The notes under the pieces were generated by a model. That model was not told the origin of the DNA and made no database searches. It saw only the letters and a program-made list of their open reading frames with translations. A DNA stretch of 64,000 nt from Bacillus xiapuensis. Its GTDB lineage: Bacteria; Bacillota; Bacilli; Bacillales; Domibacillaceae. Below are positions 1-64,000 of the stretch, in pieces (positions within the stretch are counted from its first letter, which is position 1; each line of letters opens with the position of its first letter). The translations under genes and the position numbers were made by a program. Location of the stretch: NCBI RefSeq assembly GCF_002797355.1, contig NZ_KZ454939.1:209233-273232 (forward strand). The letters run 5' to 3'.

Positions 1-1461
1 TTCCAATATTTCTTTGCTGTCTAAGTCAAGATGGTTGGTCGGCTCGTCCAGAATGAGGAGGTTAGCCTTCTGCATCATCAGCTTCGCGAGGGAGAGACGG
101 GCCTTTTCACCGCCGCTTAAAGCGGAGACGGGCTTTAATACATCATCGCCTGAAAAAAGAAAATTGCCTAGAATGGTGCGGATCTTCTTTTCAGGCATTG
201 TAGGATAGTCATCCCACAGTTCATGCAAAACGGTTTTATTCGATGACAGGTTGGCTTGTTCTTGATCGTAATAGCCGATAGATATATTGGTTCCTAACGT
301 AAATTGGCCGTCCAGCGGCTTTAGGCGGTTCACAATAGTTTTTAGGAAGGTTGATTTCCCGGCGCCGTTTGGACCGACAATGGCTACGCTTTCCTGTCTT
401 GTAATAAACGCATTTAATTGCTCAGCAATGGGGTTATTTGGATACCCGATTGTGAGGTCATTGACTTTCAATACCTCGTAGCCGCTTTGTTTTTCTATAT
501 CGAAAGCGAATTGGGCAGATTTCTCATCGCCATCGGGGCGTTCCATCCGTTCCATGCGCTGCAGCTGCTTACGGCGGCTTTGGGCCCGCTTCGTCGTGGA
601 AGCACGGGCAATATTGCGCTGAATGAAATCTTCCAGCTTGGTCACTTGCTCCTGCTGCTTTTCGAATTGTTTCATCTCTTTTTCAAATTGCTCCTGTTTT
701 TGGACTAAATATTGGCTGTAGTTGCCGTGATATTTTTTGATTTTATGCCGGGAGACTTCATACACTTGTGTGACGACTTTGTCCAGAAAATAACGGTCAT
801 GAGAGACGATCACAATTGCGCCGCTGTAGTTTTGCAAATATTGCTCAAGCCAAGCAAGGGTACGGATGTCTAAATGGTTGGTCGGCTCGTCCAAAATCAA
901 AATATCCGGCTTCGTTAACAGCAGCTTTCCTAAAGCCAGCCGGGTTTTCTGACCGCCGCTTAATGTGGAGATTTTTGCAGAATCCTCATAATCATGAAAG
1001 TTTAAGCCATGCAGAACCGAACGGATATCGGCTTCGTACTGATAGCCGCCAAGCTCTTTAAACTTATTTTGCAGCAGGTCATACTCGGCCATTATTTTAT
1101 TATAGCGAGCGGTATTTTCATATATAGCAGGGTCCGCCATTTGGGCTTCAAGCTGGCGAAGGGATTGTTCCATTTTCTGCAAGTGAGAAAAAACCGTCAG
1201 CATTTCTTCCCGAATGGACAAGTCGGATTCCAGACCGGTATTTTGAGCTAAATACCCGATGGAGACATCCTTCGGTTTCATTATTTCTCCGGAATCGTAA
1301 GACAATTGGCCGGCAATGATTTTTAACAGAGTGGATTTCCCGGCACCGTTTCTGCCGACAAGAGCGATCCGGTCTTTTGTTTGTACTTCCAACTTTATAT
1401 TAGATAAAATAAGTTCAGCGCCGAAGTGTTTTGTAAGCTGTTGAACTTGTAGCAAAATCAT
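1..1461 (-). CDS. ydiF: ABC-F family ATPase, YdiF-like (3' end beyond window)
   Basis: Two ATP-binding cassettes on one chain with no membrane segments mark an ABC-F protein, a family acting on the ribosome in translation or antibiotic protection. The start (ATG at 1461) follows a GAGGTG ribosome site. The first Walker A reads GRNGAGKST near residue 35, the second GPNGAGKST near residue 365. An LSGGEKARLSL signature and a LDEPTNHLD Walker B lie close to the window edge. About 487 codons are visible, so the C-terminal tail is missing. The gene runs opposite to rex, as ydiF does beside rex in B. subtilis. The ABC-F class is certain; the YdiF assignment rests on synteny. Confidence 0.9.
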   Translation of the reverse strand, partial: MILLQVQQLTKHFGAELILSNIKLEVQTKDRIALVGRNGAGKSTLLKIIAGQLSYDSGEIMKPKDVSIGYLAQNTGLESDLSIREEMLTVFSHLQKMEQSLRQLEAQMADPAIYENTARYNKIMAEYDLLQNKFKELGGYQYEADIRSVLHGLNFHDYEDSAKISTLSGGQKTRLALGKLLLTKPDILILDEPTNHLDIRTLAWLEQYLQNYSGAIVIVSHDRYFLDKVVTQVYEVSRHKIKKYHGNYSQYLVQKQEQFEKEMKQFEKQQEQVTKLEDFIQRNIARASTTKRAQSRRKQLQRMERMERPDGDEKSAQFAFDIEKQSGYEVLKVNDLTIGYPNNPIAEQLNAFITRQESVAIVGPNGAGKSTFLKTIVNRLKPLDGQFTLGTNISIGYYDQEQANLSSNKTVLHELWDDYPTMPEKKIRTILGNFLFSGDDVLKPVSALSGGEKARLSLAKLMMQKANLLILDEPTNHLDLDSKEILE

Positions 1462-1647
1462 CCTATTCACCTCTTTTTCAGTGTATCCCATTCTACAGAC
1501 AGGGGCAATTGTCTAAGAGCAAGAAGGTGAGGTTGTGAAAAGACAGACAAAGTTAAAAGACAAGAACCATAAAATATTGTATGATGAAACAAGAGAGAAA
1601 CAGAATGGAAGCGTTAACAAAGTGTTGTTAGTAAAGGGGGATAGATA

Positions 1648-2307
1648 ATGAGTCAGGATACAATGAAAATTCCGCAGGCCACAGCCAAGCGTTTGCCGCT
1701 GTATTATCGTTTTATTCAAAACCTGCATGCTTCCGGCAAACAGCGGGTATCTTCGGCGGAATTAAGTGAAGCCGTGAAGGTAGATTCCGCTACAATCCGC
1801 CGTGATTTTTCTTATTTTGGCGCGCTTGGCAAAAAAGGCTATGGATATAATGTCGGCCATTTGCTCTCCTTTTTTCGAAAAGCATTAGATCAGGATGAAG
1901 TAACAAATGTTGCGTTAATTGGAGTTGGCAATCTGGGCACTGCTTTTTTGAATTATAATTTCATGAAGAACAATAATACAAAAATTAAAATGGCGTTTGA
2001 TGTCGATCCAGAGAAAGTCGGAACCTCGATTGGAGAAGTGCCCATTTATCATTTAGATGAATTGGAAAAGCAGCTGACATCAGCGAGTGTGCAAGTAGCG
2101 ATTTTGACCGTACCTTCATCCGCAGCCCAGAGTATAACGGACAGGCTGGCGGCCTCTAACATTAAGGGCTTGCTTAACTTTACACCTGCAAGGTTAAGTG
2201 TGCCGGCCGCTATTCGTGTGCATCATATTGATCTGGCGGTTGAATTGCAATCGTTAGTCTACTTTTTAAAAAATTATTCGGACTCGCCGGAAGAAAAGTC
2301 ACAATAG
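1648..2307 (+). CDS. rex: Redox-sensing transcriptional repressor Rex
   Basis: Rex senses the NADH/NAD+ ratio and represses fermentation and respiration genes when NAD+ is high. The 219-residue protein has an N-terminal winged helix (residues 1-80, with [23 protein letters not shown]) and a Rossmann fold opening with [10 protein letters not shown] near residue 91. The C-terminal helix used for domain swapping is present ([14 protein letters not shown]). The start has a GGGGG-type ribosome site 7 bases upstream; a second Met at residue 6 is less likely. It lies directly upstream of tatA, as in B. subtilis. I saw no clear Rex operator in front of it. Confidence 0.96.
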
Positions 2308-2356
2308 CATTATGGAGGAAAATGGGCTATGATGAAGGAAGGGAGGTGCTCGAACG

Positions 2357-2533
2357 ATGCCAATGGTAGGTATAGGCAGCATTATATTGATTGCAATAGC
2401 TGCATTATTAATATTCGGACCGAAAAAACTTCCTGAACTTGGACGTGCAGCTGGAGACACACTGAAAGAATTTAAGCATGCGACTAGAGGACTGGCTGAT
2501 GACAAGTCAGCGGGCCCTAAAGATCCTCAGTAA
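2357..2533 (+). CDS. tatA: Twin-arginine translocase subunit TatA (TatAy type)
   Basis: A 58-residue single-span protein forming the pore-building subunit of the Tat pathway, which exports folded proteins. The N-terminal helix (residues 6-20, rich in Ile, Leu and Ala) is followed by the [14 protein letters not shown] hinge and amphipathic helix typical of TatA, then a short acidic and basic tail. The ribosome site GGGAGG lies about 10 bases before the ATG. It sits between rex and tatC, the arrangement of the B. subtilis TatAy/TatCy pair, and is probably co-transcribed with tatC. Confidence 0.93.
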
Positions 2534-2550
2534 TGTAAGGATGAATGAAC

Positions 2551-3297
2551 ATGAGTCGACAAGACATGACGATAGCTGAACACATTGGTGAACTGAGAAA
2601 ACGGCTCATACTAGTAGTCGCTTTCTTCTTCTTTGCTATGGTTGCCGGATTTTTCCTGGCTGAACCGCTTATTCGTTATTTGCAGCATGCTGACGAAGCA
2701 AAAGAATTAACGATGAATGCATTTCGGGTAACCGATCCGTTAAAGATTTATTTTCAAGTGGCTTTCGTGATTGGCGTTATTCTGACCTCGCCAGTGATTC
2801 TTTATCAGCTGTGGGCATTCATCAGTCCGGGACTGCTTGATAAAGAGAGAAAGGTCACATTAAGCTACATCCCCATATCTGTATTGCTTTTTCTAGCAGG
2901 ACTCTCGTTCTCGTACTTCATTTTATTTCCTTACATTATTCATTTCATGGTGAATCTATCAGGGGAATTGAACATTGAACAAGTGATCGGGATTAATGAA
3001 TATTTTCAGTTTCTGTTTCAAATCACCATTCCTTTTGGTTTTCTTTTTCAATTGCCGGTTGTGACGCTGTTCTTTACAAGACTGGGTCTGATCACACCTC
3101 TGTTTCTTTCGAAGATCCGCCGCTACGCTTATTTTGCGCTGCTGGTCATCGCCGCTCTGATTACGCCGCCAGATGTCATGTCGCATTTAATGGTGACTGT
3201 TCCGCTGTTCATTCTTTATGAAATCAGCATCTGGATTTCGAAAATTGGCTATAAGAAAGCCCAAGCGGCAGAACGGGAAGCAGAAATACATCAATAA
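2551..3297 (+). CDS. tatC: Twin-arginine translocase subunit TatC (TatCy type)
   Basis: TatC is the six-span receptor that recognises twin-arginine signal peptides. The protein begins MSRQDMTIAEHIGELRKRL, carrying the conserved cytoplasmic N-terminal E-L-R-x-R-L element, and keeps the SPVILYQLWAFISPGL loop and FxFQLPVV segment of the family. I chose the ATG at 2551 because AAGGA at 2537-2541 fits it; an in-frame ATG at 2545 is possible. It is 18 bases downstream of tatA. The pair would form a minimal Tat system as in B. subtilis. A strong terminator follows. Confidence 0.94.
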   Translation: MSRQDMTIAEHIGELRKRLILVVAFFFFAMVAGFFLAEPLIRYLQHADEAKELTMNAFRVTDPLKIYFQVAFVIGVILTSPVILYQLWAFISPGLLDKERKVTLSYIPISVLLFLAGLSFSYFILFPYIIHFMVNLSGELNIEQVIGINEYFQFLFQITIPFGFLFQLPVVTLFFTRLGLITPLFLSKIRRYAYFALLVIAALITPPDVMSHLMVTVPLFILYEISIWISKIGYKKAQAAEREAEIHQ

Positions 3298-3369
3298 AAG
3301 GCTGCCCATAGAAGAGCTGTCCCCATGTTGGCAAAAGGGGCAGCCCTCAGTGGAGCAGCCTTATTTTTT
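3298..3369 (+). terminator. Rho-independent terminator after tatC
   Basis: An outer stem AAGGCTGC/GCAGCCTT encloses an inner GCTGTCCCC/GGGGCAGC hairpin and is followed by ATTTTTTT. It ends the rex-tat transcript and overlaps the 3' end of the convergent ydiK gene. Confidence 0.75.
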
Positions 3370-3564
3370 TGGTTTATTTTTGAAACGAAAATGCATAAAG
3401 ACTAATCGAATGCCTGTACCGATATCCATTGTTGCCAATAAAATAAACAAATAAGCAAAGAAGCCAAAATCGCCGTTTGAATTAACATTTTCAACGGCGA
3501 GGTAAGTAAATAAAACGCCGGCAAGCAAATAAAAGATCCCGGTTTTAAGTGGTGACTGAGTCAT
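3361..3564 (-). CDS. ydiK: Small two-span membrane protein, YdiK-like
   Basis: A 67-residue protein with two predicted membrane helices (about residues 10-26 and 32-52) separated by a short polar turn (ENVNSNGDFG). Size, topology and position between tatC and the CPBP protease gene match B. subtilis YdiK (DUF4305), whose function is unknown. The ATG is preceded by GGAGG at good spacing. It is convergent with tatC and shares the terminator region. Confidence 0.75.
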   Translation of the reverse strand: MTQSPLKTGIFYLLAGVLFTYLAVENVNSNGDFGFFAYLFILLATMDIGTGIRLVFMHFRFKNKPKK

Positions 3565-3603
3565 GAAATTCCTCCAAACTAAATACCGCTTCAGCTGCGG
3601 TTA

Positions 3604-4338
3604 CTAAAAAAGCAAGTTGATGAAGCTAGGCAGCTGTCCCGATTCTCTCATCATCCTTTCTATATCATCCTTCAAAACGTATTGCATCAAGACGACCAGT
3701 GAATTCATAGATACGTGAGCAAAGATGGGAACAATCAGCCTTTTGGTTTTTACATAAAGAAAAGAAAAGGTAAAGCCCATCGCAGTGTACAATATCACAT
3801 GTTCAAAATCCATATGAGCAAGCGAGAAAACTAAAGAGCTGATCAGTGCGGACACACTAAATGAAAACTTCTCATAAAGACTCCCAAATAAGATTTTGCG
3901 AAATACAATCTCTTCCAGGATGGGTCCGATTAATCCTACTGCAATCATGGTCGCCGGTACCATTTCTATGACCTTAATAATGGTTTTCGTATTTTCTGAC
4001 CCTGGTTTAATACCGATTAACGATTCAACGCCAACAGCGACAATTTGAGCGGCAAATGCCAGAAACACACCGGAAACAGCCCAGAATACAGAAAGGCTTA
4101 CAGATAAAGGTTCCATTCTTTCCAGGCGGTTGTGGCGAGTTTTCCGCAAAATAAATAGAATAATCAGGAGAGCCGCAGAGAAGCTGATGACAATCCAGAC
4201 GCCGGGAACGAGTGCCTTCATTCTTTGCGCTTCCACGCCAAAGGCAACTCCGGCCTTATATACGAGCGGGCCGGCAATGATGCCCGACAGCTGCATCACA
4301 AGGTAAACGATGAGTATGTAGATGTATTCTTTTCTCAA
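3604..4338 (-). CDS. ydiL: CPBP family intramembrane glutamic endopeptidase, YdiL-like
   Basis: A multi-span membrane protein of the CPBP (CAAX protease and bacteriocin-processing, Abi) family, whose members cleave substrates within the membrane or protect against bacteriocins. The first catalytic motif EEIVFR lies near residue 142, followed by the second motif SSLVFSLAHMDFEH and a third helix with the conserved H-x-x-x-N element (FAHVSMNSL). About eight hydrophobic segments are visible. The start is a TTG with an AAAGGAG ribosome site 10 bases upstream. It diverges from groES, the B. subtilis ydiL position. A link with the lantibiotic cluster about 5 kb away is not implied, since ydiL is found here in relatives without such a cluster. 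Confidence 0.85.
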   Translation of the reverse strand: MRKEYIYILIVYLVMQLSGIIAGPLVYKAGVAFGVEAQRMKALVPGVWIVISFSAALLIILFILRKTRHNRLERMEPLSVSLSVFWAVSGVFLAFAAQIVAVGVESLIGIKPGSENTKTIIKVIEMVPATMIAVGLIGPILEEIVFRKILFGSLYEKFSFSVSALISSLVFSLAHMDFEHVILYTAMGFTFSFLYVKTKRLIVPIFAHVSMNSLVVLMQYVLKDDIERMMRESGQLPSFINLLF

Positions 4339-4492
4339 CTGATAGGTGCTCCTTTATCCAAAAGTCATTTAAGGACATTTTACTAATAAAAAGACAGGGA
4401 TTCAAACGGTAGGATTGAAAGCTTCATGCGGCTCGAAGGAATCTTAGAAAAAATGATGCTTCACTCTTGCAAAAGCTTCGCTTATTCATTAT

Positions 4493-4532
4493 TATAATAA
4501 ATGTGTTAGCACTCGAAGCGATAGAGTGCTAA
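4493..4532 (+). promoter_or_regulatory. CIRCE operator with -10 box of the groESL promoter
   Basis: A perfect CIRCE element, TTAGCACTC, nine bases, GAGTGCTAA (4506-4532), the binding site of the heat-shock repressor HrcA. A TATAAT -10 box lies at 4493-4498. The nearest -35-like hexamer, TTGCAA at 4467-4472, is 20 bases upstream, which is longer than usual, so the -35 assignment is uncertain. HrcA would repress groESL by covering the transcription start. Confidence 0.95.
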
Positions 4533-4572
4533 TGTATAAAAGATTACATATATTATGAGGAGGTTGTTTCAC

Positions 4573-4860
4573 TTGTTAAAACCACTAGGTGATCGCGTTG
4601 TCATTGAGCTAGTAGAATCTGAAGAGAAAACAGCTAGCGGAATTGTATTACCAGATTCAGCAAAGGAAAAACCACAAGAAGGCAAGGTTGTAGCGGTTGG
4701 TACAGGCCGTGTTCTTGACAGTGGTGAGCGCGTGGCTCCTGAAGTAGCTGTTGGCGACCGTATTATTTTCTCTAAATATGCTGGTACAGAAGTGAAATAC
4801 CAAGGCAATGAATACTTACTCCTTCGTGAAAGCGATATTCTAGCTATCATCGGAGAATAA
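4573..4860 (+). CDS. groES: Co-chaperonin GroES
   Basis: The 10-kDa lid of the GroEL chaperonin. I start it at the TTG at 4573, giving 95 residues beginning [12 protein letters not shown], because AGGAGG at 4558-4563 is 9 bases upstream. The in-frame ATG at 4555 would place this ribosome site inside the gene. The mobile loop ([22 protein letters not shown]) and the roof segment ([16 protein letters not shown]) are intact. It is under CIRCE/HrcA control and leads the groESL operon. Confidence 0.97.
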
Positions 4861-4896
4861 TGAACGATAAACATAGCAAGAACGATTAATCAATAA

Positions 4897-6546
<1,650 letters not shown>

Positions 6547-6567
6547 TTCAGCCTGTTCCCCCCTTGA

Positions 6568-6600
6568 TATCAAAGGAGTTTTTGAATAACTCCTTTGATA
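6568..6600 (+). terminator. Hairpin downstream of groEL
   Basis: A perfect 13-bp stem, TATCAAAGGAGTT/AACTCCTTTGATA, with a 7-base loop lies 22 bases after the groEL stop. It lacks a following T-run, so it may be a weak terminator or a 3' stabilising hairpin. Confidence 0.55.
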
Positions 6601-6726
6601 GGGTGACAAAATCATAAATTTTGATTTTGATGAAATGAGGTCATTCATCGCATGTTTTGTTGCGGTGGAGGCCTCTTTTTCATTTTTTTTGTAACATGTG
6701 AATAAATGTCGCCGTCAAGATGAAAT

Positions 6727-8422
6727 GGTTCTTACGCAATTTTGGTGAACAAGCCTGAGTATATGTATAGTTACTTTCCATTGTTATTTCGATATATCAT
6801 TAGGGCTGATACAGTACACGCTTTTCCAGTAAATCAGGATTCGCCCGTCCATACATCATGCGTTTGGAAATTTGAGTCGATTGATGTGTCCTTCTAGTAG
6901 ACCGTTGTGAAATGGCATCGTCAACGCATTCTTTACAGCACTTAAGTCTTTGCGAATCCCTTTGCTGTGGGAATGGAGCGGTGAATGCTTATTAGACAAT
7001 TGAGCGGTCATCCAATCAAGAAACGCCGAAAGGTCACGCATTTTAAAGAAGGTTCAATACTGTTGAATGATGTCCGCTGCTTGGACTAAACAAGGAAACT
7101 TTGTTTGACAATGTTTCAAAATGGCTCTCTTTCTTTCAGTCAACGCATCAGAACCTGCCCACAGATAGTTGGCCACTTGCTTTCTTGTGACACATTGTTT
7201 TATTCCTGCTGGGAACCGTTGCTTTTTATTTGCTCTGTAAGGCTCTAAAAAACGCCTCACGGCAGAAGCACTTCCTCTATATCCTTGTGAATGTAGCTTT
7301 CGAATGATTTGATTGGTCGTAAAATGCTGTTTATTATAAGCTATAATCGCTTCGTAATAAGGTTGGAGCTTGAATTGTGTGGGCTTTCTTCTACGTTGTG
7401 TTTTCGCAGGAGATGTTTGCTGATCCAAATATTTATAAATGATACCACGAGCGAGTTGATATTTTTTCGCTAAATGGGTCACACGCACCCCTTCTTGATA
7501 ATCAGCTTGTATTTGTTCGATTCATTTCCATTTTTCTTCATCAACTGGTTGGGGAGATGATTCGTTCTCCTTCTTGATTTTTGTACCTTCGTGCCATTCA
7601 ATAGTCGAAGGAATATGACGTTCCAACCACTTTTCTAAATCCTCTCGTGCATTTTTCATCAAATGCCAACGCTCGCTTACTTGTTGAATTTTTGGATTGG
7701 CTTTTTCAATGGCTTCTCGGTACGTAATCGACCCATCTCGACTGACAAATTGAATTTGCGAATGTTGTTTGAGCCACTATGTCACTGTTTCACCTGTACG
7801 ATCGGACAAAATCGCAAGAAGTTAATGTGTGATAAGGTCACAAATCAATGTGCCGTAGGCATGACCTTTTCGAAACGAAAATCGTCGATACCCACCGCAG
7901 AAGGAATAGAGACAGGAGTCGGGGTAGCTCGAATCAGTCGTAGAAATGTATCATGGCTCATCTTAGGCAGAAAAGAGATAGCGAGTTTTTCCGCTTGTAG
8001 ACAGATCATGGAAAAAGCGAGTGTTCTGAGAAGTTGTTGAAGTCGTTCTGTCCGTCTAGCATAAGGCTTCAGCCAAGGAAAACGCTCTGTAAAAATACGT
8101 TGCGTACAATCGTTTTCATCACAGAACCATTTGCGTGAAACAAAATGAATAGCTGTATGTTGGGAACCAAAAGGTAAATCATATAAAAAACGCGTATACC
8201 GACTATGCAAGTGTAGGCTTTTCGTTCCGCATGATGGACAATACGCATGGTTCGTCGTCATTTGAAGGAGGAGAATCGTCTCTTTTTCTTTCTTTAGAAG
8301 CAAGTGAGCTTGTAACTGTTTTTCAGGAGTTAGCCAAGGTATCATCATAAGAATTCACCCTTTTCTTTTTCTATACCCGAAAAACAATCAGCTAAAGACT
8401 TCACCAAAATTGCGTAAGAACC
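6727..8422 (-). mobile_element. Decayed ISL3-family insertion sequence with intact ends
   Basis: The 1696-bp element is bounded by perfect 23-bp terminal inverted repeats: 6727-6749 (starting GGTTCTTACGCAATTTTGG) and its reverse complement at 8400-8422. The interior encodes a broken ISL3-type transposase on the minus strand. The 8 bases on each side (GATGAAAT left, TTTTTATT right) do not match, so the usual 8-bp target duplication is absent, either decayed or lost by recombination. It forms the left margin of the accessory island directly downstream of groEL. Confidence 0.85.
6856..8348 (-). pseudogene. ISL3-family transposase, inactivated
   Basis: The reading frame starts at 8348 with MMIPWLTPEKQ. 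It has the zinc-binding head C-P-S-C-G-T-K and later C-D-E-N-D-C, an HTH region, then the first catalytic block (VGIDDFRFEK). A frameshift near 7857 moves the frame to GHAYGTLICDL, followed by in-frame stops near 7825 and 7780. The frame recovers as SDRTGETVT, DGSITYREAIEKANP and ERWHLMKNAREDLEKWL. The C-terminal DNA-binding part (MRVTHLAKKYQLARGIIYKYL) is open at 7054-7488, and the last segment lies at 6856-7041. It cannot make full-length protein. Confidence 0.85.
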
Positions 8423-8668
8423 TTTTTATTCTAGCGGTTACAGTAATGAGCATTCATTGGCAAGCGCAGCATTTTTAATTTCCTAACATTACATTTTTTG
8501 GTTGTTAAATACAGACAGTAGCGTTAAAAGAAATAGAAGATATGTTAACGGCTATGGTTAACAATATATAAAATATTATATTGGGGTTTTTTATCAAGGT
8601 TAACAATTTGAAAATATAACATTTTACTCAAAAACCCCCTAATGAATTGGGGAGTACCTCTTTTATAA

Positions 8669-8905
8669 TGGATTGTCAACACTAAATCAGACAACTTTTT
8701 TAAGGGGAAACCGTTTATATTTGAGGGTAAGGTGCTCAAGGCGTTCAAATTTCATCATGGCAAGCCCTTTCATATTTAGAGAGCGGCCCATCTAAAAGGC
8801 CGCCAGAGATTCATTAATGATAGCTTGTTTTATTTTTCCATTCTTGTCCAGCTGTATCATTTGTTTTTGAACTCAGCTGTAAATATACGGGGGTCTCCAT
8901 TTGTC
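8669..8905 (-). mobile_element. Internally deleted IS3-family relic
   Basis: On the minus strand, 8830-8900 reads as an IS3 OrfA-like segment (RIFTAEFKNK, then after a +1 shift QMIQLDKNGKIKQAIINE). The left end resembles an IS3 terminus, running TGGATTGTCAACACTAAATC from 8669. Almost all of orfB is missing. The rest of 8423-9003 is A+T-rich and I see no gene in it. Confidence 0.5.
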
Positions 8906-9003
8906 ATGTTTGAAGCTCCTCGTCTGTTTTAATTCAAGTGTACTTAAGCTGAATTTTTCTTTCTAGATAAGTGTAGACGCTCCAAATATTTATTTTTGTG
9001 TAG

Positions 9004-9041
9004 AATGCAGATTAAAGAAAAATATTTAATCTGCATTTTTG
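9004..9041 (+). terminator. Hairpin downstream of the lantibiotic exporter gene
   Basis: A 13-bp perfect stem, AATGCAGATTAAA/TTTAATCTGCATT, with an 8-base loop. A TTTTT run follows on the plus strand only, but the hairpin lies 24 bases after the stop of the minus-strand mrsT-like gene and may serve it as well. Confidence 0.55.
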
Positions 9042-9060
9042 ATAATATGAAGACAAATAA

Positions 9061-11214
9061 TTAACTACTAACTAAGAGATTATCTGAACCTACTTGTTTT
9101 TCCCACATTCGTTGATAGGTACCTTTTTTTGAAAGTAAGTCACTATGCTTTCCTACTTCAATAATTTGACCTTGTTCTAATACAACGATAATGTCAGCAT
9201 CAATTGTATTAATTAAACGATGGGTGATAATTATACGAGTAGTATTAGACTCATTGAAATAAGTATCAATTTGATTTTCAGTCAATGTATCTAAATTACT
9301 AGTAGCTTCATCCAAAATAACAATAGAAGGGTTGTTTACGATAGCTCTAGCTATTGCTAACCTTTGACGCTGTCCACCTGATAACATATCTCCATTCTCT
9401 CCAATAATTGTTTCATATCCCATTGGCATTTGAAGAATATCATCGTGAAGTCTAACTTTTTTTGCAGCTTCTACGATTTCTTCGTTAGAGAACTTTCTAA
9501 AACCAGAAATATTATTAGCTATAGTATCATTAAATAAAAAACTTTCTTGTAGAACGACTCCTAACTTTCTTCTTAACTGATAAATATTTAGGCTATTTAA
9601 ATTATCATTACCAATGTATACTGTGCCAGAGGTTGGTTTATATAATCCTAGGATTATTCTAGAAAGTGTAGTTTTTCCGCTACCTGTGCGACCTACTAAT
9701 GCAACCTTACTTCCACATGGGATTTTTAAGTTAATATTTTGTAAGACTGGTTTACTTTGGTTATGAGAAAAGGTTACATTTTCTAAAATGATATCCCTTT
9801 TGTCAAGGTCATCTGGTAAAGGCTCATGGTTAAATTCTTCGGCAGGAGTTTCCATAACATCTTGAATACGTTCAAATACATCTCCTACTAATTGAAACTG
9901 TTGAATACTGTTTATTATAGAGGTTACCGGTAATAAAAATGCTGTACCTAAGCTACTAAACCCCAATAATCCTCCCAAAGATAAATTGCCTTTAGAAACT
10001 TCTCCGATGCCAAACAATAGAAGTAATAGTGGAGCGCAAAATCTAATGCTTACGCTAACGCTTTCTAATATTGCATCTAAAGTATATCTTTTCTTAAACA
10101 TATTAATTTGCTTATCATAGTACCTAGACCACTTATTCATAATTGAATGATCTAATCCATTTGATTTTATAAAACTTATGGATCTTAAAGATTCAATCAA
10201 AAAGCTTTGAGTAGTAGTCTGGGCAGACAGGTCCCCTCTAATCAACTCTTTGATTTTAGGAATAAATATGACCATAAAGATAAATTGAAAGGTGGCTAAT
10301 CCAATGGCAAATAAAGCCAACTTTACTGATTGAGAAAGCATTGCTACAAAAAACGTTACTAAAGTGATAATATCAAGTACTATAGATGTCCCGCTTCTCG
10401 CAAGCATTTCTCTTATCATAGCAATATTACTCACTCTCATTGCTATGTCTCCAACTGTTCGATTTTCAAAAAAACTCAACGGAAGTTTTAGTAAATGCTC
10501 CATAAAATCGGTAGATATATCTCTGCTAATTTGTGCCTGTAACATTATTGAAAAATGGCTTCGTATAAACATTAGAATGCTTAATATTACAAGGCCTAGG
10601 AGGGTACATATCCCTACTGTAGACAAATCAGTGTAAGAGTCTTCTATAAATATATCATCGACAAGATACTTGATTACGAAGGCTACTAACAAAGATAAGG
10701 CTTGTGCGATAAGAGAGAAAATTAGAATCATAGTAACGATAGACTTACATTTTGAGATATATCTATAGTAATATTCTAGAGTTGATGGAGGTGACATCTC
10801 CTTTAACTTATTTGTAGGTTTAAAGGTAAGAATGACATTACTAAAGTGCTGCTTAAATTCATCTATGTTCATTTTGATTCTTCCCATATTGGGATCAAGA
10901 ATAAAGAATTGTTGGCCATTAAACTTCTCTAGTACTACAAAATGATGATTATCCCAGAATAATATGCAAGGAGTGTATGGAGTTGTATTTTTTATAAACG
11001 CTTCTGCATCAACTTGAAAAACTTTACAATCCATGCCGTAATGATTAGCTACTTCTTTTAATTTTTTAATTGACACCCCATTTCTTTGAGCTCCACATTG
11101 TTCGCTTATTTTATTCAATGAGACTTTACAGTTATAAAAGCTTAATATCATAGATAAACAAGCTGGCCCACATTCATGTTGGCCCATTTGTCTTATCAAA
11201 GGCACTCTTTTCAT
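9061..11214 (-). CDS. mrsT: Lantibiotic exporter with leader peptidase, MrsT-like (LanT)
   Basis: A 717-residue half-transporter that both cuts the leader and exports class II lantibiotics. The N-terminal C39 peptidase has the catalytic Cys15 in QHECGPACLSM, a His in NHHFVVLEKF near residue 91 and Asp in ILDPNMG. A six-helix transmembrane domain spans roughly residues 155-440. The ATPase has Walker A GRTGSGKTT, signature SGGQRQRLAIARA and Walker B IVILDEATSNLD. It should cleave after the Gly-Ala at the end of the precursor leader. It is downstream of mrsM on the same strand, separated by a terminator-like hairpin. Base composition is A+T-rich like the rest of the cluster. Confidence 0.95.
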   Translation of the reverse strand: MKRVPLIRQMGQHECGPACLSMILSFYNCKVSLNKISEQCGAQRNGVSIKKLKEVANHYGMDCKVFQVDAEAFIKNTTPYTPCILFWDNHHFVVLEKFNGQQFFILDPNMGRIKMNIDEFKQHFSNVILTFKPTNKLKEMSPPSTLEYYYRYISKCKSIVTMILIFSLIAQALSLLVAFVIKYLVDDIFIEDSYTDLSTVGICTLLGLVILSILMFIRSHFSIMLQAQISRDISTDFMEHLLKLPLSFFENRTVGDIAMRVSNIAMIREMLARSGTSIVLDIITLVTFFVAMLSQSVKLALFAIGLATFQFIFMVIFIPKIKELIRGDLSAQTTTQSFLIESLRSISFIKSNGLDHSIMNKWSRYYDKQINMFKKRYTLDAILESVSVSIRFCAPLLLLLFGIGEVSKGNLSLGGLLGFSSLGTAFLLPVTSIINSIQQFQLVGDVFERIQDVMETPAEEFNHEPLPDDLDKRDIILENVTFSHNQSKPVLQNINLKIPCGSKVALVGRTGSGKTTLSRIILGLYKPTSGTVYIGNDNLNSLNIYQLRRKLGVVLQESFLFNDTIANNISGFRKFSNEEIVEAAKKVRLHDDILQMPMGYETIIGENGDMLSGGQRQRLAIARAIVNNPSIVILDEATSNLDTLTENQIDTYFNESNTTRIIITHRLINTIDADIIVVLEQGQIIEVGKHSDLLSKKGTYQRMWEKQVGSDNLLVSS

Positions 11215-11226
11215 AGTATCACTCCT

Positions 11227-11260
11227 AAAAAATGAGCCCTATACTTAGGGGCTCATTTTT
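11227..11260 (-). terminator. Intercistronic terminator or attenuator between mrsM and mrsT
   Basis: A 12-bp stem AAAAATGAGCCC/GGGCTCATTTTT with a 9-base loop sits wholly between the mrsM stop and the mrsT ribosome site. On the minus strand it is followed by a T-run that leads directly into AGGAGTG. It looks like a rho-independent terminator that would reduce mrsT relative to mrsM. Confidence 0.75.
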
Positions 11261-11266
11261 CAATTT

Positions 11267-14200
11267 TTAAATATCCAGTTCGATAGGTGACTGTAACTTT
11301 AGTACAGAAGGAATCTTATTGGGTTCATAAATTTTTAATAATCCAAGCCCTATTCCTGCTAATCCCATCATCAAAGACGGGGATTCGTTTTGTTTTTCGA
11401 AGCCACTAATCCAACCTCGATTCTTAATATCATGTAGAATCATTTGGCTTAGTTCACTTGTTTTTTCTAATAAACTTTCACAATAATCGATCCCTGACAT
11501 AAGAATATCTAGGTTACCTAAATCACCATGACAAAGTGAATGATTGTTGCCAAATCCATTTTTACAAGTTGTATCCACAGCAATTAAGGCTTCTTCTTTA
11601 ATTTCTCTTTTCATGTTTATATCTTCAATTAAAGGCATTAGAAGAAAGCGACTTAACCCAATACCTGCTGCACCATTGCACCAAGCTACAAAATCCTCAT
11701 TTCGTGATTGTCCACTCTCTAGTTTTAAATCTGCCCAGTTCTTCTTTTCAGGAATATAAAGAGTTTTTTCATAATCCAATCCTTGATCTGCAGCATTTTT
11801 ATATTTGACCTTACCAGTCACTTTATATATTTCGTATAGAGACCAAACAATCCCTGAAGCTCCATGTGAAAAACCAGATGATGGAACTGGGTTGGCTTCA
11901 ACCTTCCAACCTATCCCTCTCTCCATAGGTATTGCATTCATTATTAAGCGCTCTCCACATAAATCAATGAGATCCAATAGTTTAGGTTCTTGTAGGCGTT
12001 TATAGAGATTAAGAAGCACAATTGCACATCCAGAAACTCCAGTTAAGATATCATTGTTCTTATCTATTGGTATAAGATTTCTAAGTTTTTCTTCACACCC
12101 TAAGAAAGCATTCATAATTAAAGAGTTATCTTTCCACAAAGCAGAAAGGTGATCTAATAAATAAAGAGATGAACCTATTCCACCAAAGGCACCCAAATCT
12201 TGCAAGGTAGGTAAGTTACTTAATATTGGAACCAGTGCTTCTTGCGCAATTTTTGTGTATTTTTCCTTTTTAGAAATGTAGCCTAAATAAGCAAAAAACA
12301 ACGATATTCCACCAATACCTTCATACAAGGTACTGTTAGTTGGGGAAATTTTAAATTGATCTTCCCTTTTATTATCTACAAAAGATCCAATCCATGATAT
12401 ATCTGTTTGTTCTCCTTGTTTTCCCCTAATTCCTCTCTGATCTAAAAAGTCTGCTATGTTCATTGCTTCTTGTAAAAATTCTATTTCCTTATATGGTTGA
12501 GGAGGAGAGACTAAGGAGGTATTTTTTTTGGTTTTGTCTTTCAATACTAGCATAGCTGTCTGAATAAAGGATATTTGCTCTTCACGATCCGTAGGATTTA
12601 GCCCGTTAAATTTATTTTGTATGTCATCAAGAGCGTTATTCTTAAAGAAGTTAGGGATTTCATTTCCTCTTGAATCAATGATAGATGTTGAACCGGGATA
12701 GCTTAAAAAGTAGGGAATGTCACCTGAATACATATCATATTGTTCACTGTGAACAACAGCTTTTAAATTAGGGTTTAACTTTGTGTCTAACCAAAGTTTG
12801 TCCAAAATCATATCTCGATCTAATCCATCACGCATAAAATTAGGATGTAAACTAATTCTTAATAAGTTAGCGTATCGAGATGTTCCTCTTAATATTTGTC
12901 GAACCGGAACAACTTTAAATTCTTTTACTTTTTCGTATACTTGATCTCTATTTTCCATTAAGAAGTTATATGTTTCTTTAAATCCCTCTAAAATCGCATC
13001 TTCATAGTCTACTACTTTCACATTTTTCCCGTTCAGTAAAGGACGATGATGACTAACTGGGATAGAATAATTCTTTTCAACAATACGTATAGTGTCTTTA
13101 TTTCTATCTTCGATTACTGTAGTTTTGTGTGGAGATACTTGACCTTCTTGAGCACCTAATCCGCTTAGATCAATACCTTCTAATCCCTGTTTACTTCCTA
13201 TTTTCCTAGGTAATAACCCAATGCGTAAAACAGACTTTTCTATATGAGTATGTGCACGACTAAGGGCACTATCATCTGTATATGTTGAACTATTGTGCAA
13301 TAATGATTCAAGATCAATTAGGATTGGGTATTCTCCATTAGCAATCAAATTTTGATGATGAAAATCTACTGCATTAATTGAATAAAGGATAGACAAATAA
13401 CTTCCGATTCTCCAATAAAAACGTTTAATCTCTTCTTCACTATGACATGTAGAAGGACAAATAAACTCTGTCCATCCATATTCCTTTCTGTCAAGCGTTT
13501 TAACTGTTTTTAAGCGATAGCGCAATTCGCTATTTATACTTTTGATGAACCTGTTAAAAACTTGATCTACCTTTAGAGATCTAGGCTTGTAAACTATCTT
13601 TAAATTATATTGAAAGTGTAAGATAGTAACCGTCTTTCCTTTGTTATGAGAATCGGATATAGTGCTACCTGTTTCAATCTTAATGACTGGTCCAAGCGGT
13701 TTTCCTAAGTTAAACTCCTCTTCTAACAAGGAATTATCACTAAGGATTCTCTGATAAAGGTCACCCACGTTATTAATCCAATAAATTGTTTTCGTAGCCA
13801 ATAACCGTGCCAACACTACATATTCTGTAAGAAGGGTGGAAGTGTATTCTTTATTGTTTAGATGATTGTTATTATAATATTGGAATCGTTCTTCGGGTGT
13901 TTCACCCTTTAAGTGCCCAGACACACGTGCAACATTTAATTCCAAGATAATTGTTCGACTGCATAGTGCAGCAAGAGATTCTGCTAAATTGCGAATTAAT
14001 GAATCATGAGCTTCCTTCTTAATTAAGCATTTGATTTTTTCAGTAATATTCAATTCATTTAATTTTACATCTAGTCTTCCAATTCCTACTTTGACAAAAG
14101 GTTTTACGAAATTAACAAACAAAACATCTTCTAGATCAGGAATTACAACTTCTTCGAACTTGGGCGAATAAATATCATTTAACACGCTCTTCCAATCAAT

Positions 14201-14446
14201 TAAATCACTGTCATCTAAAACTTCAATTTCAGGTGCTGCTAGAAAATTTAACAACAACTCCTCATTCAAATAATGTGTATCAAGTACTTCTTTAAGAGAA
14301 ATCTCTTTGTCGCTTTCAACAAACTCTTTCCATCTATTAAAGCGTTTTTGGGATAATTCGTCTGTAGTCCTTGTCTTTGGTATAGCCCTTTCTTTTAAGG
14401 AAGTTGCACCGTTCCAGTCAATACCAGCTAATGTAGTGGTTTTCAT
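11267..14446 (-). CDS. mrsM: Class II lantibiotic synthetase, MrsM-like (LanM)
   Basis: A 1059-residue bifunctional enzyme that dehydrates Ser and Thr in the precursor and then closes the (methyl)lanthionine rings. The N-terminal half is the dehydratase (DUF4135, about residues 130-650), with kinase-like segments such as VIKIETGSTISD, LKIVYKPRSLKVDQVF and DFHHQNLIANGEYPILIDLESL. The C-terminal half is the LanC-like cyclase with zinc ligands in WCNGAAG near residue 923 and SLCHGDLG near residue 970. The length matches the family. The GGAGG ribosome site is well placed. It is divergent from mrsD across about 216 bases that must hold both promoters. Confidence 0.97.
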   Translation of the reverse strand: MKTTTLAGIDWNGATSLKERAIPKTRTTDELSQKRFNRWKEFVESDKEISLKEVLDTHYLNEELLLNFLAAPEIEVLDDSDLIDWKSVLNDIYSPKFEEVVIPDLEDVLFVNFVKPFVKVGIGRLDVKLNELNITEKIKCLIKKEAHDSLIRNLAESLAALCSRTIILELNVARVSGHLKGETPEERFQYYNNNHLNNKEYTSTLLTEYVVLARLLATKTIYWINNVGDLYQRILSDNSLLEEEFNLGKPLGPVIKIETGSTISDSHNKGKTVTILHFQYNLKIVYKPRSLKVDQVFNRFIKSINSELRYRLKTVKTLDRKEYGWTEFICPSTCHSEEEIKRFYWRIGSYLSILYSINAVDFHHQNLIANGEYPILIDLESLLHNSSTYTDDSALSRAHTHIEKSVLRIGLLPRKIGSKQGLEGIDLSGLGAQEGQVSPHKTTVIEDRNKDTIRIVEKNYSIPVSHHRPLLNGKNVKVVDYEDAILEGFKETYNFLMENRDQVYEKVKEFKVVPVRQILRGTSRYANLLRISLHPNFMRDGLDRDMILDKLWLDTKLNPNLKAVVHSEQYDMYSGDIPYFLSYPGSTSIIDSRGNEIPNFFKNNALDDIQNKFNGLNPTDREEQISFIQTAMLVLKDKTKKNTSLVSPPQPYKEIEFLQEAMNIADFLDQRGIRGKQGEQTDISWIGSFVDNKREDQFKISPTNSTLYEGIGGISLFFAYLGYISKKEKYTKIAQEALVPILSNLPTLQDLGAFGGIGSSLYLLDHLSALWKDNSLIMNAFLGCEEKLRNLIPIDKNNDILTGVSGCAIVLLNLYKRLQEPKLLDLIDLCGERLIMNAIPMERGIGWKVEANPVPSSGFSHGASGIVWSLYEIYKVTGKVKYKNAADQGLDYEKTLYIPEKKNWADLKLESGQSRNEDFVAWCNGAAGIGLSRFLLMPLIEDINMKREIKEEALIAVDTTCKNGFGNNHSLCHGDLGNLDILMSGIDYCESLLEKTSELSQMILHDIKNRGWISGFEKQNESPSLMMGLAGIGLGLLKIYEPNKIPSVLKLQSPIELDI

Positions 14447-14662
14447 TATTTATTCCTCCACCTTTCCAGTGAAATCCGTTTATGGTTTATTTACCTATAA
14501 AGAATAGCAATTTTAATAAGGTATTCATACAAATTTTAGGGAATTTAAAATTAACTTTATACCTAATTATTAAGAAAAATTTATATTATCCATTTTTTTC
14601 ACTATCATCCATATATTGATGTATTATTATTTCATAATATAAATGGGAGGTTGTTTACATTA

Positions 14663-15250
14663 ATGGATGAGCTTAAAGATAAGAAATTATTAATTGGTGT
14701 AACAGGAGCTATTTCTTCTGTAGGTATATCACAGTATCTCTTATATTTTAAAAACTATTTTAAAGAAATTAGAGTGATCATGTCGGATAGTGCGGTTGAT
14801 CTAATTCCTGCAAATACTGTCTCCTATTTTTGTGATTATGTGTATACAGAGAAAGAATTTATGGAAGATAAAAAATACAATCACATGGAGATTGGAAAAT
14901 GGGCCGATATTTATTGTGTGTTACCAGCGACTGCTAACACAATAGCGAATGTTGCAAATGGCATGGCTTTAAATTTATTAACTACTACTGTTTTGGCGCA
15001 TCCTTATCCTACTTTGTTTTTTCCTTCCATGAATGAAGTAATGTGGGAAAAGAAAGCTTTATTAAGGAATTTAAAACAATTAGAATTAGATGGACACTAT
15101 ATTATAGCTTCTCAGACTACTTTGGCTTATGAAGTCTCTTCTGGTGAGAGAAAGTCTAATAGAGTTATTCCTGCACCGGATAGAGCATTAACTGAAGTTT
15201 ATGAAATATTTAAAAAAAGGAATTGTGGAATGTTTTCTAAAGAGAGCTAA
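14663..15250 (+). CDS. mrsD: Cysteine decarboxylase flavoprotein, MrsD/EpiD-like (LanD)
   Basis: A 195-residue flavin enzyme that oxidatively decarboxylates the C-terminal Cys of the precursor, giving the enethiol needed for the aminovinyl-methylcysteine ring. The family marks are present: GVTGAISSVG near the N-terminus for flavin binding, the catalytic His in NHMEIGKWAD, the substrate-clamp motif LPATANTIANVANG, and PSMNEVMW. I start at ATG 14663, 12 bases after GGGAGG; the TTG at 14651 touches the ribosome site. It is the only gene of the central block on the plus strand, as in the published mersacidin cluster. The precursor ends in Cys, as this enzyme requires. Confidence 0.94.
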   Translation: MDELKDKKLLIGVTGAISSVGISQYLLYFKNYFKEIRVIMSDSAVDLIPANTVSYFCDYVYTEKEFMEDKKYNHMEIGKWADIYCVLPATANTIANVANGMALNLLTTTVLAHPYPTLFFPSMNEVMWEKKALLRNLKQLELDGHYIIASQTTLAYEVSSGERKSNRVIPAPDRALTEVYEIFKKRNCGMFSKES

Positions 15251-15270
15251 TGATTTCATTAGCTCTCTTT
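15239..15270. terminator. Bidirectional terminator shared by mrsD and mrsR1
   Basis: A perfect 14-bp stem AAAGAGAGCTAATG/CATTAGCTCTCTTT with a 4-base loop. The stop codon of mrsD (15248-15250) lies in the left arm and that of mrsR1 (15269-15271) at the foot of the right arm. It closes both convergent genes with almost no spacer. Confidence 0.75.
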
Positions 15271-15943
15271 AGATTGCTTGTCCCTTCTTCTTTCTCTCTT
15301 CGTTGATAATTTGTTCTTTTGGATCGATTAACTTTATTTCTGCTTTATGTTTGTATATTTGATAACCTTTACCGAATTTTGTCAATATAATTTGTGGGTT
15401 GCCGCAATTTTCCTCTACTTTCTCTCTAAGAGAATTAATATGTACATATAAACTAGATCTACTTGTCAAATCTGCATAATTAATGAGTTCTTCAGAGCTT
15501 ACAACTTTACCAAGGTTTAGGTAAAGTAAATATAATATTTTGAATTCTTGAGTTGCTAAAGGGACATATTCTTCTTTTCGCCAGATACAGTGCTTTCCAA
15601 CATCAAAAAAAGTATAAGGAGCCAGTTCTTCAACAATTTTACGAGGACCTTGAAAATTATTAAACAGTTCTAAAAATGGGGTGAAATATTTATTAGGAGA
15701 TGCATCAGCAGCTAAAGAGTTCATAATAATTAAAGGACAGCCAATTTTTTGGACAATTTTCACACTTAAGTCAGTTTGTAAACATGTATCAAATACAACA
15801 AAGGAAAGCATGTTGTCTCTCGTATAAGCATTTAACTTTTCAATACTATTAACACAATCTGTTTCTATTCCGTAAGGTGTAAATAGGTGCTTTATATAGG
15901 CAGAAAAATAGCTGTTTTCAGAACATATAAGTGCTTTTTTCAT
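15269..15943 (-). CDS. mrsR1: Orphan OmpR-family response regulator, MrsR1-like
   Basis: A 224-residue regulator with an N-terminal receiver-like domain (1-110) and a C-terminal winged helix (about 115-205: ATQEFKILYLLYLNLGKVVSSEELI, then SLYVHINSLREKVEE and KFGKGYQIY). The receiver is degenerate. The N-terminal acidic pair is missing (ALICSENSY where LVVDDD is usual), although an Asp near residue 52 (VVFDTCL) remains. No partner kinase is adjacent. In the mersacidin system MrsR1 is the orphan regulator needed for production, and this gene sits in the same place, just downstream of the precursor gene. It may act without phosphorylation. Confidence 0.88.
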   Translation of the reverse strand: MKKALICSENSYFSAYIKHLFTPYGIETDCVNSIEKLNAYTRDNMLSFVVFDTCLQTDLSVKIVQKIGCPLIIMNSLAADASPNKYFTPFLELFNNFQGPRKIVEELAPYTFFDVGKHCIWRKEEYVPLATQEFKILYLLYLNLGKVVSSEELINYADLTSRSSLYVHINSLREKVEENCGNPQIILTKFGKGYQIYKHKAEIKLIDPKEQIINEERKKKGQAI

Positions 15944-16022
15944 ATTTATCCCTCCTGATTAAATGCATGATTTTGTAAAAATTGTTATATAAATTGATTA
16001 ATGGGGTATAATATAAGAAAAT

Positions 16023-16062
16023 AAAAAAGGTTGTTTGTCTCTGTAAGAGAAAACAACCTTTT
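16023..16062 (-). terminator. Strong terminator after the lantibiotic precursor gene
   Basis: A 12-bp stem AAAAGGTTGTTT/AAACAACCTTTT with an inner TCTC/GAGA extension, ending in a T-run on the minus strand (16023-16028). It lies 11 bases after the mrsA-like stop and separates it from mrsR1. Confidence 0.85.
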
Positions 16063-16073
16063 GGCAAAAAAAT

Positions 16074-16271
16074 TTAGCAGATACACTCAGAAGTTACTGT
16101 ACAAACACCTCCACCGCCAGGAAGTGTCCAAGTACAAGCTGCTTCCATATCTCCAGCACCTACTACTTTATCCATCTGAGCCTCTTCCAATTCACTGAAA
16201 GGGTTTCCAGCTGGATTTTTCTCTGCAGAAGCGAATGGATCTTTCCAAGATTGGATCATTTCTTTATTCAT
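16074..16271 (-). CDS. mrsA: Mersacidin-variant lantibiotic precursor (LanA)
   Basis: A 65-residue precursor peptide. The leader keeps the mersacidin pattern (SWKDPF, NPAGNPFSELEEAQMDK) and ends VVGAGDMEAA, with the exporter cut after Gly-Ala and the last six residues trimmed later in mersacidin. The 20-residue core CTWTLPGGGGVCTVTSECIC differs from mersacidin only by Phe3 to Trp and Leu14 to Val, as I recall that sequence. All ring residues (Cys1-Thr2, Thr4-Cys12, Thr13-Cys18, Thr15-Cys20), Ser16 and Glu17 are kept. I start at the ATG at 16271, 8 bases after AGGAGG; a GTG at 16280 overlaps that site. It is likely a lipid II binder acting on cell-wall synthesis. Confidence 0.97.
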   Translation of the reverse strand: MNKEMIQSWKDPFASAEKNPAGNPFSELEEAQMDKVVGAGDMEAACTWTLPGGGGVCTVTSECIC

Positions 16272-16292
16272 TTTTTTCACCTCCTTTTATTT

Positions 16293-16326
16293 AATGTACC
16301 ATAAACATAACATAAAGTTACATAAA
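16293..16326 (-). promoter_or_regulatory. Candidate regulator site upstream of the precursor gene
   Basis: Three CATAAA half-sites (plus-strand reading) start at 16300, 16311 and 16321, spaced 11 and 10 bases and so on one face of the helix. They lie 29-55 bases upstream of the precursor ATG, overlapping where the promoter should be (possible TACATT -10 at 16298-16293 on the minus strand). This is the spacing used by OmpR-type regulators, so MrsR1 is the obvious candidate. The sequence is A+T-rich, so chance is possible. Confidence 0.4.
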
Positions 16327-16430
16327 TGTAAGGAATATGAAAAAATATAAATTATAATTAAAATCCATTTCTTAATAGAATTTAATATATGATCCGTTGC
16401 TTCTATGGGTTGTTTCTCATATGAGACAGC

Positions 16431-17165
16431 CTAATTAATATCTCGTTTAGAAAAGCTTCGTAATCCAAACAAAAGAAAAAGCGAAAAAGTAGCAATTAAT
16501 AGGCAATAGAAAAGAAAGTACGATTCAATAGGTGACTCATCTGCTGGTGACATAGCTAACATAGGTTGTGTCCAAGGATAAAATTGTCCTAAAGGCGTAC
16601 TGGCTACAATGATAGCTGGAAGTGTAAAAATAATACTAAAAGCTAAGGGTATTCCAAATGTTTTCGCCCTAAGTGAAACGATCAACTGAATAAGAAGTAA
16701 TGGTAAACAAGCTAGAAATCCTTGAACAATAAATATTATAATTTGAATGAGAGGGAGGTCTCCTTCTAGTCCATTAAAGAATCCAAACGATAGAAAAAAT
16801 AATAAGACTATTAAGAGAGTAATAGCTACCATAATAGAGGCCATAAAAAATTTTCCCATGAAGATTTTAGATCTTCCAATAGGCAATGTTAAAAGTTGTT
16901 TCCATCCCCCACCTATATGCTCTCCTCTGCAAACAAAAGCAGCATATATGCCTACAGCTATAGGTAAAACAAATGGCCCCATAAATATTGCAACTTGCGT
17001 CCAAACTTCAACCCATTCGCTATCCCCTGGTTGCATAAACAAATCGTAGTTATTTCTGAAATTGATAAATGCTAGTAGCACACCTACTAATGGTCCTAAT
17101 ATATATAGAATCCATATTTTTGAGCGTTTTAATTTTAATCTTTCAACACTAATAATTTCTTTCAT
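16431..17165 (-). CDS. mrsE: Lantibiotic immunity ABC transporter permease, MrsE-like
   Basis: A permease of about 244 residues with six hydrophobic segments, forming with MrsG and the ATPase MrsF a LanFEG self-protection exporter that removes the lantibiotic from the membrane. It starts MKEIISVERLKLKRSKIW, the cytoplasmic lead-in typical of this family, and contains GGGWKQLLTLPIGRSKIFMGK. The second in-frame ATG (17165) fits the AGGAGGG ribosome site better than the first (17171). It follows mrsG with a 14-base gap. The E versus G label follows the published F-G-E order. Confidence 0.88.
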   Translation of the reverse strand: MKEIISVERLKLKRSKIWILYILGPLVGVLLAFINFRNNYDLFMQPGDSEWVEVWTQVAIFMGPFVLPIAVGIYAAFVCRGEHIGGGWKQLLTLPIGRSKIFMGKFFMASIMVAITLLIVLLFFLSFGFFNGLEGDLPLIQIIIFIVQGFLACLPLLLIQLIVSLRAKTFGIPLAFSIIFTLPAIIVASTPLGQFYPWTQPMLAMSPADESPIESYFLFYCLLIATFSLFLLFGLRSFSKRDIN

Positions 17166-17179
17166 TGTCATCCCTCCTA

Positions 17180-17938
17180 CTAAATATCTCTTCGAGTGAA
17201 ATGAATTAATCCAATTACGAGCAAAATTATTCCTACAAGCGTATTAATAATGATATAAGCAGACAGGTCACCATTATAGCTGAGTCCTTCATATTGAAGA
17301 GAAATTGTAGAAGATTGCACTGGATATGCTAGGGGCATCCATCGAGTAGTAGATCCGGCGGCTAAGAATAGCCCCATCATTGATGATACAGCCCCAATGA
17401 TAATAGAAAAGGCTTGGTTTTTAAATGTAATTGAAAGCCATAACTGAAAGGACACTATAGGTAAAGTTGTAAACAATATACTGTAACTGTCTCCCAAAAT
17501 AAGCCATAGAGGTATATCTCCTTCAAATCCAAGAACTTTACCAAGTAACAGTGTACCTATGAAAAAGAAACTGACTGAGAAAGTTAGTCCTAATAAAATC
17601 CACAGAAATTTACTTAAATAAATTACGGCTCTTGATACAGGTTGTGAGAGTACTGCTTTCCAAGAATTTGATTGATGTTCAATATTTACAATCATGGATG
17701 CAGAAATAGTAGCAACTAATGGGAAACCTAATCCAAACAAAAGGCTGTTATCAAAAAGCAAATATTCCCACAATGAATTTGCTTTAAATAGCTCTGCCTG
17801 TTTAACTACATATTCCGAACGGTACGTTAAATTAATGAGTTCATAAGCTAAAACTAATAAAGGCACAAGAAGTAGAACGATAGGCAAGGAAGTGCGCTTT
17901 AACTTCAATCCATCCGCCAATAATACACGTTTCATCAT
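17180..17938 (-). CDS. mrsG: Lantibiotic immunity ABC transporter permease, MrsG-like
   Basis: A 252-residue six-span permease beginning MMKRVLLADGLKLKRTSLP and sharing with MrsE the motif SNSWKAVLSQPVSRAVIYLSKF. It is the second membrane partner of the LanFEG immunity transporter. The start overlaps the mrsF stop by 4 bases (ATGA), so the two are translationally coupled. An AAAGGAG site lies about 9 bases upstream. The E/G naming relies on gene order. Confidence 0.88.
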   Translation of the reverse strand: MMKRVLLADGLKLKRTSLPIVLLLVPLLVLAYELINLTYRSEYVVKQAELFKANSLWEYLLFDNSLLFGLGFPLVATISASMIVNIEHQSNSWKAVLSQPVSRAVIYLSKFLWILLGLTFSVSFFFIGTLLLGKVLGFEGDIPLWLILGDSYSILFTTLPIVSFQLWLSITFKNQAFSIIIGAVSSMMGLFLAAGSTTRWMPLAYPVQSSTISLQYEGLSYNGDLSAYIIINTLVGIILLVIGLIHFTRRDI

Positions 17939-18849
17939 AGGCTTGCTCCTTTACCTGTAATGTCTAAAAAGATATCCTCTAATGTTTTTTTCACTTCTTC
18001 CAATCGATAGACTGATACGCCTGAGTGAACAAGAATAGAATTAATCTCCGATACAAATTCTGGTTCAGTTTGGGATATCCATAGGGCTTCATTATGAAGT
18101 TTTGGGGTTAGACCTTTGCTTTTGAGTATGGAGTTTGCTTCATGTGCATTGTTTACAGCAATTCTTAGCAAAGGTTTTCTTTTTTGTCTTAGCTTTTCTA
18201 TGGAATCTTGAAATATTAGTTTACCTTCGTTAATAATTCCGACTTGAGTAGCCATCTGGTCAATTTCGCTTAATAAGTGACTAGAGATTAACACACTCAT
18301 TCCCTGCTTTTTGGGTAGCTCTTTGATTAATTCTCTAATTTCTTGAATGCCCGCAGGGTCTAAGCCATTTGTTGGTTCATCTAATATCAATAAATCTGGA
18401 TTACTTAATAGAGCAGTAGCGATACCTAATCGCTGTTTCATTCCCAAAGAATATTCTTTCGCTAAACGATTTGATACTTTATTTAGACGTACTACTTCAA
18501 GTACTTCATGAACACGTTTCTCTGGTAGCCCTCTTAAGCGGCGTACTGTTTCTAAATTTTCAAACCCTGTCAGGTTCCCATAGTAGGATGGTGATTCAAC
18601 GAGTGAGCCAACCCGCTGGAGGATTCCGATTCGATTTTGCTTGAGGTCTTGTCCAAATATCTGGATAAAGCCCTTTGTTGGTTTAATTAATCCTAAAAGC
18701 ATTCGAATAGTGGTAGTTTTTCCAGCTCCGTTGGGTCCTAAAAATCCATAAATTTCTCCTCTTTGCATGTTTAAATTAATACCATCCACAGATGTGTTTT
18801 TTTTATACTTTTTTGTCAGATTATTTGTTGATATCACTAAATCTTTCAT
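17935..18849 (-). CDS. mrsF: Lantibiotic immunity ABC transporter ATPase, MrsF-like
   Basis: A 304-residue ATPase of the LanF/BcrA type that powers the MrsEG permeases in producer self-protection. It has Walker A GPNGAGKTTT, signature SLGMKQRLGIATALL, Walker B LLILDEPTNGLDP and the C-terminal extension typical of these immunity ATPases (KKTLEDIFLDITGKG). I start at ATG 18849, 6 bases after GAGGTG; the GTG at 18858 is part of the ribosome site. It leads the FGE operon. The IS21 remnant begins about 105 bases upstream of the start codon. Confidence 0.92.
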   Translation of the reverse strand: MKDLVISTNNLTKKYKKNTSVDGINLNMQRGEIYGFLGPNGAGKTTTIRMLLGLIKPTKGFIQIFGQDLKQNRIGILQRVGSLVESPSYYGNLTGFENLETVRRLRGLPEKRVHEVLEVVRLNKVSNRLAKEYSLGMKQRLGIATALLSNPDLLILDEPTNGLDPAGIQEIRELIKELPKKQGMSVLISSHLLSEIDQMATQVGIINEGKLIFQDSIEKLRQKRKPLLRIAVNNAHEANSILKSKGLTPKLHNEALWISQTEPEFVSEINSILVHSGVSVYRLEEVKKTLEDIFLDITGKGASL

Positions 18850-18867
18850 TCTGATCACCTCAACTTT

Positions 18868-18922
18868 ATCTTAGACAAAATTCGCTAAACACAGGGGAAA
18901 CATTTCCTTAACATTTCCTTAA
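18868..18922 (-). promoter_or_regulatory. Probable mrsF promoter with tandem 11-bp regulator repeats
   Basis: Two exact head-to-tail copies of CATTTCCTTAA lie at 18901-18911 and 18912-18922, one helical turn apart. On the minus strand they are followed by a poor -35 (CCCTGT at 18896-18891) and, after 17 bases, a -10 TAAGAT (18873-18868). A weak -35 beside an 11-bp direct repeat is the layout of a promoter activated by an OmpR-type regulator. The R2K2 pair of this cluster is the natural candidate. Confidence 0.6.
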
Positions 18923-18953
18923 CAGCTATAAGAGTTAAGAAAATTTTCATAAC

Positions 18954-19761
<808 letters not shown>

Positions 19762-19788
19762 ATAACATCAAATATTAATGGTTTTTCC

Positions 19789-21042
19789 CACGCCTGTTGA
19801 TTAACCAAATTTAGACAGACTTCTCCTGCTCTGATCAAAATAGTGATACAGAAATAAGACCATTCGATCCCACCACTGTAAGGGTAATGCGCCTGTCAAA
19901 AGCATGCGCTGAAAAGCCACTGACGACAGGTTCGGTTTGGAAATGGAGGATTTTGTCTGTTTATATAACCAATGAAGCAGAACATAGGCAATGAAGGCGG
20001 CGAAAAGCTGATTAAACACCGCATTTTCGGTCGTACCAAATAAAACAGGCACATTTAAATTTTGCTTGATCCAGCGAAAAAAGGTTTCAATGCCCCAGCG
20101 CGCTTTGTACATGTTGGCGATTTCCTCTGCCGACACATGACGTAAGCTGGTCACGACACGAACTTCTCGTCCTTCGTCATCTTTAAAAAACACCACTCGA
20201 TGACGTTTTTCCGAACGAGATTGAACGGAACCAAGTAAACAAGTGATATCGTGCGTCACGTTTGAGTCCTTTTGTGGCAGGCGTTGTAAGGATTTTTTAT
20301 GAGATAACTCTACGTTCTCTTTCATCCGAATCACGAAATCTTGTCCTTCTTCGAGAAAGCGATCAATCCGTTGAATGTTAAAATAGGCACGGTCTTCTAC
20401 TAAAATGAAGCGAGAATCGGCAAGTTGTTCACCTGTTGGTCCATCGTGTGTCAGACCAGTGGATTCAACGACTTTCAAAGGCATTTGTGTCTCCAATGAA
20501 AAACTCACATGAAGCTTGATGCCTGAGCGTTGGCCATGATAAACGGCCCAAGGAAGTCGAGTTTTCCCTACGGTGATCGTGGTGGAATCCACAAGAAGCA
20601 GATGTTTAGGTATCTTCAACGTGCGACGAGTGGCCCGGTTACATTTGCGAACAATTAAATCAAATACGTTCTTCATTAATTCGTAATCAAGCTGACTCAT
20701 CTTTTTTGAAAGAGTGGAATAGTTCACATCGACAAGGCCGGCCGATGAGCTAACGTCCGCACAGTAGCGTAAGCTTTTCCACTCACAAGCAGCCGCCGTC
20801 ACGAGATACTGGATCAATGTTTTCACGTCTAGTTTTCGTGCGGTATCTTCATAACCAACCAGTTCAATCAATGGTTTTAGCTCTTCATCGGAAATAAACT
20901 TTTGAATCAAATTCGGGAACATGGTATTCTGTTTCATAGGGGACACCTCTTCTCGTTTATGTTTGGTGGTACTTACATTTTACAAGAAGGTGTCCCTTTT
21001 TGTCGTCTTTTTATGGAAGATTATGCATAATCAACACGCCTG
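19789..21042 (-). mobile_element. Complete IS4-family insertion sequence
   Basis: A 1254-bp element with 15-bp inverted ends (CACGCCTGTTGATTA at 19789; CAGGCGTGTTGATTA reading inward from 21042; two mismatches). A perfect 9-bp target duplication, GGTTTTTCC, lies at 19780-19788 and 21043-21051. It encodes one intact transposase and appears potentially active. It landed in the stretch between the IS21 remnant and mrsR2, about 70 bases upstream of the mrsR2 start. Confidence 0.92.
19801..20937 (-). CDS. IS4-family transposase
   Basis: A 378-residue DDE transposase with an N-terminal DUF4372-like domain (FPNLIQKFISDEELKPLI). The catalytic Asp residues lie in LLVDSTTITV and ILVEDRAYFN. The IS4 signature Y-2-R-3-E-6-K is exact in YKARWGIETFFRWIK. 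The frame is uninterrupted. I start at ATG 20937 after AGAGGTG; a GTG at 20946 is possible. A degraded relative lies at 28945-29405. Confidence 0.95.
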   Translation of the reverse strand: MKQNTMFPNLIQKFISDEELKPLIELVGYEDTARKLDVKTLIQYLVTAAACEWKSLRYCADVSSSAGLVDVNYSTLSKKMSQLDYELMKNVFDLIVRKCNRATRRTLKIPKHLLLVDSTTITVGKTRLPWAVYHGQRSGIKLHVSFSLETQMPLKVVESTGLTHDGPTGEQLADSRFILVEDRAYFNIQRIDRFLEEGQDFVIRMKENVELSHKKSLQRLPQKDSNVTHDITCLLGSVQSRSEKRHRVVFFKDDEGREVRVVTSLRHVSAEEIANMYKARWGIETFFRWIKQNLNVPVLFGTTENAVFNQLFAAFIAYVLLHWLYKQTKSSISKPNLSSVAFQRMLLTGALPLQWWDRMVLFLYHYFDQSRRSLSKFG

Positions 21043-21116
21043 GGTTTTTCCATCAAAAACCACTTATTTAATGTAGAATAAAGAGGAATAGAATTTGGAA
21101 ATGAGGAGGAAATAAT

Positions 21117-21845
21117 ATGAATGAAGTTACAAGAAAACCTTCTATTTTAATAATTGATGATGATTCACCGATATTAGAATTAATCAAAATTACATTAGAA
21201 AAGGAAGGATTTAGACATATTCTAATGGCCTCTTCTGGCAAAGAAGCTATGCAATTAATACAGCAGTATAATCCTCATATCATTGTGTTAGATGTAATGT
21301 TGCCGGATACAGACGGATTTTCGCTTTGTAACCATATTCGTACTTACACTAATGCTCCAGTCTTATTTCTAACTGCGAAGAATTCTGATCTTGATAAGCT
21401 GCAGGGGTTTAGCTTTGGCGGTGATGATTATATAACTAAACCGTTTAATCCATTAGAAGTAGCTGCAAGAATAAAAGCTCATTTAAAGCGTGCTGGACTT
21501 GTCACATCTGTGGAAGACAAGCCTGCTACCTTCGATTTTGGACACTTTCAAGTTGAGGAAAAGTCAGGAAAACTTATCGTTAATCAAAAACAAGTTGAAT
21601 GTCCAGCACAAGAATTTAAATTATTGCTTTATTTTTGTAATCATCCTAATCAATTAATTAGCAAGCAAAAAATATACCGGGAAGTTTGGGGGGAGTTCTA
21701 TGGTGGAGATAGTACAGTAATGGTTCATATTAGACGTTTAAGAGAAAAGATAGAAGAAGATCCTAGTAACCCCGCTTATCTTAAAACTGTTCGGGGATTA
21801 GGTTATATTTTGGATGTTCCAAATGGAAGAAGAAATTTGTTATGA
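21117..21845 (+). CDS. mrsR2: OmpR-family response regulator, MrsR2-like
   Basis: A 242-residue regulator: a receiver domain with the acidic pair (IIDDDSP), phosphoacceptor Asp in IVLDVMLPDTDGF, Thr in LFLTAKN and Lys in YITKPFNPLE, then a winged helix (from about residue 140) with DSTVMVHIRRLREKIEEDPSNP. All phosphorylation residues are present, unlike MrsR1. It overlaps mrsK2 by 4 bases. In mersacidin producers the R2K2 pair controls the immunity genes FGE. Here the two have been pushed apart by about 2.1 kb of insertion sequences. Confidence 0.93.
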   Translation: MNEVTRKPSILIIDDDSPILELIKITLEKEGFRHILMASSGKEAMQLIQQYNPHIIVLDVMLPDTDGFSLCNHIRTYTNAPVLFLTAKNSDLDKLQGFSFGGDDYITKPFNPLEVAARIKAHLKRAGLVTSVEDKPATFDFGHFQVEEKSGKLIVNQKQVECPAQEFKLLLYFCNHPNQLISKQKIYREVWGEFYGGDSTVMVHIRRLREKIEEDPSNPAYLKTVRGLGYILDVPNGRRNLL

Positions 21846-23248
21846 AGCTAAGAAATCGAATTGCTTTTCATTTTGTTTCCAGATTGTTTTTATTGCTACT
21901 ATGCTGGATTACACTACTATTTCTCTGTATTATAACGTTGAGTATATTTTTCAATCAAAAGCAGGAAAGTACTGCGGTTTCTATTGAAGAAATTGTAAAT
22001 GCAACGAGCAAACAAGGTGAAAAAATAAAAGTAGAAAAGTCCGTTCTTCAATCTATAGCTAATCATGAATTATGGCTTCAAATATTGGATGAAAATGGGC
22101 GAGAACTTTTCTCTACAAATAAACCATCATCTATTCCCAAAAAATATACACCAGGCCTATTGGTGTCTAATTATATGTATCCAGCAAAAAGTGGTTATCA
22201 TTTATCAACATGGTATGACACCATAGACAGCCAACAATTAACATGGGTAATTGGAGAAAAAATAAAGAACAAGAATCCTTTTTTTTTCTGGGCTAACAAC
22301 TTATGGATTTTATTTATGATAATTGCTGGGTGTTTAATAGCTATATATTTTGGAAAACTCTTTGGAGCACCTTTGCTCCACGTTGTTTCTTGGATCGAAA
22401 ATCTCTCTATCGGAATATATAAAGAACCAGTAAACAAAAGGGGAGTTGTCAATAGCCGTTCTAAAAATGGAAGATTAAAGTCAGGCTTTAAAACTTATAA
22501 AGAATTAATGAATGCACTAGAAGATTTGATGAAGGTTCTAAAGAAGAATAAAGAAGACCGAGAAAAACTAGAGAAGACGCGTGAAGAGTGGATGACAGGC
22601 GTCTCTCATGATTTAAAAACTCCTCTGTCTGTGTTAAAAGGATATACATTTCTAATGGCTTCAGAAGTTCATCATTGGGAAATAGATCAAATTCGTTCTT
22701 TTTCTTTAAAGATGCAAAAGAGAATTGATTATATGGAGCATTTGATTGAAGATTTTAATCTTAGCTTTCGTTTAAAAAATGATTCACTTCCTTTCAAAAA
22801 GCATTTAATTAACCTGGTGGAACTCTTAAGAGAGACCACTATCTCACTCACTCAACTCCCGGAAGGGCAAAACATGAAATTTGAGTTTTTTTCAGATGAA
22901 GAATATATAGCAATAGAAGGAGACGAAAATTACCTTAAACGTGCATTTGAAAACATAATTACAAATTGTATTAAGCATAATCCGCCTATGACAAATGTTA
23001 AAATCGCGGTTTTAACTAGTAATAATTTTGTTGAAATACTGATTGAAGATGACGGGATAGGAATGAGCAGAGAGGTATTAGATCGTTTGTTTGACCGTTA
23101 CTACAGAGGTACAAATTCTTCCAACTCAACCGGCACTGGGTTAGGTATGGCTATTTCTAAACAAATCATCCTAGCTCATGATGGAGATATAGAGATAGAG
23201 AGTGAAATTCAAAAAGGAACAAAATTTGTTATTAGATTTTCTAATTAA
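21842..23248 (+). CDS. mrsK2: Sensor histidine kinase, MrsK2-like
   Basis: A 468-residue kinase with two membrane helices (about residues 11-36 and 150-172) framing a roughly 110-residue extracellular domain. A coiled linker follows, then the H box EWMTGVSHDLKTPLSVLKGY and ATPase boxes N (NIITNCIKHNP), G1 (EDDGIGM) and G2 (GTGLGMA). It likely senses the lantibiotic or membrane stress and phosphorylates MrsR2. The start overlaps the mrsR2 stop. It is the last gene of the cluster on this side; the next frame starts only 5 bases later and is foreign to it. Confidence 0.92.
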   Translation: MKLRNRIAFHFVSRLFLLLLCWITLLFLCIITLSIFFNQKQESTAVSIEEIVNATSKQGEKIKVEKSVLQSIANHELWLQILDENGRELFSTNKPSSIPKKYTPGLLVSNYMYPAKSGYHLSTWYDTIDSQQLTWVIGEKIKNKNPFFFWANNLWILFMIIAGCLIAIYFGKLFGAPLLHVVSWIENLSIGIYKEPVNKRGVVNSRSKNGRLKSGFKTYKELMNALEDLMKVLKKNKEDREKLEKTREEWMTGVSHDLKTPLSVLKGYTFLMASEVHHWEIDQIRSFSLKMQKRIDYMEHLIEDFNLSFRLKNDSLPFKKHLINLVELLRETTISLTQLPEGQNMKFEFFSDEEYIAIEGDENYLKRAFENIITNCIKHNPPMTNVKIAVLTSNNFVEILIEDDGIGMSREVLDRLFDRYYRGTNSSNSTGTGLGMAISKQIILAHDGDIEIESEIQKGTKFVIRFSN

Positions 23249-23253
23249 TAAGT

Positions 23254-23598
23254 ATGATGAACTCTTATTCAGAATTTATGTATGACACGATCGACAAGAA
23301 AAACGAAGTGCTGATTACGCTGCCAAGTTTATTTAAAGATGACAGCTATATCCGCCTCATTAGCCAGAACATCAAGAAACAGATGAAGCAGCAAATGGAA
23401 GCTGATCCGCAAAAAATATATTGGGACGATGCCCAGGCCGTTGATAAAAATCAACCCTTTTACATTAGTGATAAAGGCAAGCCGGTGCTTGTGTTTACTA
23501 AATACGAGGTCGCTCCCGGAGTCATGGGAGTTTGTGAATTTACGGTACCGACCGATGTGATTGAGGATGCATTGGTAAGCAAGCAATATATCAAGTAG
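23254..23598 (+). pseudogene. Truncated DUF3298/RsiV-type C-terminal domain
   Basis: The 114-residue frame resembles the C-terminal half of DUF3298 proteins such as the anti-sigma factor RsiV (SLFKDDSYIRLISQNIKKQMKQQ, then FYISDKGKPVLVFTKYEVAPGVMGVCEFTVP). It has no membrane anchor, no N-terminal DUF4163 part and no ribosome site. Base composition becomes visibly more G+C-rich exactly here. I read it as the surviving end of a chromosomal gene cut by arrival of the lantibiotic island. Confidence 0.7.
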
Positions 23599-23732
23599 GA
23601 ATGAAGGTATAGAAACAGGCAACGGATTGGTTGGCTTTCGGATACTTATGTTTAGCCGCAGTTCGTTTTTGGAAAAGCATATCAGGTGATGTGCCGTTTG
23701 TTTCTTTTAATTGCTGGGATTAGGATGTAACA

Positions 23733-23779
23733 TTGATTATTACTAACACCTACAGGTGACAGGTGTTAGTAATAATCAA
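23733..23779. repeat. Perfect 19-bp inverted repeat
   Basis: TTGATTATTACTAACACCT (23733-23751) and its exact reverse complement (23761-23779) with a 9-base spacer. It is much longer than a typical terminator stem and has no T-run. It lies downstream of a plasmid-like gene fragment, so a protein-binding or plasmid control site is possible. Confidence 0.7.
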
Positions 23780-23782
23780 TAA

Positions 23783-23809
23783 AACTAAAAGGCAATTCGC
23801 CTTTTAGTT
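23783..23809 (-). terminator. Terminator after the ribbon-helix-helix gene fragment
   Basis: An 11-bp stem AACTAAAAGGC/GCCTTTTAGTT with a 5-base loop, followed on the minus strand by TTTATT. It lies 8 bases after the stop of the minus-strand fragment at 23818. Confidence 0.65.
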
Positions 23810-23817
23810 CAGTTTTT

Positions 23818-24117
23818 CTAATTCTTTTTTACCTTTTCCTTGAGCTTTCTTTCTTGCTCTTTGGCGAAGTGCAAGGTCTCCAACCTATCCGTACAAGGGG
23901 CGAGACCGTTTCGGATCAGCCCGTTTAAAAAGCGTGTTTTCCATACTTTTCCGGGTGCCTTTGCCAGGAGATCCATTGCTTCTTTTAGCTCTTTTTCGAT
24001 ATAGACCGTGTGTGAAACATGGGTCTCGGTTACTTTTTTCTTGTTCAGTTTTTCTTTTTCCTCAGATTTGAGGCTTTGAATGAACTCGTCAAATGTGCCG
24101 TTTGTTTTGATTCTTGC
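23818..24117 (-). pseudogene. Plasmid-like ribbon-helix-helix protein fragment
   Basis: An open frame of 99 codons on the minus strand with no usable start and a stop directly upstream (24118-24120). The C-terminal part has a ribbon-helix-helix look: HTVYIEKELKEAMDLLAKAP, GKVWKTRFLNGLIRNGL, then a charged tail. Such proteins act in plasmid partition or copy control. The IS3 element begins about 35 bases upstream and probably displaced the real start. I do not recognise the exact family. Confidence 0.5.
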
Positions 24118-24151
24118 TCATCTTGGTTTAAATTCATTTGTTCAACAAAAG

Positions 24152-25103
24152 TGATACTACGTCAAGAAAATAGACACAGATTTTTCTACCGCGCTTCCGC
24201 TTGAAATTGTAGAAGAACTCGATGTATTCAAACAGAGATTTCCTCGCTTCTTCCCGTGTTATATACTTTGTTTGATAAACTAGCTCACGCTTAAGAATAC
24301 CGTGAAAGGATTCAATGCAAGCATTGTCGTAACCGTTTCCTTTTCCTGGATTTTGATGATTAAAAGCCATCTTTAATGCTGAGATAACCAATTCCCTTGT
24401 CATAGTCTTATCCATTGACCAGCCTACTATTTTACGAGAATATAAGTCCATTACGGTCGCCAAATACAACCAGCCCTCATTGGTCGGAATATAAGTGATA
24501 TCCGTTACCCAATATTGGTTTGGTTTGCTTGCATTAAACTGTCGATTTAAGACGTTTTCATTTACCGGGAGACTTTATGTTCACTTACTTTTACACCACG
24601 TTTTTTCAGGGTTTTAGCAATTAAAACACTACCGTACCGTTGCTTAAATTCTAAATGGGTCTGAAGAATGTCTTGTGATCATTTCTAATGCTGTTTCTGC
24701 CGGTCACTCTTCGGTATGTTCACCCATTTGAAGTAACTGCTTTTAGAAACTCCCAAGACTTTGCACAACTCCTCCACTCGGAATCGGGAGTGACTTTCAT
24801 GAATGAATTCCTATTTTACCGAGGGTTTTTCGCGAAGCAGTGCATCGCCTTTTTTAAGATTTCATTCTCCTCTTTAAGATCACGAATTTCCTTCTAAAGA
24901 GCTCTTCATTCAGCTGCTTCTGAGGAAAATGATTGTACCGCTATAATTTCTGGTTTTCCGCCATGCTTCTTTACCCAAGCATGTAAAGTATTCTCATTTA
25001 CGCCCACTTCTCTAGCTACTTGAGCTAGAGGCTTATTGTTTTCACGGATATACTTTACGGTTTCGATTTTAAATGCCTCTTCGAATCGTCTGCCTTTTGC
25101 CAT
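24152..25103 (-). pseudogene. IS3-family transposase OrfA/OrfB, inactivated
   Basis: OrfA (24906-25103) keeps its HTH (FEEAFKIETVKYIRENNKPLAQVAREVG) but stops after 65 residues. OrfB is broken at several points between 24470 and 24900. Its last piece begins MYLATVMDLYSRKIVGWSMD, holding one catalytic Asp. It then jumps from NPGKG straight to NGYDNACIESFHGILKRE, deleting about 25 residues that include the second catalytic Asp (the HSDRGSQY block). It cannot be active. Confidence 0.85.
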
Positions 25104-25172
25104 ACAGACACACCCCGTTATAGTTGATATATTTAGTATAACAATTTGTGTCTACTATTTAGTCTAGCATCA
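24152..25172 (-). mobile_element. Decayed IS3-family element
   Basis: The ends share an imperfect inverted repeat: TGATACTACG then TAGACACA from 24152, and TGATGCTAGA then TAGACACA reading inward from 25172. Inside are OrfA and pieces of OrfB on the minus strand. At 1021 bp it is shorter than usual because of deletions. A fragment of the same end occurs at 29780-29816. I see no target duplication. Confidence 0.75.
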
Positions 25173-25235
25173 TATTTTCCTAAAACCGAATGCGTGATTG
25201 CTTCGTCTAATTAATAGGAGGTTAGGAGGGATAGC

Positions 25236-25790
25236 TTGGAAGAAGTATTTAAAGAGACATTTCTCGCAGAAGATCATCAATTACTGTTTGACCAAATTAT
25301 GACGGAATACGGTCAAGATGTATTAGAGCTCGTTTACTCTTATGTCAAGAATAAAACAGATGCAGAAGATTTAACGCAAGAGATCTTTGTGAAATGTTAT
25401 CAATCGTTAAATAGCTTTGATAGAAGGTCAACAATGAAAACGTGGCTGTGGCGTATTGCTATTAATCACTGTAAAGATTATTTAAAAAGCTGGCATGTCC
25501 GTAAAGTACAGGCTGGATATACAGATGAATGGTCTGGTGCTTCTACAAACGATTATGTAGAACGGGAAGTCATTCAAAAAGATGAGCGGCAAAGGGTTAT
25601 GGAAGCAACATTAGGATTGCCCATTCAATATAGAGAGCTCATTTACTTGCATTATTATGAGGAGCTGACTATTAAAGAGATAAGTGAAATCATTAACGTC
25701 AATCAAAATACAATCAAGACGAGACTTAAACGCGCGAAAGAACTGCTACAAGGCGCATTAAGGAGAAGTGAAACATGGAAGAACAGTTGA
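25236..25790 (+). CDS. ECF-type sigma-70 family RNA polymerase sigma factor
   Basis: A 184-residue sigma factor with region 2 (about residues 18-85: LVYSYVKNKTDAEDLTQEIFVKCY, RRSTMKTWLWRIAINHCKDYLK) and region 4 (about 125-175: LPIQYRELIYLHYYEELTIKEISEIINVNQNTIKTRLKRAKELL). The start is a TTG 5 bases after GGAGGG. It overlaps the next gene by 16 bases and forms an operon with a PadR-like protein and a SEDS protein. No classic membrane anti-sigma gene is adjacent, so the PadR-like neighbour may do that job. Confidence 0.92.
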   Translation: MEEVFKETFLAEDHQLLFDQIMTEYGQDVLELVYSYVKNKTDAEDLTQEIFVKCYQSLNSFDRRSTMKTWLWRIAINHCKDYLKSWHVRKVQAGYTDEWSGASTNDYVEREVIQKDERQRVMEATLGLPIQYRELIYLHYYEELTIKEISEIINVNQNTIKTRLKRAKELLQGALRRSETWKNS

Positions 25791-26191
25791 AAAAGTTGAA
25801 AAAGTCCCAGCAACGAGAGTTATTTCATGAGTTGAAGTTTACGGAGGAGCTTCGGCAAAGCATTCATCGAGCCATTCAAACAGAAAAAGATGAGGACATT
25901 CTGCTAGCAATTCTGCAATTGCTTGTTCAAGAAAAAACAGGTTTCGAATTACTTAATCATTTACGTGGCAGAGGCATCAAAAGGTTTGATGAAAACGAAG
26001 GATTTCTTTATACCTTCTTGCATTCACTGGAACAAAAAAGATACATCTCCTCACAATGGGATAAAGAGCAAAACAAGAAGTATAGCCTAAGCTCAAAAGG
26101 ACGAAAGTTATTAAATAAAGCGGAAACGGAAGCAAACTTCAAGGTAACAGCTCTGGAAGAAGTGTTAAAAGGATGGATACTGTATGAATGA
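25775..26191 (+). CDS. PadR-like winged-helix protein with N-terminal extension
   Basis: A 138-residue protein. The first 35 residues (EEQLKKLKKSQQRELFHELKFTEELRQSIHRAI) form a charged helical segment reminiscent of the sigma-binding end of anti-sigma factors. The rest is a PadR-type winged helix (DILLAILQLLVQEKTGFELLNHLRGRGIKRFDENEGFLYTFLHSLEQKRYI, then KKYSLSSKGRKLL). It overlaps both neighbours, indicating translational coupling. It could control its own operon or the sigma factor; the anti-sigma idea is inference. Confidence 0.7.
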   Translation: MEEQLKKLKKSQQRELFHELKFTEELRQSIHRAIQTEKDEDILLAILQLLVQEKTGFELLNHLRGRGIKRFDENEGFLYTFLHSLEQKRYISSQWDKEQNKKYSLSSKGRKLLNKAETEANFKVTALEEVLKGWILYE

Positions 26192-27449
26192 AAAAAACTC
26201 GTTTCTGCAACAGATGAAAAGGCATATTCGTTCAAAGGAAGCCCAACAATATGTCGCATTAGAGCTGGATCAGCATATAGAAAGCATGATAAAAAAGCTG
26301 CTAAATCAAGGGAGGTCAAGAGAAGAGGCGGAAAAAGAGGTCGTTCGGCAAATGGGGGATCCGAGGACATTAGGGGTGGAGATGAATAAGCTCCATAAGC
26401 CAAAAGTGGAATGGGGCTTGCTGGCGTTCTTTGTAACCGCTGCTGGACTTGGATTTTTGCCGCTTATGTTGCTTTTAGATATGGAAGGCTTTATAGCGAC
26501 AAAAGCTATATATGTTTTGTTAGGCATGGTTTTGATGACGGCTTGTATGTTCTTTGATTATCGGAAATTACAAAAGTATGGATGGTGGTTTTACGGGGTT
26601 GGGACAACCCTATTATATTTTGTATTTGTTCAAGGGTGGCCTCATGGGCCGTTTACCGTAAATGGAGCTGTCTACTTAGTGTTAGGACCAGTTTCTACGG
26701 ACTCAACGATCATACTGCCATTCTACTTTTTAGCATGGGCTAGTTTTTTAAATCAATCCCTACCAAAATGGAAACTGATCATGTTATTTATCCTTCCATT
26801 TATATTATTTGTTGAAGCTGTAGGCAATAGCAACGCCGTGATGTATATGGTAATGGTCATGGTGATGTATGGCTGGTCGATTCGTCATAATAGAAAAAAC
26901 ATGTTCAAATTTATATTTGTCACCCCATTCATAGCAGCGGGGAGTTTATTAGCGATGTTGTCCATGACAGATCTTTATCAAAGAACAATAGTTCAGGCCC
27001 TATTACATCCAAAGCAATATATGGATTCAGATTACAATATGTTATTAATCAGCAAGCTTCTTAAAGAAGCCGGCTGGCTTGGGCAGCCAATTCCAACAGC
27101 TAATGCTTTTGTTCAAGAGGCACATACTGATTTGGTGTTAGTGACGGTAATTTATGGATTAGGCTGGGCTTTTTTTCTGTTTCTTCTCTTTGTGCTTGCT
27201 GGTTTTGCGGTTAGGATGTTGTGGATCACAGGAAAAATTAAAGATTCTTTTGGGCAATTATTAGTTATTGGCGGTGGAATGCTTTATGCCGTGCCGCTTC
27301 TTTATAATCTGTTAATGATTGCCGGCTGGCTGCCAATAATTAAAATGCCGGTTCCATTTATCAGCTATGGAAATACCGTAATCTTACTTTACTCGTTAGT
27401 AGTCGGTATTATGCTAAGTGTGTTTCGCCGAAAAAGTTTCGCTATTTAA
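26184..27449 (+). CDS. SEDS family (FtsW/RodA/SpoVE) protein with cytoplasmic prefix
   Basis: A 421-residue membrane protein. Residues 1-70 are a soluble helical prefix (QYVALELDQHIESMIKKLLNQGRSREEAEKEVVRQMGDP), followed by about ten membrane spans. SEDS marks include the extracytoplasmic block FVQEAHTDLVLVTVIYGLG and the C-terminal MPVPFISYGNTVILLYSL, matching the family's PFISYGG. SEDS proteins polymerise glycan strands from lipid II. The coupling with a dedicated sigma factor suggests a stress-induced wall polymerase. Gly-Gly in the last motif is Gly-Asn here. Confidence 0.85.
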   Translation: MNEKNSFLQQMKRHIRSKEAQQYVALELDQHIESMIKKLLNQGRSREEAEKEVVRQMGDPRTLGVEMNKLHKPKVEWGLLAFFVTAAGLGFLPLMLLLDMEGFIATKAIYVLLGMVLMTACMFFDYRKLQKYGWWFYGVGTTLLYFVFVQGWPHGPFTVNGAVYLVLGPVSTDSTIILPFYFLAWASFLNQSLPKWKLIMLFILPFILFVEAVGNSNAVMYMVMVMVMYGWSIRHNRKNMFKFIFVTPFIAAGSLLAMLSMTDLYQRTIVQALLHPKQYMDSDYNMLLISKLLKEAGWLGQPIPTANAFVQEAHTDLVLVTVIYGLGWAFFLFLLFVLAGFAVRMLWITGKIKDSFGQLLVIGGGMLYAVPLLYNLLMIAGWLPIIKMPVPFISYGNTVILLYSLVVGIMLSVFRRKSFAI

Positions 27450-27746
27450 AAGAGCTGTGAAGATTGAAGAACGCATATTTAACGGCGATTTCGTGCGCTT
27501 TTTAGTTAATCAATTGGACAGCTGTTTGCACCGTTCGTCTGACAGTCTGTGCCGTTAATGTTTGTTTCATGCTACCAGATATGATTTGAAAATGGGGATT
27601 AGCCAGGGAATGCTTAAGTTTCCTTGACTCTCCCCACCTTACAATACTACATACTGAACAATTAAATAATACTGCCAAAAGAAAGCAAAAAATGATCGGA
27701 TGGCAGCTGTCATACTTGTTAAGATGGGATCAAGGGAGTGGATAGC

Positions 27747-28604
27747 ATGGCTTGGATAGAATCATTGCAGAGGGCGATTAATTACATGGAGGAGAATTTG
27801 TTAGAGGATATTACAATGGATGATATTTCTAGAATGGCGAATTCCTCAGGCTTTCACTTTCAGCGTACGTTTTCTCTTTTGACGGGTATTTCCGTCGGTG
27901 AATACCTCAGGCGCAGACGGCTTACGCTGGCAGCCGATGAGCTTTGCAGGACCAATGCAAAAATCATCGATATTGCACTGAAATATGGTTATGGCACTCC
28001 CGAAGCATTCACAAAAGCTTTTCGCAGGCAACACGGCATTTCCCCAAGGGAAGCAAGGAAGCTAGCCGGAAAGCTAAAATCCTATAACCGCCTGACGATT
28101 CAGGTGAGATTGAAAGGGGCAGACCCAATGCAATACAAAGTGGAAAACAAAGAAAGTTTTGAAGTAATTGGTATCAAACAGACATTTTCCTATGTAAACA
28201 GCGAGAATCTGATCGGTATTCCTGAAATGTGGAAAAAAGCAAACAAGGATGGAACTTCCGGCACACTCATCAGTAAAAATAATGGTCCGGTTAAAGGCAT
28301 TTTAGGTGTTTGCGTGGATAAGAACAGTGAGGGAAAACAGATGGATTACTGGATCGCCTCAGCTTCTAATGAGAAGGCTTCTGAAAAATTGTCAAAGCTA
28401 GAAATTCCTGCCTCCAAATGGGTAATCTTTGAAGTTCATGGGGCAATGCCGGATGCAATGCAAAGCGCCTGGAAGAAAATTATTTCGGAATGGTTCCCTT
28501 CAAGCGGTTATGAGCACGCTGGAACGCCCGATCTCGAAGTATATACATTCGGCGACATATCTTCTTCCGATTATTATTCGGAAATATGGATTCCAGTTAA
28601 ATAA
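27747..28604 (+). CDS. AraC-family regulator with GyrI-like effector domain
   Basis: A 285-residue regulator. The N-terminal AraC domain has two HTH motifs (EDITMDDISRMANSSGFHFQRTFSLLTG and IIDIALKYGYGTPEAFTKAFRRQHGISPREAR). Residues from about 130 form a GyrI-like/effector-binding domain (YKVENKESFEVIGIK ... YWIASASNEKASEKLSKLEIPASKWVIFEVHG). Such proteins often sense cationic or amphipathic drugs. The start at ATG 27747 fits GGGAG; a GTG lies 9 bases upstream. No adjacent target gene is evident. The 288 bases before it show only A+T-rich sequence. Confidence 0.9.
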   Translation: MAWIESLQRAINYMEENLLEDITMDDISRMANSSGFHFQRTFSLLTGISVGEYLRRRRLTLAADELCRTNAKIIDIALKYGYGTPEAFTKAFRRQHGISPREARKLAGKLKSYNRLTIQVRLKGADPMQYKVENKESFEVIGIKQTFSYVNSENLIGIPEMWKKANKDGTSGTLISKNNGPVKGILGVCVDKNSEGKQMDYWIASASNEKASEKLSKLEIPASKWVIFEVHGAMPDAMQSAWKKIISEWFPSSGYEHAGTPDLEVYTFGDISSSDYYSEIWIPVK

Positions 28605-28625
28605 TCCTTCCTACGATTTTTCCCG

Positions 28626-28655
28626 CCGCCGTAAATACCGTTCGGTATACGGCGG
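28626..28655 (+). terminator. Hairpin after the AraC-family gene
   Basis: A G+C-rich stem, CCGCCGTA plus ATACCG paired with CGGTAT plus ACGGCGG, with one bulged A and a 2-base loop, 21 bases after the stop. The T-run is poor (TTCCTTC). Confidence 0.6.
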
Positions 28656-28944
28656 TTCCTTCAAAAACAAGGTAAGCCCCAATCAAACCGCGCATATCAA
28701 TCCATAGCACTTCCTCATATGATTCATATATCAACTGAAGGAGGTGCTTTTCATAGGCTACAAAAAACATTGATCATCGTTCCCGTCCAATTACATCCCC
28801 TATCGAACACCAGCCTTTCAACTGTTACTGCCAATTCTTCCGGTCTTAGCGCCATCAAACTAGCAAATGCCGAAATCATCTTCTAAAACGGCATAGAGGA
28901 GCGCATCATCCAACCGATGAGACATGATAATACTAGTGTAAAAT

Positions 28945-29405
28945 CACGCCGTTGATTAACTAAATTTAGACAGGTCCATTTACCACATTCAAAATAATGA
29001 TATAGAAATAAGACCATTTGATCTCACCAAGCCAAGGGTCATGCGCTGAAAGGCCACGGACGATAAGTTGGGATTAGAAATGGAAAACTTTATCTGTTTA
29101 TATAACCAATGAAGGCGGCAAAAAGCTGATTGAATACCGCTTTTTCGCTCGTGCCGAATAAAACGGGCATATTCAAGTTTTGCTTAGTCCAGCGAAAAAA
29201 GGGTTCAATGCTCTAACGAGGTTTAAACAGGTTGGTGATCTCTTCTGCCGATACATAACGTAAGCTGGTTACCACACGAACTTCTCGTCCTTCGTCATCT
29301 TTAAAAAACACTACCCGATGATGTTTTTTGGAACGAGATTGGACAGGCTCAAGGGACAAGTCACATCTTGTGCCGCGTTTAAACCCTCTTGTGGCAAGCG
29401 TTGAA
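28945..29405 (-). mobile_element. Truncated relic of the IS4-family element
   Basis: About 460 bases resemble the intact element at 19789-21042, starting with the same terminus (CACGCCGTTGATTAACTAAA) and including a transposase piece (VVFFKDDEGREVRVVTSLRYVSAEEI). Internal deletions and stops are present and the other end is missing. The stretch 28656-28944 before it holds only a decayed short frame (28762-28935) that I cannot assign. Confidence 0.75.
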
Positions 29406-29619
29406 GCCACCTCTTCACAGTTCAAACAAACGGTATAGATTTTTTCAGAGCCCCTCGTCATTTTTTTACCCATTGGACGAAGATTTATATCATCCGTTGC
29501 CTGCACAAATGATTTTCCGCTTTAGATTGACTACACACCAAATGATGTGAGTGAATGGAGATATCTCGAAGCCCAGAAGTGAAAAAATTAAGAAGCTGGG
29601 ACAAAGGTTTTCAGCTTAT

Positions 29620-29680
29620 AAAAAAGCCGAACTATTAATTAGAACTCTCCTTCAGAGTTTCGTAATAGTTCGGTTTTATT
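29620..29680 (+). terminator. Long composite hairpin with T-rich tail
   Basis: An outer stem CCGAACTATTA/TAATAGTTCGG (29627-29637 with 29663-29673) and an inner AACTCT/AGAGTT stem, followed by TTTTATTGTTT. It follows AAGCTGGGACAAAGG, a phrase I associate with intergenic repeats of Firmicutes, so it may be such a repeat rather than the end of a local gene. Confidence 0.45.
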
Positions 29681-29775
29681 GTTTCTCATCATTCCAAGGC
29701 GGAGGTCTTAAATAGCCCATAAAAAGGATTAAATAGCATTTTGTGTTAACTCATTATGCGTGCTACCAAGCGAGA

Positions 29776-29816
29776 GCGCTGTAGAAAATCTGTGCCTATT
29801 TTCTTGACGCAGTATC
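29776..29816 (+). mobile_element. IS3-family end fragment
   Basis: GTAGAAAATCTGTGCCTATT and the following TTCTTGACGCAGTATCG closely match, in opposite orientation, the terminal 35 bases of the IS3 element at 24152. Nothing else of that element is present. Confidence 0.55.
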
Positions 29817-29987
29817 GTATCGCCAAGGACCTGCATTCATTAAAAAGGAAGCGTATTTTTCTTAGAACTGCTCAAAGCCGTTTGTTGCGGGAACTCTCCG
29901 TTTAAAAGCTTTTGCCATATAGGGAATTAGGTTTAACGGCTCTTATAAAGGTCATAATAAAAGTATTACTTTACTAAGGGGGTCATT

Positions 29988-30737
29988 ATGGATTTATCTT
30001 TGTGGTTAGAGTACGGCTGGATTTTGATCGTTCTGATTCTATTAGAAGGGGTTTTATCCGCTGATAATGCGCTGGTTTTAGCGGTGATGGCGAAGAATTT
30101 ACCGGCGGAGCTGCAAAAGAAAGCCATTAATACAGGCTTGCTGCTGGCTTTCATATTTAGAATTGGAGCCATTTTTCTTATTTCCTTTCTTTTCCACGTT
30201 TGGCAAGTGCAAGCGATTGGAGCAGCCTATTTAATTTTCATTGCGTTAAGGCATTTGTTTAAAAGAAATAAGGGGGGCAAAAAGGATAAGAAGGTGAAAA
30301 GCTATCGCATGACGATTGCCCAAATAGCCTTGGCTGATATCGCCTTTGCGATAGATTCTATTCTGGCTGCCGTTGCTCTGGCTATTGCTTTGCCTGATAC
30401 ACCGATAGGCGCTATCGGAGGGATGGATGGCGCTAAGTTTATTGTGATAATATTAGGAGCACTGGCAGGATTGATCGTGATTAAATTTTCAGCCGGTTTC
30501 TTCGTCACGCTGTTAGTCAAGCGTCCTAGTCTTGAAACAGCTGCGATGGTATTAGTGGGCTGGGTAGGAGTGAAGCTGTTAATGCATACGCTTGCCCACC
30601 CTTCGATAAATCTCATTGCACATGATTTTGTGGAAGGGCCTGTCTGGAAAATTATCTTTTGGTCAGTTATGGTTCTGATCGCCTTGGGCGGCTGGTTTCT
30701 ATCTAAAAGAGAGCCTCAAAAACTGACGAACGAATGA
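29988..30737 (+). CDS. TerC family membrane protein
   Basis: A 249-residue protein with about seven spans and the conserved acidic membrane motifs of TerC: LLEGVLSADNALVLAVMAKNL near residue 20 and ADIAFAIDSILAAVALA near residue 110. B. subtilis relatives (YceF, YkoY, YjbE) export manganese, often in support of secreted proteins. The AAGGGGG ribosome site is well placed. It appears to be a single-gene unit. The substrate is inferred from the family. Confidence 0.9.
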   Translation: MDLSLWLEYGWILIVLILLEGVLSADNALVLAVMAKNLPAELQKKAINTGLLLAFIFRIGAIFLISFLFHVWQVQAIGAAYLIFIALRHLFKRNKGGKKDKKVKSYRMTIAQIALADIAFAIDSILAAVALAIALPDTPIGAIGGMDGAKFIVIILGALAGLIVIKFSAGFFVTLLVKRPSLETAAMVLVGWVGVKLLMHTLAHPSINLIAHDFVEGPVWKIIFWSVMVLIALGGWFLSKREPQKLTNE

Positions 30738-30835
30738 GGCAACATTTATACAAGTGATCTTTCCTGTGGGGGAAGGCCGCTTGTTCTTTTTGTACGGGTA
30801 TGCAAGGGGTTATCAGTTTTTTTCCTGATAGACGA

Positions 30836-30867
30836 TAAAAAACAAGATGCGGCAGCCGCACCTTGTT
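30836..30867 (-). terminator. Terminator after the MFS transporter gene
   Basis: A stem AACAAG, GCGG/CCGC, CTTGTT with small internal mismatches, followed on the minus strand by a run of six T. It overlaps the stop codon of the transporter gene. Confidence 0.7.
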
Positions 30868-32050
30868 AAGATTCTGGTGAAAAGAGAGACTTATCCTCCA
30901 CTTTATTGGTCATAACAGAAAGCACGATGCCTAGCGTGATCATCCCGACTGCAATAAAGGTAATCCACATATAGCTGGTTCCGCTGTGCAGCAGGATGGT
31001 GCCTAATGTGGCACCAATGCAATTAGCTAAATTAAAAACAGAGGCAGCAATGGTTCCGGACAGGGATGGTGCTTCTTTAGCGCCAAGAATAATTTTTGCG
31101 TTAAGGATTGGGCCGGTTCCGAATGCTCCGGCACCGAATAAAAAGCTCATCACAAAAGCTAATGGCGGGATTCGAATAATAAACGTAAAGGCAACAAGCG
31201 TCATCGCCAAAATGATTAACGCCAAAATTAATCGTTTTGTTAACAGCTGAGGGCGTATGCTCCCGGATATAAAGTTCCCGATCACCGCGCCTAGACCAAA
31301 GCAGAAAAATGCTGCGGTGATGCCGGTAACTTCCAATCCTGCAAATTCGCGCAGAATGGGTTCGATAAATGTATAGGCCGTGAATACACCGGAATATCCG
31401 AACACAATAACCGCCAAGATGAGCATGACACTTTTATTGGTAAAGATGCGCAGTTCTTTCTTCAGGTTCGGGGCATCCCCAAGCTTTATATTCGGTGTAC
31501 ATAGAATTAAGCCGATGAATGCCAGAAATCCAAGGATCACAATAAACCAGAAAACATAGCGCCAGTCTAAGATGCCGCCTAAATAGGAGCCAAAGGGAAC
31601 CCCAAGCATGACAGCAATGGTCAGTCCTCCTTGGACGGCAGCAATCGCCCGCGGCCCCTTCTCTGGAGACGAAATATAATAAGCCATAGACATAGCTAGC
31701 CCGAAGAAAGGGGCATGCATAGCTGCTGAGAATAATCTGGATAATAAGAGTACTTCAAAGCTCGGAGCCATTGCCGCCAACGAATTGCTTACGATAAACA
31801 CCGCCATTAGGCCGATAAGCAGCGGTCTTGGAGGAACTTGGATTGTTGCCATCCGCAAAATGGGGCCAATAATAGCGACACTGATGGCATAGACACTTAA
31901 TAATAAGCCGGTGGTGGAAACGGGTACATCTAAATCGGATGCAAACTGAGTCAATAGACCAGTGACAACATATTCTGTCATTCCGATAGCAAAAGTCGAG
32001 ATCATAAAAATAATGAGAACAGCGTTTCTGGGTGCTTGAAACTGCTTCAT
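30866..32050 (-). CDS. MFS transporter, DHA1 drug/purine efflux type
   Basis: A 394-residue twelve-span carrier. It starts FMISTFAIGMTEYVVTGLLTQFASDLDVPVSTTGLLLSVYA, the N-terminal pattern of the AraJ/PbuE-like DHA1 exporters. It has the GVPFGSYLGGILDWRYVFW motif C region in helix 5, typical of drug:proton antiporters. Export of purines, sugars or drugs cannot be separated from sequence alone. TAAGGAGG precedes the start. It is a single-gene unit on the minus strand with its own terminator. Confidence 0.88.
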   Translation of the reverse strand: MKQFQAPRNAVLIIFMISTFAIGMTEYVVTGLLTQFASDLDVPVSTTGLLLSVYAISVAIIGPILRMATIQVPPRPLLIGLMAVFIVSNSLAAMAPSFEVLLLSRLFSAAMHAPFFGLAMSMAYYISSPEKGPRAIAAVQGGLTIAVMLGVPFGSYLGGILDWRYVFWFIVILGFLAFIGLILCTPNIKLGDAPNLKKELRIFTNKSVMLILAVIVFGYSGVFTAYTFIEPILREFAGLEVTGITAAFFCFGLGAVIGNFISGSIRPQLLTKRLILALIILAMTLVAFTFIIRIPPLAFVMSFLFGAGAFGTGPILNAKIILGAKEAPSLSGTIAASVFNLANCIGATLGTILLHSGTSYMWITFIAVGMITLGIVLSVMTNKVEDKSLFSPES

Positions 32051-32533
32051 GCTTAGCTACCTCCTTAAGTTCAATCTAAAGGTTGTATGTACAGATAAGG
32101 CCGGTTGAATGCCGGCAGTTTTGTTCAAAAAAAGATCCGTGTCATGTGCCCTGCGTTTATTTACATTAAATGATTGCCGGATCAATGTAAATAAAAAATC
32201 AGATTCCTCACACTTTTTTTGCCTTCCTTGCCCATAGGTGCCAAGCTCAGTACATAGAAGAAAGACATTTGCTGAACATAAGCGCGCGAATATCCGTTCA
32301 GAACAAAGGGAACCTTCAGCCCTGCTTCTTTGTTTAACGTGAACATAAATAGAGAAAGGGAGTTGACAGGGTTCACTCTATTACTGGGAGGTTTGGAGCC
32401 GATTGCAATAGGGCAGCAGGCTTTTAAAAGTTTCATTCGTTTTACTAAACGGATCGAAGGGCGTTCTTGTAAACTCCTTCTAGGCTTTTGTTGATCGGCA
32501 GGGTAAAGACAGCTTTTGTGAATAAGAAGATGA
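32051..32533. other. Intergenic stretch without a supported gene
   Basis: It holds the promoter side of the MFS gene and decayed sequence leading into the M28 peptidase relic. An 84-codon minus-strand frame (32182-32436) has no ribosome site and no family resemblance. I see no RNA gene or repeat. Confidence 0.5.
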
Positions 32534-33475
32534 GCGCCTCATCCAGTTGCCCATTCCTTTCTATATGATGTCTATCAAGTTTTGCCGAATGAAACGGATT
32601 TCACTGCATTTAAGGGAGCGGGAATGTATGGATTGAATTTTGCTTTCTTCGAGGACTTCCAGCACCACGGGGAGAATATGCTGTATTTAGTTCAGCATCT
32701 CGGTTCGCTGAATTTAGTGGAAAAAGATGATGGCCACCACGTTTATTTTAATATTTTTGGGAATAAGATGATTACTTTTTCGGAAGCATTCGTCAAGCCT
32801 CTGATGATCTTTACTACTGTTTGCTGGTTATGTACTTTCGTTGTCGGATATAAAAGAAAGCATCTAACGATTACGGGGACGGCTGCCGGATGTTTGCTCT
32901 GCTTCATTCCTTTATTATTAAGGTATGGATTAGGCGATCTATCCAAGACGGTCATCCCCAATATCTTTACGGAAAATAAGCGGATGAACCAACAGATTGG
33001 AACGATACCTCGGCTGTTTTTCATTGTCTATTCCATGATAGCCTGGATCTATCAATGGCTAGTCCAAGAAAATAATCCATATAACTTAACAATGGGGGCA
33101 TGGATCAGTTGGGTCATTCTATTAATAATTGCCAGCTTTCAGCATCCAGGCTCCAGCTACATTTTTGCATGGCCGCTGTTATTAGGATTACTTGGGCTGA
33201 ATGCTTTAATGTTTATAAACGATGCAGTCTCTTGGAAGAGCTGCTTCATCACGATGGTTCCGGCGGCATCTGTCATTCTCATCACAGGGCCGGTCTTATA
33301 TCTTTGGTATGTGTTATTGTCGACTGAATTTATCAGTGTTTTATTAGCATTTGCGGTATTATTAAGTGTTTTGTTCCTGTTGATTATTAGCACATTCCGT
33401 TTACAATGCACTGCCGGGTTATCCATTAGTTTATTGAGCATTGGGGTCTTAATTGCCGCGTTTCCCTTCCTGTAA
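32534..33475 (+). pseudogene. Truncated M28-family aminopeptidase with membrane C-terminus
   Basis: The frame opens after a stop at 32531 without a start codon. It reads HPVAHSFLYDVYQVLPNETDFTAFKGAGMYGLNFAFFEDFQHHGENML. This is the second half of an M28 peptidase catalytic domain, but the loop carrying the usual YHTPxD zinc-ligand segment is missing between FAFF and HHGENM. Eight or so membrane helices follow, as in vacuolar-type M28 proteases. With the first half of the active site gone it cannot be a peptidase. An ATG at 32624 could still express the membrane part. Confidence 0.75.
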
Positions 33476-33571
33476 AACGTTATGTGAATCGTTTAAGGGG
33501 ATTGAAGAGCATGCCGAAACATGCTCTCAGTTATTTTTTGTGTTGTTCTGCAGGCAGGGAAGAACGAGCGT

Positions 33572-34006
33572 TTATGATTCGCTGTCTGCGGATTGTGTGG
33601 AGACTTGCCAAGTAATGCCGAATTTATCCGTTACTTGTCCATATAGAGGGGACCAGAAAGTTTTTTGAAGAGGCATGTTCACCTGTCCGCCTTCCTGCAG
33701 CTTGCCAAATACTTCTTTTGCTTTCTCAGTATGGCTGATGGTGATAGCCAAGGTCACTTGCGAACCTAATTGATAAGGTGTTCCTGGAAAAGTATCAGAC
33801 AGCATAATATCCGTGCTGCCGACTTTCAGATGAGCATTGAGCACACGGTCTTTCGCTTCAGAGGATAGGGGAGCATCCGGTCTTTCTGGCATATCTCCAA
33901 AGGTTTTCAGGCTTAATACTTTCGCATCTAACGCATTTTGATAGAATTGGATCGCTTCCTGTCCATTTCCGTTTAAGACGAGATATGGATGCATTCCTAG
34001 AATCAT
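33572..34006 (-). CDS. VOC family protein, PhnB-like
   Basis: A 144-residue glyoxalase/dioxygenase-fold protein of the PhnB group (MILGMHPYLVLNGNGQEAIQFYQNALDAKVLS, AHLKVGSTDIMLSDTFPG, FWSPLYGQVTDKFGITWQV). The metal-ligand pattern of true enzymes is poor, as often in PhnB-like proteins, so the substrate is unknown. The name is historical and does not tie it to the phosphonate operon 3 kb away. I start at ATG 34006 after AAGAGGTG. Confidence 0.9.
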   Translation of the reverse strand: MILGMHPYLVLNGNGQEAIQFYQNALDAKVLSLKTFGDMPERPDAPLSSEAKDRVLNAHLKVGSTDIMLSDTFPGTPYQLGSQVTLAITISHTEKAKEVFGKLQEGGQVNMPLQKTFWSPLYGQVTDKFGITWQVSTQSADSES

Positions 34007-34330
34007 AACGGTCACCTCTTTGACTATTTTTTCGTTGCTTTTATACTAAATGAGTTTCGCTTTTATGATATTAAACATACCATAAAGCTGCAAGGGTCGG
34101 CAGCATCGTTTGGAACGCATACATGCAGAATCATAAAATCACCCTTTAAGCAGCGGGGGATTCTATCAACCGGGTATTTAGAACTGTAATCTTCTGCTTA
34201 AAGCCCCCCATCTTGAAATGGAGTGCACCTTCTTACTGCATGCTGGTCAAATGCATGATACTATTTACGGAGATTCAATGGGGAAATCATTCGGCTGGAA
34301 GAATGAAGCGCAAGAAAGGAGAAAAAAGCA
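34007..34330. other. Intergenic stretch with a 10-bp inverted repeat
   Basis: Divergent promoter region between the VOC and GNAT genes. It contains CTTTAAGCAG (34144-34153) and its exact complement CTGCTTAAAG (34194-34203), with GGGGG just inside the first arm and CCCCCC just outside the second. I see no gene. Confidence 0.45.
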
Positions 34331-34783
34331 ATGAAGATACGCAAGCTCGCCTTAGATGAGCAGCCCCCTATGGACTTGCTTTTGTCAGCAGATCCTTCCC
34401 GGACACTTGTGGAGGAATATGTCCTCAGAGGGCAATGTTTTGTCGCCTATTTAAACAAGGAGATCATAGGTGTCTATGTTCTCCTGCTGACAAGGCCTGA
34501 AACGGTCGAGCTGGTTAATATAGCGGTAGCTGAAAACCATCGAGGCAAAGGATTCGGCAAGCAGCTGATTCATCATGCCATTGAACAGGCAAAGCGCTTA
34601 GGATGTAAAACCATTGAGGTCGGCACAGGCAACTCCAGCATTGGACAGCTGGCTCTTTATCAAAAATGCGGCTTTCGAATAACGGGCATTGATAAAGATT
34701 TCTTTCTTAGACATTATTCGGAAGAGATATTTGAAAATGGTATACAGGCCGTAGATATGGTGCGGCTGTCGCAAGATGTGTAA
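34331..34783 (+). CDS. GNAT family N-acetyltransferase
   Basis: A 150-residue acetyl-CoA-dependent acyltransferase. The acetyl-CoA loop is VAENHRGKGFGKQLIHHAIEQAKRLG (motif A, R/Q-x-x-G-x-G/A) near residue 75, followed by motif B LALYQKCGFRITGID. A GAAAGGAG ribosome site precedes the ATG. The substrate is unknown. It is isolated. Confidence 0.92.
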   Translation: MKIRKLALDEQPPMDLLLSADPSRTLVEEYVLRGQCFVAYLNKEIIGVYVLLLTRPETVELVNIAVAENHRGKGFGKQLIHHAIEQAKRLGCKTIEVGTGNSSIGQLALYQKCGFRITGIDKDFFLRHYSEEIFENGIQAVDMVRLSQDV

Positions 34784-34985
34784 CGTGCATCTTCAAATAG
34801 CAGGGATTCTCTGTTATCCATTGAGAGAAAAGGCGATCATCGCAGCGTCCTGATTCTGCGCCTTTGTGCCCTGCATCGTGCAGAACGACATAAGGTGCCG
34901 CGATCTTTCGCTAAGCTTTTGCTTCCCTGTTCTATGCTTGAAGCGGGAGTCACGCGGCACTTTATATGCGGGATAGCCATCAAGC

Positions 34986-35378
34986 TTAAGTCTTTAATGT
35001 GCGGAGAGCCCCCGCCACTTTTCGGGCAAACGATAAGGGCGGCTCCACAGATTGAAAATGAACATAGAGGATGTTTGGCTTTGCGTATAGCCAATGATTA
35101 TGAAGCGCACTGATGATAAGGCCGCTGGCGGCAAGCGCATGAACAAAAGCCGGCACCTCTTTTTCGAGAAGCACCGTTTCACCAAGATTCAAGGCATGGC
35201 CATGACGATCCAACGATTCAAACATCATTTCGCTGTGAAGCTCTGCACGGCTTGGCCGTCCTTGTATCGTCACGGCGAGATCACGCTTCAGCTCGACAGA
35301 ACAGACGCCGTTATGGACGGATGGTTTCCCTTGAAGTATCTGGCCGAATTGCTGGCAAAGTGTTTGATAGCTGCTCAT
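34986..35378 (-). CDS. DUF1259 domain protein
   Basis: A 130-residue protein matching one DUF1259 domain: VHNGVCSVELKRDLAVTIQGRPSRAELHSEMMFESL, then NLGETVLLEKEVPAFVHALAASGLIISALHNHWLYAKPNILYVHFQSVEPPLSFARKVAGAL. The conserved H-N-H-W is present. Function is not known. GAGGAGG precedes the ATG. It stands alone on the minus strand; 34784-34985 beside it shows no gene. Confidence 0.8.
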   Translation of the reverse strand: MSSYQTLCQQFGQILQGKPSVHNGVCSVELKRDLAVTIQGRPSRAELHSEMMFESLDRHGHALNLGETVLLEKEVPAFVHALAASGLIISALHNHWLYAKPNILYVHFQSVEPPLSFARKVAGALRTLKT

Positions 35379-35518
35379 TAGGTCCCTCCTCTTCTAAGTT
35401 GCTACAGTGTATGCCCAAGAAAGAGAGAGGGGAACTTGTATGCTCCGGAATGTGGAGAATCGAAAGCGATTTAATGCAGAAGCTGTAAAGGTTCAGAGGA
35501 AATGAAAAAGCCGGGGGG

Positions 35519-35710
35519 TTACCCCAGCAATAAGAAGTTTTTCCAGCAGCTGCAGTTTTTTTGAAACCGCACAATCAGCTGGTCCAACTCTTGGCTGTAT
35601 CTAACGGTTTCTTCATGGCTCAAACCGCTTTTTATGCCAACCGAAATCATGAAATCTCGTTTTAAGTCTATTTCATGGAGTAAGTGACTGCAATGTTCTT
35701 GAATATCCAA
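35519..35710 (-). CDS. Spo0E-like sporulation phosphatase
   Basis: A 63-residue helical hairpin of the Spo0E family, which dephosphorylates Spo0A~P and so delays sporulation. The diagnostic segment is LKRDFMISVGIKSGLSHEETVRYSQELDQLIVRF, with the catalytic SQELD. The start is a TTG with GAGAAGGA upstream. It is an isolated single gene, as is usual for these proteins. Confidence 0.85.
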   Translation of the reverse strand: MDIQEHCSHLLHEIDLKRDFMISVGIKSGLSHEETVRYSQELDQLIVRFQKNCSCWKNFLLLG

Positions 35711-36093
35711 CGATCCTTCTCTCCCGATAGTAAATTTTTTGTAAATCTATCAGGTAATAATATACACAATTTTATTTGAATTTGAAAGGTATAAAGAAAA
35801 ATTTGTCAAAAAAATCAGGGCAGCTCTTCTGAAAGTGAAAGGTACGCAGAATGAAAAGGTGGATTTGCAGAATTATACGAACCCAATTTCCTTCTTTTCC
35901 TTCCTGGGTGCCTCAGAAGAAGGCATACTATATTTATTAGATCGCTTGTCTAGACCAACGGCTTGTGATCCGTATTCTTTGTGAATCAAACTGATTGGTA
36001 GGGTTATAAGGTTTGGAGTATTTTTTGGCCGCAAAAAATCAAGGCATTAAAAAAGCGATGGCTTTGAAACAATTATAGGCTTCTTATTCGAAA

Positions 36094-36138
36094 AAAGGGA
36101 GTTTATCGCCTGCAGATAGCAGGTGATGAACTCCCTTT
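36094..36138 (-). terminator. Orphan terminator-like hairpin
   Basis: AAAGGGAGTTTATC, CCTGC paired with GCAGG, GATGAACTCCCTTT, a near-perfect 20-bp stem. It has AAAAAA on its left, giving a T-run on the minus strand. No minus-strand gene lies upstream of it, so it may be the trace of a lost gene or the end of an antisense RNA. Confidence 0.55.
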
Positions 36139-36318
36139 GGTTATGAGGAAGACTTTTTCAGTGGCCCCGGGAGACAGCATAGTTTTTCCTAACTATCTAT
36201 ACAAGAGGAACAAGATCACTAACGGGATGGCCTAAAAGGACAGAGATATCAACCTCAAGGATTTCTTTGGTAGATACTTGGTTATTTCACTTGAACTGAG
36301 TTCTAGGAAGGAATGGTT

Positions 36319-36343
36319 CCACAATTTTTGTTGAAAATTGTGG
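36319..36343. repeat. 10-bp palindrome upstream of the phosphonate operon
   Basis: CCACAATTTT, 5 bases, AAAATTGTGG. It lies about 190 bases before the operon start and could be an operator or a small hairpin. Confidence 0.5.
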
Positions 36344-36534
36344 GATATTAAAAGGATTGTAAATAAATTGTTAATTTTTATGGTGAATTTGCTTGGTATT
36401 TGATTGATAAATAGTGGATTTACAGGGAATTCAACAAAAAACAAACTATTAACAATCAAAGCAAAGCTGCTTAATATTGCTGGATTATAGTAAAGGTAAG
36501 CAAAACAACATATTCACTGACAGGGGGAAGAAGG

Positions 36535-37605
36535 ATGAGGAAGACGAAATGGATTAGTTTGTCAGCTGTTTTGGGGCTATCTTTATTAGCGGGATGTTCG
36601 GGTGAAGAAAAAGCTTCGGGGGAAGCAGGGAATAGCAAACTTGCCGGGGAGCTAACGGTTTACACCGCTATTGAAGAAGAATTAATTCCTGTTTATCTTG
36701 AGTCTTTTGAGGAGAAGTATCCCGACATTGATTTGAACATTGTTCGGGACTCGACGGGCGTGATTACAGCCAAGCTATTGGCCGAGGGGAAGAATACTCC
36801 GGCAGATGTTGTTTGGGGAACGGCCGCTTCCAGCTTATTGGCTTTAGAGGAGAAAGAGATGCTTGAAGGCTATTCGCCTAAAGGAGCGGATCGTGTCCAG
36901 CCGCAATTTAAGGATAAGAATCAGCCAGAAAAATGGGTTGGCAATACCGCATTTATGACAGGCATTGCGGTTAACAAAGCAGAGCTCCAGAAGAAAAAGC
37001 TGCCTATGCCCAAGTCTTATAAAGACTTGCTGAAACCGGAATATAAAGGAACGCTCGTCATGCCTCATCCCGCTTCTTCGGGAACCGGTTTCTTAACCGT
37101 TTCGGCCTGGCTGCAAATGATGGGAGAAGAGGAAGGCTGGGAGTACATGAAAGAACTTCATAAGAATATCGCCACCTATACTCATTCGGGCTCAAAGCCT
37201 GCTAAGCTGGCTGGTGCCGGAGAATATCCAATTGGTGTGTCACTTGTCTACAGTGCCGTCAAGGAACAGCAGTCAGGTGCTCCGGTCGAGGTGATTCTGC
37301 CAAAAGAAGGATTAGGCTGGGAAGTGGAAGCCAATGCCCTAATTAATAAAGAGGACAAAAAAGATGAAAAAGCAGCAAAAGCCTTTTTAGACTGGGCGAT
37401 ATCCGATGAAGCAATGCAAGAATATTTTAAAGCAAATGGTTTTGCAACGATTCAGCATGATTATAAAAATCCCGATGGGTTTCCTGAAAACATAGAGGAC
37501 ATGCTTATACCAAACAATGATCTTCAATGGGCGGCCCAGAATAGAAGTGGAATTTTAAGCAGATGGGAAAAGGAATTTGGACAAAAAGCTGAGCCGAAGG
37601 AATAA
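36535..37605 (+). CDS. 2-aminoethylphosphonate ABC transporter, substrate-binding lipoprotein (PhnS-like)
   Basis: A 356-residue lipoprotein: signal peptide with lipobox LLAGC (Cys near residue 21), then a periplasmic-binding fold (ELTVYTAIEEELIPVYLESFEEKYP, STGVITAKLLAEGKNTPADVVWG, AGAGEYPIGVSLVYSAVKEQ). It belongs to the iron/AEP/polyamine binding group. The substrate is assigned from the operon: the transporter genes are fused in order to phnX and phnW. TGACAGGGGGAAG provides the ribosome site. First gene of a seven-gene operon. Confidence 0.85.
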   Translation: MRKTKWISLSAVLGLSLLAGCSGEEKASGEAGNSKLAGELTVYTAIEEELIPVYLESFEEKYPDIDLNIVRDSTGVITAKLLAEGKNTPADVVWGTAASSLLALEEKEMLEGYSPKGADRVQPQFKDKNQPEKWVGNTAFMTGIAVNKAELQKKKLPMPKSYKDLLKPEYKGTLVMPHPASSGTGFLTVSAWLQMMGEEEGWEYMKELHKNIATYTHSGSKPAKLAGAGEYPIGVSLVYSAVKEQQSGAPVEVILPKEGLGWEVEANALINKEDKKDEKAAKAFLDWAISDEAMQEYFKANGFATIQHDYKNPDGFPENIEDMLIPNNDLQWAAQNRSGILSRWEKEFGQKAEPKE

Positions 37606-37615
37606 GCGGGAAAGG

Positions 37616-38641
37616 ATGGAACAGACCGTGAATGAATACTTGACGATTGAACAGATTAGCAAAGGATTTGGAAATATGACGGTGCTAAACCAATTAACGT
37701 TTTCCGTTAATAAAGGGGAATTTGTCTGTTTGCTCGGTCCCAGCGGCTGTGGAAAAACGACGCTTTTGCGGATTATTGCGGGTTTGGAAGAACCTTCAGA
37801 AGGACGGATTCTCATAAATGAAAGAGATGTGACAAACATCCCGCCAGCAAAGCGGAATTTCGGAATTGTATTTCAATCTTATGCGCTTTTTCCGAACCTG
37901 ACAGCGATAAAAAATATCCAATTTGGTTTAAAAACCAGAAAATTAAAGAAGAAGGAGATAGATGAAAAAGCGATCGCTGCTCTGCAAATGGTTGGCTTAG
38001 AAGAGTTGAAAGACCGCTATCCATCTCAGTTATCCGGCGGGCAGCAGCAGAGAGTTGCCTTAGCTAGAGCTCTTGCTTTATCTCCGGACTTTTTATTATT
38101 AGATGAGCCTCTATCGGCTTTGGACGCTAAGGTGAGAGAAAAGCTTCGTTTTGAAATTCGACAGCTTCAGGAAAAATTAGGGATTACTACGATTATGGTG
38201 ACCCATGATCAAGAAGAGGCGTTAACCATGGCGGATAAGATCATAGTGATGAACAAAGGGGAGATTATGCAAATTGGATCACCGCAAGAGGTGTACCAAT
38301 TGCCTGCTAATCCATTTGTGGCGGATTTTATCGGAGCCATGAATTTTATTCATACGCACCCGAATGATCCGAAAGGTCGGATGTTAGCGATTCGGCCGGA
38401 GCAAATTCATGTGTCTGATTCAGGAATACCAGCTGTATTAGAGAAATTGGAATTTAGAGGCCCTGTTTACCGGGGGCTGTTTACAATTGATGATCCTCAG
38501 ACCACATTGAATAATAAGCAGGTTTTAGTGGATTTGCCTGCTGCTGTCGTTCATCAGAATAAGATAACTGCCGGGCACAAAATGAAGCTGTCTTTAGGAG
38601 AAAAGCAAATGCTGGCATACAGTGAAAAGGTGGGCGGATAA
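37616..38641 (+). CDS. 2-aminoethylphosphonate ABC transporter, ATPase (PhnT-like)
   Basis: A 341-residue importer ATPase with Walker A GPSGCGKTTLLRI, Q-loop FQSYALFPNLTA, signature LSGGQQQRVALARALA and Walker B LLLDEPLSALDAKVR. A C-terminal TOBE-like regulatory domain (from about 240) is present. The start is unclear: a TTG at 37577 overlaps the previous gene, the ATG at 37616 has its ribosome site too close, and a GTG at 37628 has AAAGGA 12 bases upstream. It ends one base before the permease start. Confidence 0.9.
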   Translation: MEQTVNEYLTIEQISKGFGNMTVLNQLTFSVNKGEFVCLLGPSGCGKTTLLRIIAGLEEPSEGRILINERDVTNIPPAKRNFGIVFQSYALFPNLTAIKNIQFGLKTRKLKKKEIDEKAIAALQMVGLEELKDRYPSQLSGGQQQRVALARALALSPDFLLLDEPLSALDAKVREKLRFEIRQLQEKLGITTIMVTHDQEEALTMADKIIVMNKGEIMQIGSPQEVYQLPANPFVADFIGAMNFIHTHPNDPKGRMLAIRPEQIHVSDSGIPAVLEKLEFRGPVYRGLFTIDDPQTTLNNKQVLVDLPAAVVHQNKITAGHKMKLSLGEKQMLAYSEKVGG

Positions 38642-40399
38642 ATGGAATGGCTTGTTAAAGGTTCTCCTTTTGTTACCAATAAAAAAGTGAGACAGAAAGC
38701 AAGTGTAAGCGGATGGCTTCAACGTTTATTGCTCGTTATGATGGTCACGGCCTTCCTTATTTTGCTGATTCTACCGCTGTATCAGTTGTTTGTTCAAGCT
38801 TTTTACAGTGAAGAAGGCGCTTTTATTGGGTTTTCCAATTTCAAGGAATATTTTTCTTCTCCTGCTTTAGTCCAATCTTTAACAAATACTATTTTTGTAT
38901 CTAGCATGACGACCATTATTACCATTACATTGGCATTTGTTTATGCGTTTGCACTCGTTCGGTCTTCCATACACGGGAAACTCCTTTTTAAATCAGCAGC
39001 TATGCTGCCGCTGTTTGCTCCTACAATGATGCATGGGATTGCCCTAATGTACCTTTTTGGAAATCAGGGACTATTGACGAATGGCTTTTTCGGCTTGTTT
39101 CCTGGTCTGCAAATAGAATTTTATGGACCCGTCGGCATCATTATGGCGGAAGTGATTTATACATTTCCGCAAGCTGTGCTTATTTTAATGGTGGCTTTTC
39201 AAAACACAGATTATCAAATGTATGAAGCGGCTGACACGTTAGGAGCCAGCAAATTAAGAAAGCTTCTCGTGATTACTTTTCCTAGCGTTAAATATGGATT
39301 AGTCAGCTCTGCTTTTGTTGTTTTTACCTTGAGCTTTACGGACTTTGGAGCGCCCAAGATTGTGGGAGGACAATATAATGTACTGGCCACGGATGTATAC
39401 AAGCAAGTTATCGGCCAACAAAACATGGCGATGGGAGCCACTGTCGGGATTCTATTGATGCTGCCTGCGATTCTTGCCTTTGTGGTCGACCGACTGACGC
39501 AGCAAAAGCATACAGCTTCCATTTCTGCAAGGTCCAAACCCATTCAGCTCAAACCCAATCGCTTAAGGGATGCGTTACTCTTCATCTATTGTTCGGTTAT
39601 CACCGCTGTAATATTGCTCATGTTATTAGCCGTATTCATTGCAGCATTTACGAAGGTTTGGCCGTATGACTTAAGCTTTACTGCTGAGCATCTGCAGTTT
39701 AATAGTTATACAGGTGACGGAATGAGCGCGTTTAAGAACAGTATCATTGTTGCGGTCCTGACAGCTATCGTTGGTACGGTTTTGACCTTTACATTCGCTT
39801 ATGCAATTGAAAAGGTTCGCAGAATGCAGACGTTAAGAAAAGCAGGGTACTTTCTGTCCATGCTTCCGTTGGCGGTGCCAGGGATAGTGATCGGTCTTGG
39901 GTATATCTTCTTCTTTAATCAAGCGGAACTTAAGCTTTTTTTCTGGGAATTTGATAATCCTTTTCACTTTTTGTACGGTTCTATAACGATTTTAATTATG
40001 GCGAATATTATTCATTTCTATTCAGTAGCCTTTGTAACAGCGACGACGGCTTTAAAGAAGCTGGACCGGGAGTACGAATCTGTCTCCGAATCGATGGGAA
40101 TCCCATTCTACCGCACATTTTTTCAAGTCACGGTGCCGATGTGCGCACCGGCCATTATGGAGATCATGGTGTACTTTTTCGTTAATTCAATGGTGACAGT
40201 ATCTGCGGTAATGTTCTTATATTCGCCTGATTTTAAACTGGCTGCTATTTCTATAGTAAATATGGAGGATGCCGGGAATTTAGCGGTGGCGGCAGCGATG
40301 AGCTCTTTCATTCTGTTAACGAATATCGTTGTTCGAATATTGTATGAAAGCAGTTCTAAATGGATTCAAAGAAAGTGTAACCAATGGCAAATAAGATAG
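38642..40399 (+). CDS. 2-aminoethylphosphonate ABC transporter, fused double permease (PhnU-PhnV type)
   Basis: A 585-residue membrane protein with about twelve spans and two copies of the inner-membrane loop contacting the ATPase. The first is YEAADTLGASKLRKLLVITFPSVKYGLVSS near residue 195 and the second YESVSESMGIPFYRTFFQVTVPMCAPAIM near residue 480. This shows that two permease subunits are fused, as in the iron/AEP family. The ATG directly follows the ATPase stop. It overlaps none of the next gene if PhnX starts at 40411. Confidence 0.9.
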   Translation: MEWLVKGSPFVTNKKVRQKASVSGWLQRLLLVMMVTAFLILLILPLYQLFVQAFYSEEGAFIGFSNFKEYFSSPALVQSLTNTIFVSSMTTIITITLAFVYAFALVRSSIHGKLLFKSAAMLPLFAPTMMHGIALMYLFGNQGLLTNGFFGLFPGLQIEFYGPVGIIMAEVIYTFPQAVLILMVAFQNTDYQMYEAADTLGASKLRKLLVITFPSVKYGLVSSAFVVFTLSFTDFGAPKIVGGQYNVLATDVYKQVIGQQNMAMGATVGILLMLPAILAFVVDRLTQQKHTASISARSKPIQLKPNRLRDALLFIYCSVITAVILLMLLAVFIAAFTKVWPYDLSFTAEHLQFNSYTGDGMSAFKNSIIVAVLTAIVGTVLTFTFAYAIEKVRRMQTLRKAGYFLSMLPLAVPGIVIGLGYIFFFNQAELKLFFWEFDNPFHFLYGSITILIMANIIHFYSVAFVTATTALKKLDREYESVSESMGIPFYRTFFQVTVPMCAPAIMEIMVYFFVNSMVTVSAVMFLYSPDFKLAAISIVNMEDAGNLAVAAAMSSFILLTNIVVRILYESSSKWIQRKCNQWQIR

Positions 40400-40410
40400 G
40401 AGTGAAGACA

Positions 40411-41217
40411 ATGGAAACAAAGATTAAAGGGATTATTTTCGATTGGGCAGGAACAACGATTGATTACGGATGCTTTGCCCCTGTGCAAGTATTTATAGAT
40501 GTTTTTGGGGAAAGGGGAATTGAATTAACTCTGCAAGAAGCCAGGGAGCCTATGGGGCTATTAAAAGTGGATCATATACGAGCAATCACAAAAATGCCGC
40601 GGATCCAAAAGCAGTGGATTCAATTGCACGGCAAAGAACCAAGAGAGGAAGATATTCAGTACATGTATGAGCGGTTTGAAGAGAAACTGTTTGCGATTCT
40701 TCCTAACTTTTCCGCCCCGGTGTCGGGGTGTGTTGATTTGCTCCAAAGGCTGAAAAGGCGAGGAATAAAAATCGGCTCGACGACTGGCTATACCCGGGAG
40801 ATGATGAATATCATTGCTCCAAAGGCTAGAGAGCAGGGATATGCTCCCGACACGATTGTTACATCCGATGAAGTGCCGGCTGGACGGCCTCTTCCCTGGA
40901 TGTGCTATATGAATGCAATGCACCTTGGAATCTATCCGATGAGTGCCGTGATCAAAGTAGGCGATACAGCAGCGGATATGAAAGAAGGAAGAAATGCAGG
41001 CATGTGGACAGTTGGAGTGATATTAGGAAGCAGTGAACTCGGACTGACAGAAGCCGAAGTGAAAGAAATGGGCATTGACCAGTTGGAGGAGAGAATTGCT
41101 CATGTCCGCGAACGCTTTATGCAGGCTGGCGCCCATTTCACAATTTTAGAATTAGGAGATTTAGAAAAAGTGATTGACGTAATCGAAATGGAACAATTAG
41201 ACACCGTTCAATTATAA
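40411..41217 (+). CDS. phnX: Phosphonoacetaldehyde hydrolase (phosphonatase)
   Basis: A 268-residue HAD-fold enzyme that splits phosphonoacetaldehyde into acetaldehyde and phosphate. The nucleophile Asp11 is in FDWAGTTIDYG and the Schiff-base Lys52 in MGLLKVDHI. The Thr motif GSTTGYTREMM and the metal-binding VGDTAADMKEGRNAG are present. Its length is close to the B. cereus enzyme. I start at ATG 40411, 9 bases after AGGAG, rather than the ATG at 40384 inside the permease gene. Confidence 0.96.
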   Translation: METKIKGIIFDWAGTTIDYGCFAPVQVFIDVFGERGIELTLQEAREPMGLLKVDHIRAITKMPRIQKQWIQLHGKEPREEDIQYMYERFEEKLFAILPNFSAPVSGCVDLLQRLKRRGIKIGSTTGYTREMMNIIAPKAREQGYAPDTIVTSDEVPAGRPLPWMCYMNAMHLGIYPMSAVIKVGDTAADMKEGRNAGMWTVGVILGSSELGLTEAEVKEMGIDQLEERIAHVRERFMQAGAHFTILELGDLEKVIDVIEMEQLDTVQL

Positions 41218-41229
41218 GGAGAGATACAT

Positions 41230-42327
41230 ATGGATGCCCAACATTATTTATTGCTCACTCCAGGTCCGCTTACAACAACAGCCACAGTAAAGCAGGCCAT
41301 GCTGTATGACTGGTGCACTTGGGATGAGGATTATAATCAGCTGGTGCAAGCGGTAAGAAAAAAATTAGTTCGGCTGGCGGTAAGCGATGCAGAATCTTAC
41401 ACAGCCGTATTGATGCAAGGAAGCGGGACATTTACTGTGGAGGCAGCTATTGGCACGGTATTGGGACCTGACGATCAGTTGCTTGTGTGCGCTAATGGAG
41501 CTTATGGCCAGAGGATAGCCCGCATTGCATCTATTTTAAATATCCCGTTTCAGGTGTACGATGTGCCGGAATATGAGCCTTTAAATGCGGAAAAATTGCA
41601 AGCTATTTTGGAAAAAGAAAAAGGAATTACTCATGTAGCTGCCGTTCATTGTGAGACAACGACAGGTCTGCTTAATCCGATTAAAGAAATTGCCGCAGTT
41701 GCTAAACGAATGGGGAAGGTAATGATCGTGGATGCAATGAGCAGCTTTGGCGGAATAGAAATTGAAATGGAACGGTGGCAAGTCGACTTTCTAATTAGCA
41801 GTGCTAATAAATGCATTCAAGGTGTTCCGGGGTTCGGCTTTGTAATTGCGAAGCGCAGCGAGTTAGAGAAATGTAAAGAAAACGCTCGCTCTTTATCCCT
41901 AGATTTGTATGATCAATGGAACACAATGGAGAAACACGGCGGGAAATGGAGGTTTACTTCTCCAACCCATGCCGTTCATGCCTTTTATCAAGCTTTATTA
42001 GAGTTAGAAGACGAAGGAGGGGTCCTTGCAAGACAGCAGCGGTATGCGCGAAACCAGCAGCTTTTGGTAGAAAGGATGGAAGAGTTGGGATTTTTGCCGT
42101 TCATCGACCGCCGCTACCATTCGCCGATTATCACATCATTTCTATACCCGTCTGAGCACTTTTCTTTTGAAAATTTTTATCAAATGCTTAAACGGCAAGG
42201 ATTTGTGATTTATCCAGGAAAAGTATCTCAATCGGCTACCTTTCGAATTGGAAATATAGGTGACGTTCACGAGAAGGATATCATCTTACTTACTGAGGCA
42301 ATTCAAAAAGGAGTGTTCATTCAATGA
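41230..42327 (+). CDS. phnW: 2-aminoethylphosphonate--pyruvate transaminase
   Basis: A 365-residue fold-type I PLP enzyme moving the amino group of 2-aminoethylphosphonate to pyruvate, giving alanine and phosphonoacetaldehyde for PhnX. It begins [19 protein letters not shown], typical of the family. The PLP Asp is in VDAMSSFGG and the PLP Lys is Lys194 in [22 protein letters not shown] lies just before the start. Its stop overlaps the next gene by 4 bases. Confidence 0.96.
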
Positions 42328-43511
42328 AAATATTCTGTTTAGGCGGAGCAGGCAAGATTTGTCGGGAAGCAATTTTTGATTTAGTAAAGCATTCTTCATT
42401 TCAACAGATTACCGTCGCTGACTTTAATGAAGAAGCAGGCAGAGAAGTGGTGGCATGGCTCGATGACCCGCGTGTGGACTTTATCAAAGTCGATGTAACC
42501 AATACCGATGAAACGGTCGAAAAGATGAAGGGGTATGACATTGTCTTAGATGGAACGACGATTAAATTAAATGGACAGTCTAGTAAATGCATTTCGAGAG
42601 CAGGCTGCCATGGAGTGAACTTAAATGGCTTTGGAGAAGAAAATCAATGGCATGATGAATTTGTGGCTCGGGGAAAAACGATGCTGCCCGGGTTTGGAAT
42701 GACTCCCGGTGTAACACAAATGATGGCGATGCATGCAGCCAACCAAATGGAGGTTGTTGAAAGCGTCAGAGTGAGTCACGGATCTTTTCGTCCCATAGCT
42801 TTTTCAGCGTCGATTACTGAAACAACTGCTTACGAGTACGACCCTGCACTTTCAACAAGAGTGGTCTATGAAAAGGGAGAAATGAAACAAGTGCCTCCGT
42901 TTTCCCGCCCAAGAAAGATCCGCTTGCCAGAGCCGTACGGGGAAACAATTCAATACATCATTCCTCATGCTGAAACATTGACCCTTGCTCGTGCATTGAG
43001 AAAGAAAGGCGTCCAATTAATAGAAACACGGGGAACATGGCCAGCACCTAATATGCGTTTAGTGCGAGCGTTATATGAATACGGTATTTTGAAGAATACG
43101 CCGATTACTGTGAATGAGCAAGAAATAGGCATAATGGATTGTATCTCCCAGTATTTATTGCAGTCGAAAGAAGGGCAATCAACTGAGCTATATGGTTATT
43201 CTCTTCATGTTGAAGTAGTGGGTTGGAAAGAAGGAAGAAAAATTCAGCATACTTTATACCATACACATCCAGCATCAGATGGTTCAGTTCCCGGATGGGA
43301 AAAGCTGCGAGCTTATACAAGAAATGTGGCTATTCCGTTTGCGATTGCGGCCGGCTTAATTGCTGGGGGATATGCGGCAAAAACTGGAGTTGTGACACCG
43401 GAAGAAGCCTTTTTAAATCCTTCTTTAATCTTTGAAGAACTGAAAAAACGGGACATCTATATTCATGAAGAAATTGAAGTGCTGAATGAGGCAGCGCCTC
43501 TCATCAATTAA
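42324..43511 (+). CDS. Saccharopine dehydrogenase-like NAD(P)-binding protein in the phosphonate operon
   Basis: A 395-residue protein with an N-terminal Rossmann fold ([54 protein letters not shown]) and a saccharopine-dehydrogenase-type catalytic domain ([22 protein letters not shown]). It is translationally coupled to phnW (ATGA overlap), so its role is likely in 2-aminoethylphosphonate use. The known PhnW-PhnX route does not need it. It might act on a related aminophosphonate or an N-substituted form, or recycle alanine to pyruvate; none of these is shown. Confidence 0.8.
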
Positions 43512-43534
43512 ATGTTAGATTGGGGGGATGGACC

Positions 43535-44320
43535 ATGTCTGTGGTGAGTGAAGAAAGAAAGCGGCTAATTATCGAGAAGGTTGAACAAAAAGGGAAGGTC
43601 AAGGTAACCGATTTGGCCAATGAATTTTCCGTATCTACTGAAACGATTCGCCGATACTTAGAAGATCTAGATAAAGACCAAAAGCTGAAGAAAGTATATG
43701 GGGGCGCTGTCAAGCAAGAGGCTTCTTCGTTAATGGAGCCATCCATGGTGGAAAGAAATATTTTAAATATTAGCCAGAAAAAACGAATTGCCTATCAAGC
43801 GGCAACGTTTATCCGTGATGGTGATGTAATTGTTATTGATGAAGGAAGTACCACGCTGCAATTAGTTCCCTATTTGCTGCCCTATAAGAATTTAACGATT
43901 ATGACTAACTCTTTTTCTTTAGTTAATCAGCTGATTTCTGCGGTCAATAAGGAAACCTTTAACGGGCAAATTGTCTTTCTGGGAGGAAAGGTAAACGCTA
44001 AGCATTTTCGTGTTAGTGGTACGATGTCTCAAGAGATTATGAATCAATTGTATTTTGATAAAGCGTTTATATCCGTTGACGGTATTCTTCCGAGCTTTGG
44101 CTTATCAAGCTATGATTTAGACAAAGCCAAGATGTCCAAGATGATGATTAAGCAGGCTCAGCAATCCTTCGTGTTAGCTGATTATTCAAAAATAAACCAA
44201 AGAGGAACTTACCAAATTGTTCAATTGACCGAGGTAGACTATCTGCTGTCTGATCAAGATTGCCCAGGTGCATGGAGCCGGGTTTTGCTCCAAAATCAAG
44301 TTCAATGGGTAAAATGCTAA
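43535..44320 (+). CDS. DeoR-family transcriptional regulator of the phosphonate operon
   Basis: A 261-residue regulator with an N-terminal DeoR HTH (EERKRLIIEKVEQKGKVKVTDLANEFSVSTETIRRYLEDLDKD). The C-terminal sugar-isomerase-like sensor domain carries the pattern DEGSTTLQLVPYL and FISVDGILPSFGLSSYD. The family usually binds phosphorylated metabolites. The ATG at 43535 follows GGGGGG by 7 bases. As the last gene of the operon it probably represses it, with an intermediate of phosphonate breakdown as inducer (inference). Confidence 0.9.
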   Translation: MSVVSEERKRLIIEKVEQKGKVKVTDLANEFSVSTETIRRYLEDLDKDQKLKKVYGGAVKQEASSLMEPSMVERNILNISQKKRIAYQAATFIRDGDVIVIDEGSTTLQLVPYLLPYKNLTIMTNSFSLVNQLISAVNKETFNGQIVFLGGKVNAKHFRVSGTMSQEIMNQLYFDKAFISVDGILPSFGLSSYDLDKAKMSKMMIKQAQQSFVLADYSKINQRGTYQIVQLTEVDYLLSDQDCPGAWSRVLLQNQVQWVKC

Positions 44321-44381
44321 GCAAAGGCCGGTTAACCTGCGACTGCAATAATTGATTAGCACGCGTATATCATAATAGGAG

Positions 44382-44419
44382 ATCAGGACTGGCTTCCTCC
44401 AAAGGAGGCCAGTCCTGAT
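44382..44419 (+). terminator. Terminator of the phosphonate operon
   Basis: ATCAGGACTGGC/GCCAGTCCTGAT, a perfect 12-bp stem with an inner CCTCC/GGAGG pair, followed by TATTATTCC. It lies 61 bases after the regulator stop. Confidence 0.75.
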
Positions 44420-44528
44420 TATTATTCCATTACATTCAAGGAAAGCAAGCATCTTGTTACACATCTGCCATGAACGGGAGCCGGTTCATGCACTTCATGT
44501 GGTAGGGCTTTGAAAATTTGGAAAGCAG

Positions 44529-44582
44529 TGTGATAAGTGAACTACCCGCCACCTGCGCTTCGCTTAGAGGTGGGGGCTTCTA
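44529..44582 (-). ncRNA. Right end of an IS200/IS605-type element (omega RNA-like hairpin)
   Basis: On the minus strand the sequence runs GAAGCCCCCACCTCT, a GCG/CGC-capped loop, AGGTGGCGGGTAGTTCAC. This is the hairpin-rich right end that follows TnpB genes and serves as the scaffold 3' part of the guide (omega) RNA. It lies about 65 bases downstream of the tnpB relic. The end of the element would be at about 44537. Confidence 0.6.
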
Positions 44583-44648
44583 AGGTAATCGCACCTATCC
44601 GAACGAAATTTACTTAGCTATCGAGCCTGTTCCATGCTCTATTTATGA

Positions 44649-44905
44649 TTATGCTAACAGTCGCAATCCTTCATTCCTGATATGGATAGAAGCATTCCAA
44701 TCTAAAACCATAATCACAATGGAATATGCGCTCAGCAAGAGATAGAGACTCCTTTACTTGCCCGCAACCTGAACAAGTTTTGGAGGGTGGAAACCACTTA
44801 TCTATTTTGATAAGCTTTTTCCCCTGCTCTTCTACCTTGTAGTGGAGAAATATCGTGAACATGCCCATGCATGGTCAGCGATACTTTTACCCAGATGGAG
44901 GGCTT
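44649..44905 (-). pseudogene. TnpB C-terminal remnant (IS200/IS605 family)
   Basis: The minus strand reads LHLGKSIADHAW, then after a 1-base loss MGMFTIFLHYKVEEQGKKLIKIDKWFPPSKTCSGCG. This is the end of the RuvC-like domain and the zinc finger (CSGCG ... CDYG, where the usual CGxC is changed). A frameshift follows, with the true tail DWNASIHIRNEGLRLL in the next frame and the DRD of the last catalytic motif lost. Only about a fifth of TnpB is present and it cannot be a nuclease. Confidence 0.85.
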
Positions 44906-44933
44906 GGGACATTCCTTTCATGGGAGGTCTTCA

Positions 44934-45044
44934 ATGAGCGCGCAGTCATACCGTTTCGCCAATTTGTATGATCCTTTATGGAGAAAGTCCTTTCAAGAAT
45001 GGAGTGGAAAACCAGAAGCCAGAGGGGGGGATCGCGGCATCTAA
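44934..45044 (+). pseudogene. Short frame resembling a methyltransferase N-terminus
   Basis: A 36-codon frame with a GGGAGG ribosome site (MSAQSYRFANLYDPLWRKSF). It looks like the first residues of a class I methyltransferase before an early stop. The match is short and I am unsure. Confidence 0.25.
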
Positions 45045-45140
45045 AGACCCGATTCGTTTTGAAGGTTCATTTTATTTTCTGCAGATCTAATGAATTTAGT
45101 ATTTGCATGTGAGATACTGGGGAGGAGGGGGGATGATAGA

Positions 45141-45650
45141 GTGAAAGATGCTCATATACTGAAGCTGGCCAAATTCATTTGGCTGTTTCCTCTGCTTTAT
45201 TTCCTTCATGATTTGGAAGAGATCCTTACAATCGAAAGTTTTCTTAAAGAACAGGCGAATGTCCTTCCTGTTCGAATCACGGCTATCGAATTTTCACTGG
45301 CCTTTATGGGATTATGGGTGCTGGGGACGATTGGATGCTGCCGGACGGCAAGAGGCAGAACGTTTCTCAGCATGTCGCCTGTTATGTTTTTGGCTTTTTT
45401 GGTTCCTGGCGTGTTGCTGGCTAATGGAACAGCCCACGTTTTGCAATTGATAATTTTAAGAAGTTATGTCCCCGGAATCGTAACCAGTGTTCTTATCCTG
45501 TTTCCATATGCCTTTGCTTCCCTGAAGTATTTGCTGATGGAAAAGCTCATCACTGCTAAGAAATGCTTTTTCTTGTTTGGGCTGGGTTTTATTTTACAAC
45601 TACCTTTAGCCGGACTGGCTCTTTTGTTAGCTAAATGGATACTTCGTTAA
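45141..45650 (+). CDS. HXXEE domain membrane protein
   Basis: A 169-residue protein with four to five membrane helices and the HDLEE signature (PLLYFLHDLEEILTIE) near residue 25, plus a second conserved region FLVPGVLLANGTAHVLQ. The family has no known activity. A GTG at 45141 with a strong GGAGGAGGGGGG ribosome site is the best start; an ATG at 45090 has none. A weak hairpin AAGCAGAAA/TTTCTGCTT follows the stop. Confidence 0.8.
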   Translation: MKDAHILKLAKFIWLFPLLYFLHDLEEILTIESFLKEQANVLPVRITAIEFSLAFMGLWVLGTIGCCRTARGRTFLSMSPVMFLAFLVPGVLLANGTAHVLQLIILRSYVPGIVTSVLILFPYAFASLKYLLMEKLITAKKCFFLFGLGFILQLPLAGLALLLAKWILR

Positions 45651-45882
45651 GCGAAAGCAGAAATCTTTGTGTTTACCAGGCGGAGAATTTTCTGCTTGTT
45701 TATGGCTTGGAATACATAAGAAGATCTTCCTGAAAAGATGAGTAAAAGGCTTAATCTAATGAACAGACCATTTTAAAAGACAGGAGGACTGTGAGGGTGA
45801 GTAAGCCTTTACAAAAGGTCGCTTACTTATTGAACTGTGCCCGGCTTTAGGAGCATATCTTAACGGAGCCGATAAAGAAGAC

Positions 45883-45926
45883 AAAAGAGGGGGATTCCAA
45901 CGGTTGATTTGGCCCCCCCTCTTTTT
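45883..45926 (-). terminator. Terminator after the DUF3231 gene
   Basis: AAAAGAGGGGG paired with CCCCCCTCTTTTTT around an 18-base loop, starting at the stop codon of the minus-strand gene. Confidence 0.7.
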
Positions 45927-46438
45927 TAGCATTCCTCTGATTTATTCGAGTGGAGTGGCGGCGGTATTAGCCACCCCTTTTCTTTATGAAGGCGAAGGAC
46001 TTTTCCGCCTAGCGTTGCTTTTTGCATATGGAACTGAGCAAACATTCCCGCGATATCTTCGCGGATGCATTGGCCAATCGCTTGACTGGAAGCCACTAAA
46101 CAAGCCGCGGTATTGGCGGACAGGGCAGCTGCAATTTCCGGATCCATCATTCGTGCGCCTACTGGAATATCTTCAAGGCAAGCATTCGGTCTTTCTGGCG
46201 GAGACGGCGGAAGACCAACACCGTTTTGCTTTAAAAGAGCTTCCAGTTCTTTCTCCTCTTGCTGGCATAGCTGAATGGCTTCATCCAGTAATTTTTTTAA
46301 ATCCTCATCACCTGTGTGATTCAATTTTGTTTGGTAACCTGCAATGGCACCTTTTGTAACAAGCAAGTAAGACCAAGTAGCGAATACTTCGCCATAATGC
46401 ATCGGTTCATTTTGTGGATTGCCGCTTAAAATACCCAT
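45926..46438 (-). CDS. DUF3231 family protein
   Basis: A 170-residue helical, ferritin-like protein of the DUF3231 family found in spore formers (MGILSGNPQNEPMHYGEVFATWSYLLVTKGAIAGYQTKLNHTGDEDL). Conserved His and Glu residues occur in MHYGEV and QEEKELEALL. The function is unknown. I start at ATG 46438 after TAGGAGTG; an upstream in-frame ATG at 46471 has no ribosome site. Confidence 0.8.
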   Translation of the reverse strand: MGILSGNPQNEPMHYGEVFATWSYLLVTKGAIAGYQTKLNHTGDEDLKKLLDEAIQLCQQEEKELEALLKQNGVGLPPSPPERPNACLEDIPVGARMMDPEIAAALSANTAACLVASSQAIGQCIREDIAGMFAQFHMQKATLGGKVLRLHKEKGWLIPPPLHSNKSEEC

Positions 46439-46664
46439 AAACACACTCCTAACTTTTTTTGTGAAATTCATAAAAAATGACCTCGCTCCTTGCAGGAGTT
46501 CTGTTCAATTCAAGTGTTTGTTTAAGAAGCCGTTTTTATACAAAGAAATATGTGATTCAAAACGCGGATGCATGATTTTATCTGTTAAGGGTAATCTGCT
46601 AAAAGGATGATGAAAGTAAAGAATGAAGAAGCAGCTTCATGATGAAGGATGGAGGTGAATCGAA

Positions 46665-47507
46665 ATGACCAATCATTCCGACAATGATCGGTATATTCCC
46701 ATGACGTCAATAAATAGCGGTTCTGTCAGAAAAGTGCTTCCCGACCTATTCAGTTACACAAATCAAATTGTGAACCTTGCCTTTATTGGAAGTGAAAGAA
46801 ACGGCTGGGTGATGGTGGATGCCGGAATGCCGAAGTCAGCAAAAAAAATTATAGCGGAAGTGAAGAACCTTTTTGGTGAACAGTCTTCTCCGCAGGCGAT
46901 ATTATTAACACATGGGCATTTTGACCATGTAGGCTCCGCCATTATCATGGCAGAAAGATGGGGCGTGCCTGTGTATGCCCATCCATTAGAATATCCCTAT
47001 TTAACAGGCAAGAAGCAATATCCCGCTCCTGATCCTGCGGTTGAAGGAGGATTAGTGGCAAAAATGGCGGGGTTTTTCCCTAAGGAGCCTATTGATCTTG
47101 GCAAATATTTGCATGAGCTGCCGGCAGATGGAACGGTGCCTGGGTTGCCGGAATGGCAGTGGATTCATACACCGGGCCACACAGACGGACATGTCTCCTT
47201 TTTCCGGCCTCGCGATCGGGCGCTAATTGCTGGGGACGCATTTATTACAGTTAAACAAGACGCGCTGTTTGATGTGGCTTTTCAAATCAAAGAAGTGAAT
47301 GGTCCGCCCCGCTATTTTACACCGGATTGGCAAACGGCGTGGAATTCAGTGAAAAAACTTGCTGAGCTCAGACCCGCATATGTTGTACCGGGGCACGGTC
47401 AGCCGATGGAAGGAGAGGAGCTGGCAGAAGGTCTGTCTCGTCTAGTGGAGAAATTTCCTGATGTGGCGATCCCGGATCACGGCAAATATGTAGATGGTGA
47501 AAAATAA
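46665..47507 (+). CDS. MBL-fold metallo-hydrolase
   Basis: A 280-residue metallo-beta-lactamase fold enzyme with the metal motif THGHFDHVGS (near residue 85), later metal ligands in HTPGHTDGHVSFF and the Asp in LIAGDAFIT, and a final His in VPGHGQPM. All ligands are intact. The substrate is not predictable. GGAGGTG precedes the ATG. It is a single-gene unit. Confidence 0.93.
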   Translation: MTNHSDNDRYIPMTSINSGSVRKVLPDLFSYTNQIVNLAFIGSERNGWVMVDAGMPKSAKKIIAEVKNLFGEQSSPQAILLTHGHFDHVGSAIIMAERWGVPVYAHPLEYPYLTGKKQYPAPDPAVEGGLVAKMAGFFPKEPIDLGKYLHELPADGTVPGLPEWQWIHTPGHTDGHVSFFRPRDRALIAGDAFITVKQDALFDVAFQIKEVNGPPRYFTPDWQTAWNSVKKLAELRPAYVVPGHGQPMEGEELAEGLSRLVEKFPDVAIPDHGKYVDGEK

Positions 47508-47835
47508 ATAGCTCGTTCTGCCTGCTTCTCCAATGCTAGAATTCAAGAACAACGGAGGAGCAGGTGCTTCTTATCCCGCATCTAAGATTCCTGCTTCAAG
47601 AATGGAGCAGGGACCCCAAAGTCTAAGCAGGAGATCACAGCCTTTAAATGTCCGATTCCTTCGGTTCTTGGCAAAGGCGCTGCAATGTTAGCCGTCAACA
47701 GCGGAGAAGGAAAGAAGCTCCCGCTGTTTGCAGGTTCGCTTTGCGGCATGATAAATGTTGAGCCGGCCTTCTTTTTGAAACCTTTTTCCTGCGTCATCCG
47801 TATAAATCATTGACAACATGGAGAGGAGTTGCTTT
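47508..47835. other. Intergenic stretch without a supported gene
   Basis: It begins with an 11-bp, 23-base-loop inverted repeat (CCTGCTTCTCC ... GGAGGAGCAGG) that may end the preceding transcript. A 71-codon minus-strand frame (47582-47797) has no ribosome site or recognisable motif. The sequence is not A+T-rich and may be a worn-out gene. Confidence 0.4.
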
Positions 47836-49518
47836 ATGGGGAATATATTCGTATTCTCGCTGATTGTTGGTCTCGTATCAGCGATTGTTCTTATACCTTT
47901 ATCTAATCAAAAGAAAAAGCAAGAAAAAACACCGGGGAGAACGGCGATAAGATCTGCGGTTGCTGTTAGTATTCTGCTTGTGCCGGCAGTGTTGGCATTC
48001 TATTACTTCAGCAATTTAGATCGAAACCTCTCTTCGGTTTGGCCGCTATGGATCATAGTGACGGCTGCAGGAGCGGTGCTTGCTAAAGGGAAAGAGAGAA
48101 TGATCAAAGCCTCTCTTTTTGCACTTAGTTTACTAGTGGGCATCTATTTCTTCACCGCTTTTGTATTTAACGCGGATGAGAAATTCAAGTCCGCCAAAAT
48201 GGATGAAAAAGTGGAGATTGAAACGTTCGATGAGAAGAAAACACCGGCTAGTGTGCCGCCAAAATTTGCCCGCAACAAAATGAAAAAGGCCTTTGGACAA
48301 GTGCCTAAAACCAGTTATTATGAGCTGGGCCGTCTGCAGATCCAGAAGGTGAATGGCGAGTACGTGTATATTGCGCCGGTTGAGTTTTCAGGCTTATTTA
48401 AATGGTGGAAAGGGGATCGCACGCCGGGGTACTTTACGATGAGCGCCACAGATTCTTCGGAGAATCCAAAGTTCGTCAAAGCTGAAATGATATACACGCC
48501 ATCCTCCTACTTTAATAAAAATATTGAACGCCATATTCGAATGAAATATCCGAATTATATTTTTTACGGCGATGCTCAATTAGAGGTGGATGATTCAGGA
48601 AAGCCTTATTATATCCGTACATTCGGCGAGTTTATTTCTGCCCGAAATGGATTTAAGGTAAAAGGAATTGTCGCGGTTAATCCGAAGACTGGAGAAACGA
48701 AGCTGTATCACTTGAAGGATATCCCAGCATTTATTGATGGAGCGGTATCGCCGGAAGCGGTGAGCCTGAAAAACAGTTATTTCGGAAACTATGTTCACGG
48801 GTTCTGGAACAGCATCTTCGGCAAATCGGATGTCAAGCTCCCATCAGATGAGGGAACAGAAGCCAATGTCAGCCCGATTTTTGATGAACGGGGAGAAATG
48901 TATTATTTCACCGATTTCACCAGTCCGAAAGAAGGAGTGGACTCGATGCTCGGTTACTCACTCACTCATTCAAAAACAGGAGAAGCCACCTATTACACGG
49001 GCGACTCACAAGAATCATACATGGATTCTCGCGGAGCTTTAGAGATTATTGAAAAGAAATTCATTGAAAAGAAATGGAAAGGACAAATGCCCGTTTTATA
49101 TAATTTTTATGGTGAAGCCAGCTGGTTAACGCCAGTTCTTGATTCGAATGGATTTTTGCAAAATTACTTTATCGTTTCGGCCGCCAATCCGGAGATCTCT
49201 GTGTACGGGAATACGCCAAATGAAGCATTAAGGCTGTACAAGGCGGCCTTGCAAAGAGGAGGCAGTACGGTAGACGGCAGCTCTAAAGCTAAGAAGAAAC
49301 AAACGAGCGGAACCGTTCTCAGAGTGTATAAAGAAAAGTCAGGGGACTTTACGCTTGTATCTTTCCTTTTGAATAATCGCCAGAGCTATATGATTTCCTC
49401 TGAAGCCGATCCGATGGCTATTTATTTAAAGGAAGGCGATCAAGTAAAAGTGAATTATTTAGACACAGGAGAAGCCTTTTTGCCGGCTAAAGAAATAACC
49501 ATTAAAGGACTTGAATAA
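47836..49518 (+). CDS. Large membrane protein of unknown function
   Basis: A 560-residue protein: four membrane helices in the first 120 residues, then a long extracytoplasmic region (residues 130-560). The latter resembles the PepSY/peptidase-propeptide style of beta-rich folds (YYELGRLQIQKVNGEYVYIAPVEF, FVKAEMIYTPSSYFNKNIERHIRMKYP, VAVNPKTGETKLYHLKDIPAFIDG). The ATG at 47836 follows GAGGAG by 9 bases. I do not recognise a named family with confidence. It is monocistronic, with a terminator just after. Confidence 0.8.
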   Translation: MGNIFVFSLIVGLVSAIVLIPLSNQKKKQEKTPGRTAIRSAVAVSILLVPAVLAFYYFSNLDRNLSSVWPLWIIVTAAGAVLAKGKERMIKASLFALSLLVGIYFFTAFVFNADEKFKSAKMDEKVEIETFDEKKTPASVPPKFARNKMKKAFGQVPKTSYYELGRLQIQKVNGEYVYIAPVEFSGLFKWWKGDRTPGYFTMSATDSSENPKFVKAEMIYTPSSYFNKNIERHIRMKYPNYIFYGDAQLEVDDSGKPYYIRTFGEFISARNGFKVKGIVAVNPKTGETKLYHLKDIPAFIDGAVSPEAVSLKNSYFGNYVHGFWNSIFGKSDVKLPSDEGTEANVSPIFDERGEMYYFTDFTSPKEGVDSMLGYSLTHSKTGEATYYTGDSQESYMDSRGALEIIEKKFIEKKWKGQMPVLYNFYGEASWLTPVLDSNGFLQNYFIVSAANPEISVYGNTPNEALRLYKAALQRGGSTVDGSSKAKKKQTSGTVLRVYKEKSGDFTLVSFLLNNRQSYMISSEADPMAIYLKEGDQVKVNYLDTGEAFLPAKEITIKGLE

Positions 49519-49523
49519 AGGAA

Positions 49524-49554
49524 GAAAACACGATGAACTGCTCATCGTGTTTTC
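49524..49554 (+). terminator. Terminator after the large membrane protein
   Basis: A perfect 13-bp stem GAAAACACGATGA/TCATCGTGTTTTC with a 5-base loop and a TATTTT tail, 5 bases after the stop. Confidence 0.85.
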
Positions 49555-49760
49555 TATTTTACTGAATGGCAGCTGCGGCAGCCGGGGCAAAAGGAAGCGT
49601 CATCAAACTTTTTGACCAATTTTCTAAAGAATTAAAAAGTTTATCGGTGGACAACCTGACTTATGGTAAAATGATGCCGTTAAACCATCTCATATAAGCA
49701 ATGAATAGGAGATGTAGGCTTTCTATACGATGAACAGCGAAGGAGGAGGTTTATTTGCAG

Positions 49761-50018
49761 ATGTACCGCAGAAGGAATACACCAGCTTTTACTGTATTAG
49801 CTTATTTTACATTCTTTGCCGGAGTCTTTTTATTTTGTATCGGGTTATACAATGAGGATAGCTTGGAGCTAAACGAAAAAGGCTATTATATCGCTGTTAT
49901 GATTCTTGTCGCTGTCGGGGCCATTTTGACTCAAAAGGTGACAAGAGATAATGCGGAAGATCGTGAGCTAATGGCGGAGCAAGAAAGGCAACAGACTTTT
50001 TCCAAAAAAATCGACTAA
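49761..50018 (+). CDS. YiaAB-type two-helix membrane protein
   Basis: An 85-residue protein with two membrane helices (about residues 8-28 and 43-60) and the conserved RRNTPAFTVLAYFTFFAGV and KGYYIAVMILVAVGAILTQK of the YiaA/YiaB family. The function is unknown. The ATG at 49761 is preferred; a TTG at 49755 is also possible with the GAGGAGG site. Its own terminator follows. Confidence 0.82.
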   Translation: MYRRRNTPAFTVLAYFTFFAGVFLFCIGLYNEDSLELNEKGYYIAVMILVAVGAILTQKVTRDNAEDRELMAEQERQQTFSKKID

Positions 50019-50029
50019 ACTTTCATGGA

Positions 50030-50067
50030 GGAAGGTGCTGAAGAGAGCGCCTTCCTTATGTTTTTTT
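50030..50067 (+). terminator. Terminator after the YiaAB-type gene
   Basis: GGAAGGTGCT/AGCGCCTTCC stem with a T-rich tail (TTATGTTTTTTT). It isolates the following comQ promoter region. Confidence 0.8.
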
Positions 50068-50335
50068 AGGCGTTCTCTTGCAGAAGTGAACGCTTGTATG
50101 AGAGCAGACAAAGAGAAAAAAGAACCAAAAGAAACGGAGTTGTCAGATAAGTTCTTATTGAAGAAGCTGAGCCGGAATGAATAACTTAAGAATGCTGATA
50201 CAAGGAGATTTTGCGGTTTGGGTTGCGGAGATCCCAATCCCGGAACAGCTTCGTACGAAATGATGAGTCATTTGGCGGATAGGGGAAGACAAGGGAGCGG
50301 AACTGGTATTTGAGGCAGCCGTTTCCCGTTCTTCA

Positions 50336-50417
50336 CCGCAAAAACATGCGGATTACCGCAAAAAAAATAGCGGTCATCATTTAGAATATTGTGGAAGAAC
50401 TGGTTAAATGGTATGAT
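50336..50417 (+). promoter_or_regulatory. comQ promoter with ComA box
   Basis: ATGCGGATTACCGCAA at 50346-50361 differs by one base from the ComA consensus TTGCGG-N4-CCGCAA. Extra half-sites CCGCAA (50336-50341) and TAGCGG (50368-50373) flank it. Downstream lie TTGTGG (50389-50394), 17 bases, and TATGAT (50412-50417), a good vegetative promoter. ComA produced by this operon would therefore activate the operon's own transcription. The stretch from 50068 to 50335 shows no convincing gene. Confidence 0.75.
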
Positions 50418-50481
50418 AGTAATTGGTAATATGTTCAAATGAGAGGGGAGGAGGCAGGGTATTTTCGGAAAAATAGAACAA

Positions 50482-51366
50482 ATGTCGAGGGCGTATATCA
50501 AAAATTTGCAATTGACAGAGGATATTGCGGTTTTTTCCAAAGAAAAATTTAAAGACAATCGAACCCCATTTGCCAATGCTCTTAAAGTGCACTTGTATGC
50601 TTTTTCCGGCAGCTCCTGTCAAGGGAGGGAGGATATAAGTCCCTGTTTAGAAGCATTGATGCTCGCATTAGATATGATTGATGATATCCAAGATGGTGAT
50701 AATGAACAGTCGGTTTGGAAGAAAAAAGGACAAGCTGTCTCCTTGAATGCAGCGATTAGTTTGCTGACAATCTCACTGCTGCATGTATTAGCACAGGCTA
50801 ACCGCCCTGATATAGCTAAGATGATGCTGACTTATCTTTCTAGATCAATAGAGGGACAGCATCAGGATATATACGGGGATATTGCCAACGCGGAGCAGTA
50901 TATAGAAATGATCAAAATGAAGTCAGGCAGTTTACTCGCTATGGCCAATCGGATGGGAGCCATGCTGGCAGGGCATCGGGACAGTCCCATTATAGAAGAG
51001 TATTCCTGCGATTTAGGCATTGCCTCTCAACTAGAGAATGATCTGCGGGATATCGTTAAAATGGAAGAAAAAAGCGACTGGAAATTAAAAAAGAAAACCT
51101 TGCCCGTTCTTTATTTATTAAATAAGGAAATTCAAGAAGGGGAAGTCGTGCGCGCGTATTACAAGGGAGAAATTTCTTTCGAGAAGCTGAAAGAACATCA
51201 AAACGAAGTCATTCATCTGCTGAAAAAATCGGGTGCTTTGAACTACACCATAGCTCAGAAAATTCTTTATGAACAGCGGGCGCTCCGGAAAATTGAAAGC
51301 TTGCCAATAGCGGATGAGAACATTCAAAGGATAAAAGATCATTATTTTAATAGGGAGGAAGACTAA
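50482..51366 (+). CDS. comQ: ComX isoprenyl transferase, ComQ
   Basis: ComQ attaches an isoprenoid to the Trp of pre-ComX and is required for release of the pheromone. The 294-residue protein has a polyprenyl-synthase fold with the Asp-rich motif DMIDDIQDGD (Asp67, 68 and 71) and a second site QLENDLRDIVKMEEKSDWKLKKKTLPVLYLL. The ATG at 50482 has no ribosome site. A strong GGGGAGGAGG (50445-50454) is instead 6 bases from an in-frame ATT at 50461, so a rare AUU start is possible. The stop overlaps the A of the comX ATG. Confidence 0.93.
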   Translation: MSRAYIKNLQLTEDIAVFSKEKFKDNRTPFANALKVHLYAFSGSSCQGREDISPCLEALMLALDMIDDIQDGDNEQSVWKKKGQAVSLNAAISLLTISLLHVLAQANRPDIAKMMLTYLSRSIEGQHQDIYGDIANAEQYIEMIKMKSGSLLAMANRMGAMLAGHRDSPIIEEYSCDLGIASQLENDLRDIVKMEEKSDWKLKKKTLPVLYLLNKEIQEGEVVRAYYKGEISFEKLKEHQNEVIHLLKKSGALNYTIAQKILYEQRALRKIESLPIADENIQRIKDHYFNREED

Positions 51367-51521
51367 TGGAAGCAACCATTCATTACTTAACGAAATATCC
51401 TGAAGTGATTGAGCTGGTGAAACAAGAAATGGCCTCTTTAGTTGGAGTCACTAAGGAAGAAGAGCAGGCTATTATTAAATCTTTTGATGAAACCAAATTA
51501 CAATCATATTTTTGGATGTAA
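51366..51521 (+). CDS. comX: Pre-ComX quorum-sensing pheromone
   Basis: A 51-residue precursor between comQ and comP. The N-terminal part (MEATIHYLTKYPEVIELVKQ, VGVTKEEEQAIIKSFDETKL) matches the ComX leader pattern of a short helix plus Ile-rich segment. The only Trp, residue 50, is next to last (QSYFWM) and would be the isoprenylated residue. B. subtilis ComX carries its Trp a few residues from the end, so this would be a different pherotype. It overlaps the comQ stop by one base. Confidence 0.92.
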   Translation: MEATIHYLTKYPEVIELVKQEMASLVGVTKEEEQAIIKSFDETKLQSYFWM

Positions 51522-51527
51522 GCGGAT

Positions 51528-53723
51528 ATGTCCAGAAAGAAGCCGCACCTCTTTTTTTACTTGATAGCGATTAGTGCGGTGTATTTTATCACGGTGATTA
51601 TAGCCCATCCATTAATAGGCTTAAGGGTGATTCCTATCAGCGAGAACAAATGCGTGGTTACAGAAGTGTATTCACAAGGATGGGCTAGCTATAAAAATAT
51701 AAATAAAGAAACACTAGTTGATTGCCAGACTGTCTCTAATACTCCATTTAAGTTGGAGAAGCTTGACCAAATTGTTCGGCATTACAATAAGCGGGAGATC
51801 GTTACATATAAAGGAATGCCGATTAGTTACTTAATATACAGCTTTGTGCCGATCATTTATTTTATTCTTTGTTTTTTAATAGCCTTATATTTGTTCTTTA
51901 AAAAAAGTTCAAATTATAGGAGTATACTGTCATCTTACTTGCTTTTATTGGTTAGCCTCGCGTACTTAGCCAGCGGCGTATCGGCTAGGGCCGATTGGTT
52001 CGGAATGTTTATTACTTTAATATCTCTTTATTTAATTCCGATCTTGCTACTCAAATACCTCCGTATCATGATAACTAAAAAACCTCGCCGCTTATCCGCT
52101 AAGTATAGGCTGCTGCTGTATGGACTGCTTTTTATTATTGCACTCATAAATACATTAATTGGTGCGGCAAAGTTTGCTTTAATGCCGTTTATATTACTGA
52201 GTCTGGCAGTGCTGCTTTATTTTATTTCACAATTTTGGGCTATTAAACAATCGATTCACTTTGTGAAAGTGAGATTTTTTATTTGGACAATTATTTTCTC
52301 ACTGCTGCCCTTTATTTTGTTGTCAGCGATTACGGAAGTGTTATTTGGGACACAACTGATTGCCGCGGAAAATACAGCGTTTTTTTTATTGTTTATTCCG
52401 CTTTCCTTCGTATATGTTAATGTGCAAAAGGTATTCTTTGATTTTGATTTATTTATCAAAAGGCTTCTGGTTAATATTTTAATTTCATTATTGCCGGCCT
52501 CTGCATTAAGCGGAATGATCTATCTGAAAGAAGGATATTCTATATTTGTCTTTCAAGTTTTTTTGGCGGCGATTGTTCTTATGACCGCTTTCCTTTTCTT
52601 AAAGGATTTTATTGCTACCTATCTGCTGCAAAACGAACGAAAATTTCATGCCAGTTTGGCGAAGTTTTCCCAGGTATCCAGTCAAATCCATGACCGGCAA
52701 ACATTGTTTTCCTACCTCAATCGATTGGTTAGCGCTGTTCTTCAAGTGGACGACGTGAAGGCCGTTCACTATGACATCAATCATCAACCGCAGGAGAACG
52801 GACAGTGTTCCGGGCAGCCGCTTGTGAAAGAGCCGTTCAGCATCGGTGATTTGCTAGAACTCTCTGATGGGTATGCGTTAGCTGTCAGCAAAAGCAACGG
52901 AGCCTGCACGTTTCTCACTTTCTCCTATAAGCAAAAGACGACGCAATTAAATAAAGAAGAAAAGCATTGGCTTAAATCCATTGCTCATTACACCAATATT
53001 TTGCTGGAAAATCTTAAGAAAACCGAGGATTTAGTTGCTGAAATCGAAGAAATGAGAGACGGCGGTGTTTCCTCGACCATTTCGCGCACGCTCCTGCTCA
53101 TAGGGGAAAAAGAACGGGTGAAATTGGCGCAAGATATTCACGACTCGATTCTTCAAGAGCTTATATTTATCTGCAAAAACATCGAAATTATACAAAATCA
53201 ACAAGGAGAGCGGACGCATGCTTTAGAAGATATTAAGCTTCAGTTAAGTGAGCAGATTGATTTTATTCGGGAGACTTGCTATGAGCTGAACCCTTTTTTC
53301 TTAAAAGAAATTGGTTTGATTGATTCGTTAACGGCTCTTTTGGATAAGTACAGAAAATCATGCGGCTTTGAAGTGGATTTTCAGGTCAGCCATGCTAAGT
53401 TTTTCATGAATATAGATGAGGATATGGCGCTGATTTTATACAGAATTGTTCAGGAGCTGATGAACAATGCTAAAAAACATTCAAAAGCAAATTTTATTTA
53501 TGTGAGCTTAAGTTATCGTCAGAATCACTATGTGCTTGTGTATGAGGATGACGGCGTTGGATTTGATCTGAATCAAGGGCCTCATCAAAAGCATTTTGGC
53601 ATGATCGGTTTGAATGAAAGAATCCGGAGCCTGCATGGAGAATGGACGATTCACACCGAGCCTTTTCAAGGGCTGCTGCTGAGAGCGACAATACCAAGTC
53701 AAAGGAACGATGCCAATGATTAA
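51528..53723 (+). CDS. comP: ComX receptor histidine kinase, ComP
   Basis: A 731-residue sensor kinase. It has a first helix at residues 5-27, an extracellular segment of about 75 residues, then seven or so further spans to about residue 360, the polytopic sensor that defines pheromone specificity. The kinase core has HisKA_3 (KLAQDIHDSILQELIFICKNIE, phospho-His near residue 537) and HATPase motifs (QELMNNAKKHSKAN, YEDDGVGFDL). It overlaps comA by 14 bases. Its sensor should match the unusual ComX. Confidence 0.95.
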   Translation: MSRKKPHLFFYLIAISAVYFITVIIAHPLIGLRVIPISENKCVVTEVYSQGWASYKNINKETLVDCQTVSNTPFKLEKLDQIVRHYNKREIVTYKGMPISYLIYSFVPIIYFILCFLIALYLFFKKSSNYRSILSSYLLLLVSLAYLASGVSARADWFGMFITLISLYLIPILLLKYLRIMITKKPRRLSAKYRLLLYGLLFIIALINTLIGAAKFALMPFILLSLAVLLYFISQFWAIKQSIHFVKVRFFIWTIIFSLLPFILLSAITEVLFGTQLIAAENTAFFLLFIPLSFVYVNVQKVFFDFDLFIKRLLVNILISLLPASALSGMIYLKEGYSIFVFQVFLAAIVLMTAFLFLKDFIATYLLQNERKFHASLAKFSQVSSQIHDRQTLFSYLNRLVSAVLQVDDVKAVHYDINHQPQENGQCSGQPLVKEPFSIGDLLELSDGYALAVSKSNGACTFLTFSYKQKTTQLNKEEKHWLKSIAHYTNILLENLKKTEDLVAEIEEMRDGGVSSTISRTLLLIGEKERVKLAQDIHDSILQELIFICKNIEIIQNQQGERTHALEDIKLQLSEQIDFIRETCYELNPFFLKEIGLIDSLTALLDKYRKSCGFEVDFQVSHAKFFMNIDEDMALILYRIVQELMNNAKKHSKANFIYVSLSYRQNHYVLVYEDDGVGFDLNQGPHQKHFGMIGLNERIRSLHGEWTIHTEPFQGLLLRATIPSQRNDAND

Positions 53724-54375
53724 TATGATTTTAGTCGATGATCATCGAGCTGTTGCGGAAGGAACAAAGGCATTATTGGAACAGGACGGACGCTTTTTTG
53801 TACATATTTGCTCGGATGAGAGCGGCATATACGGCATTATGGAAACGACTAATATAGATATTCTTTTAATCGACCTATACATGCCGGGGCTCAATGGAGT
53901 CGAATTATCGAAACGGATATTAGATAACTTTCCGCACGCCCGGATTATTATATATACAGGGTTTGATCTTGGGCAGCATTTTAATTTAATTGTTGAAACG
54001 CAAGTATCAGGATTTATTAGTAAAAGTGCCTCTCGCGAACAGATCGTTAACGCGATTGAAGCGGCATTAAGGGATGAGGTAGTGATTCCAATTCAATTGT
54101 TTAGGCAATTAAGAAGGGGTCCTATGGTTTCAGCTGTTCCAAAAGAAGGAAAACTGAGTGATATCAACCTGACAAAAAGAGAAGTGTACATTTTAATGGC
54201 TATTTCAGAAGGCCGGACAAATAAAGAGATTGCCCAGCAATTAAATTACAGTCAGCGAACGATAGAATATTCCATTACGAATCTCTTTGATAAATTGCAG
54301 GTGAAATCCAGAACGGAAGCCTTGTCGAAAGCGAGAAAATATCAATTGCTTCCCATCGTCCATATAGATGATTAA
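53710..54375 (+). CDS. comA: Competence/quorum response regulator, ComA
   Basis: A 221-residue NarL-type regulator activated by ComP. The receiver has Asp10 and Asp11, phospho-Asp55 in LLIDLYMPGL, and Lys in SGFISKSASRE. The LuxR-type HTH is LTKREVYILMAISEGRTNKEIAQQLNYSQRTIEYSITNLFDKLQVKSRTEAL. It binds TTGCGG-N4-CCGCAA boxes; two candidate boxes flank this locus. It is the last gene of comQXPA. Confidence 0.95.
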   Translation: MPMINMILVDDHRAVAEGTKALLEQDGRFFVHICSDESGIYGIMETTNIDILLIDLYMPGLNGVELSKRILDNFPHARIIIYTGFDLGQHFNLIVETQVSGFISKSASREQIVNAIEAALRDEVVIPIQLFRQLRRGPMVSAVPKEGKLSDINLTKREVYILMAISEGRTNKEIAQQLNYSQRTIEYSITNLFDKLQVKSRTEALSKARKYQLLPIVHIDD

Positions 54376-54413
54376 CATACAGAGAGTACTCTTGAGGGCA
54401 TCGCAGTTGACTT

Positions 54414-54482
54414 TTGCGGTGTCCTTATTATTTTGTGGTTTTCCGCAAATGGTTTGTGGCAGCCGTTTAGTATAAATATGCT
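54414..54482 (+). promoter_or_regulatory. Second ComA-box promoter, downstream of comA
   Basis: TTGTGGTTTTCCGCAA at 54433-54448 differs by one base from the ComA consensus. A full half-site TTGCGG lies at 54414-54419. A promoter follows: TTGTGG (54454-54459), 17 bases, TATGCT (54477-54482). The -35 hexamer is identical to that of the comQ promoter. The TTGCGG half-site also falls in a weak hairpin that may end the comA transcript. It points to the small ORFs at 54696 and 54863. Confidence 0.65.
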
Positions 54483-54695
54483 AGAGTAATAGGTAAGTGC
54501 TTGATAAAATACCCATTTTTTGTGAAAAGAATTGGTAAAGGCATTTGTACGAGACTGAATACATAGGGCGTTTTTTTTCACTAACTTTTCATCTTCACCA
54601 GTGTGAAAAAAAGCAAGAAAAGAATCTACATAATGGTTAATAAGTTTTTGCAGATAACGGGTGATATAAGCGCCATCTAACTTAAGAGGAAGGGA

Positions 54696-54824
54696 GTGAA
54701 GGACCATTATAGTATTCAAGATCAGCCTGTTAAGCGATGCTGCCGCGGCTATGAGCAATTTTCAACCTATATACAGCCAGTTCTAGGGAGAAGAGGGATT
54801 AATGCATTAATAGGGATCATCTAG
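54696..54824 (+). CDS. Candidate small protein downstream of a ComA box
   Basis: A 42-codon frame starting at GTG with AGGAAGGGA just upstream, reading MKDHYSIQDQPVKRCCRGYE then QFSTYIQPVLGRRGINALIGII. It has a Cys-Cys pair and a hydrophobic C-terminal tail. I do not recognise it. The only support is its position about 200 bases after the ComA-box promoter, its ribosome site and the absence of any other gene there. Confidence 0.4.
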   Translation: MKDHYSIQDQPVKRCCRGYEQFSTYIQPVLGRRGINALIGII

Positions 54825-54862
54825 GGATTATACGAAAAGCGTAAAAGAAAGGAGCCCTATCA

Positions 54863-55090
54863 TTGATTCAATCAGTTCAGCAAATAAAAACAGACAAACA
54901 GTTGCTTAAGCTTTTGGAGAACCCTTGTACTTTCGTCTGGACTAACGATGAACGGAGAGAAATCAAAATTAATCCGCATCCATGGGAAGGGTATGCTAGC
55001 TACCAGTTTATAGATATACCGCGTCACGGTATTTGTCCGATTGAAAACCTATGGGAATTTACAAAATTAATTAAAAGTAAATCGGTTTGA
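54863..55090 (+). CDS. Hypothetical 75-residue protein after the com locus
   Basis: It starts at TTG with AAAGGAG 9 bases upstream. The protein is soluble and charged, with aromatic residues (FVWTNDERREIKINPHPWEGYASYQF, then HGICPIENLWEFTKLIKS). I do not recognise the family. It may be co-transcribed with the small ORF at 54696 from the ComA-box promoter, and a strong terminator follows at 55251. Confidence 0.6.
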   Translation: MIQSVQQIKTDKQLLKLLENPCTFVWTNDERREIKINPHPWEGYASYQFIDIPRHGICPIENLWEFTKLIKSKSV

Positions 55091-55250
55091 GGAATTTGAA
55101 AGAAATATTCAAAATGCGCCGTTCTCCATAGAAATTAGGAAGCTTTCCGCTTCGAGGAACAGTGATTGCCGGCTCAGCCAATGATCTTCTTACTCCAGAG
55201 AGGTTTTGGCTAGCGGTCTCTGCTTGTCAGCGGCTGTCTTACTGCAAAAG

Positions 55251-55302
55251 GTCTCTATTAAAAATGGGCTGTATTGCCTTTATTTTAAATAGAGGCTTTT
55301 TT
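55251..55302 (+). terminator. Terminator of the small-ORF transcript
   Basis: GTCTCTATT-AAAA pairs with TTTT-AAATAGAGGC across a 17-base loop, then TTTTTT. It is about 160 bases after the stop of the 75-residue gene; nothing else lies between. Confidence 0.75.
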
Positions 55303-55395
55303 GTATTTGAAAAAATATCTTTCTATGCCCGCTAGCGTCTTTTAAAGCAGTATAATAGACATAGCTTTCTATATTATCATGCAGAGGTGGCAACA

Positions 55396-56721
55396 ATGAT
55401 TAATCTTGGGGAACGTGTGCAGCAAACGAAACGGATACTGCGAATGGGCACGTTGAAAAAAATATTTACAGAGTTTGATCAAGAAATAATGGGGTTATCA
55501 GAAGAAAGCCGTCAGGCGAAATATCAAAAAATGTCGCAGAGCCCCTTCAGCTTTTTTCGCGGAAGTGCCTATCTATTCTATTATGATGCGGTGAATCATT
55601 GGTTTCCCTATCATACGCCACAAGACCGCCCGACATGGATTCAAGGAGATTTGCATTTTGAAAACTTTGGCGCGTTTCATAATGAGAAAGGCAAGCTCGT
55701 GTTTGACATTAATGATTTCGATGAAGGATACGTCGGCTCGTATTTATACGATTTGCTGCGAATGTCTGTGAGCATCGCGCTGGTCTGCCGGGAGCTCGCT
55801 TATCATACCGGCCAGCAAATCAATGTGATGGAAGCCTTCTTAAAGGCATACCACAAACAGATGGTTCGCTTTCAGGAAGGCAAAGATAAGCCGGAGACCT
55901 TCTTTGTTACGAAGAAGAAAGCTGATGGTGCGATCCGCAAACTGCTGAAAAAGCTGGAAAAAAGAAGCGAGGCGCATTTATTAAGCAAGGTAACCGATTA
56001 TTTCCAGTCAGAGAGACAGTTTGCAGCGTCGGGGGAAATCCGGCCATTAAGCGATGCGGCCGAAGCAGTGATCAAACATATTTGGCCAGCGTATATGAAA
56101 ACTGTCAAAAGAATAGAGAATGAAACGGCATTTACTATTAAAGATACCGCTGTGAAAAAGGGGTCCGGTACTGCCTCGATCGGATTGGACCGTTTTTATA
56201 TTTTAATAGAAGGCGGGAAAAGAGAAGCGGGCATGGATGATATTATTTTAGAAATGAAAGAAGTTCGCACACCTGTTCCAGCCTATTTCATGCCATATCA
56301 TCAAGCTTTTTGGGAGGCATTTTCTCATCAAGGCCAACGAGTGGTGATGACGCAGCGCGCCATGCATCACCAGGCCGATCCCTATCTAGGATATGTGACG
56401 ATCGATGGCCGTGACTTTTATGTGCGCGAACGATCGCCTTATAAAAAGAAACTGAAGCTTGAGGCGATCAAAAGCGTGAAAGACATGACAGACACAGTCG
56501 AACAGATGGGGCGCATTACCGCAAAGGTACATGCGCGAGCCGATGCTGATATTAATGAAGGTCTTCTTCCGTATCACAGTGAAGAAGAGATTATTAAAGC
56601 GATCGGTGAAGATGTCGATGGTTTTGTTTATTATCTGTCTCACTGGGCATTTTCCTATGCCAATCAAGTCGAAAAAGATTACGCCTGCTTTTTAGAGCTG
56701 ACTCGCAAATACCGAGAGTGA
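55396..56721 (+). CDS. DUF2252 family protein (kinase-like fold)
   Basis: A 441-residue protein of the DUF2252 family. It shows a protein-kinase-like or aminoglycoside-phosphotransferase-like active site: WIQGDLHFENFGAFHNEKGKLVFDINDFDEGYVGSYLYDLLRM has the catalytic G-D-x-H-x-x-N and the metal-binding D-x-N-D-F-D. The natural substrate is unknown. I start at ATG 55396, 6 bases after GAGGTGG. It is followed by a DUF523 gene 13 bases later, probably in one operon. Confidence 0.88.
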   Translation: MINLGERVQQTKRILRMGTLKKIFTEFDQEIMGLSEESRQAKYQKMSQSPFSFFRGSAYLFYYDAVNHWFPYHTPQDRPTWIQGDLHFENFGAFHNEKGKLVFDINDFDEGYVGSYLYDLLRMSVSIALVCRELAYHTGQQINVMEAFLKAYHKQMVRFQEGKDKPETFFVTKKKADGAIRKLLKKLEKRSEAHLLSKVTDYFQSERQFAASGEIRPLSDAAEAVIKHIWPAYMKTVKRIENETAFTIKDTAVKKGSGTASIGLDRFYILIEGGKREAGMDDIILEMKEVRTPVPAYFMPYHQAFWEAFSHQGQRVVMTQRAMHHQADPYLGYVTIDGRDFYVRERSPYKKKLKLEAIKSVKDMTDTVEQMGRITAKVHARADADINEGLLPYHSEEEIIKAIGEDVDGFVYYLSHWAFSYANQVEKDYACFLELTRKYRE

Positions 56722-56733
56722 AGGAGATGCCGA

Positions 56734-57183
56734 TTGCTAATCATTAGTGCTTGCTTAGTTGGAGAGAAAGTAAGATATGACGGCTGCCACTGCTTGCATC
56801 AGTCATTAAAAAGACTGATGGAAGAGGAAAAAGCTGTGGCGGCCTGTCCGGAATTAATGGGCGGCTGTTCTGTTCCGAGGGAACCTGCAGAAATCATCGG
56901 GGGCGGAGGGCAGGATGTACTGAATGGAACCGCCCGCGTGCTGACGAAGTCAGGTGAAGATGTCACCGATATGTATTTGATGGGTGCCCGTCTTATGCTG
57001 CAAAAAGCGCAGGAAGTCAAGGCTGATCTGGTGATCTTAAAAGAAAACAGTCCTTCATGTGGCAGCAGCTATATTTACAATGGAGAGTTTACTGGCAAGA
57101 AAGTGGCTGGAAATGGCGTGACAGCCGCATTGCTAAAGCAGCATGGATTTCGAGTAGCAGCGGAGACGGATGTGCGGGAGTAG
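56734..57183 (+). CDS. DUF523 family protein
   Basis: A 149-residue protein with the DUF523 pattern: LIISACLVGEKVRYDGCHC, AACPELMGGCSVPREPAEI and VILKENSPSCGSSYIYNGEFTGKKVAGNGVTAALL. The conserved cysteines suggest metal or cofactor binding. The start is a TTG with AAGGAG 7 bases upstream; the nearby ATG is out of frame. A terminator follows. Confidence 0.9.
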   Translation: MLIISACLVGEKVRYDGCHCLHQSLKRLMEEEKAVAACPELMGGCSVPREPAEIIGGGGQDVLNGTARVLTKSGEDVTDMYLMGARLMLQKAQEVKADLVILKENSPSCGSSYIYNGEFTGKKVAGNGVTAALLKQHGFRVAAETDVRE

Positions 57184-57186
57184 AAG

Positions 57187-57226
57187 AAGAGCAGCTGTTC
57201 CGCACTAGGCTGGAACAGCTCTTTTA
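57187..57226 (+). terminator. Terminator after the DUF523 gene
   Basis: AAGAG(CAG)CTGTTCC pairs with GGAACAGCTCTT with a 3-base bulge, followed by TTATT. Confidence 0.7.
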
Positions 57227-57301
57227 TTCCGCTTGTAAGTGGTCCGTTTCAACATTTCCCGCTGTGGCTATAAAACGGCTGCCGCTTCTTTCTGCGCTGT
57301 T

Positions 57302-58411
57302 CTATTCCTCCTTTGCTGCAATTCTTTTTTCGCTTTCGGCATCAAAAAAATGAACTTTGCTCATGTCAAAGGCGAGCTTGAGCTTGTCACCGGGAGAAAA
57401 CTCCTCTCGTGTATACAGTTGGGCAGTGAATCCCGTCCCGTTGAAGTGAGAATGAATAATCGTATGAGCACCGGCCAGCTCGCAAACGGCAATGGTGGCT
57501 TCAATAGTGGATGTCCGCCATCTATCCAAAAAGGCAGGCTCATAGCGAATATCCTCGGGGCGAATGCCAAGGATGAACTCCTTCCTCTCATATCCCAGTT
57601 TTTTTAATCGGTCCGCCTCTTTTTTCGGCAAGGCCAATGCTTCTCCGCCTATATAGAAATGCTCTCCTTGCAATTGACCGTGAAAAAAATTCATCGAAGG
57701 CGAGCCGAGAAAGTCGCCGACAAACAGATTAGCGGGTTGGTCGTATACTTCCTTGGGCGTTCCCACTTGCTGAATCCTTCCATCATTCATTACGACTAGT
57801 TTCGTGCCCATCGTCATGGCTTCTGTTTGGTCATGAGTGACATAGACGGTGGTGGTTTGAATTTTTTGGTGCAGCCTGACAATTTCTGTCCGCATTTGAA
57901 CGCGCAGCTTGGCATCCAAATTGGACAAAGGCTCGTCCATTAAAAACACTTCCGCGTCACGCACGAGCAACCGCCCTAAAGCGACCCGCTGCCGCTGTCC
58001 TCCGGATAATGATTTGGGTTTTCGGTGTAATAAAGATTGCAAGCCAAGGGTGGCGGCTATTTCTTTTACCCGCCTGTCTATTTCTTTTTTTGATAGCTTC
58101 CGCAGTTTTAAATTAAAAGCGATATTGTCATATACGCTCATATGGGGATAAAGTGCATAGTTTTGAAACACCATAGCGATGTTGCGGTCCTTCGTGGGCA
58201 GATCGTTTATATACTGCCCGTTCATATAAAGCTCTCCTTTAGACACTTCTTCCAGCCCGGCGATCATTCGCAGAATGGTGGATTTTCCGCAGCCGGACGG
58301 GCCAACGAGAATGATAAATTCTTTATCCTGAATATGTAAATTAAAATCCTTTACGGCCAAGCTTTTTTGGTCATAGCTTTTATGTATGTTTTGGAGCAGC
58401 AGTTCGGCCAT
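57302..58411 (-). CDS. Carbohydrate ABC transporter ATPase, MsmX/UgpC type
   Basis: A 369-residue ATPase of the family that serves several sugar importers. It has Walker A GPSGCGKSTILRM, Q-loop FQNYALYPHMSVYDNI, signature LSGGQRQRVALGRLL, Walker B FLMDEPLSNLDAKLR and a C-terminal TOBE regulatory domain (GIRPEDIRYEPAFLD). No permease or binding-protein gene is adjacent, consistent with a shared ATPase such as B. subtilis MsmX. It diverges from the PHP-domain gene. Confidence 0.92.
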   Translation of the reverse strand: MAELLLQNIHKSYDQKSLAVKDFNLHIQDKEFIILVGPSGCGKSTILRMIAGLEEVSKGELYMNGQYINDLPTKDRNIAMVFQNYALYPHMSVYDNIAFNLKLRKLSKKEIDRRVKEIAATLGLQSLLHRKPKSLSGGQRQRVALGRLLVRDAEVFLMDEPLSNLDAKLRVQMRTEIVRLHQKIQTTTVYVTHDQTEAMTMGTKLVVMNDGRIQQVGTPKEVYDQPANLFVGDFLGSPSMNFFHGQLQGEHFYIGGEALALPKKEADRLKKLGYERKEFILGIRPEDIRYEPAFLDRWRTSTIEATIAVCELAGAHTIIHSHFNGTGFTAQLYTREEFSPGDKLKLAFDMSKVHFFDAESEKRIAAKEE

Positions 58412-58742
58412 ACGGTTTAAATCCTCCTAATCTTAAGGAGTCTTCATGGCTGAGCAATTCAGACTGCATTTATGCTATTCAGCCGCTTCAGAGCTCCAAG
58501 CTTCTCTCTTTTATAATAAAGTACAAAGAGAAAGGGTTCAAATAGCCATTCAAGCAAGTAAATGACAAAATAAAATTGAAAACCTGTGAAATAATGAGCG
58601 GCAAAGGCTGTCCGCCAGCTGAATTAAGCGGATTTCATCACAGGGAGCATTCATAACAGGAAGAAGTTGCCGATATAAAATCCGAATGTATTTGGCAAGG
58701 TACTTTTCTCGAAGCAGGTTCGCAGAAAGGAGGGGAATCAAA
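58412..58742. other. Divergent intergenic region
   Basis: It holds the promoters of the MsmX/UgpC-type ATPase and the PHP-domain gene. TATAAT at 58513-58518 could be a plus-strand -10. I see no gene, RNA or repeat. Confidence 0.5.
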
Positions 58743-60221
58743 ATGAAAGCTGTACAATATTCAGGGACGATTCATCAGCCGGTGACAATCTTTGAACTTG
58801 ATATTCACCAGCCAGCAGACTGGCTGGAGATTCAAGTTTATTTCCGTATAAAAAAATGGCAGCATCTCTTTTTATGGGACCCAAATGGACGGCTGCGCTG
58901 GCAGTATGTTCATGTTCATGCTCCGAAAACCGCGGTGATCCATAAGAATGAGAAGTTGTCCGATTATGGCACGCTCCCTGGCGCACTTCCGCTTGGCACA
59001 TGGAAGCTGGAAGTGCTCATTTTGCCGGAGCATTTGCCGGTTCAGCATAAATTAAATATAACGGCGGGTACGGGCCTTTGTTCATCCAGTGGGGAATGGT
59101 CAAACGATCAGAAGCAATATTGGGCGAACGCGGACGGAAAGGCTCCTATGCAAGCGAATCTTTACCCGATGACTAAAGCTAAGAAATGCGGACCTGCGTG
59201 GTATCGCGGCGACTTTCATACTCATACGGCGATGTCAGACGGAAAGATGACTGTAAAAGAAGGAATGGTTCAAGCGCGTAAACAGAAACTGGATTTCTTT
59301 GCGGCCACCGATCACAATCTATTGCCGACGATGTGGGTGGAGGATGAGAAAGTGCTGGTGATTCCTGGCATGGAAGTGACGTCATCTAAAGGGCATTTTA
59401 ACGCGCTCGGCTTAACAAGCTGGGTCGATTGGCGTCCAACTCATCCCGACGGGGGAATGGAGTCCGAGCAGGGAATGAATCGCGTTGTATCCGAAATAAA
59501 AAAGGCCGGAGCGCTTTTTTCCATAAATCATCCTAGACTGGCTGCTTCTTCTTGGCTGTTCAATGATACAAGCTTATCAGACATTGATTCATTTGAAGTG
59601 TGGAATGATCCGACATTTCCGAAAAACCTTCAAGCAACCGAAGAGGCTTTATTATTATGGAACGAATTGTGGAATGCTGGCTATTGCGTTTGTGGGATTG
59701 GTGGTTCGGATTGTCATGGGCTGCCAACGGAAAGCTACGAGCCGAACGGGCTGCCGTCAGTTATCGGGGATCCGGCTACATATGTTTACAGTTCGGAGCT
59801 TTCGGCTCGAGCAATATTACAATCGGTGAAAGAGCGCCGAGTATACGTCACCAGAGGTCCGATCATCGACCAAACCGTTGAAATCAATCATGAAACATTC
59901 ATGATAGGGGAGGATGTATCAGATCTCATTCACCGAATGGAAGAAGCAGTCGTTCGTTTCAAAGTAAAGGTGGATCCAGTGCCAGGAGGGAAATTGCTTT
60001 GGATTGAAAATGGCAAGGTGATTGACGAACAGCTCATGGATGGATCTTCCGAGTATGAATCCTGTGCCCAATGGAAGTCCGGTGAATTTGTGTGGAGACG
60101 CTTAGAAATACGGAGCGACACAGGGAACCTGCTGGCTTTTACCAATCCTGTATTTTCGGGAACGAAACCTCCAGAAATTGATACATGGGGTCAGCTGCTG
60201 GCAAAGGCAGGTCTTGTTTAA
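58743..60221 (+). CDS. CehA/McbA-family PHP-domain metallohydrolase
   Basis: A 492-residue enzyme. Residues 1-150 form a beta-rich domain. The PHP metal site follows: YRGDFHTHTAMSDG near residue 160, FFAATDHN, PGMEVTSSKGHFNALG, SINHPRLA and GIGGSDCHG. These supply the His and Asp ligands of a multi-metal phosphoesterase or carbamate/ester hydrolase. The ATG at 58743 follows AAAGGAGGGG. The substrate is unknown. Confidence 0.85.
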   Translation: MKAVQYSGTIHQPVTIFELDIHQPADWLEIQVYFRIKKWQHLFLWDPNGRLRWQYVHVHAPKTAVIHKNEKLSDYGTLPGALPLGTWKLEVLILPEHLPVQHKLNITAGTGLCSSSGEWSNDQKQYWANADGKAPMQANLYPMTKAKKCGPAWYRGDFHTHTAMSDGKMTVKEGMVQARKQKLDFFAATDHNLLPTMWVEDEKVLVIPGMEVTSSKGHFNALGLTSWVDWRPTHPDGGMESEQGMNRVVSEIKKAGALFSINHPRLAASSWLFNDTSLSDIDSFEVWNDPTFPKNLQATEEALLLWNELWNAGYCVCGIGGSDCHGLPTESYEPNGLPSVIGDPATYVYSSELSARAILQSVKERRVYVTRGPIIDQTVEINHETFMIGEDVSDLIHRMEEAVVRFKVKVDPVPGGKLLWIENGKVIDEQLMDGSSEYESCAQWKSGEFVWRRLEIRSDTGNLLAFTNPVFSGTKPPEIDTWGQLLAKAGLV

Positions 60222-60370
60222 GGAATAACAAAGGTTCTGAAGAAATGAAGCAAGAATCCATGAGGATAGGGATTGAAACAGGGGATCATCTGACAGCAGC
60301 TTGATGATTTTGCGAGCCGTTTAAGTTAACCGGATCGTTCTGTTTTATCCCGTCTGTCAGATACCGTGTG

Positions 60371-60396
60371 ACTCCCCTTCAATAATGGAGGGGAGT
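60371..60396 (+). terminator. Weak hairpin after the PHP-domain gene
   Basis: ACTCCCCT/AGGGGAGT, an 8-bp stem with a 10-base loop and no T-run. Beyond it the 195 bases to the riboswitch hold a possible promoter (TATAAT near 60550). Confidence 0.4.
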
Positions 60397-60591
60397 AAAA
60401 AGGCTAAGCGGGAGAACAGGGGAGGTTTTTGCCGCAGATCTGTCCATCATCTTGGGCAGAAGTGTCTTGTATAAGTCTAAGTGTTTATGAAAATAGATCC
60501 AAAAAATTTCCTGATGAATAGAAAAAATGATTCTAATAGCTTATAATATATAATGCTGTGTCATCAAGAAGAGGTCTATAGAATTATGTAA

Positions 60592-60680
60592 GGATCCCTC
60601 ATAAGGGCAAACCTATTGAAAAGTAGGGGCGCAAAGCTGCGGGTCTAAAGCGGGGTGCTACGACAGCCGGGCTGCCAAAT
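60592..60680 (+). promoter_or_regulatory. Cyclic-di-GMP-I (GEMM-I) riboswitch
   Basis: The GEMM core is clear: AAGGGCAAACC (60603-60613), GAAA in the first loop, GGGGCGCAAAGC (60626-60637), GGGTCTAA (60641-60648) and GACAGCCGGGCTGCC (60662-60676). These are the conserved J1/2, tetraloop, J2/3 and second-hairpin receptor elements. It lies about 50 bases before the ribosome site of the ATP-grasp gene. I do not see a clear terminator, so control of translation is possible. Confidence 0.92.
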
Positions 60681-60731
60681 CACATTCTATGTATTCTTTT
60701 TACAGCAATGAAAAATTTGAGGAGGGCACCA

Positions 60732-61904
60732 ATGATTATTTTAGACAAACCATATGTATCTCACTTGCTTTCAGCTTCAGTACAGAAATTAGGGGTTCCA
60801 GTATGGAAGGTAGAGGATGTATGGATTCCCAGTGAGGAGAAGCTAAAGGTTATGAAACAAGAGCACTTTCTTCAGGAGTTCTTGCATTCTTCGTTCCCCA
60901 TTTTATTCAATTCCGAAAACGGCTTGCGGATGTTAAGTGAGCACGCGCCTGATCATCATTTAAGTAAAATCGCTTCTGTATTAAAGAACAAAGCGGAATT
61001 TAGAAGAATATTAACTAACCGCTTTCCGGAGTTTTTCTTTCGTGAAGTATCTTTTCACGAGCTGGAGTCTTTGGATGTAAACACGTTACCTTTCCCAATC
61101 ATTGTGAAGCCGAATATTGGCTATTCCAGTATCGGCGTGTACCGAGTAGATCGAAGAGAAGATTTCTTTGGTGTGGTAGAACAGCTGAAACAAGATATGT
61201 CCATGGCGGGACAAGCGTATCCGAAGGAAGTGCTTGATAGTCAGACGCTGATCATCGAGGAGTTAATTGAAGGCGCTGAATACGCTGTGGACGCTTATTA
61301 TACAGGAGATGGGGCGCCGGTTGTTCTCAATCTATTCAAAAGAATGTTTAGTGATGATAAGGACATGAGTGACCGGATCTATTACACGAGCAAACAGGTT
61401 CTAATGGAAGCATTAGATGAAGTACAATCCTTCCTTGCTCAAATCGGCCCTGTTTTCGGGATTAAATCGGCTCCGATACATATTGAGCTTCGCAGGAAAG
61501 AAGACGGAACGATTGTACCTATTGAAGCGAATCCACTTAGATTTGCGGGCATTGGGACGACTGAGCTTGGCAAATATGCGTATGGCGTCAATGTATACGA
61601 ATACTATTTTCAGCAGTTAAGACCTGACTGGAGCCGCATCATTGAAGAGATGGATGACTCCATCTACAGCTTCTGCTGCGCAGAGTTTGCTCCGTCCATT
61701 GATTGCCAAGCGATCGAATCGGTAGATCATGAAGCTTTTAAGGCGCATTTTCAAGAAATACTGGAGTACCGCCCGATGGATTTCAATAAGTATACGACCT
61801 TTGCCGTAGTCTTTCATAAGGCGCCGGATCTTGAAGAAAACAAAAGAATCCTACAGCTAGATTTACATCCGTTTCTAAAAATGAAAGAGCATCAGATGAT
61901 TTGA
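60732..61904 (+). CDS. ATP-grasp family protein under c-di-GMP riboswitch
   Basis: A 390-residue ATP-grasp ligase-like protein. ATP-grasp marks are PFPIIVKPNIGYSSIGVYRV near residue 135 (Lys for ATP), LIIEELIEGAEYAVDAYY near 180 and the metal-binding HIELRRKEDGTIVPIEANPLRFAG near 260. The ligation partners are unknown. I start at ATG 60732 after GAGGAGGG; the ATG at 60708 would hold the ribosome site inside the gene. It leads a probable two-gene unit with the chemoreceptor. Confidence 0.85.
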   Translation: MIILDKPYVSHLLSASVQKLGVPVWKVEDVWIPSEEKLKVMKQEHFLQEFLHSSFPILFNSENGLRMLSEHAPDHHLSKIASVLKNKAEFRRILTNRFPEFFFREVSFHELESLDVNTLPFPIIVKPNIGYSSIGVYRVDRREDFFGVVEQLKQDMSMAGQAYPKEVLDSQTLIIEELIEGAEYAVDAYYTGDGAPVVLNLFKRMFSDDKDMSDRIYYTSKQVLMEALDEVQSFLAQIGPVFGIKSAPIHIELRRKEDGTIVPIEANPLRFAGIGTTELGKYAYGVNVYEYYFQQLRPDWSRIIEEMDDSIYSFCCAEFAPSIDCQAIESVDHEAFKAHFQEILEYRPMDFNKYTTFAVVFHKAPDLEENKRILQLDLHPFLKMKEHQMI

Positions 61905-61952
61905 TGCTATTATAAGCGAACATTGCATGAAATGTAAAAATCGGAGAGGAGC

Positions 61953-63644
61953 ATGGATGTGTTAGCAGGTAAAAGAACCATAAGCGGAAAAATCAAATGG
62001 GGATTGCTGCTCCCTATTATTTCCTTAAGTATTATATTCAGTCTCACACTTTTCTTCATTTCCAATTACATAATAGACAAACATCTCGTTCCGCAATTTG
62101 AAGATAGTTTGCAAATGAAGATGGAGAAATTTCAAGATCTTTTTGACGAGGAGATCATTAATGAGGCGAAAACGGATCGAGCGGCGTACAGAAAGATATT
62201 ATCCAGAGGAAATCAATTTCAAGAAAGATATAATCTTGAGAATGTCTATATTATGAGTAAGGTAAATGGAAAAGAGGTCATTTTATTTCTAAGCAATGCG
62301 GATGACCATTTAACTCCGCTTGATTTTACGAAAGATCAGACACAGGCTCTTTCTACGTCTGATATCGTTCTCAGCAATTTTTATGAGGATGATTATGGCA
62401 CACATAAATCAGCCTTTTTGCAGGTTGAAGGAACGGATTCTGTGCTTGGCTTAGATACAGATGCAGACTTTATTGTCAAGCTGCAGAAGAATCTTTTGCT
62501 TATATGCATTGTATTTTCGGTTCTTTTCATTGCAGTCGGATACTTGATTGCCCGCTACATTTCCAAAAAAATATCCAATCCGATTGTAGAGTTAGTTCAT
62601 CATACAGAATCAGTGGCGGGCGGTGATTTATCAAAAGAAATCACTATAGATAGCAATGATGAAACGGGAAAATTAGCGGAAAGCTTTAAAAAGATGCAGC
62701 AGCAATTGAAAGAAACGCTAAATCATGTTTCTACGACTGCTGATCACGTAGTATCTGCGTCCAATGATTTATCTCAAAGCACGGAGCAAGTGACAGCCAT
62801 GATTAACCAAATTTCCGAGGCGATCCAAGAAGTGGCCGCCAACGGCGAAACCGTCGCCAGCGGAGCCGTTCAAAATCAGGCAGCCATTCAGGAAATTTCG
62901 GATGGCATTGCCAACATCTCTAAATCAACCTCGGAAATTTCAGATGAAGCGTTAGATGCATCGAAAGAAGCCGAGCAAGGAAATCAGGTGATCCAGCAAT
63001 CTGTTGATGGTGTAGAAGCTATCAATAAGTCTGCGAAAATGACGATGAAAGTGGCCGAGCAAATGGCTCAGCGTTCACATGAAGTGGGCAAAATCACACA
63101 AATGATTACGAATATATCTGATCAAATTAATCTGTTGGCTTTAAATGCTGCCATTGAAGCAGCCCGGGCAGGAGAATACGGAAAAGGATTTGCTGTGGTT
63201 GCGGATGAAATCAGACAACTAGCCGAACAATCGGCCTCTTCAGCCAGTGAAATATCCCAGCTGATCCATGAAATGCAAAAGGATTCCAGCCAATCCGTCA
63301 CAGCGATTTCTAAAGTGGTAGACGAAATAGAAGGTGAAACGGCATCTGTACAAACAGCCGGTGAATCATTCCAAAAAATCACTTCACTAATTAATAATAT
63401 GACAGGCAAGATTCAATCGGTAGCCGCCACTGTGCAAGAAATATCGGCTGGTTCAGAGCAGGTATTGGCCACTACTAATGAGACGGTACAATCGTTAGAA
63501 GAGACATCGGATCACGCTCAAAATGTGGCTGCCTCCGTCGAAGAACAGTCGGCGGCAATGGAAGAAATGACAGGCACGGCTACTCAGCTTTATGAAATGG
63601 CGGAGCATTTGAAATCACAAATCGCACAGTTTAAAACGAAATAA
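61953..63644 (+). CDS. Methyl-accepting chemotaxis protein
   Basis: A 563-residue chemoreceptor with two membrane helices (about residues 16-40 and 178-200) around an extracellular sensor of about 135 residues. A HAMP domain (about 200-255) and a long signalling coiled coil follow. The hairpin tip is [38 protein letters not shown]. It is 48 bases after the ATP-grasp gene with GGAGAGGAG before the ATG, so the upstream c-di-GMP riboswitch may also affect it. Confidence 0.95.
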
Positions 63645-63728
63645 TGGATTCACGTATGAATGGCATAGATTCAAAACGGGCAAAACGTGGTAACATATCT
63701 GTAAGTGTTCAATGAAGGAGAGTGTGCC

Positions 63729-64000
63729 ATGAGCGATTTGCAACGTCAAATTATTGCAGAGCTGAAAGTAAAGCCTACCATTAATCCGCGGGAAGAAATT
63801 CGGAAAAGCATTGACTTTATGAAAGCTTATTTACGGAAGCATCCTTTTTTAAAAGGGTATGTTCTTGGTATTTCAGGCGGACAGGATTCTACATTGGCAG
63901 GGAAGCTTGCCCAGATGGCGGTCGATGAGCTGAAACAAGAGACAGGGTCAGATGAGTATAAATTTTATGCGATCAGACTGCCAAACGGAGTCCAAAAAGA
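63729..64000 (+). CDS. nadE: NH3-dependent NAD+ synthetase (3' part beyond window)
   Basis: The first 90 codons of NadE, which amidates deamido-NAD+. The start [20 protein letters not shown] and the PP-loop ATP motif [20 protein letters not shown] are characteristic. GAAGGAG precedes the ATG. The gene continues outside the window. Confidence 0.96.

Follow-up and report, generated by a model that had tools for sequence, protein, structure and literature searches.

The mrsA gene found in the window (the whole stretch of Bacillus xiapuensis DNA analysed here, 64,000 nucleotides) encodes, as judged from its translation, a natural variant of mersacidin that carries Trp3 and Val14 and thereby contains the F3W change known from engineering. 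We consider it very likely that this peptide is a functional natural mersacidin produced from a complete cluster, itself probably acquired horizontally; its biochemical steps and its activity we infer. This reading is based on the core and the precursor, ten full-length genes, conserved motifs, protein identities of 50-77% and a host subtilisin gene, together with the report that engineered F3W and L14V were each made and active (available part of PMC2706954). Against it stand two IS elements in the mrsF-mrsR2 spacer, the lack of a promoter in our scan for mrsA or mrsR2, and a candidate host protease that, with 649 aa, is longer than AprE.

The mrsA precursor and its core

The mrsA gene (16074-16271, minus strand) translates to MNKEMIQSWKDPFASAEKNPAGNPFSELEEAQMDKVVGAGDMEAACTWTLPGGGGVCTVTSECIC*, a 65-aa precursor made of a leader (residues 1-45, ending VGA|GDMEAA) and a core (residues 46-65), CTWTLPGGGGVCTVTSECIC. 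The ATG at 16271 is preceded by a ribosome-binding site, AGGAGGTG (16278-16285, minus strand); AGGAGGTG is also found before mrsA in the Oceanobacillus and B. swezeyi loci, and AGGGGGTG in the B. velezensis locus. The B. velezensis mersacidin core, CTFTLPGGGGVCTLTSECIC, was read from its contig and used as reference. The window core differs from it at Phe3->Trp and Leu14->Val, the two substitutions that the first-pass annotation had proposed and that are borne out here. It retains Cys1/12/18/20, Thr2/4/13/15, Ser16 and Glu17, residues that characterise members of the mersacidin group, so that the translation and the neighbouring genes agree with the earlier claim of conserved ring residues, Ser16 and Glu17 within a full mersacidin cluster. 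The GA|GDMEAA leader tail, another such feature, is common to all four precursors compared and corresponds to the LanT site, GA followed by GDMEAA, known for mersacidin (available part of PMC9127955).

Regarding whole-precursor similarity, tblastn matched the three relatives over residues 1-65 or 5-65 with E = 2e-33 to 2e-31, values computed relative to the candidate stretches and similar to those given by the fetched loci. The precursor scored above the cut-off with two NCBIfam models, NF000539 (49.5 bits, cut-off 29) and TIGR03898 (25.8 bits, cut-off 23.5), and below it with the Pfam model named Mersacidin, PF16934 (19.0 bits, cut-off 27.6). It should be noted that the PF16934 cut-off was missed by all four precursors compared, including B. 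velezensis MrsA itself (21.3 bits); this model therefore does not decide mersacidin membership.

Natural relatives and variation at positions 3 and 14

To find relatives, a collection of genomes from 84,980 species was scanned with short peptide patterns taken from the window's own precursor, so the scan is limited to close relatives and may be biased towards window-like cores. Four loci were returned, three of which are mersacidin clusters: Oceanobacillus sp. J11TS1 (L002; Trp3, Leu14), B. velezensis NRRL B-41580 (L003; Phe3, Leu14) and Bacillus swezeyi NRRL B-41294 (L004; Trp3, Val14), the last with all 20 core residues identical to those of the window. The fourth, from a Clostridiaceae genome (L005; 37%, E 6e-6), was dropped, as its printed frame contained a PGGGGVCT stretch without the rest of the mersacidin core. 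The Trp3/Val14 core is not confined to the Bacillus xiapuensis genome, and the uniqueness implied by the first-pass annotation does not hold, given the identical core in B. swezeyi and Trp3 also in Oceanobacillus. Its statement that this exact natural peptide was undescribed fares better, since no printed description was found in the open-licence literature. The window core was absent by sequence from that literature, where the mersacidin core does occur; word searches gave no description of the natural peptide among the titles and abstract starts of the matches listed, mersacidin was not found there together with swezeyi, and the accessible parts of PMC5100339 and PMC11251773 do not mention a Trp3/Val14 natural peptide.

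The precursor was further searched in overlapping samples of 398 class-level, 397 order-level, 5 genus and 24 family genomes. With the own genome counted each time, matches were obtained in 10, 5, 1 and 1 of these genomes, respectively, and none of the other genomes sampled at any level gave a match above 55% identity. Four plasmid records matched, all below 60% identity; the phage search gave no match, and of 198 stretches in viral contigs that fit the precursor pattern none was confirmed.

Among the four clusters, the 20-residue core varies at positions 3 and 14 only, in systems that share about 50-80% identity in their other proteins. Between the window and its three relatives, the proteins outside MrsA are 50-77% identical and MrsA 80-87%. 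Trp3 occurs in three of the four clusters and the textbook Phe3 only in B. velezensis. The window and B. swezeyi cores differ at 9 of 60 nucleotides, all synonymously, and the same core protein maintained despite these differences points to purifying selection on the peptide. An exchange between Phe and Trp at position 3 requires two nucleotide changes (TTT/TGG).

A concatenated tree, unrooted and with four tips only, paired the window with B. swezeyi with a support of 100, and on this tree one change per position suffices. Site counts from MrsM, MrsT, MrsD and MrsR1 taken singly did not clearly favour the pairing, so the histories of the genes may be mixed. Rooting of Trp3 against Phe3 was attempted, and the more distant precursors were not alignable at position 3. 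At position 14, five distant precursors with the CTxTxEC motif carry Leu in four cases (L008, L009, L013, L018) and Ala in one (L010), which makes Leu the more likely ancestral residue.

Activity of engineered variants

A saturation library of mersacidin was built by Appleyard et al. 2009, and the values below come from the available part of that paper (PMC2706954). The MICs of F3W were about 2-4-fold below those of mersacidin for seven of the eight strains of its Table 1 (for M. luteus, 0.5 compared to 1-2), which substantiates, for the engineered peptide, the earlier suggestion that Trp3 could alter potency. Against S. pneumoniae the MIC was equal or slightly higher (2-4 compared to 2). L14V was equal to mersacidin or slightly better on three staphylococci, equal on E. 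faecalis, and weaker on S. pneumoniae, M. luteus and both E. faecium strains. The F3W-L14I variant was made and had an activity like that of F3W; an F3W-L14V double mutant does not appear in the accessible part of the same paper. Since L14V alone is weaker on S. pneumoniae, M. luteus and E. faecium, combining Trp3 with Val14 does not necessarily raise potency above that of mersacidin. By analogy with the engineered peptides, Trp3 should make the peptide at least as active as mersacidin, and Val14 should cost a little on some targets.

These data also bear on whether Trp3 and Val14 arose by neutral drift and leave activity and target range unchanged, an explanation that we find rather unlikely. 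It would agree with the tolerance of the engineered library, in which Ile, Leu, aromatic residues, Met, Gln and His could all occupy position 3, and with the finding that L14I, L14M and L14V remained active, position 14 being termed less permissive (PMC2706954, available part). However, a core that varies only at positions 3 and 14 among clusters with such diverged proteins, the two nucleotide changes between Phe and Trp, and the altered MICs of engineered F3W all argue against drift. As a tentative proposal, to which we give somewhat less than even weight, mersacidins in nature would usually carry Trp3, maintained by selection for potency, with the B. velezensis/amyloliquefaciens peptide of the textbooks as the exception; the laboratory F3W would then have re-created the natural state, and Val14 would have arisen once in the branch leading to the window and B. 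swezeyi. It is modestly surprising that, among the clusters found, the improved laboratory mutant matches the more frequent natural form. The four clusters, with diverged enzymes and an almost frozen core, constitute a small natural experiment in which the two variable positions have been scored by an independent mutational scan. Such ready-made clusters should have enzymes that already handle a Trp3/Val14 mersacidin, a variant not far from the best single mutant published.

Gene content of the cluster

The mersacidin cluster comprises ten genes between 9061 and 23248, all with full-length frames. On the strand of mrsA the order is mrsF, mrsG, mrsE, mrsA, mrsR1, mrsM and mrsT; mrsD is reversed between mrsR1 and mrsM, and mrsR2-mrsK2 diverge from mrsF. 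Pfam and NCBIfam matches agree with the role of each gene: the LanM enzyme, the MrsD-type decarboxylase and the C39-ABC exporter are all present, as are, by homology to the other three clusters, the MrsFGE immunity proteins and the regulators MrsR1 and MrsR2/K2.

The lanthionine synthetase MrsM (11267-14446, minus strand; 1059 aa; TIGR03897, 947 bits) matches LicM2 over residues 83-1054 and CylM over residues 138-766. The motifs YKPR, DFHxxN, RxxxRxT, WCxG and CHG of the dehydratase and cyclase are found in all four MrsM proteins, and ECGPAC, HFVV and DP of the C39 protease in all four MrsT proteins; we take both sets to mark the catalytic residues. MrsT (9061-11214, minus strand; 717 aa) is a C39 protease-ABC exporter with PF03412, PF00664 and PF00005, and is 54-64% identical to MrsT of the three relatives, a comparison in which B. 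swezeyi MrsT is partial because it ends at the end of the locus. The flavoprotein Cys decarboxylase gene mrsD (14651-15250, plus strand) is listed with a TTG start, the ATG at 14663 being more likely. Its best PDB match is MrsD itself (1p3y, E 7e-72), and the motifs HxEIG and PxMNxxMW are both present in the window protein; the motif check did not find the HxEIG pattern in MrsD of Oceanobacillus.

Immunity would be provided by two ABC permeases containing PF12730, MrsE (16431-17171; 63-66% identical to MrsE of the relatives; TIGR03733 and TIGR03732 below cut-off) and MrsG (17180-17938; 64-65%; TIGR03733 below cut-off), and by the ABC ATPase MrsF (17935-18858; PF00005; 73-77%), all on the minus strand. 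MrsF scored 264.5 bits with TIGR03740, below the cut-off of 309.75; its gene is listed with a GTG start, and the ATG at 18849 is more likely. The regulators are the orphan OmpR-type MrsR1 (15269-15943, minus strand; 224 aa; PF00486; 51-55% identical to MrsR1 of the relatives), the response regulator MrsR2 (21117-21845, plus strand; PF00072, PF00486; 60-65%) and the sensor kinase MrsK2 (21842-23248, plus strand; PF00512, PF02518; 50-55%). Adjoining the end of mrsK2, a 114-aa DUF3298 open reading frame (23254-23598) is possibly a fragment of a shortened gene.

A whole-genome search for LanC-like genes gave a single match, MrsM. A second lantibiotic had been considered at G000:C2:344060 (L001), where PF16934 matches a 66-aa open reading frame; it was rejected, as the frame has a leader-like stretch and no Cys and MrsM is the sole LanC-like match. 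The surrounding gene group (G000:C2:340824-344113; L001, L025) contains an ABC transporter pair, the 66-aa frame with its leader-like stretch LTVDEMKLIQGAS and a subtilisin-like open reading frame that lacks a clear signal peptide, and is possibly a non-lanthionine peptide system.

The mrsF-mrsR2 spacer and expression of the cluster

MrsR2/K2 is reported to induce mrsFGE, and mrsR1 to be read from the mrsA promoter (available part of PMC3141056). Directly after mrsA in the window, a stem-loop (16025-16062) with a T-rich tail (together 16018-16062, minus strand) gave an RNA fold of -17.6 kcal/mol (z -5.5); the consensus terminator scan did not list it. This candidate partial terminator could let some transcripts through to mrsR1. 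Upstream of mrsF lies a tandem repeat with an 11-bp period, GTTAAGGAAATGTTAAGGAAATGTT (18899-18923, minus strand), which we propose as a candidate MrsR2 box. One such site per cluster, at up to 6 mismatches, was found upstream of mrsF in all four clusters, the counterparts in the three relatives deviating from the pattern at 4 or 5 positions; as the pattern was derived from these same four sites, counting them does not test it independently.

The spacer between mrsF and mrsR2 contains an IS21-type remnant (outer inverted-repeat ends 18958-19733; 22-nt arms, 82% complementary; IstB fragment, PF01695) and an IS4-type element (19787-21044; 17-nt arms, 88% complementary; DDE transposase, PF01609). 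The plasmid relatives of the latter carry IS4-family names, with a best protein identity of 60.8% for the transposase, and the search of the IS region against plasmids gave no near match. Both elements spare the cluster genes and the candidate MrsR2 box.

The cluster might be intact in sequence yet silent, the IS insertion having removed the mrsR2K2 promoter so that induction and immunity are lost. We judge this improbable. The two elements do occupy the spacer, and the promoter scan gave no plus-strand match in 20930-21130, which includes the 72 bp before mrsR2. Two plus-strand terminator-like sites (20938-20950 and 20982-21003; 0.0 expected from shuffles) at the IS end facing mrsR2 would stop IS transcription towards this gene; mrsR2K2, if transcribed, must then have its promoter in the remaining 72 bp. 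By contrast, the spacer that remains, 72 bp before mrsR2 and 108 bp before mrsF (180 bp in all), falls between the uninterrupted spacers of Oceanobacillus (roughly 150 bp) and B. velezensis (roughly 240 bp), and the tandem-repeat box before mrsF has been retained. The frames are also full-length, whereas decay would be expected in a long-silent cluster. Moreover, the simple promoter scan found no match for mrsA on its own strand either, so its silence at mrsR2 says little. As for mrsA being a chance open reading frame or a pseudogene, only its short length speaks for it, and the idea is refuted by the whole-precursor homology, with the ribosome-binding site and the full cluster also against it.

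Predicted maturation and expected masses

For the functional mersacidin that we favour, homology predicts that MrsM would dehydrate Thr2, Thr4, Thr13, Thr15 and Ser16 and close four rings, and that MrsD would oxidatively decarboxylate Cys20 to form the aminovinyl ring. MrsT would export the peptide and cut after GA, leaving the GDMEAA-peptide, from which a secreted host subtilisin would remove GDMEAA. The mature peptide may then bind lipid II, as the conserved ring C residues suggest, and block cell-wall synthesis, while MrsFGE would confer immunity, MrsR2/K2 would sense the peptide and MrsR1 would drive its production.

In mersacidin, MrsM installs four rings (PMC8581636) and there are five dehydrations (PMC9127955; both sources in part), so [M+H]+ 1850.78 is expected. 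For mersacidin, the precursor gene has been co-expressed with mrsM and mrsD in E. coli (PMC8581636 and PMC9127955). Calculated with five dehydrations and oxidative decarboxylation, the monoisotopic [M+H]+ of the mature Trp3/Val14 peptide is 1850.784 ([M+2H]2+ 925.896), and 2424.990 with GDMEAA retained. The earlier mass recipe, with three ring dehydrations and one Dha, was wrong in the light of the same two sources; four dehydrations would give 1868.795.

AprE was the one protease of B. subtilis 168 able to trim the peptide once fully modified (available part of PMC8581636). The host genome contains three S8 peptidase matches, including a subtilisin of 649 aa (L023) with a signal-like start, a C-terminal extension and a catalytic part closest to subtilisin DY and BPN', a candidate for the final leader-trimming protease.

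Genomic setting

The cluster lies soon after groEL, and transposase fragments flank it on both sides (7845-8348 and 24134-24469). The 8-26 kb stretch that holds it has a G+C content of 30-38%, compared to 39-48% for the remaining 2-kb steps along the window. No mrsA was found in four congeners; in the three whose groEL region was examined, the only DNA matches to window 1-30000 at E 1e-10 within the 14 kb or more that follow groEL were IS21 pieces (G140) and a repeated end of groEL (G036). The low G+C, the flanking transposase fragments and the absence in congeners fit horizontal gain, and the cluster was probably gained in this way at a variable spot after groEL.

In the latter congener (L034, G036:C13), the final ~120 bases of groEL occur again in reverse orientation at about 8294-8414, about 6 kb from the gene, which suggests that integration or recombination takes place at the end of groEL. 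Elsewhere in the window, a gene set at 50482-54375 presumably corresponds to a ComQXPA-like quorum-sensing system, with a polyprenyl synthetase (50482-51366), a ComX-like 51-aa open reading frame that ends SYFWM and thus has a Trp near its end (51366-51521), a sensor kinase (51528-53723) and a LuxR-type regulator (53710-54375).

Comparison with known mersacidin systems

The mersacidin system of B. velezensis/amyloliquefaciens (L003; PDB 1mqx; PMC2706954 and PMC3141056) has the same gene content and the same order, F-G-E-A-R1-(D reversed)-M-T with R2-K2 divergent. Its leader tail GA|GDMEAA is the same, and 18 of the 20 core residues are shared, including the ring residues, Ser16 and Glu17, whereas the window has Trp3 and Val14 and a leader shorter by 3 residues. 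The non-MrsA proteins of the two clusters are 52-77% identical, and the window alone has IS elements in the mrsF-mrsR2 spacer. The locations also differ: the window cluster follows groEL, whereas that of the mersacidin producer lies between ycdJ and fbaB (available part of PMC3141056).

B. swezeyi NRRL B-41294 has an identical core and non-MrsA proteins that are 54-73% identical. Its cluster is rearranged: at 10001-13967 of the locus, mrsA precedes mrsFGE and does not follow mrsE. By contrast, Oceanobacillus sp. J11TS1 shares both Trp3 and the gene order with the window, differs by Leu14, and has non-MrsA proteins that are 50-75% identical. The engineered mersacidins F3W, L14V and F3W-L14I, as given in the available part of PMC2706954, carry the same substitutions as the window core or, for L14I, a change at the same position; they are laboratory products of the mersacidin producer, whereas the window encodes Trp3 and Val14 naturally.
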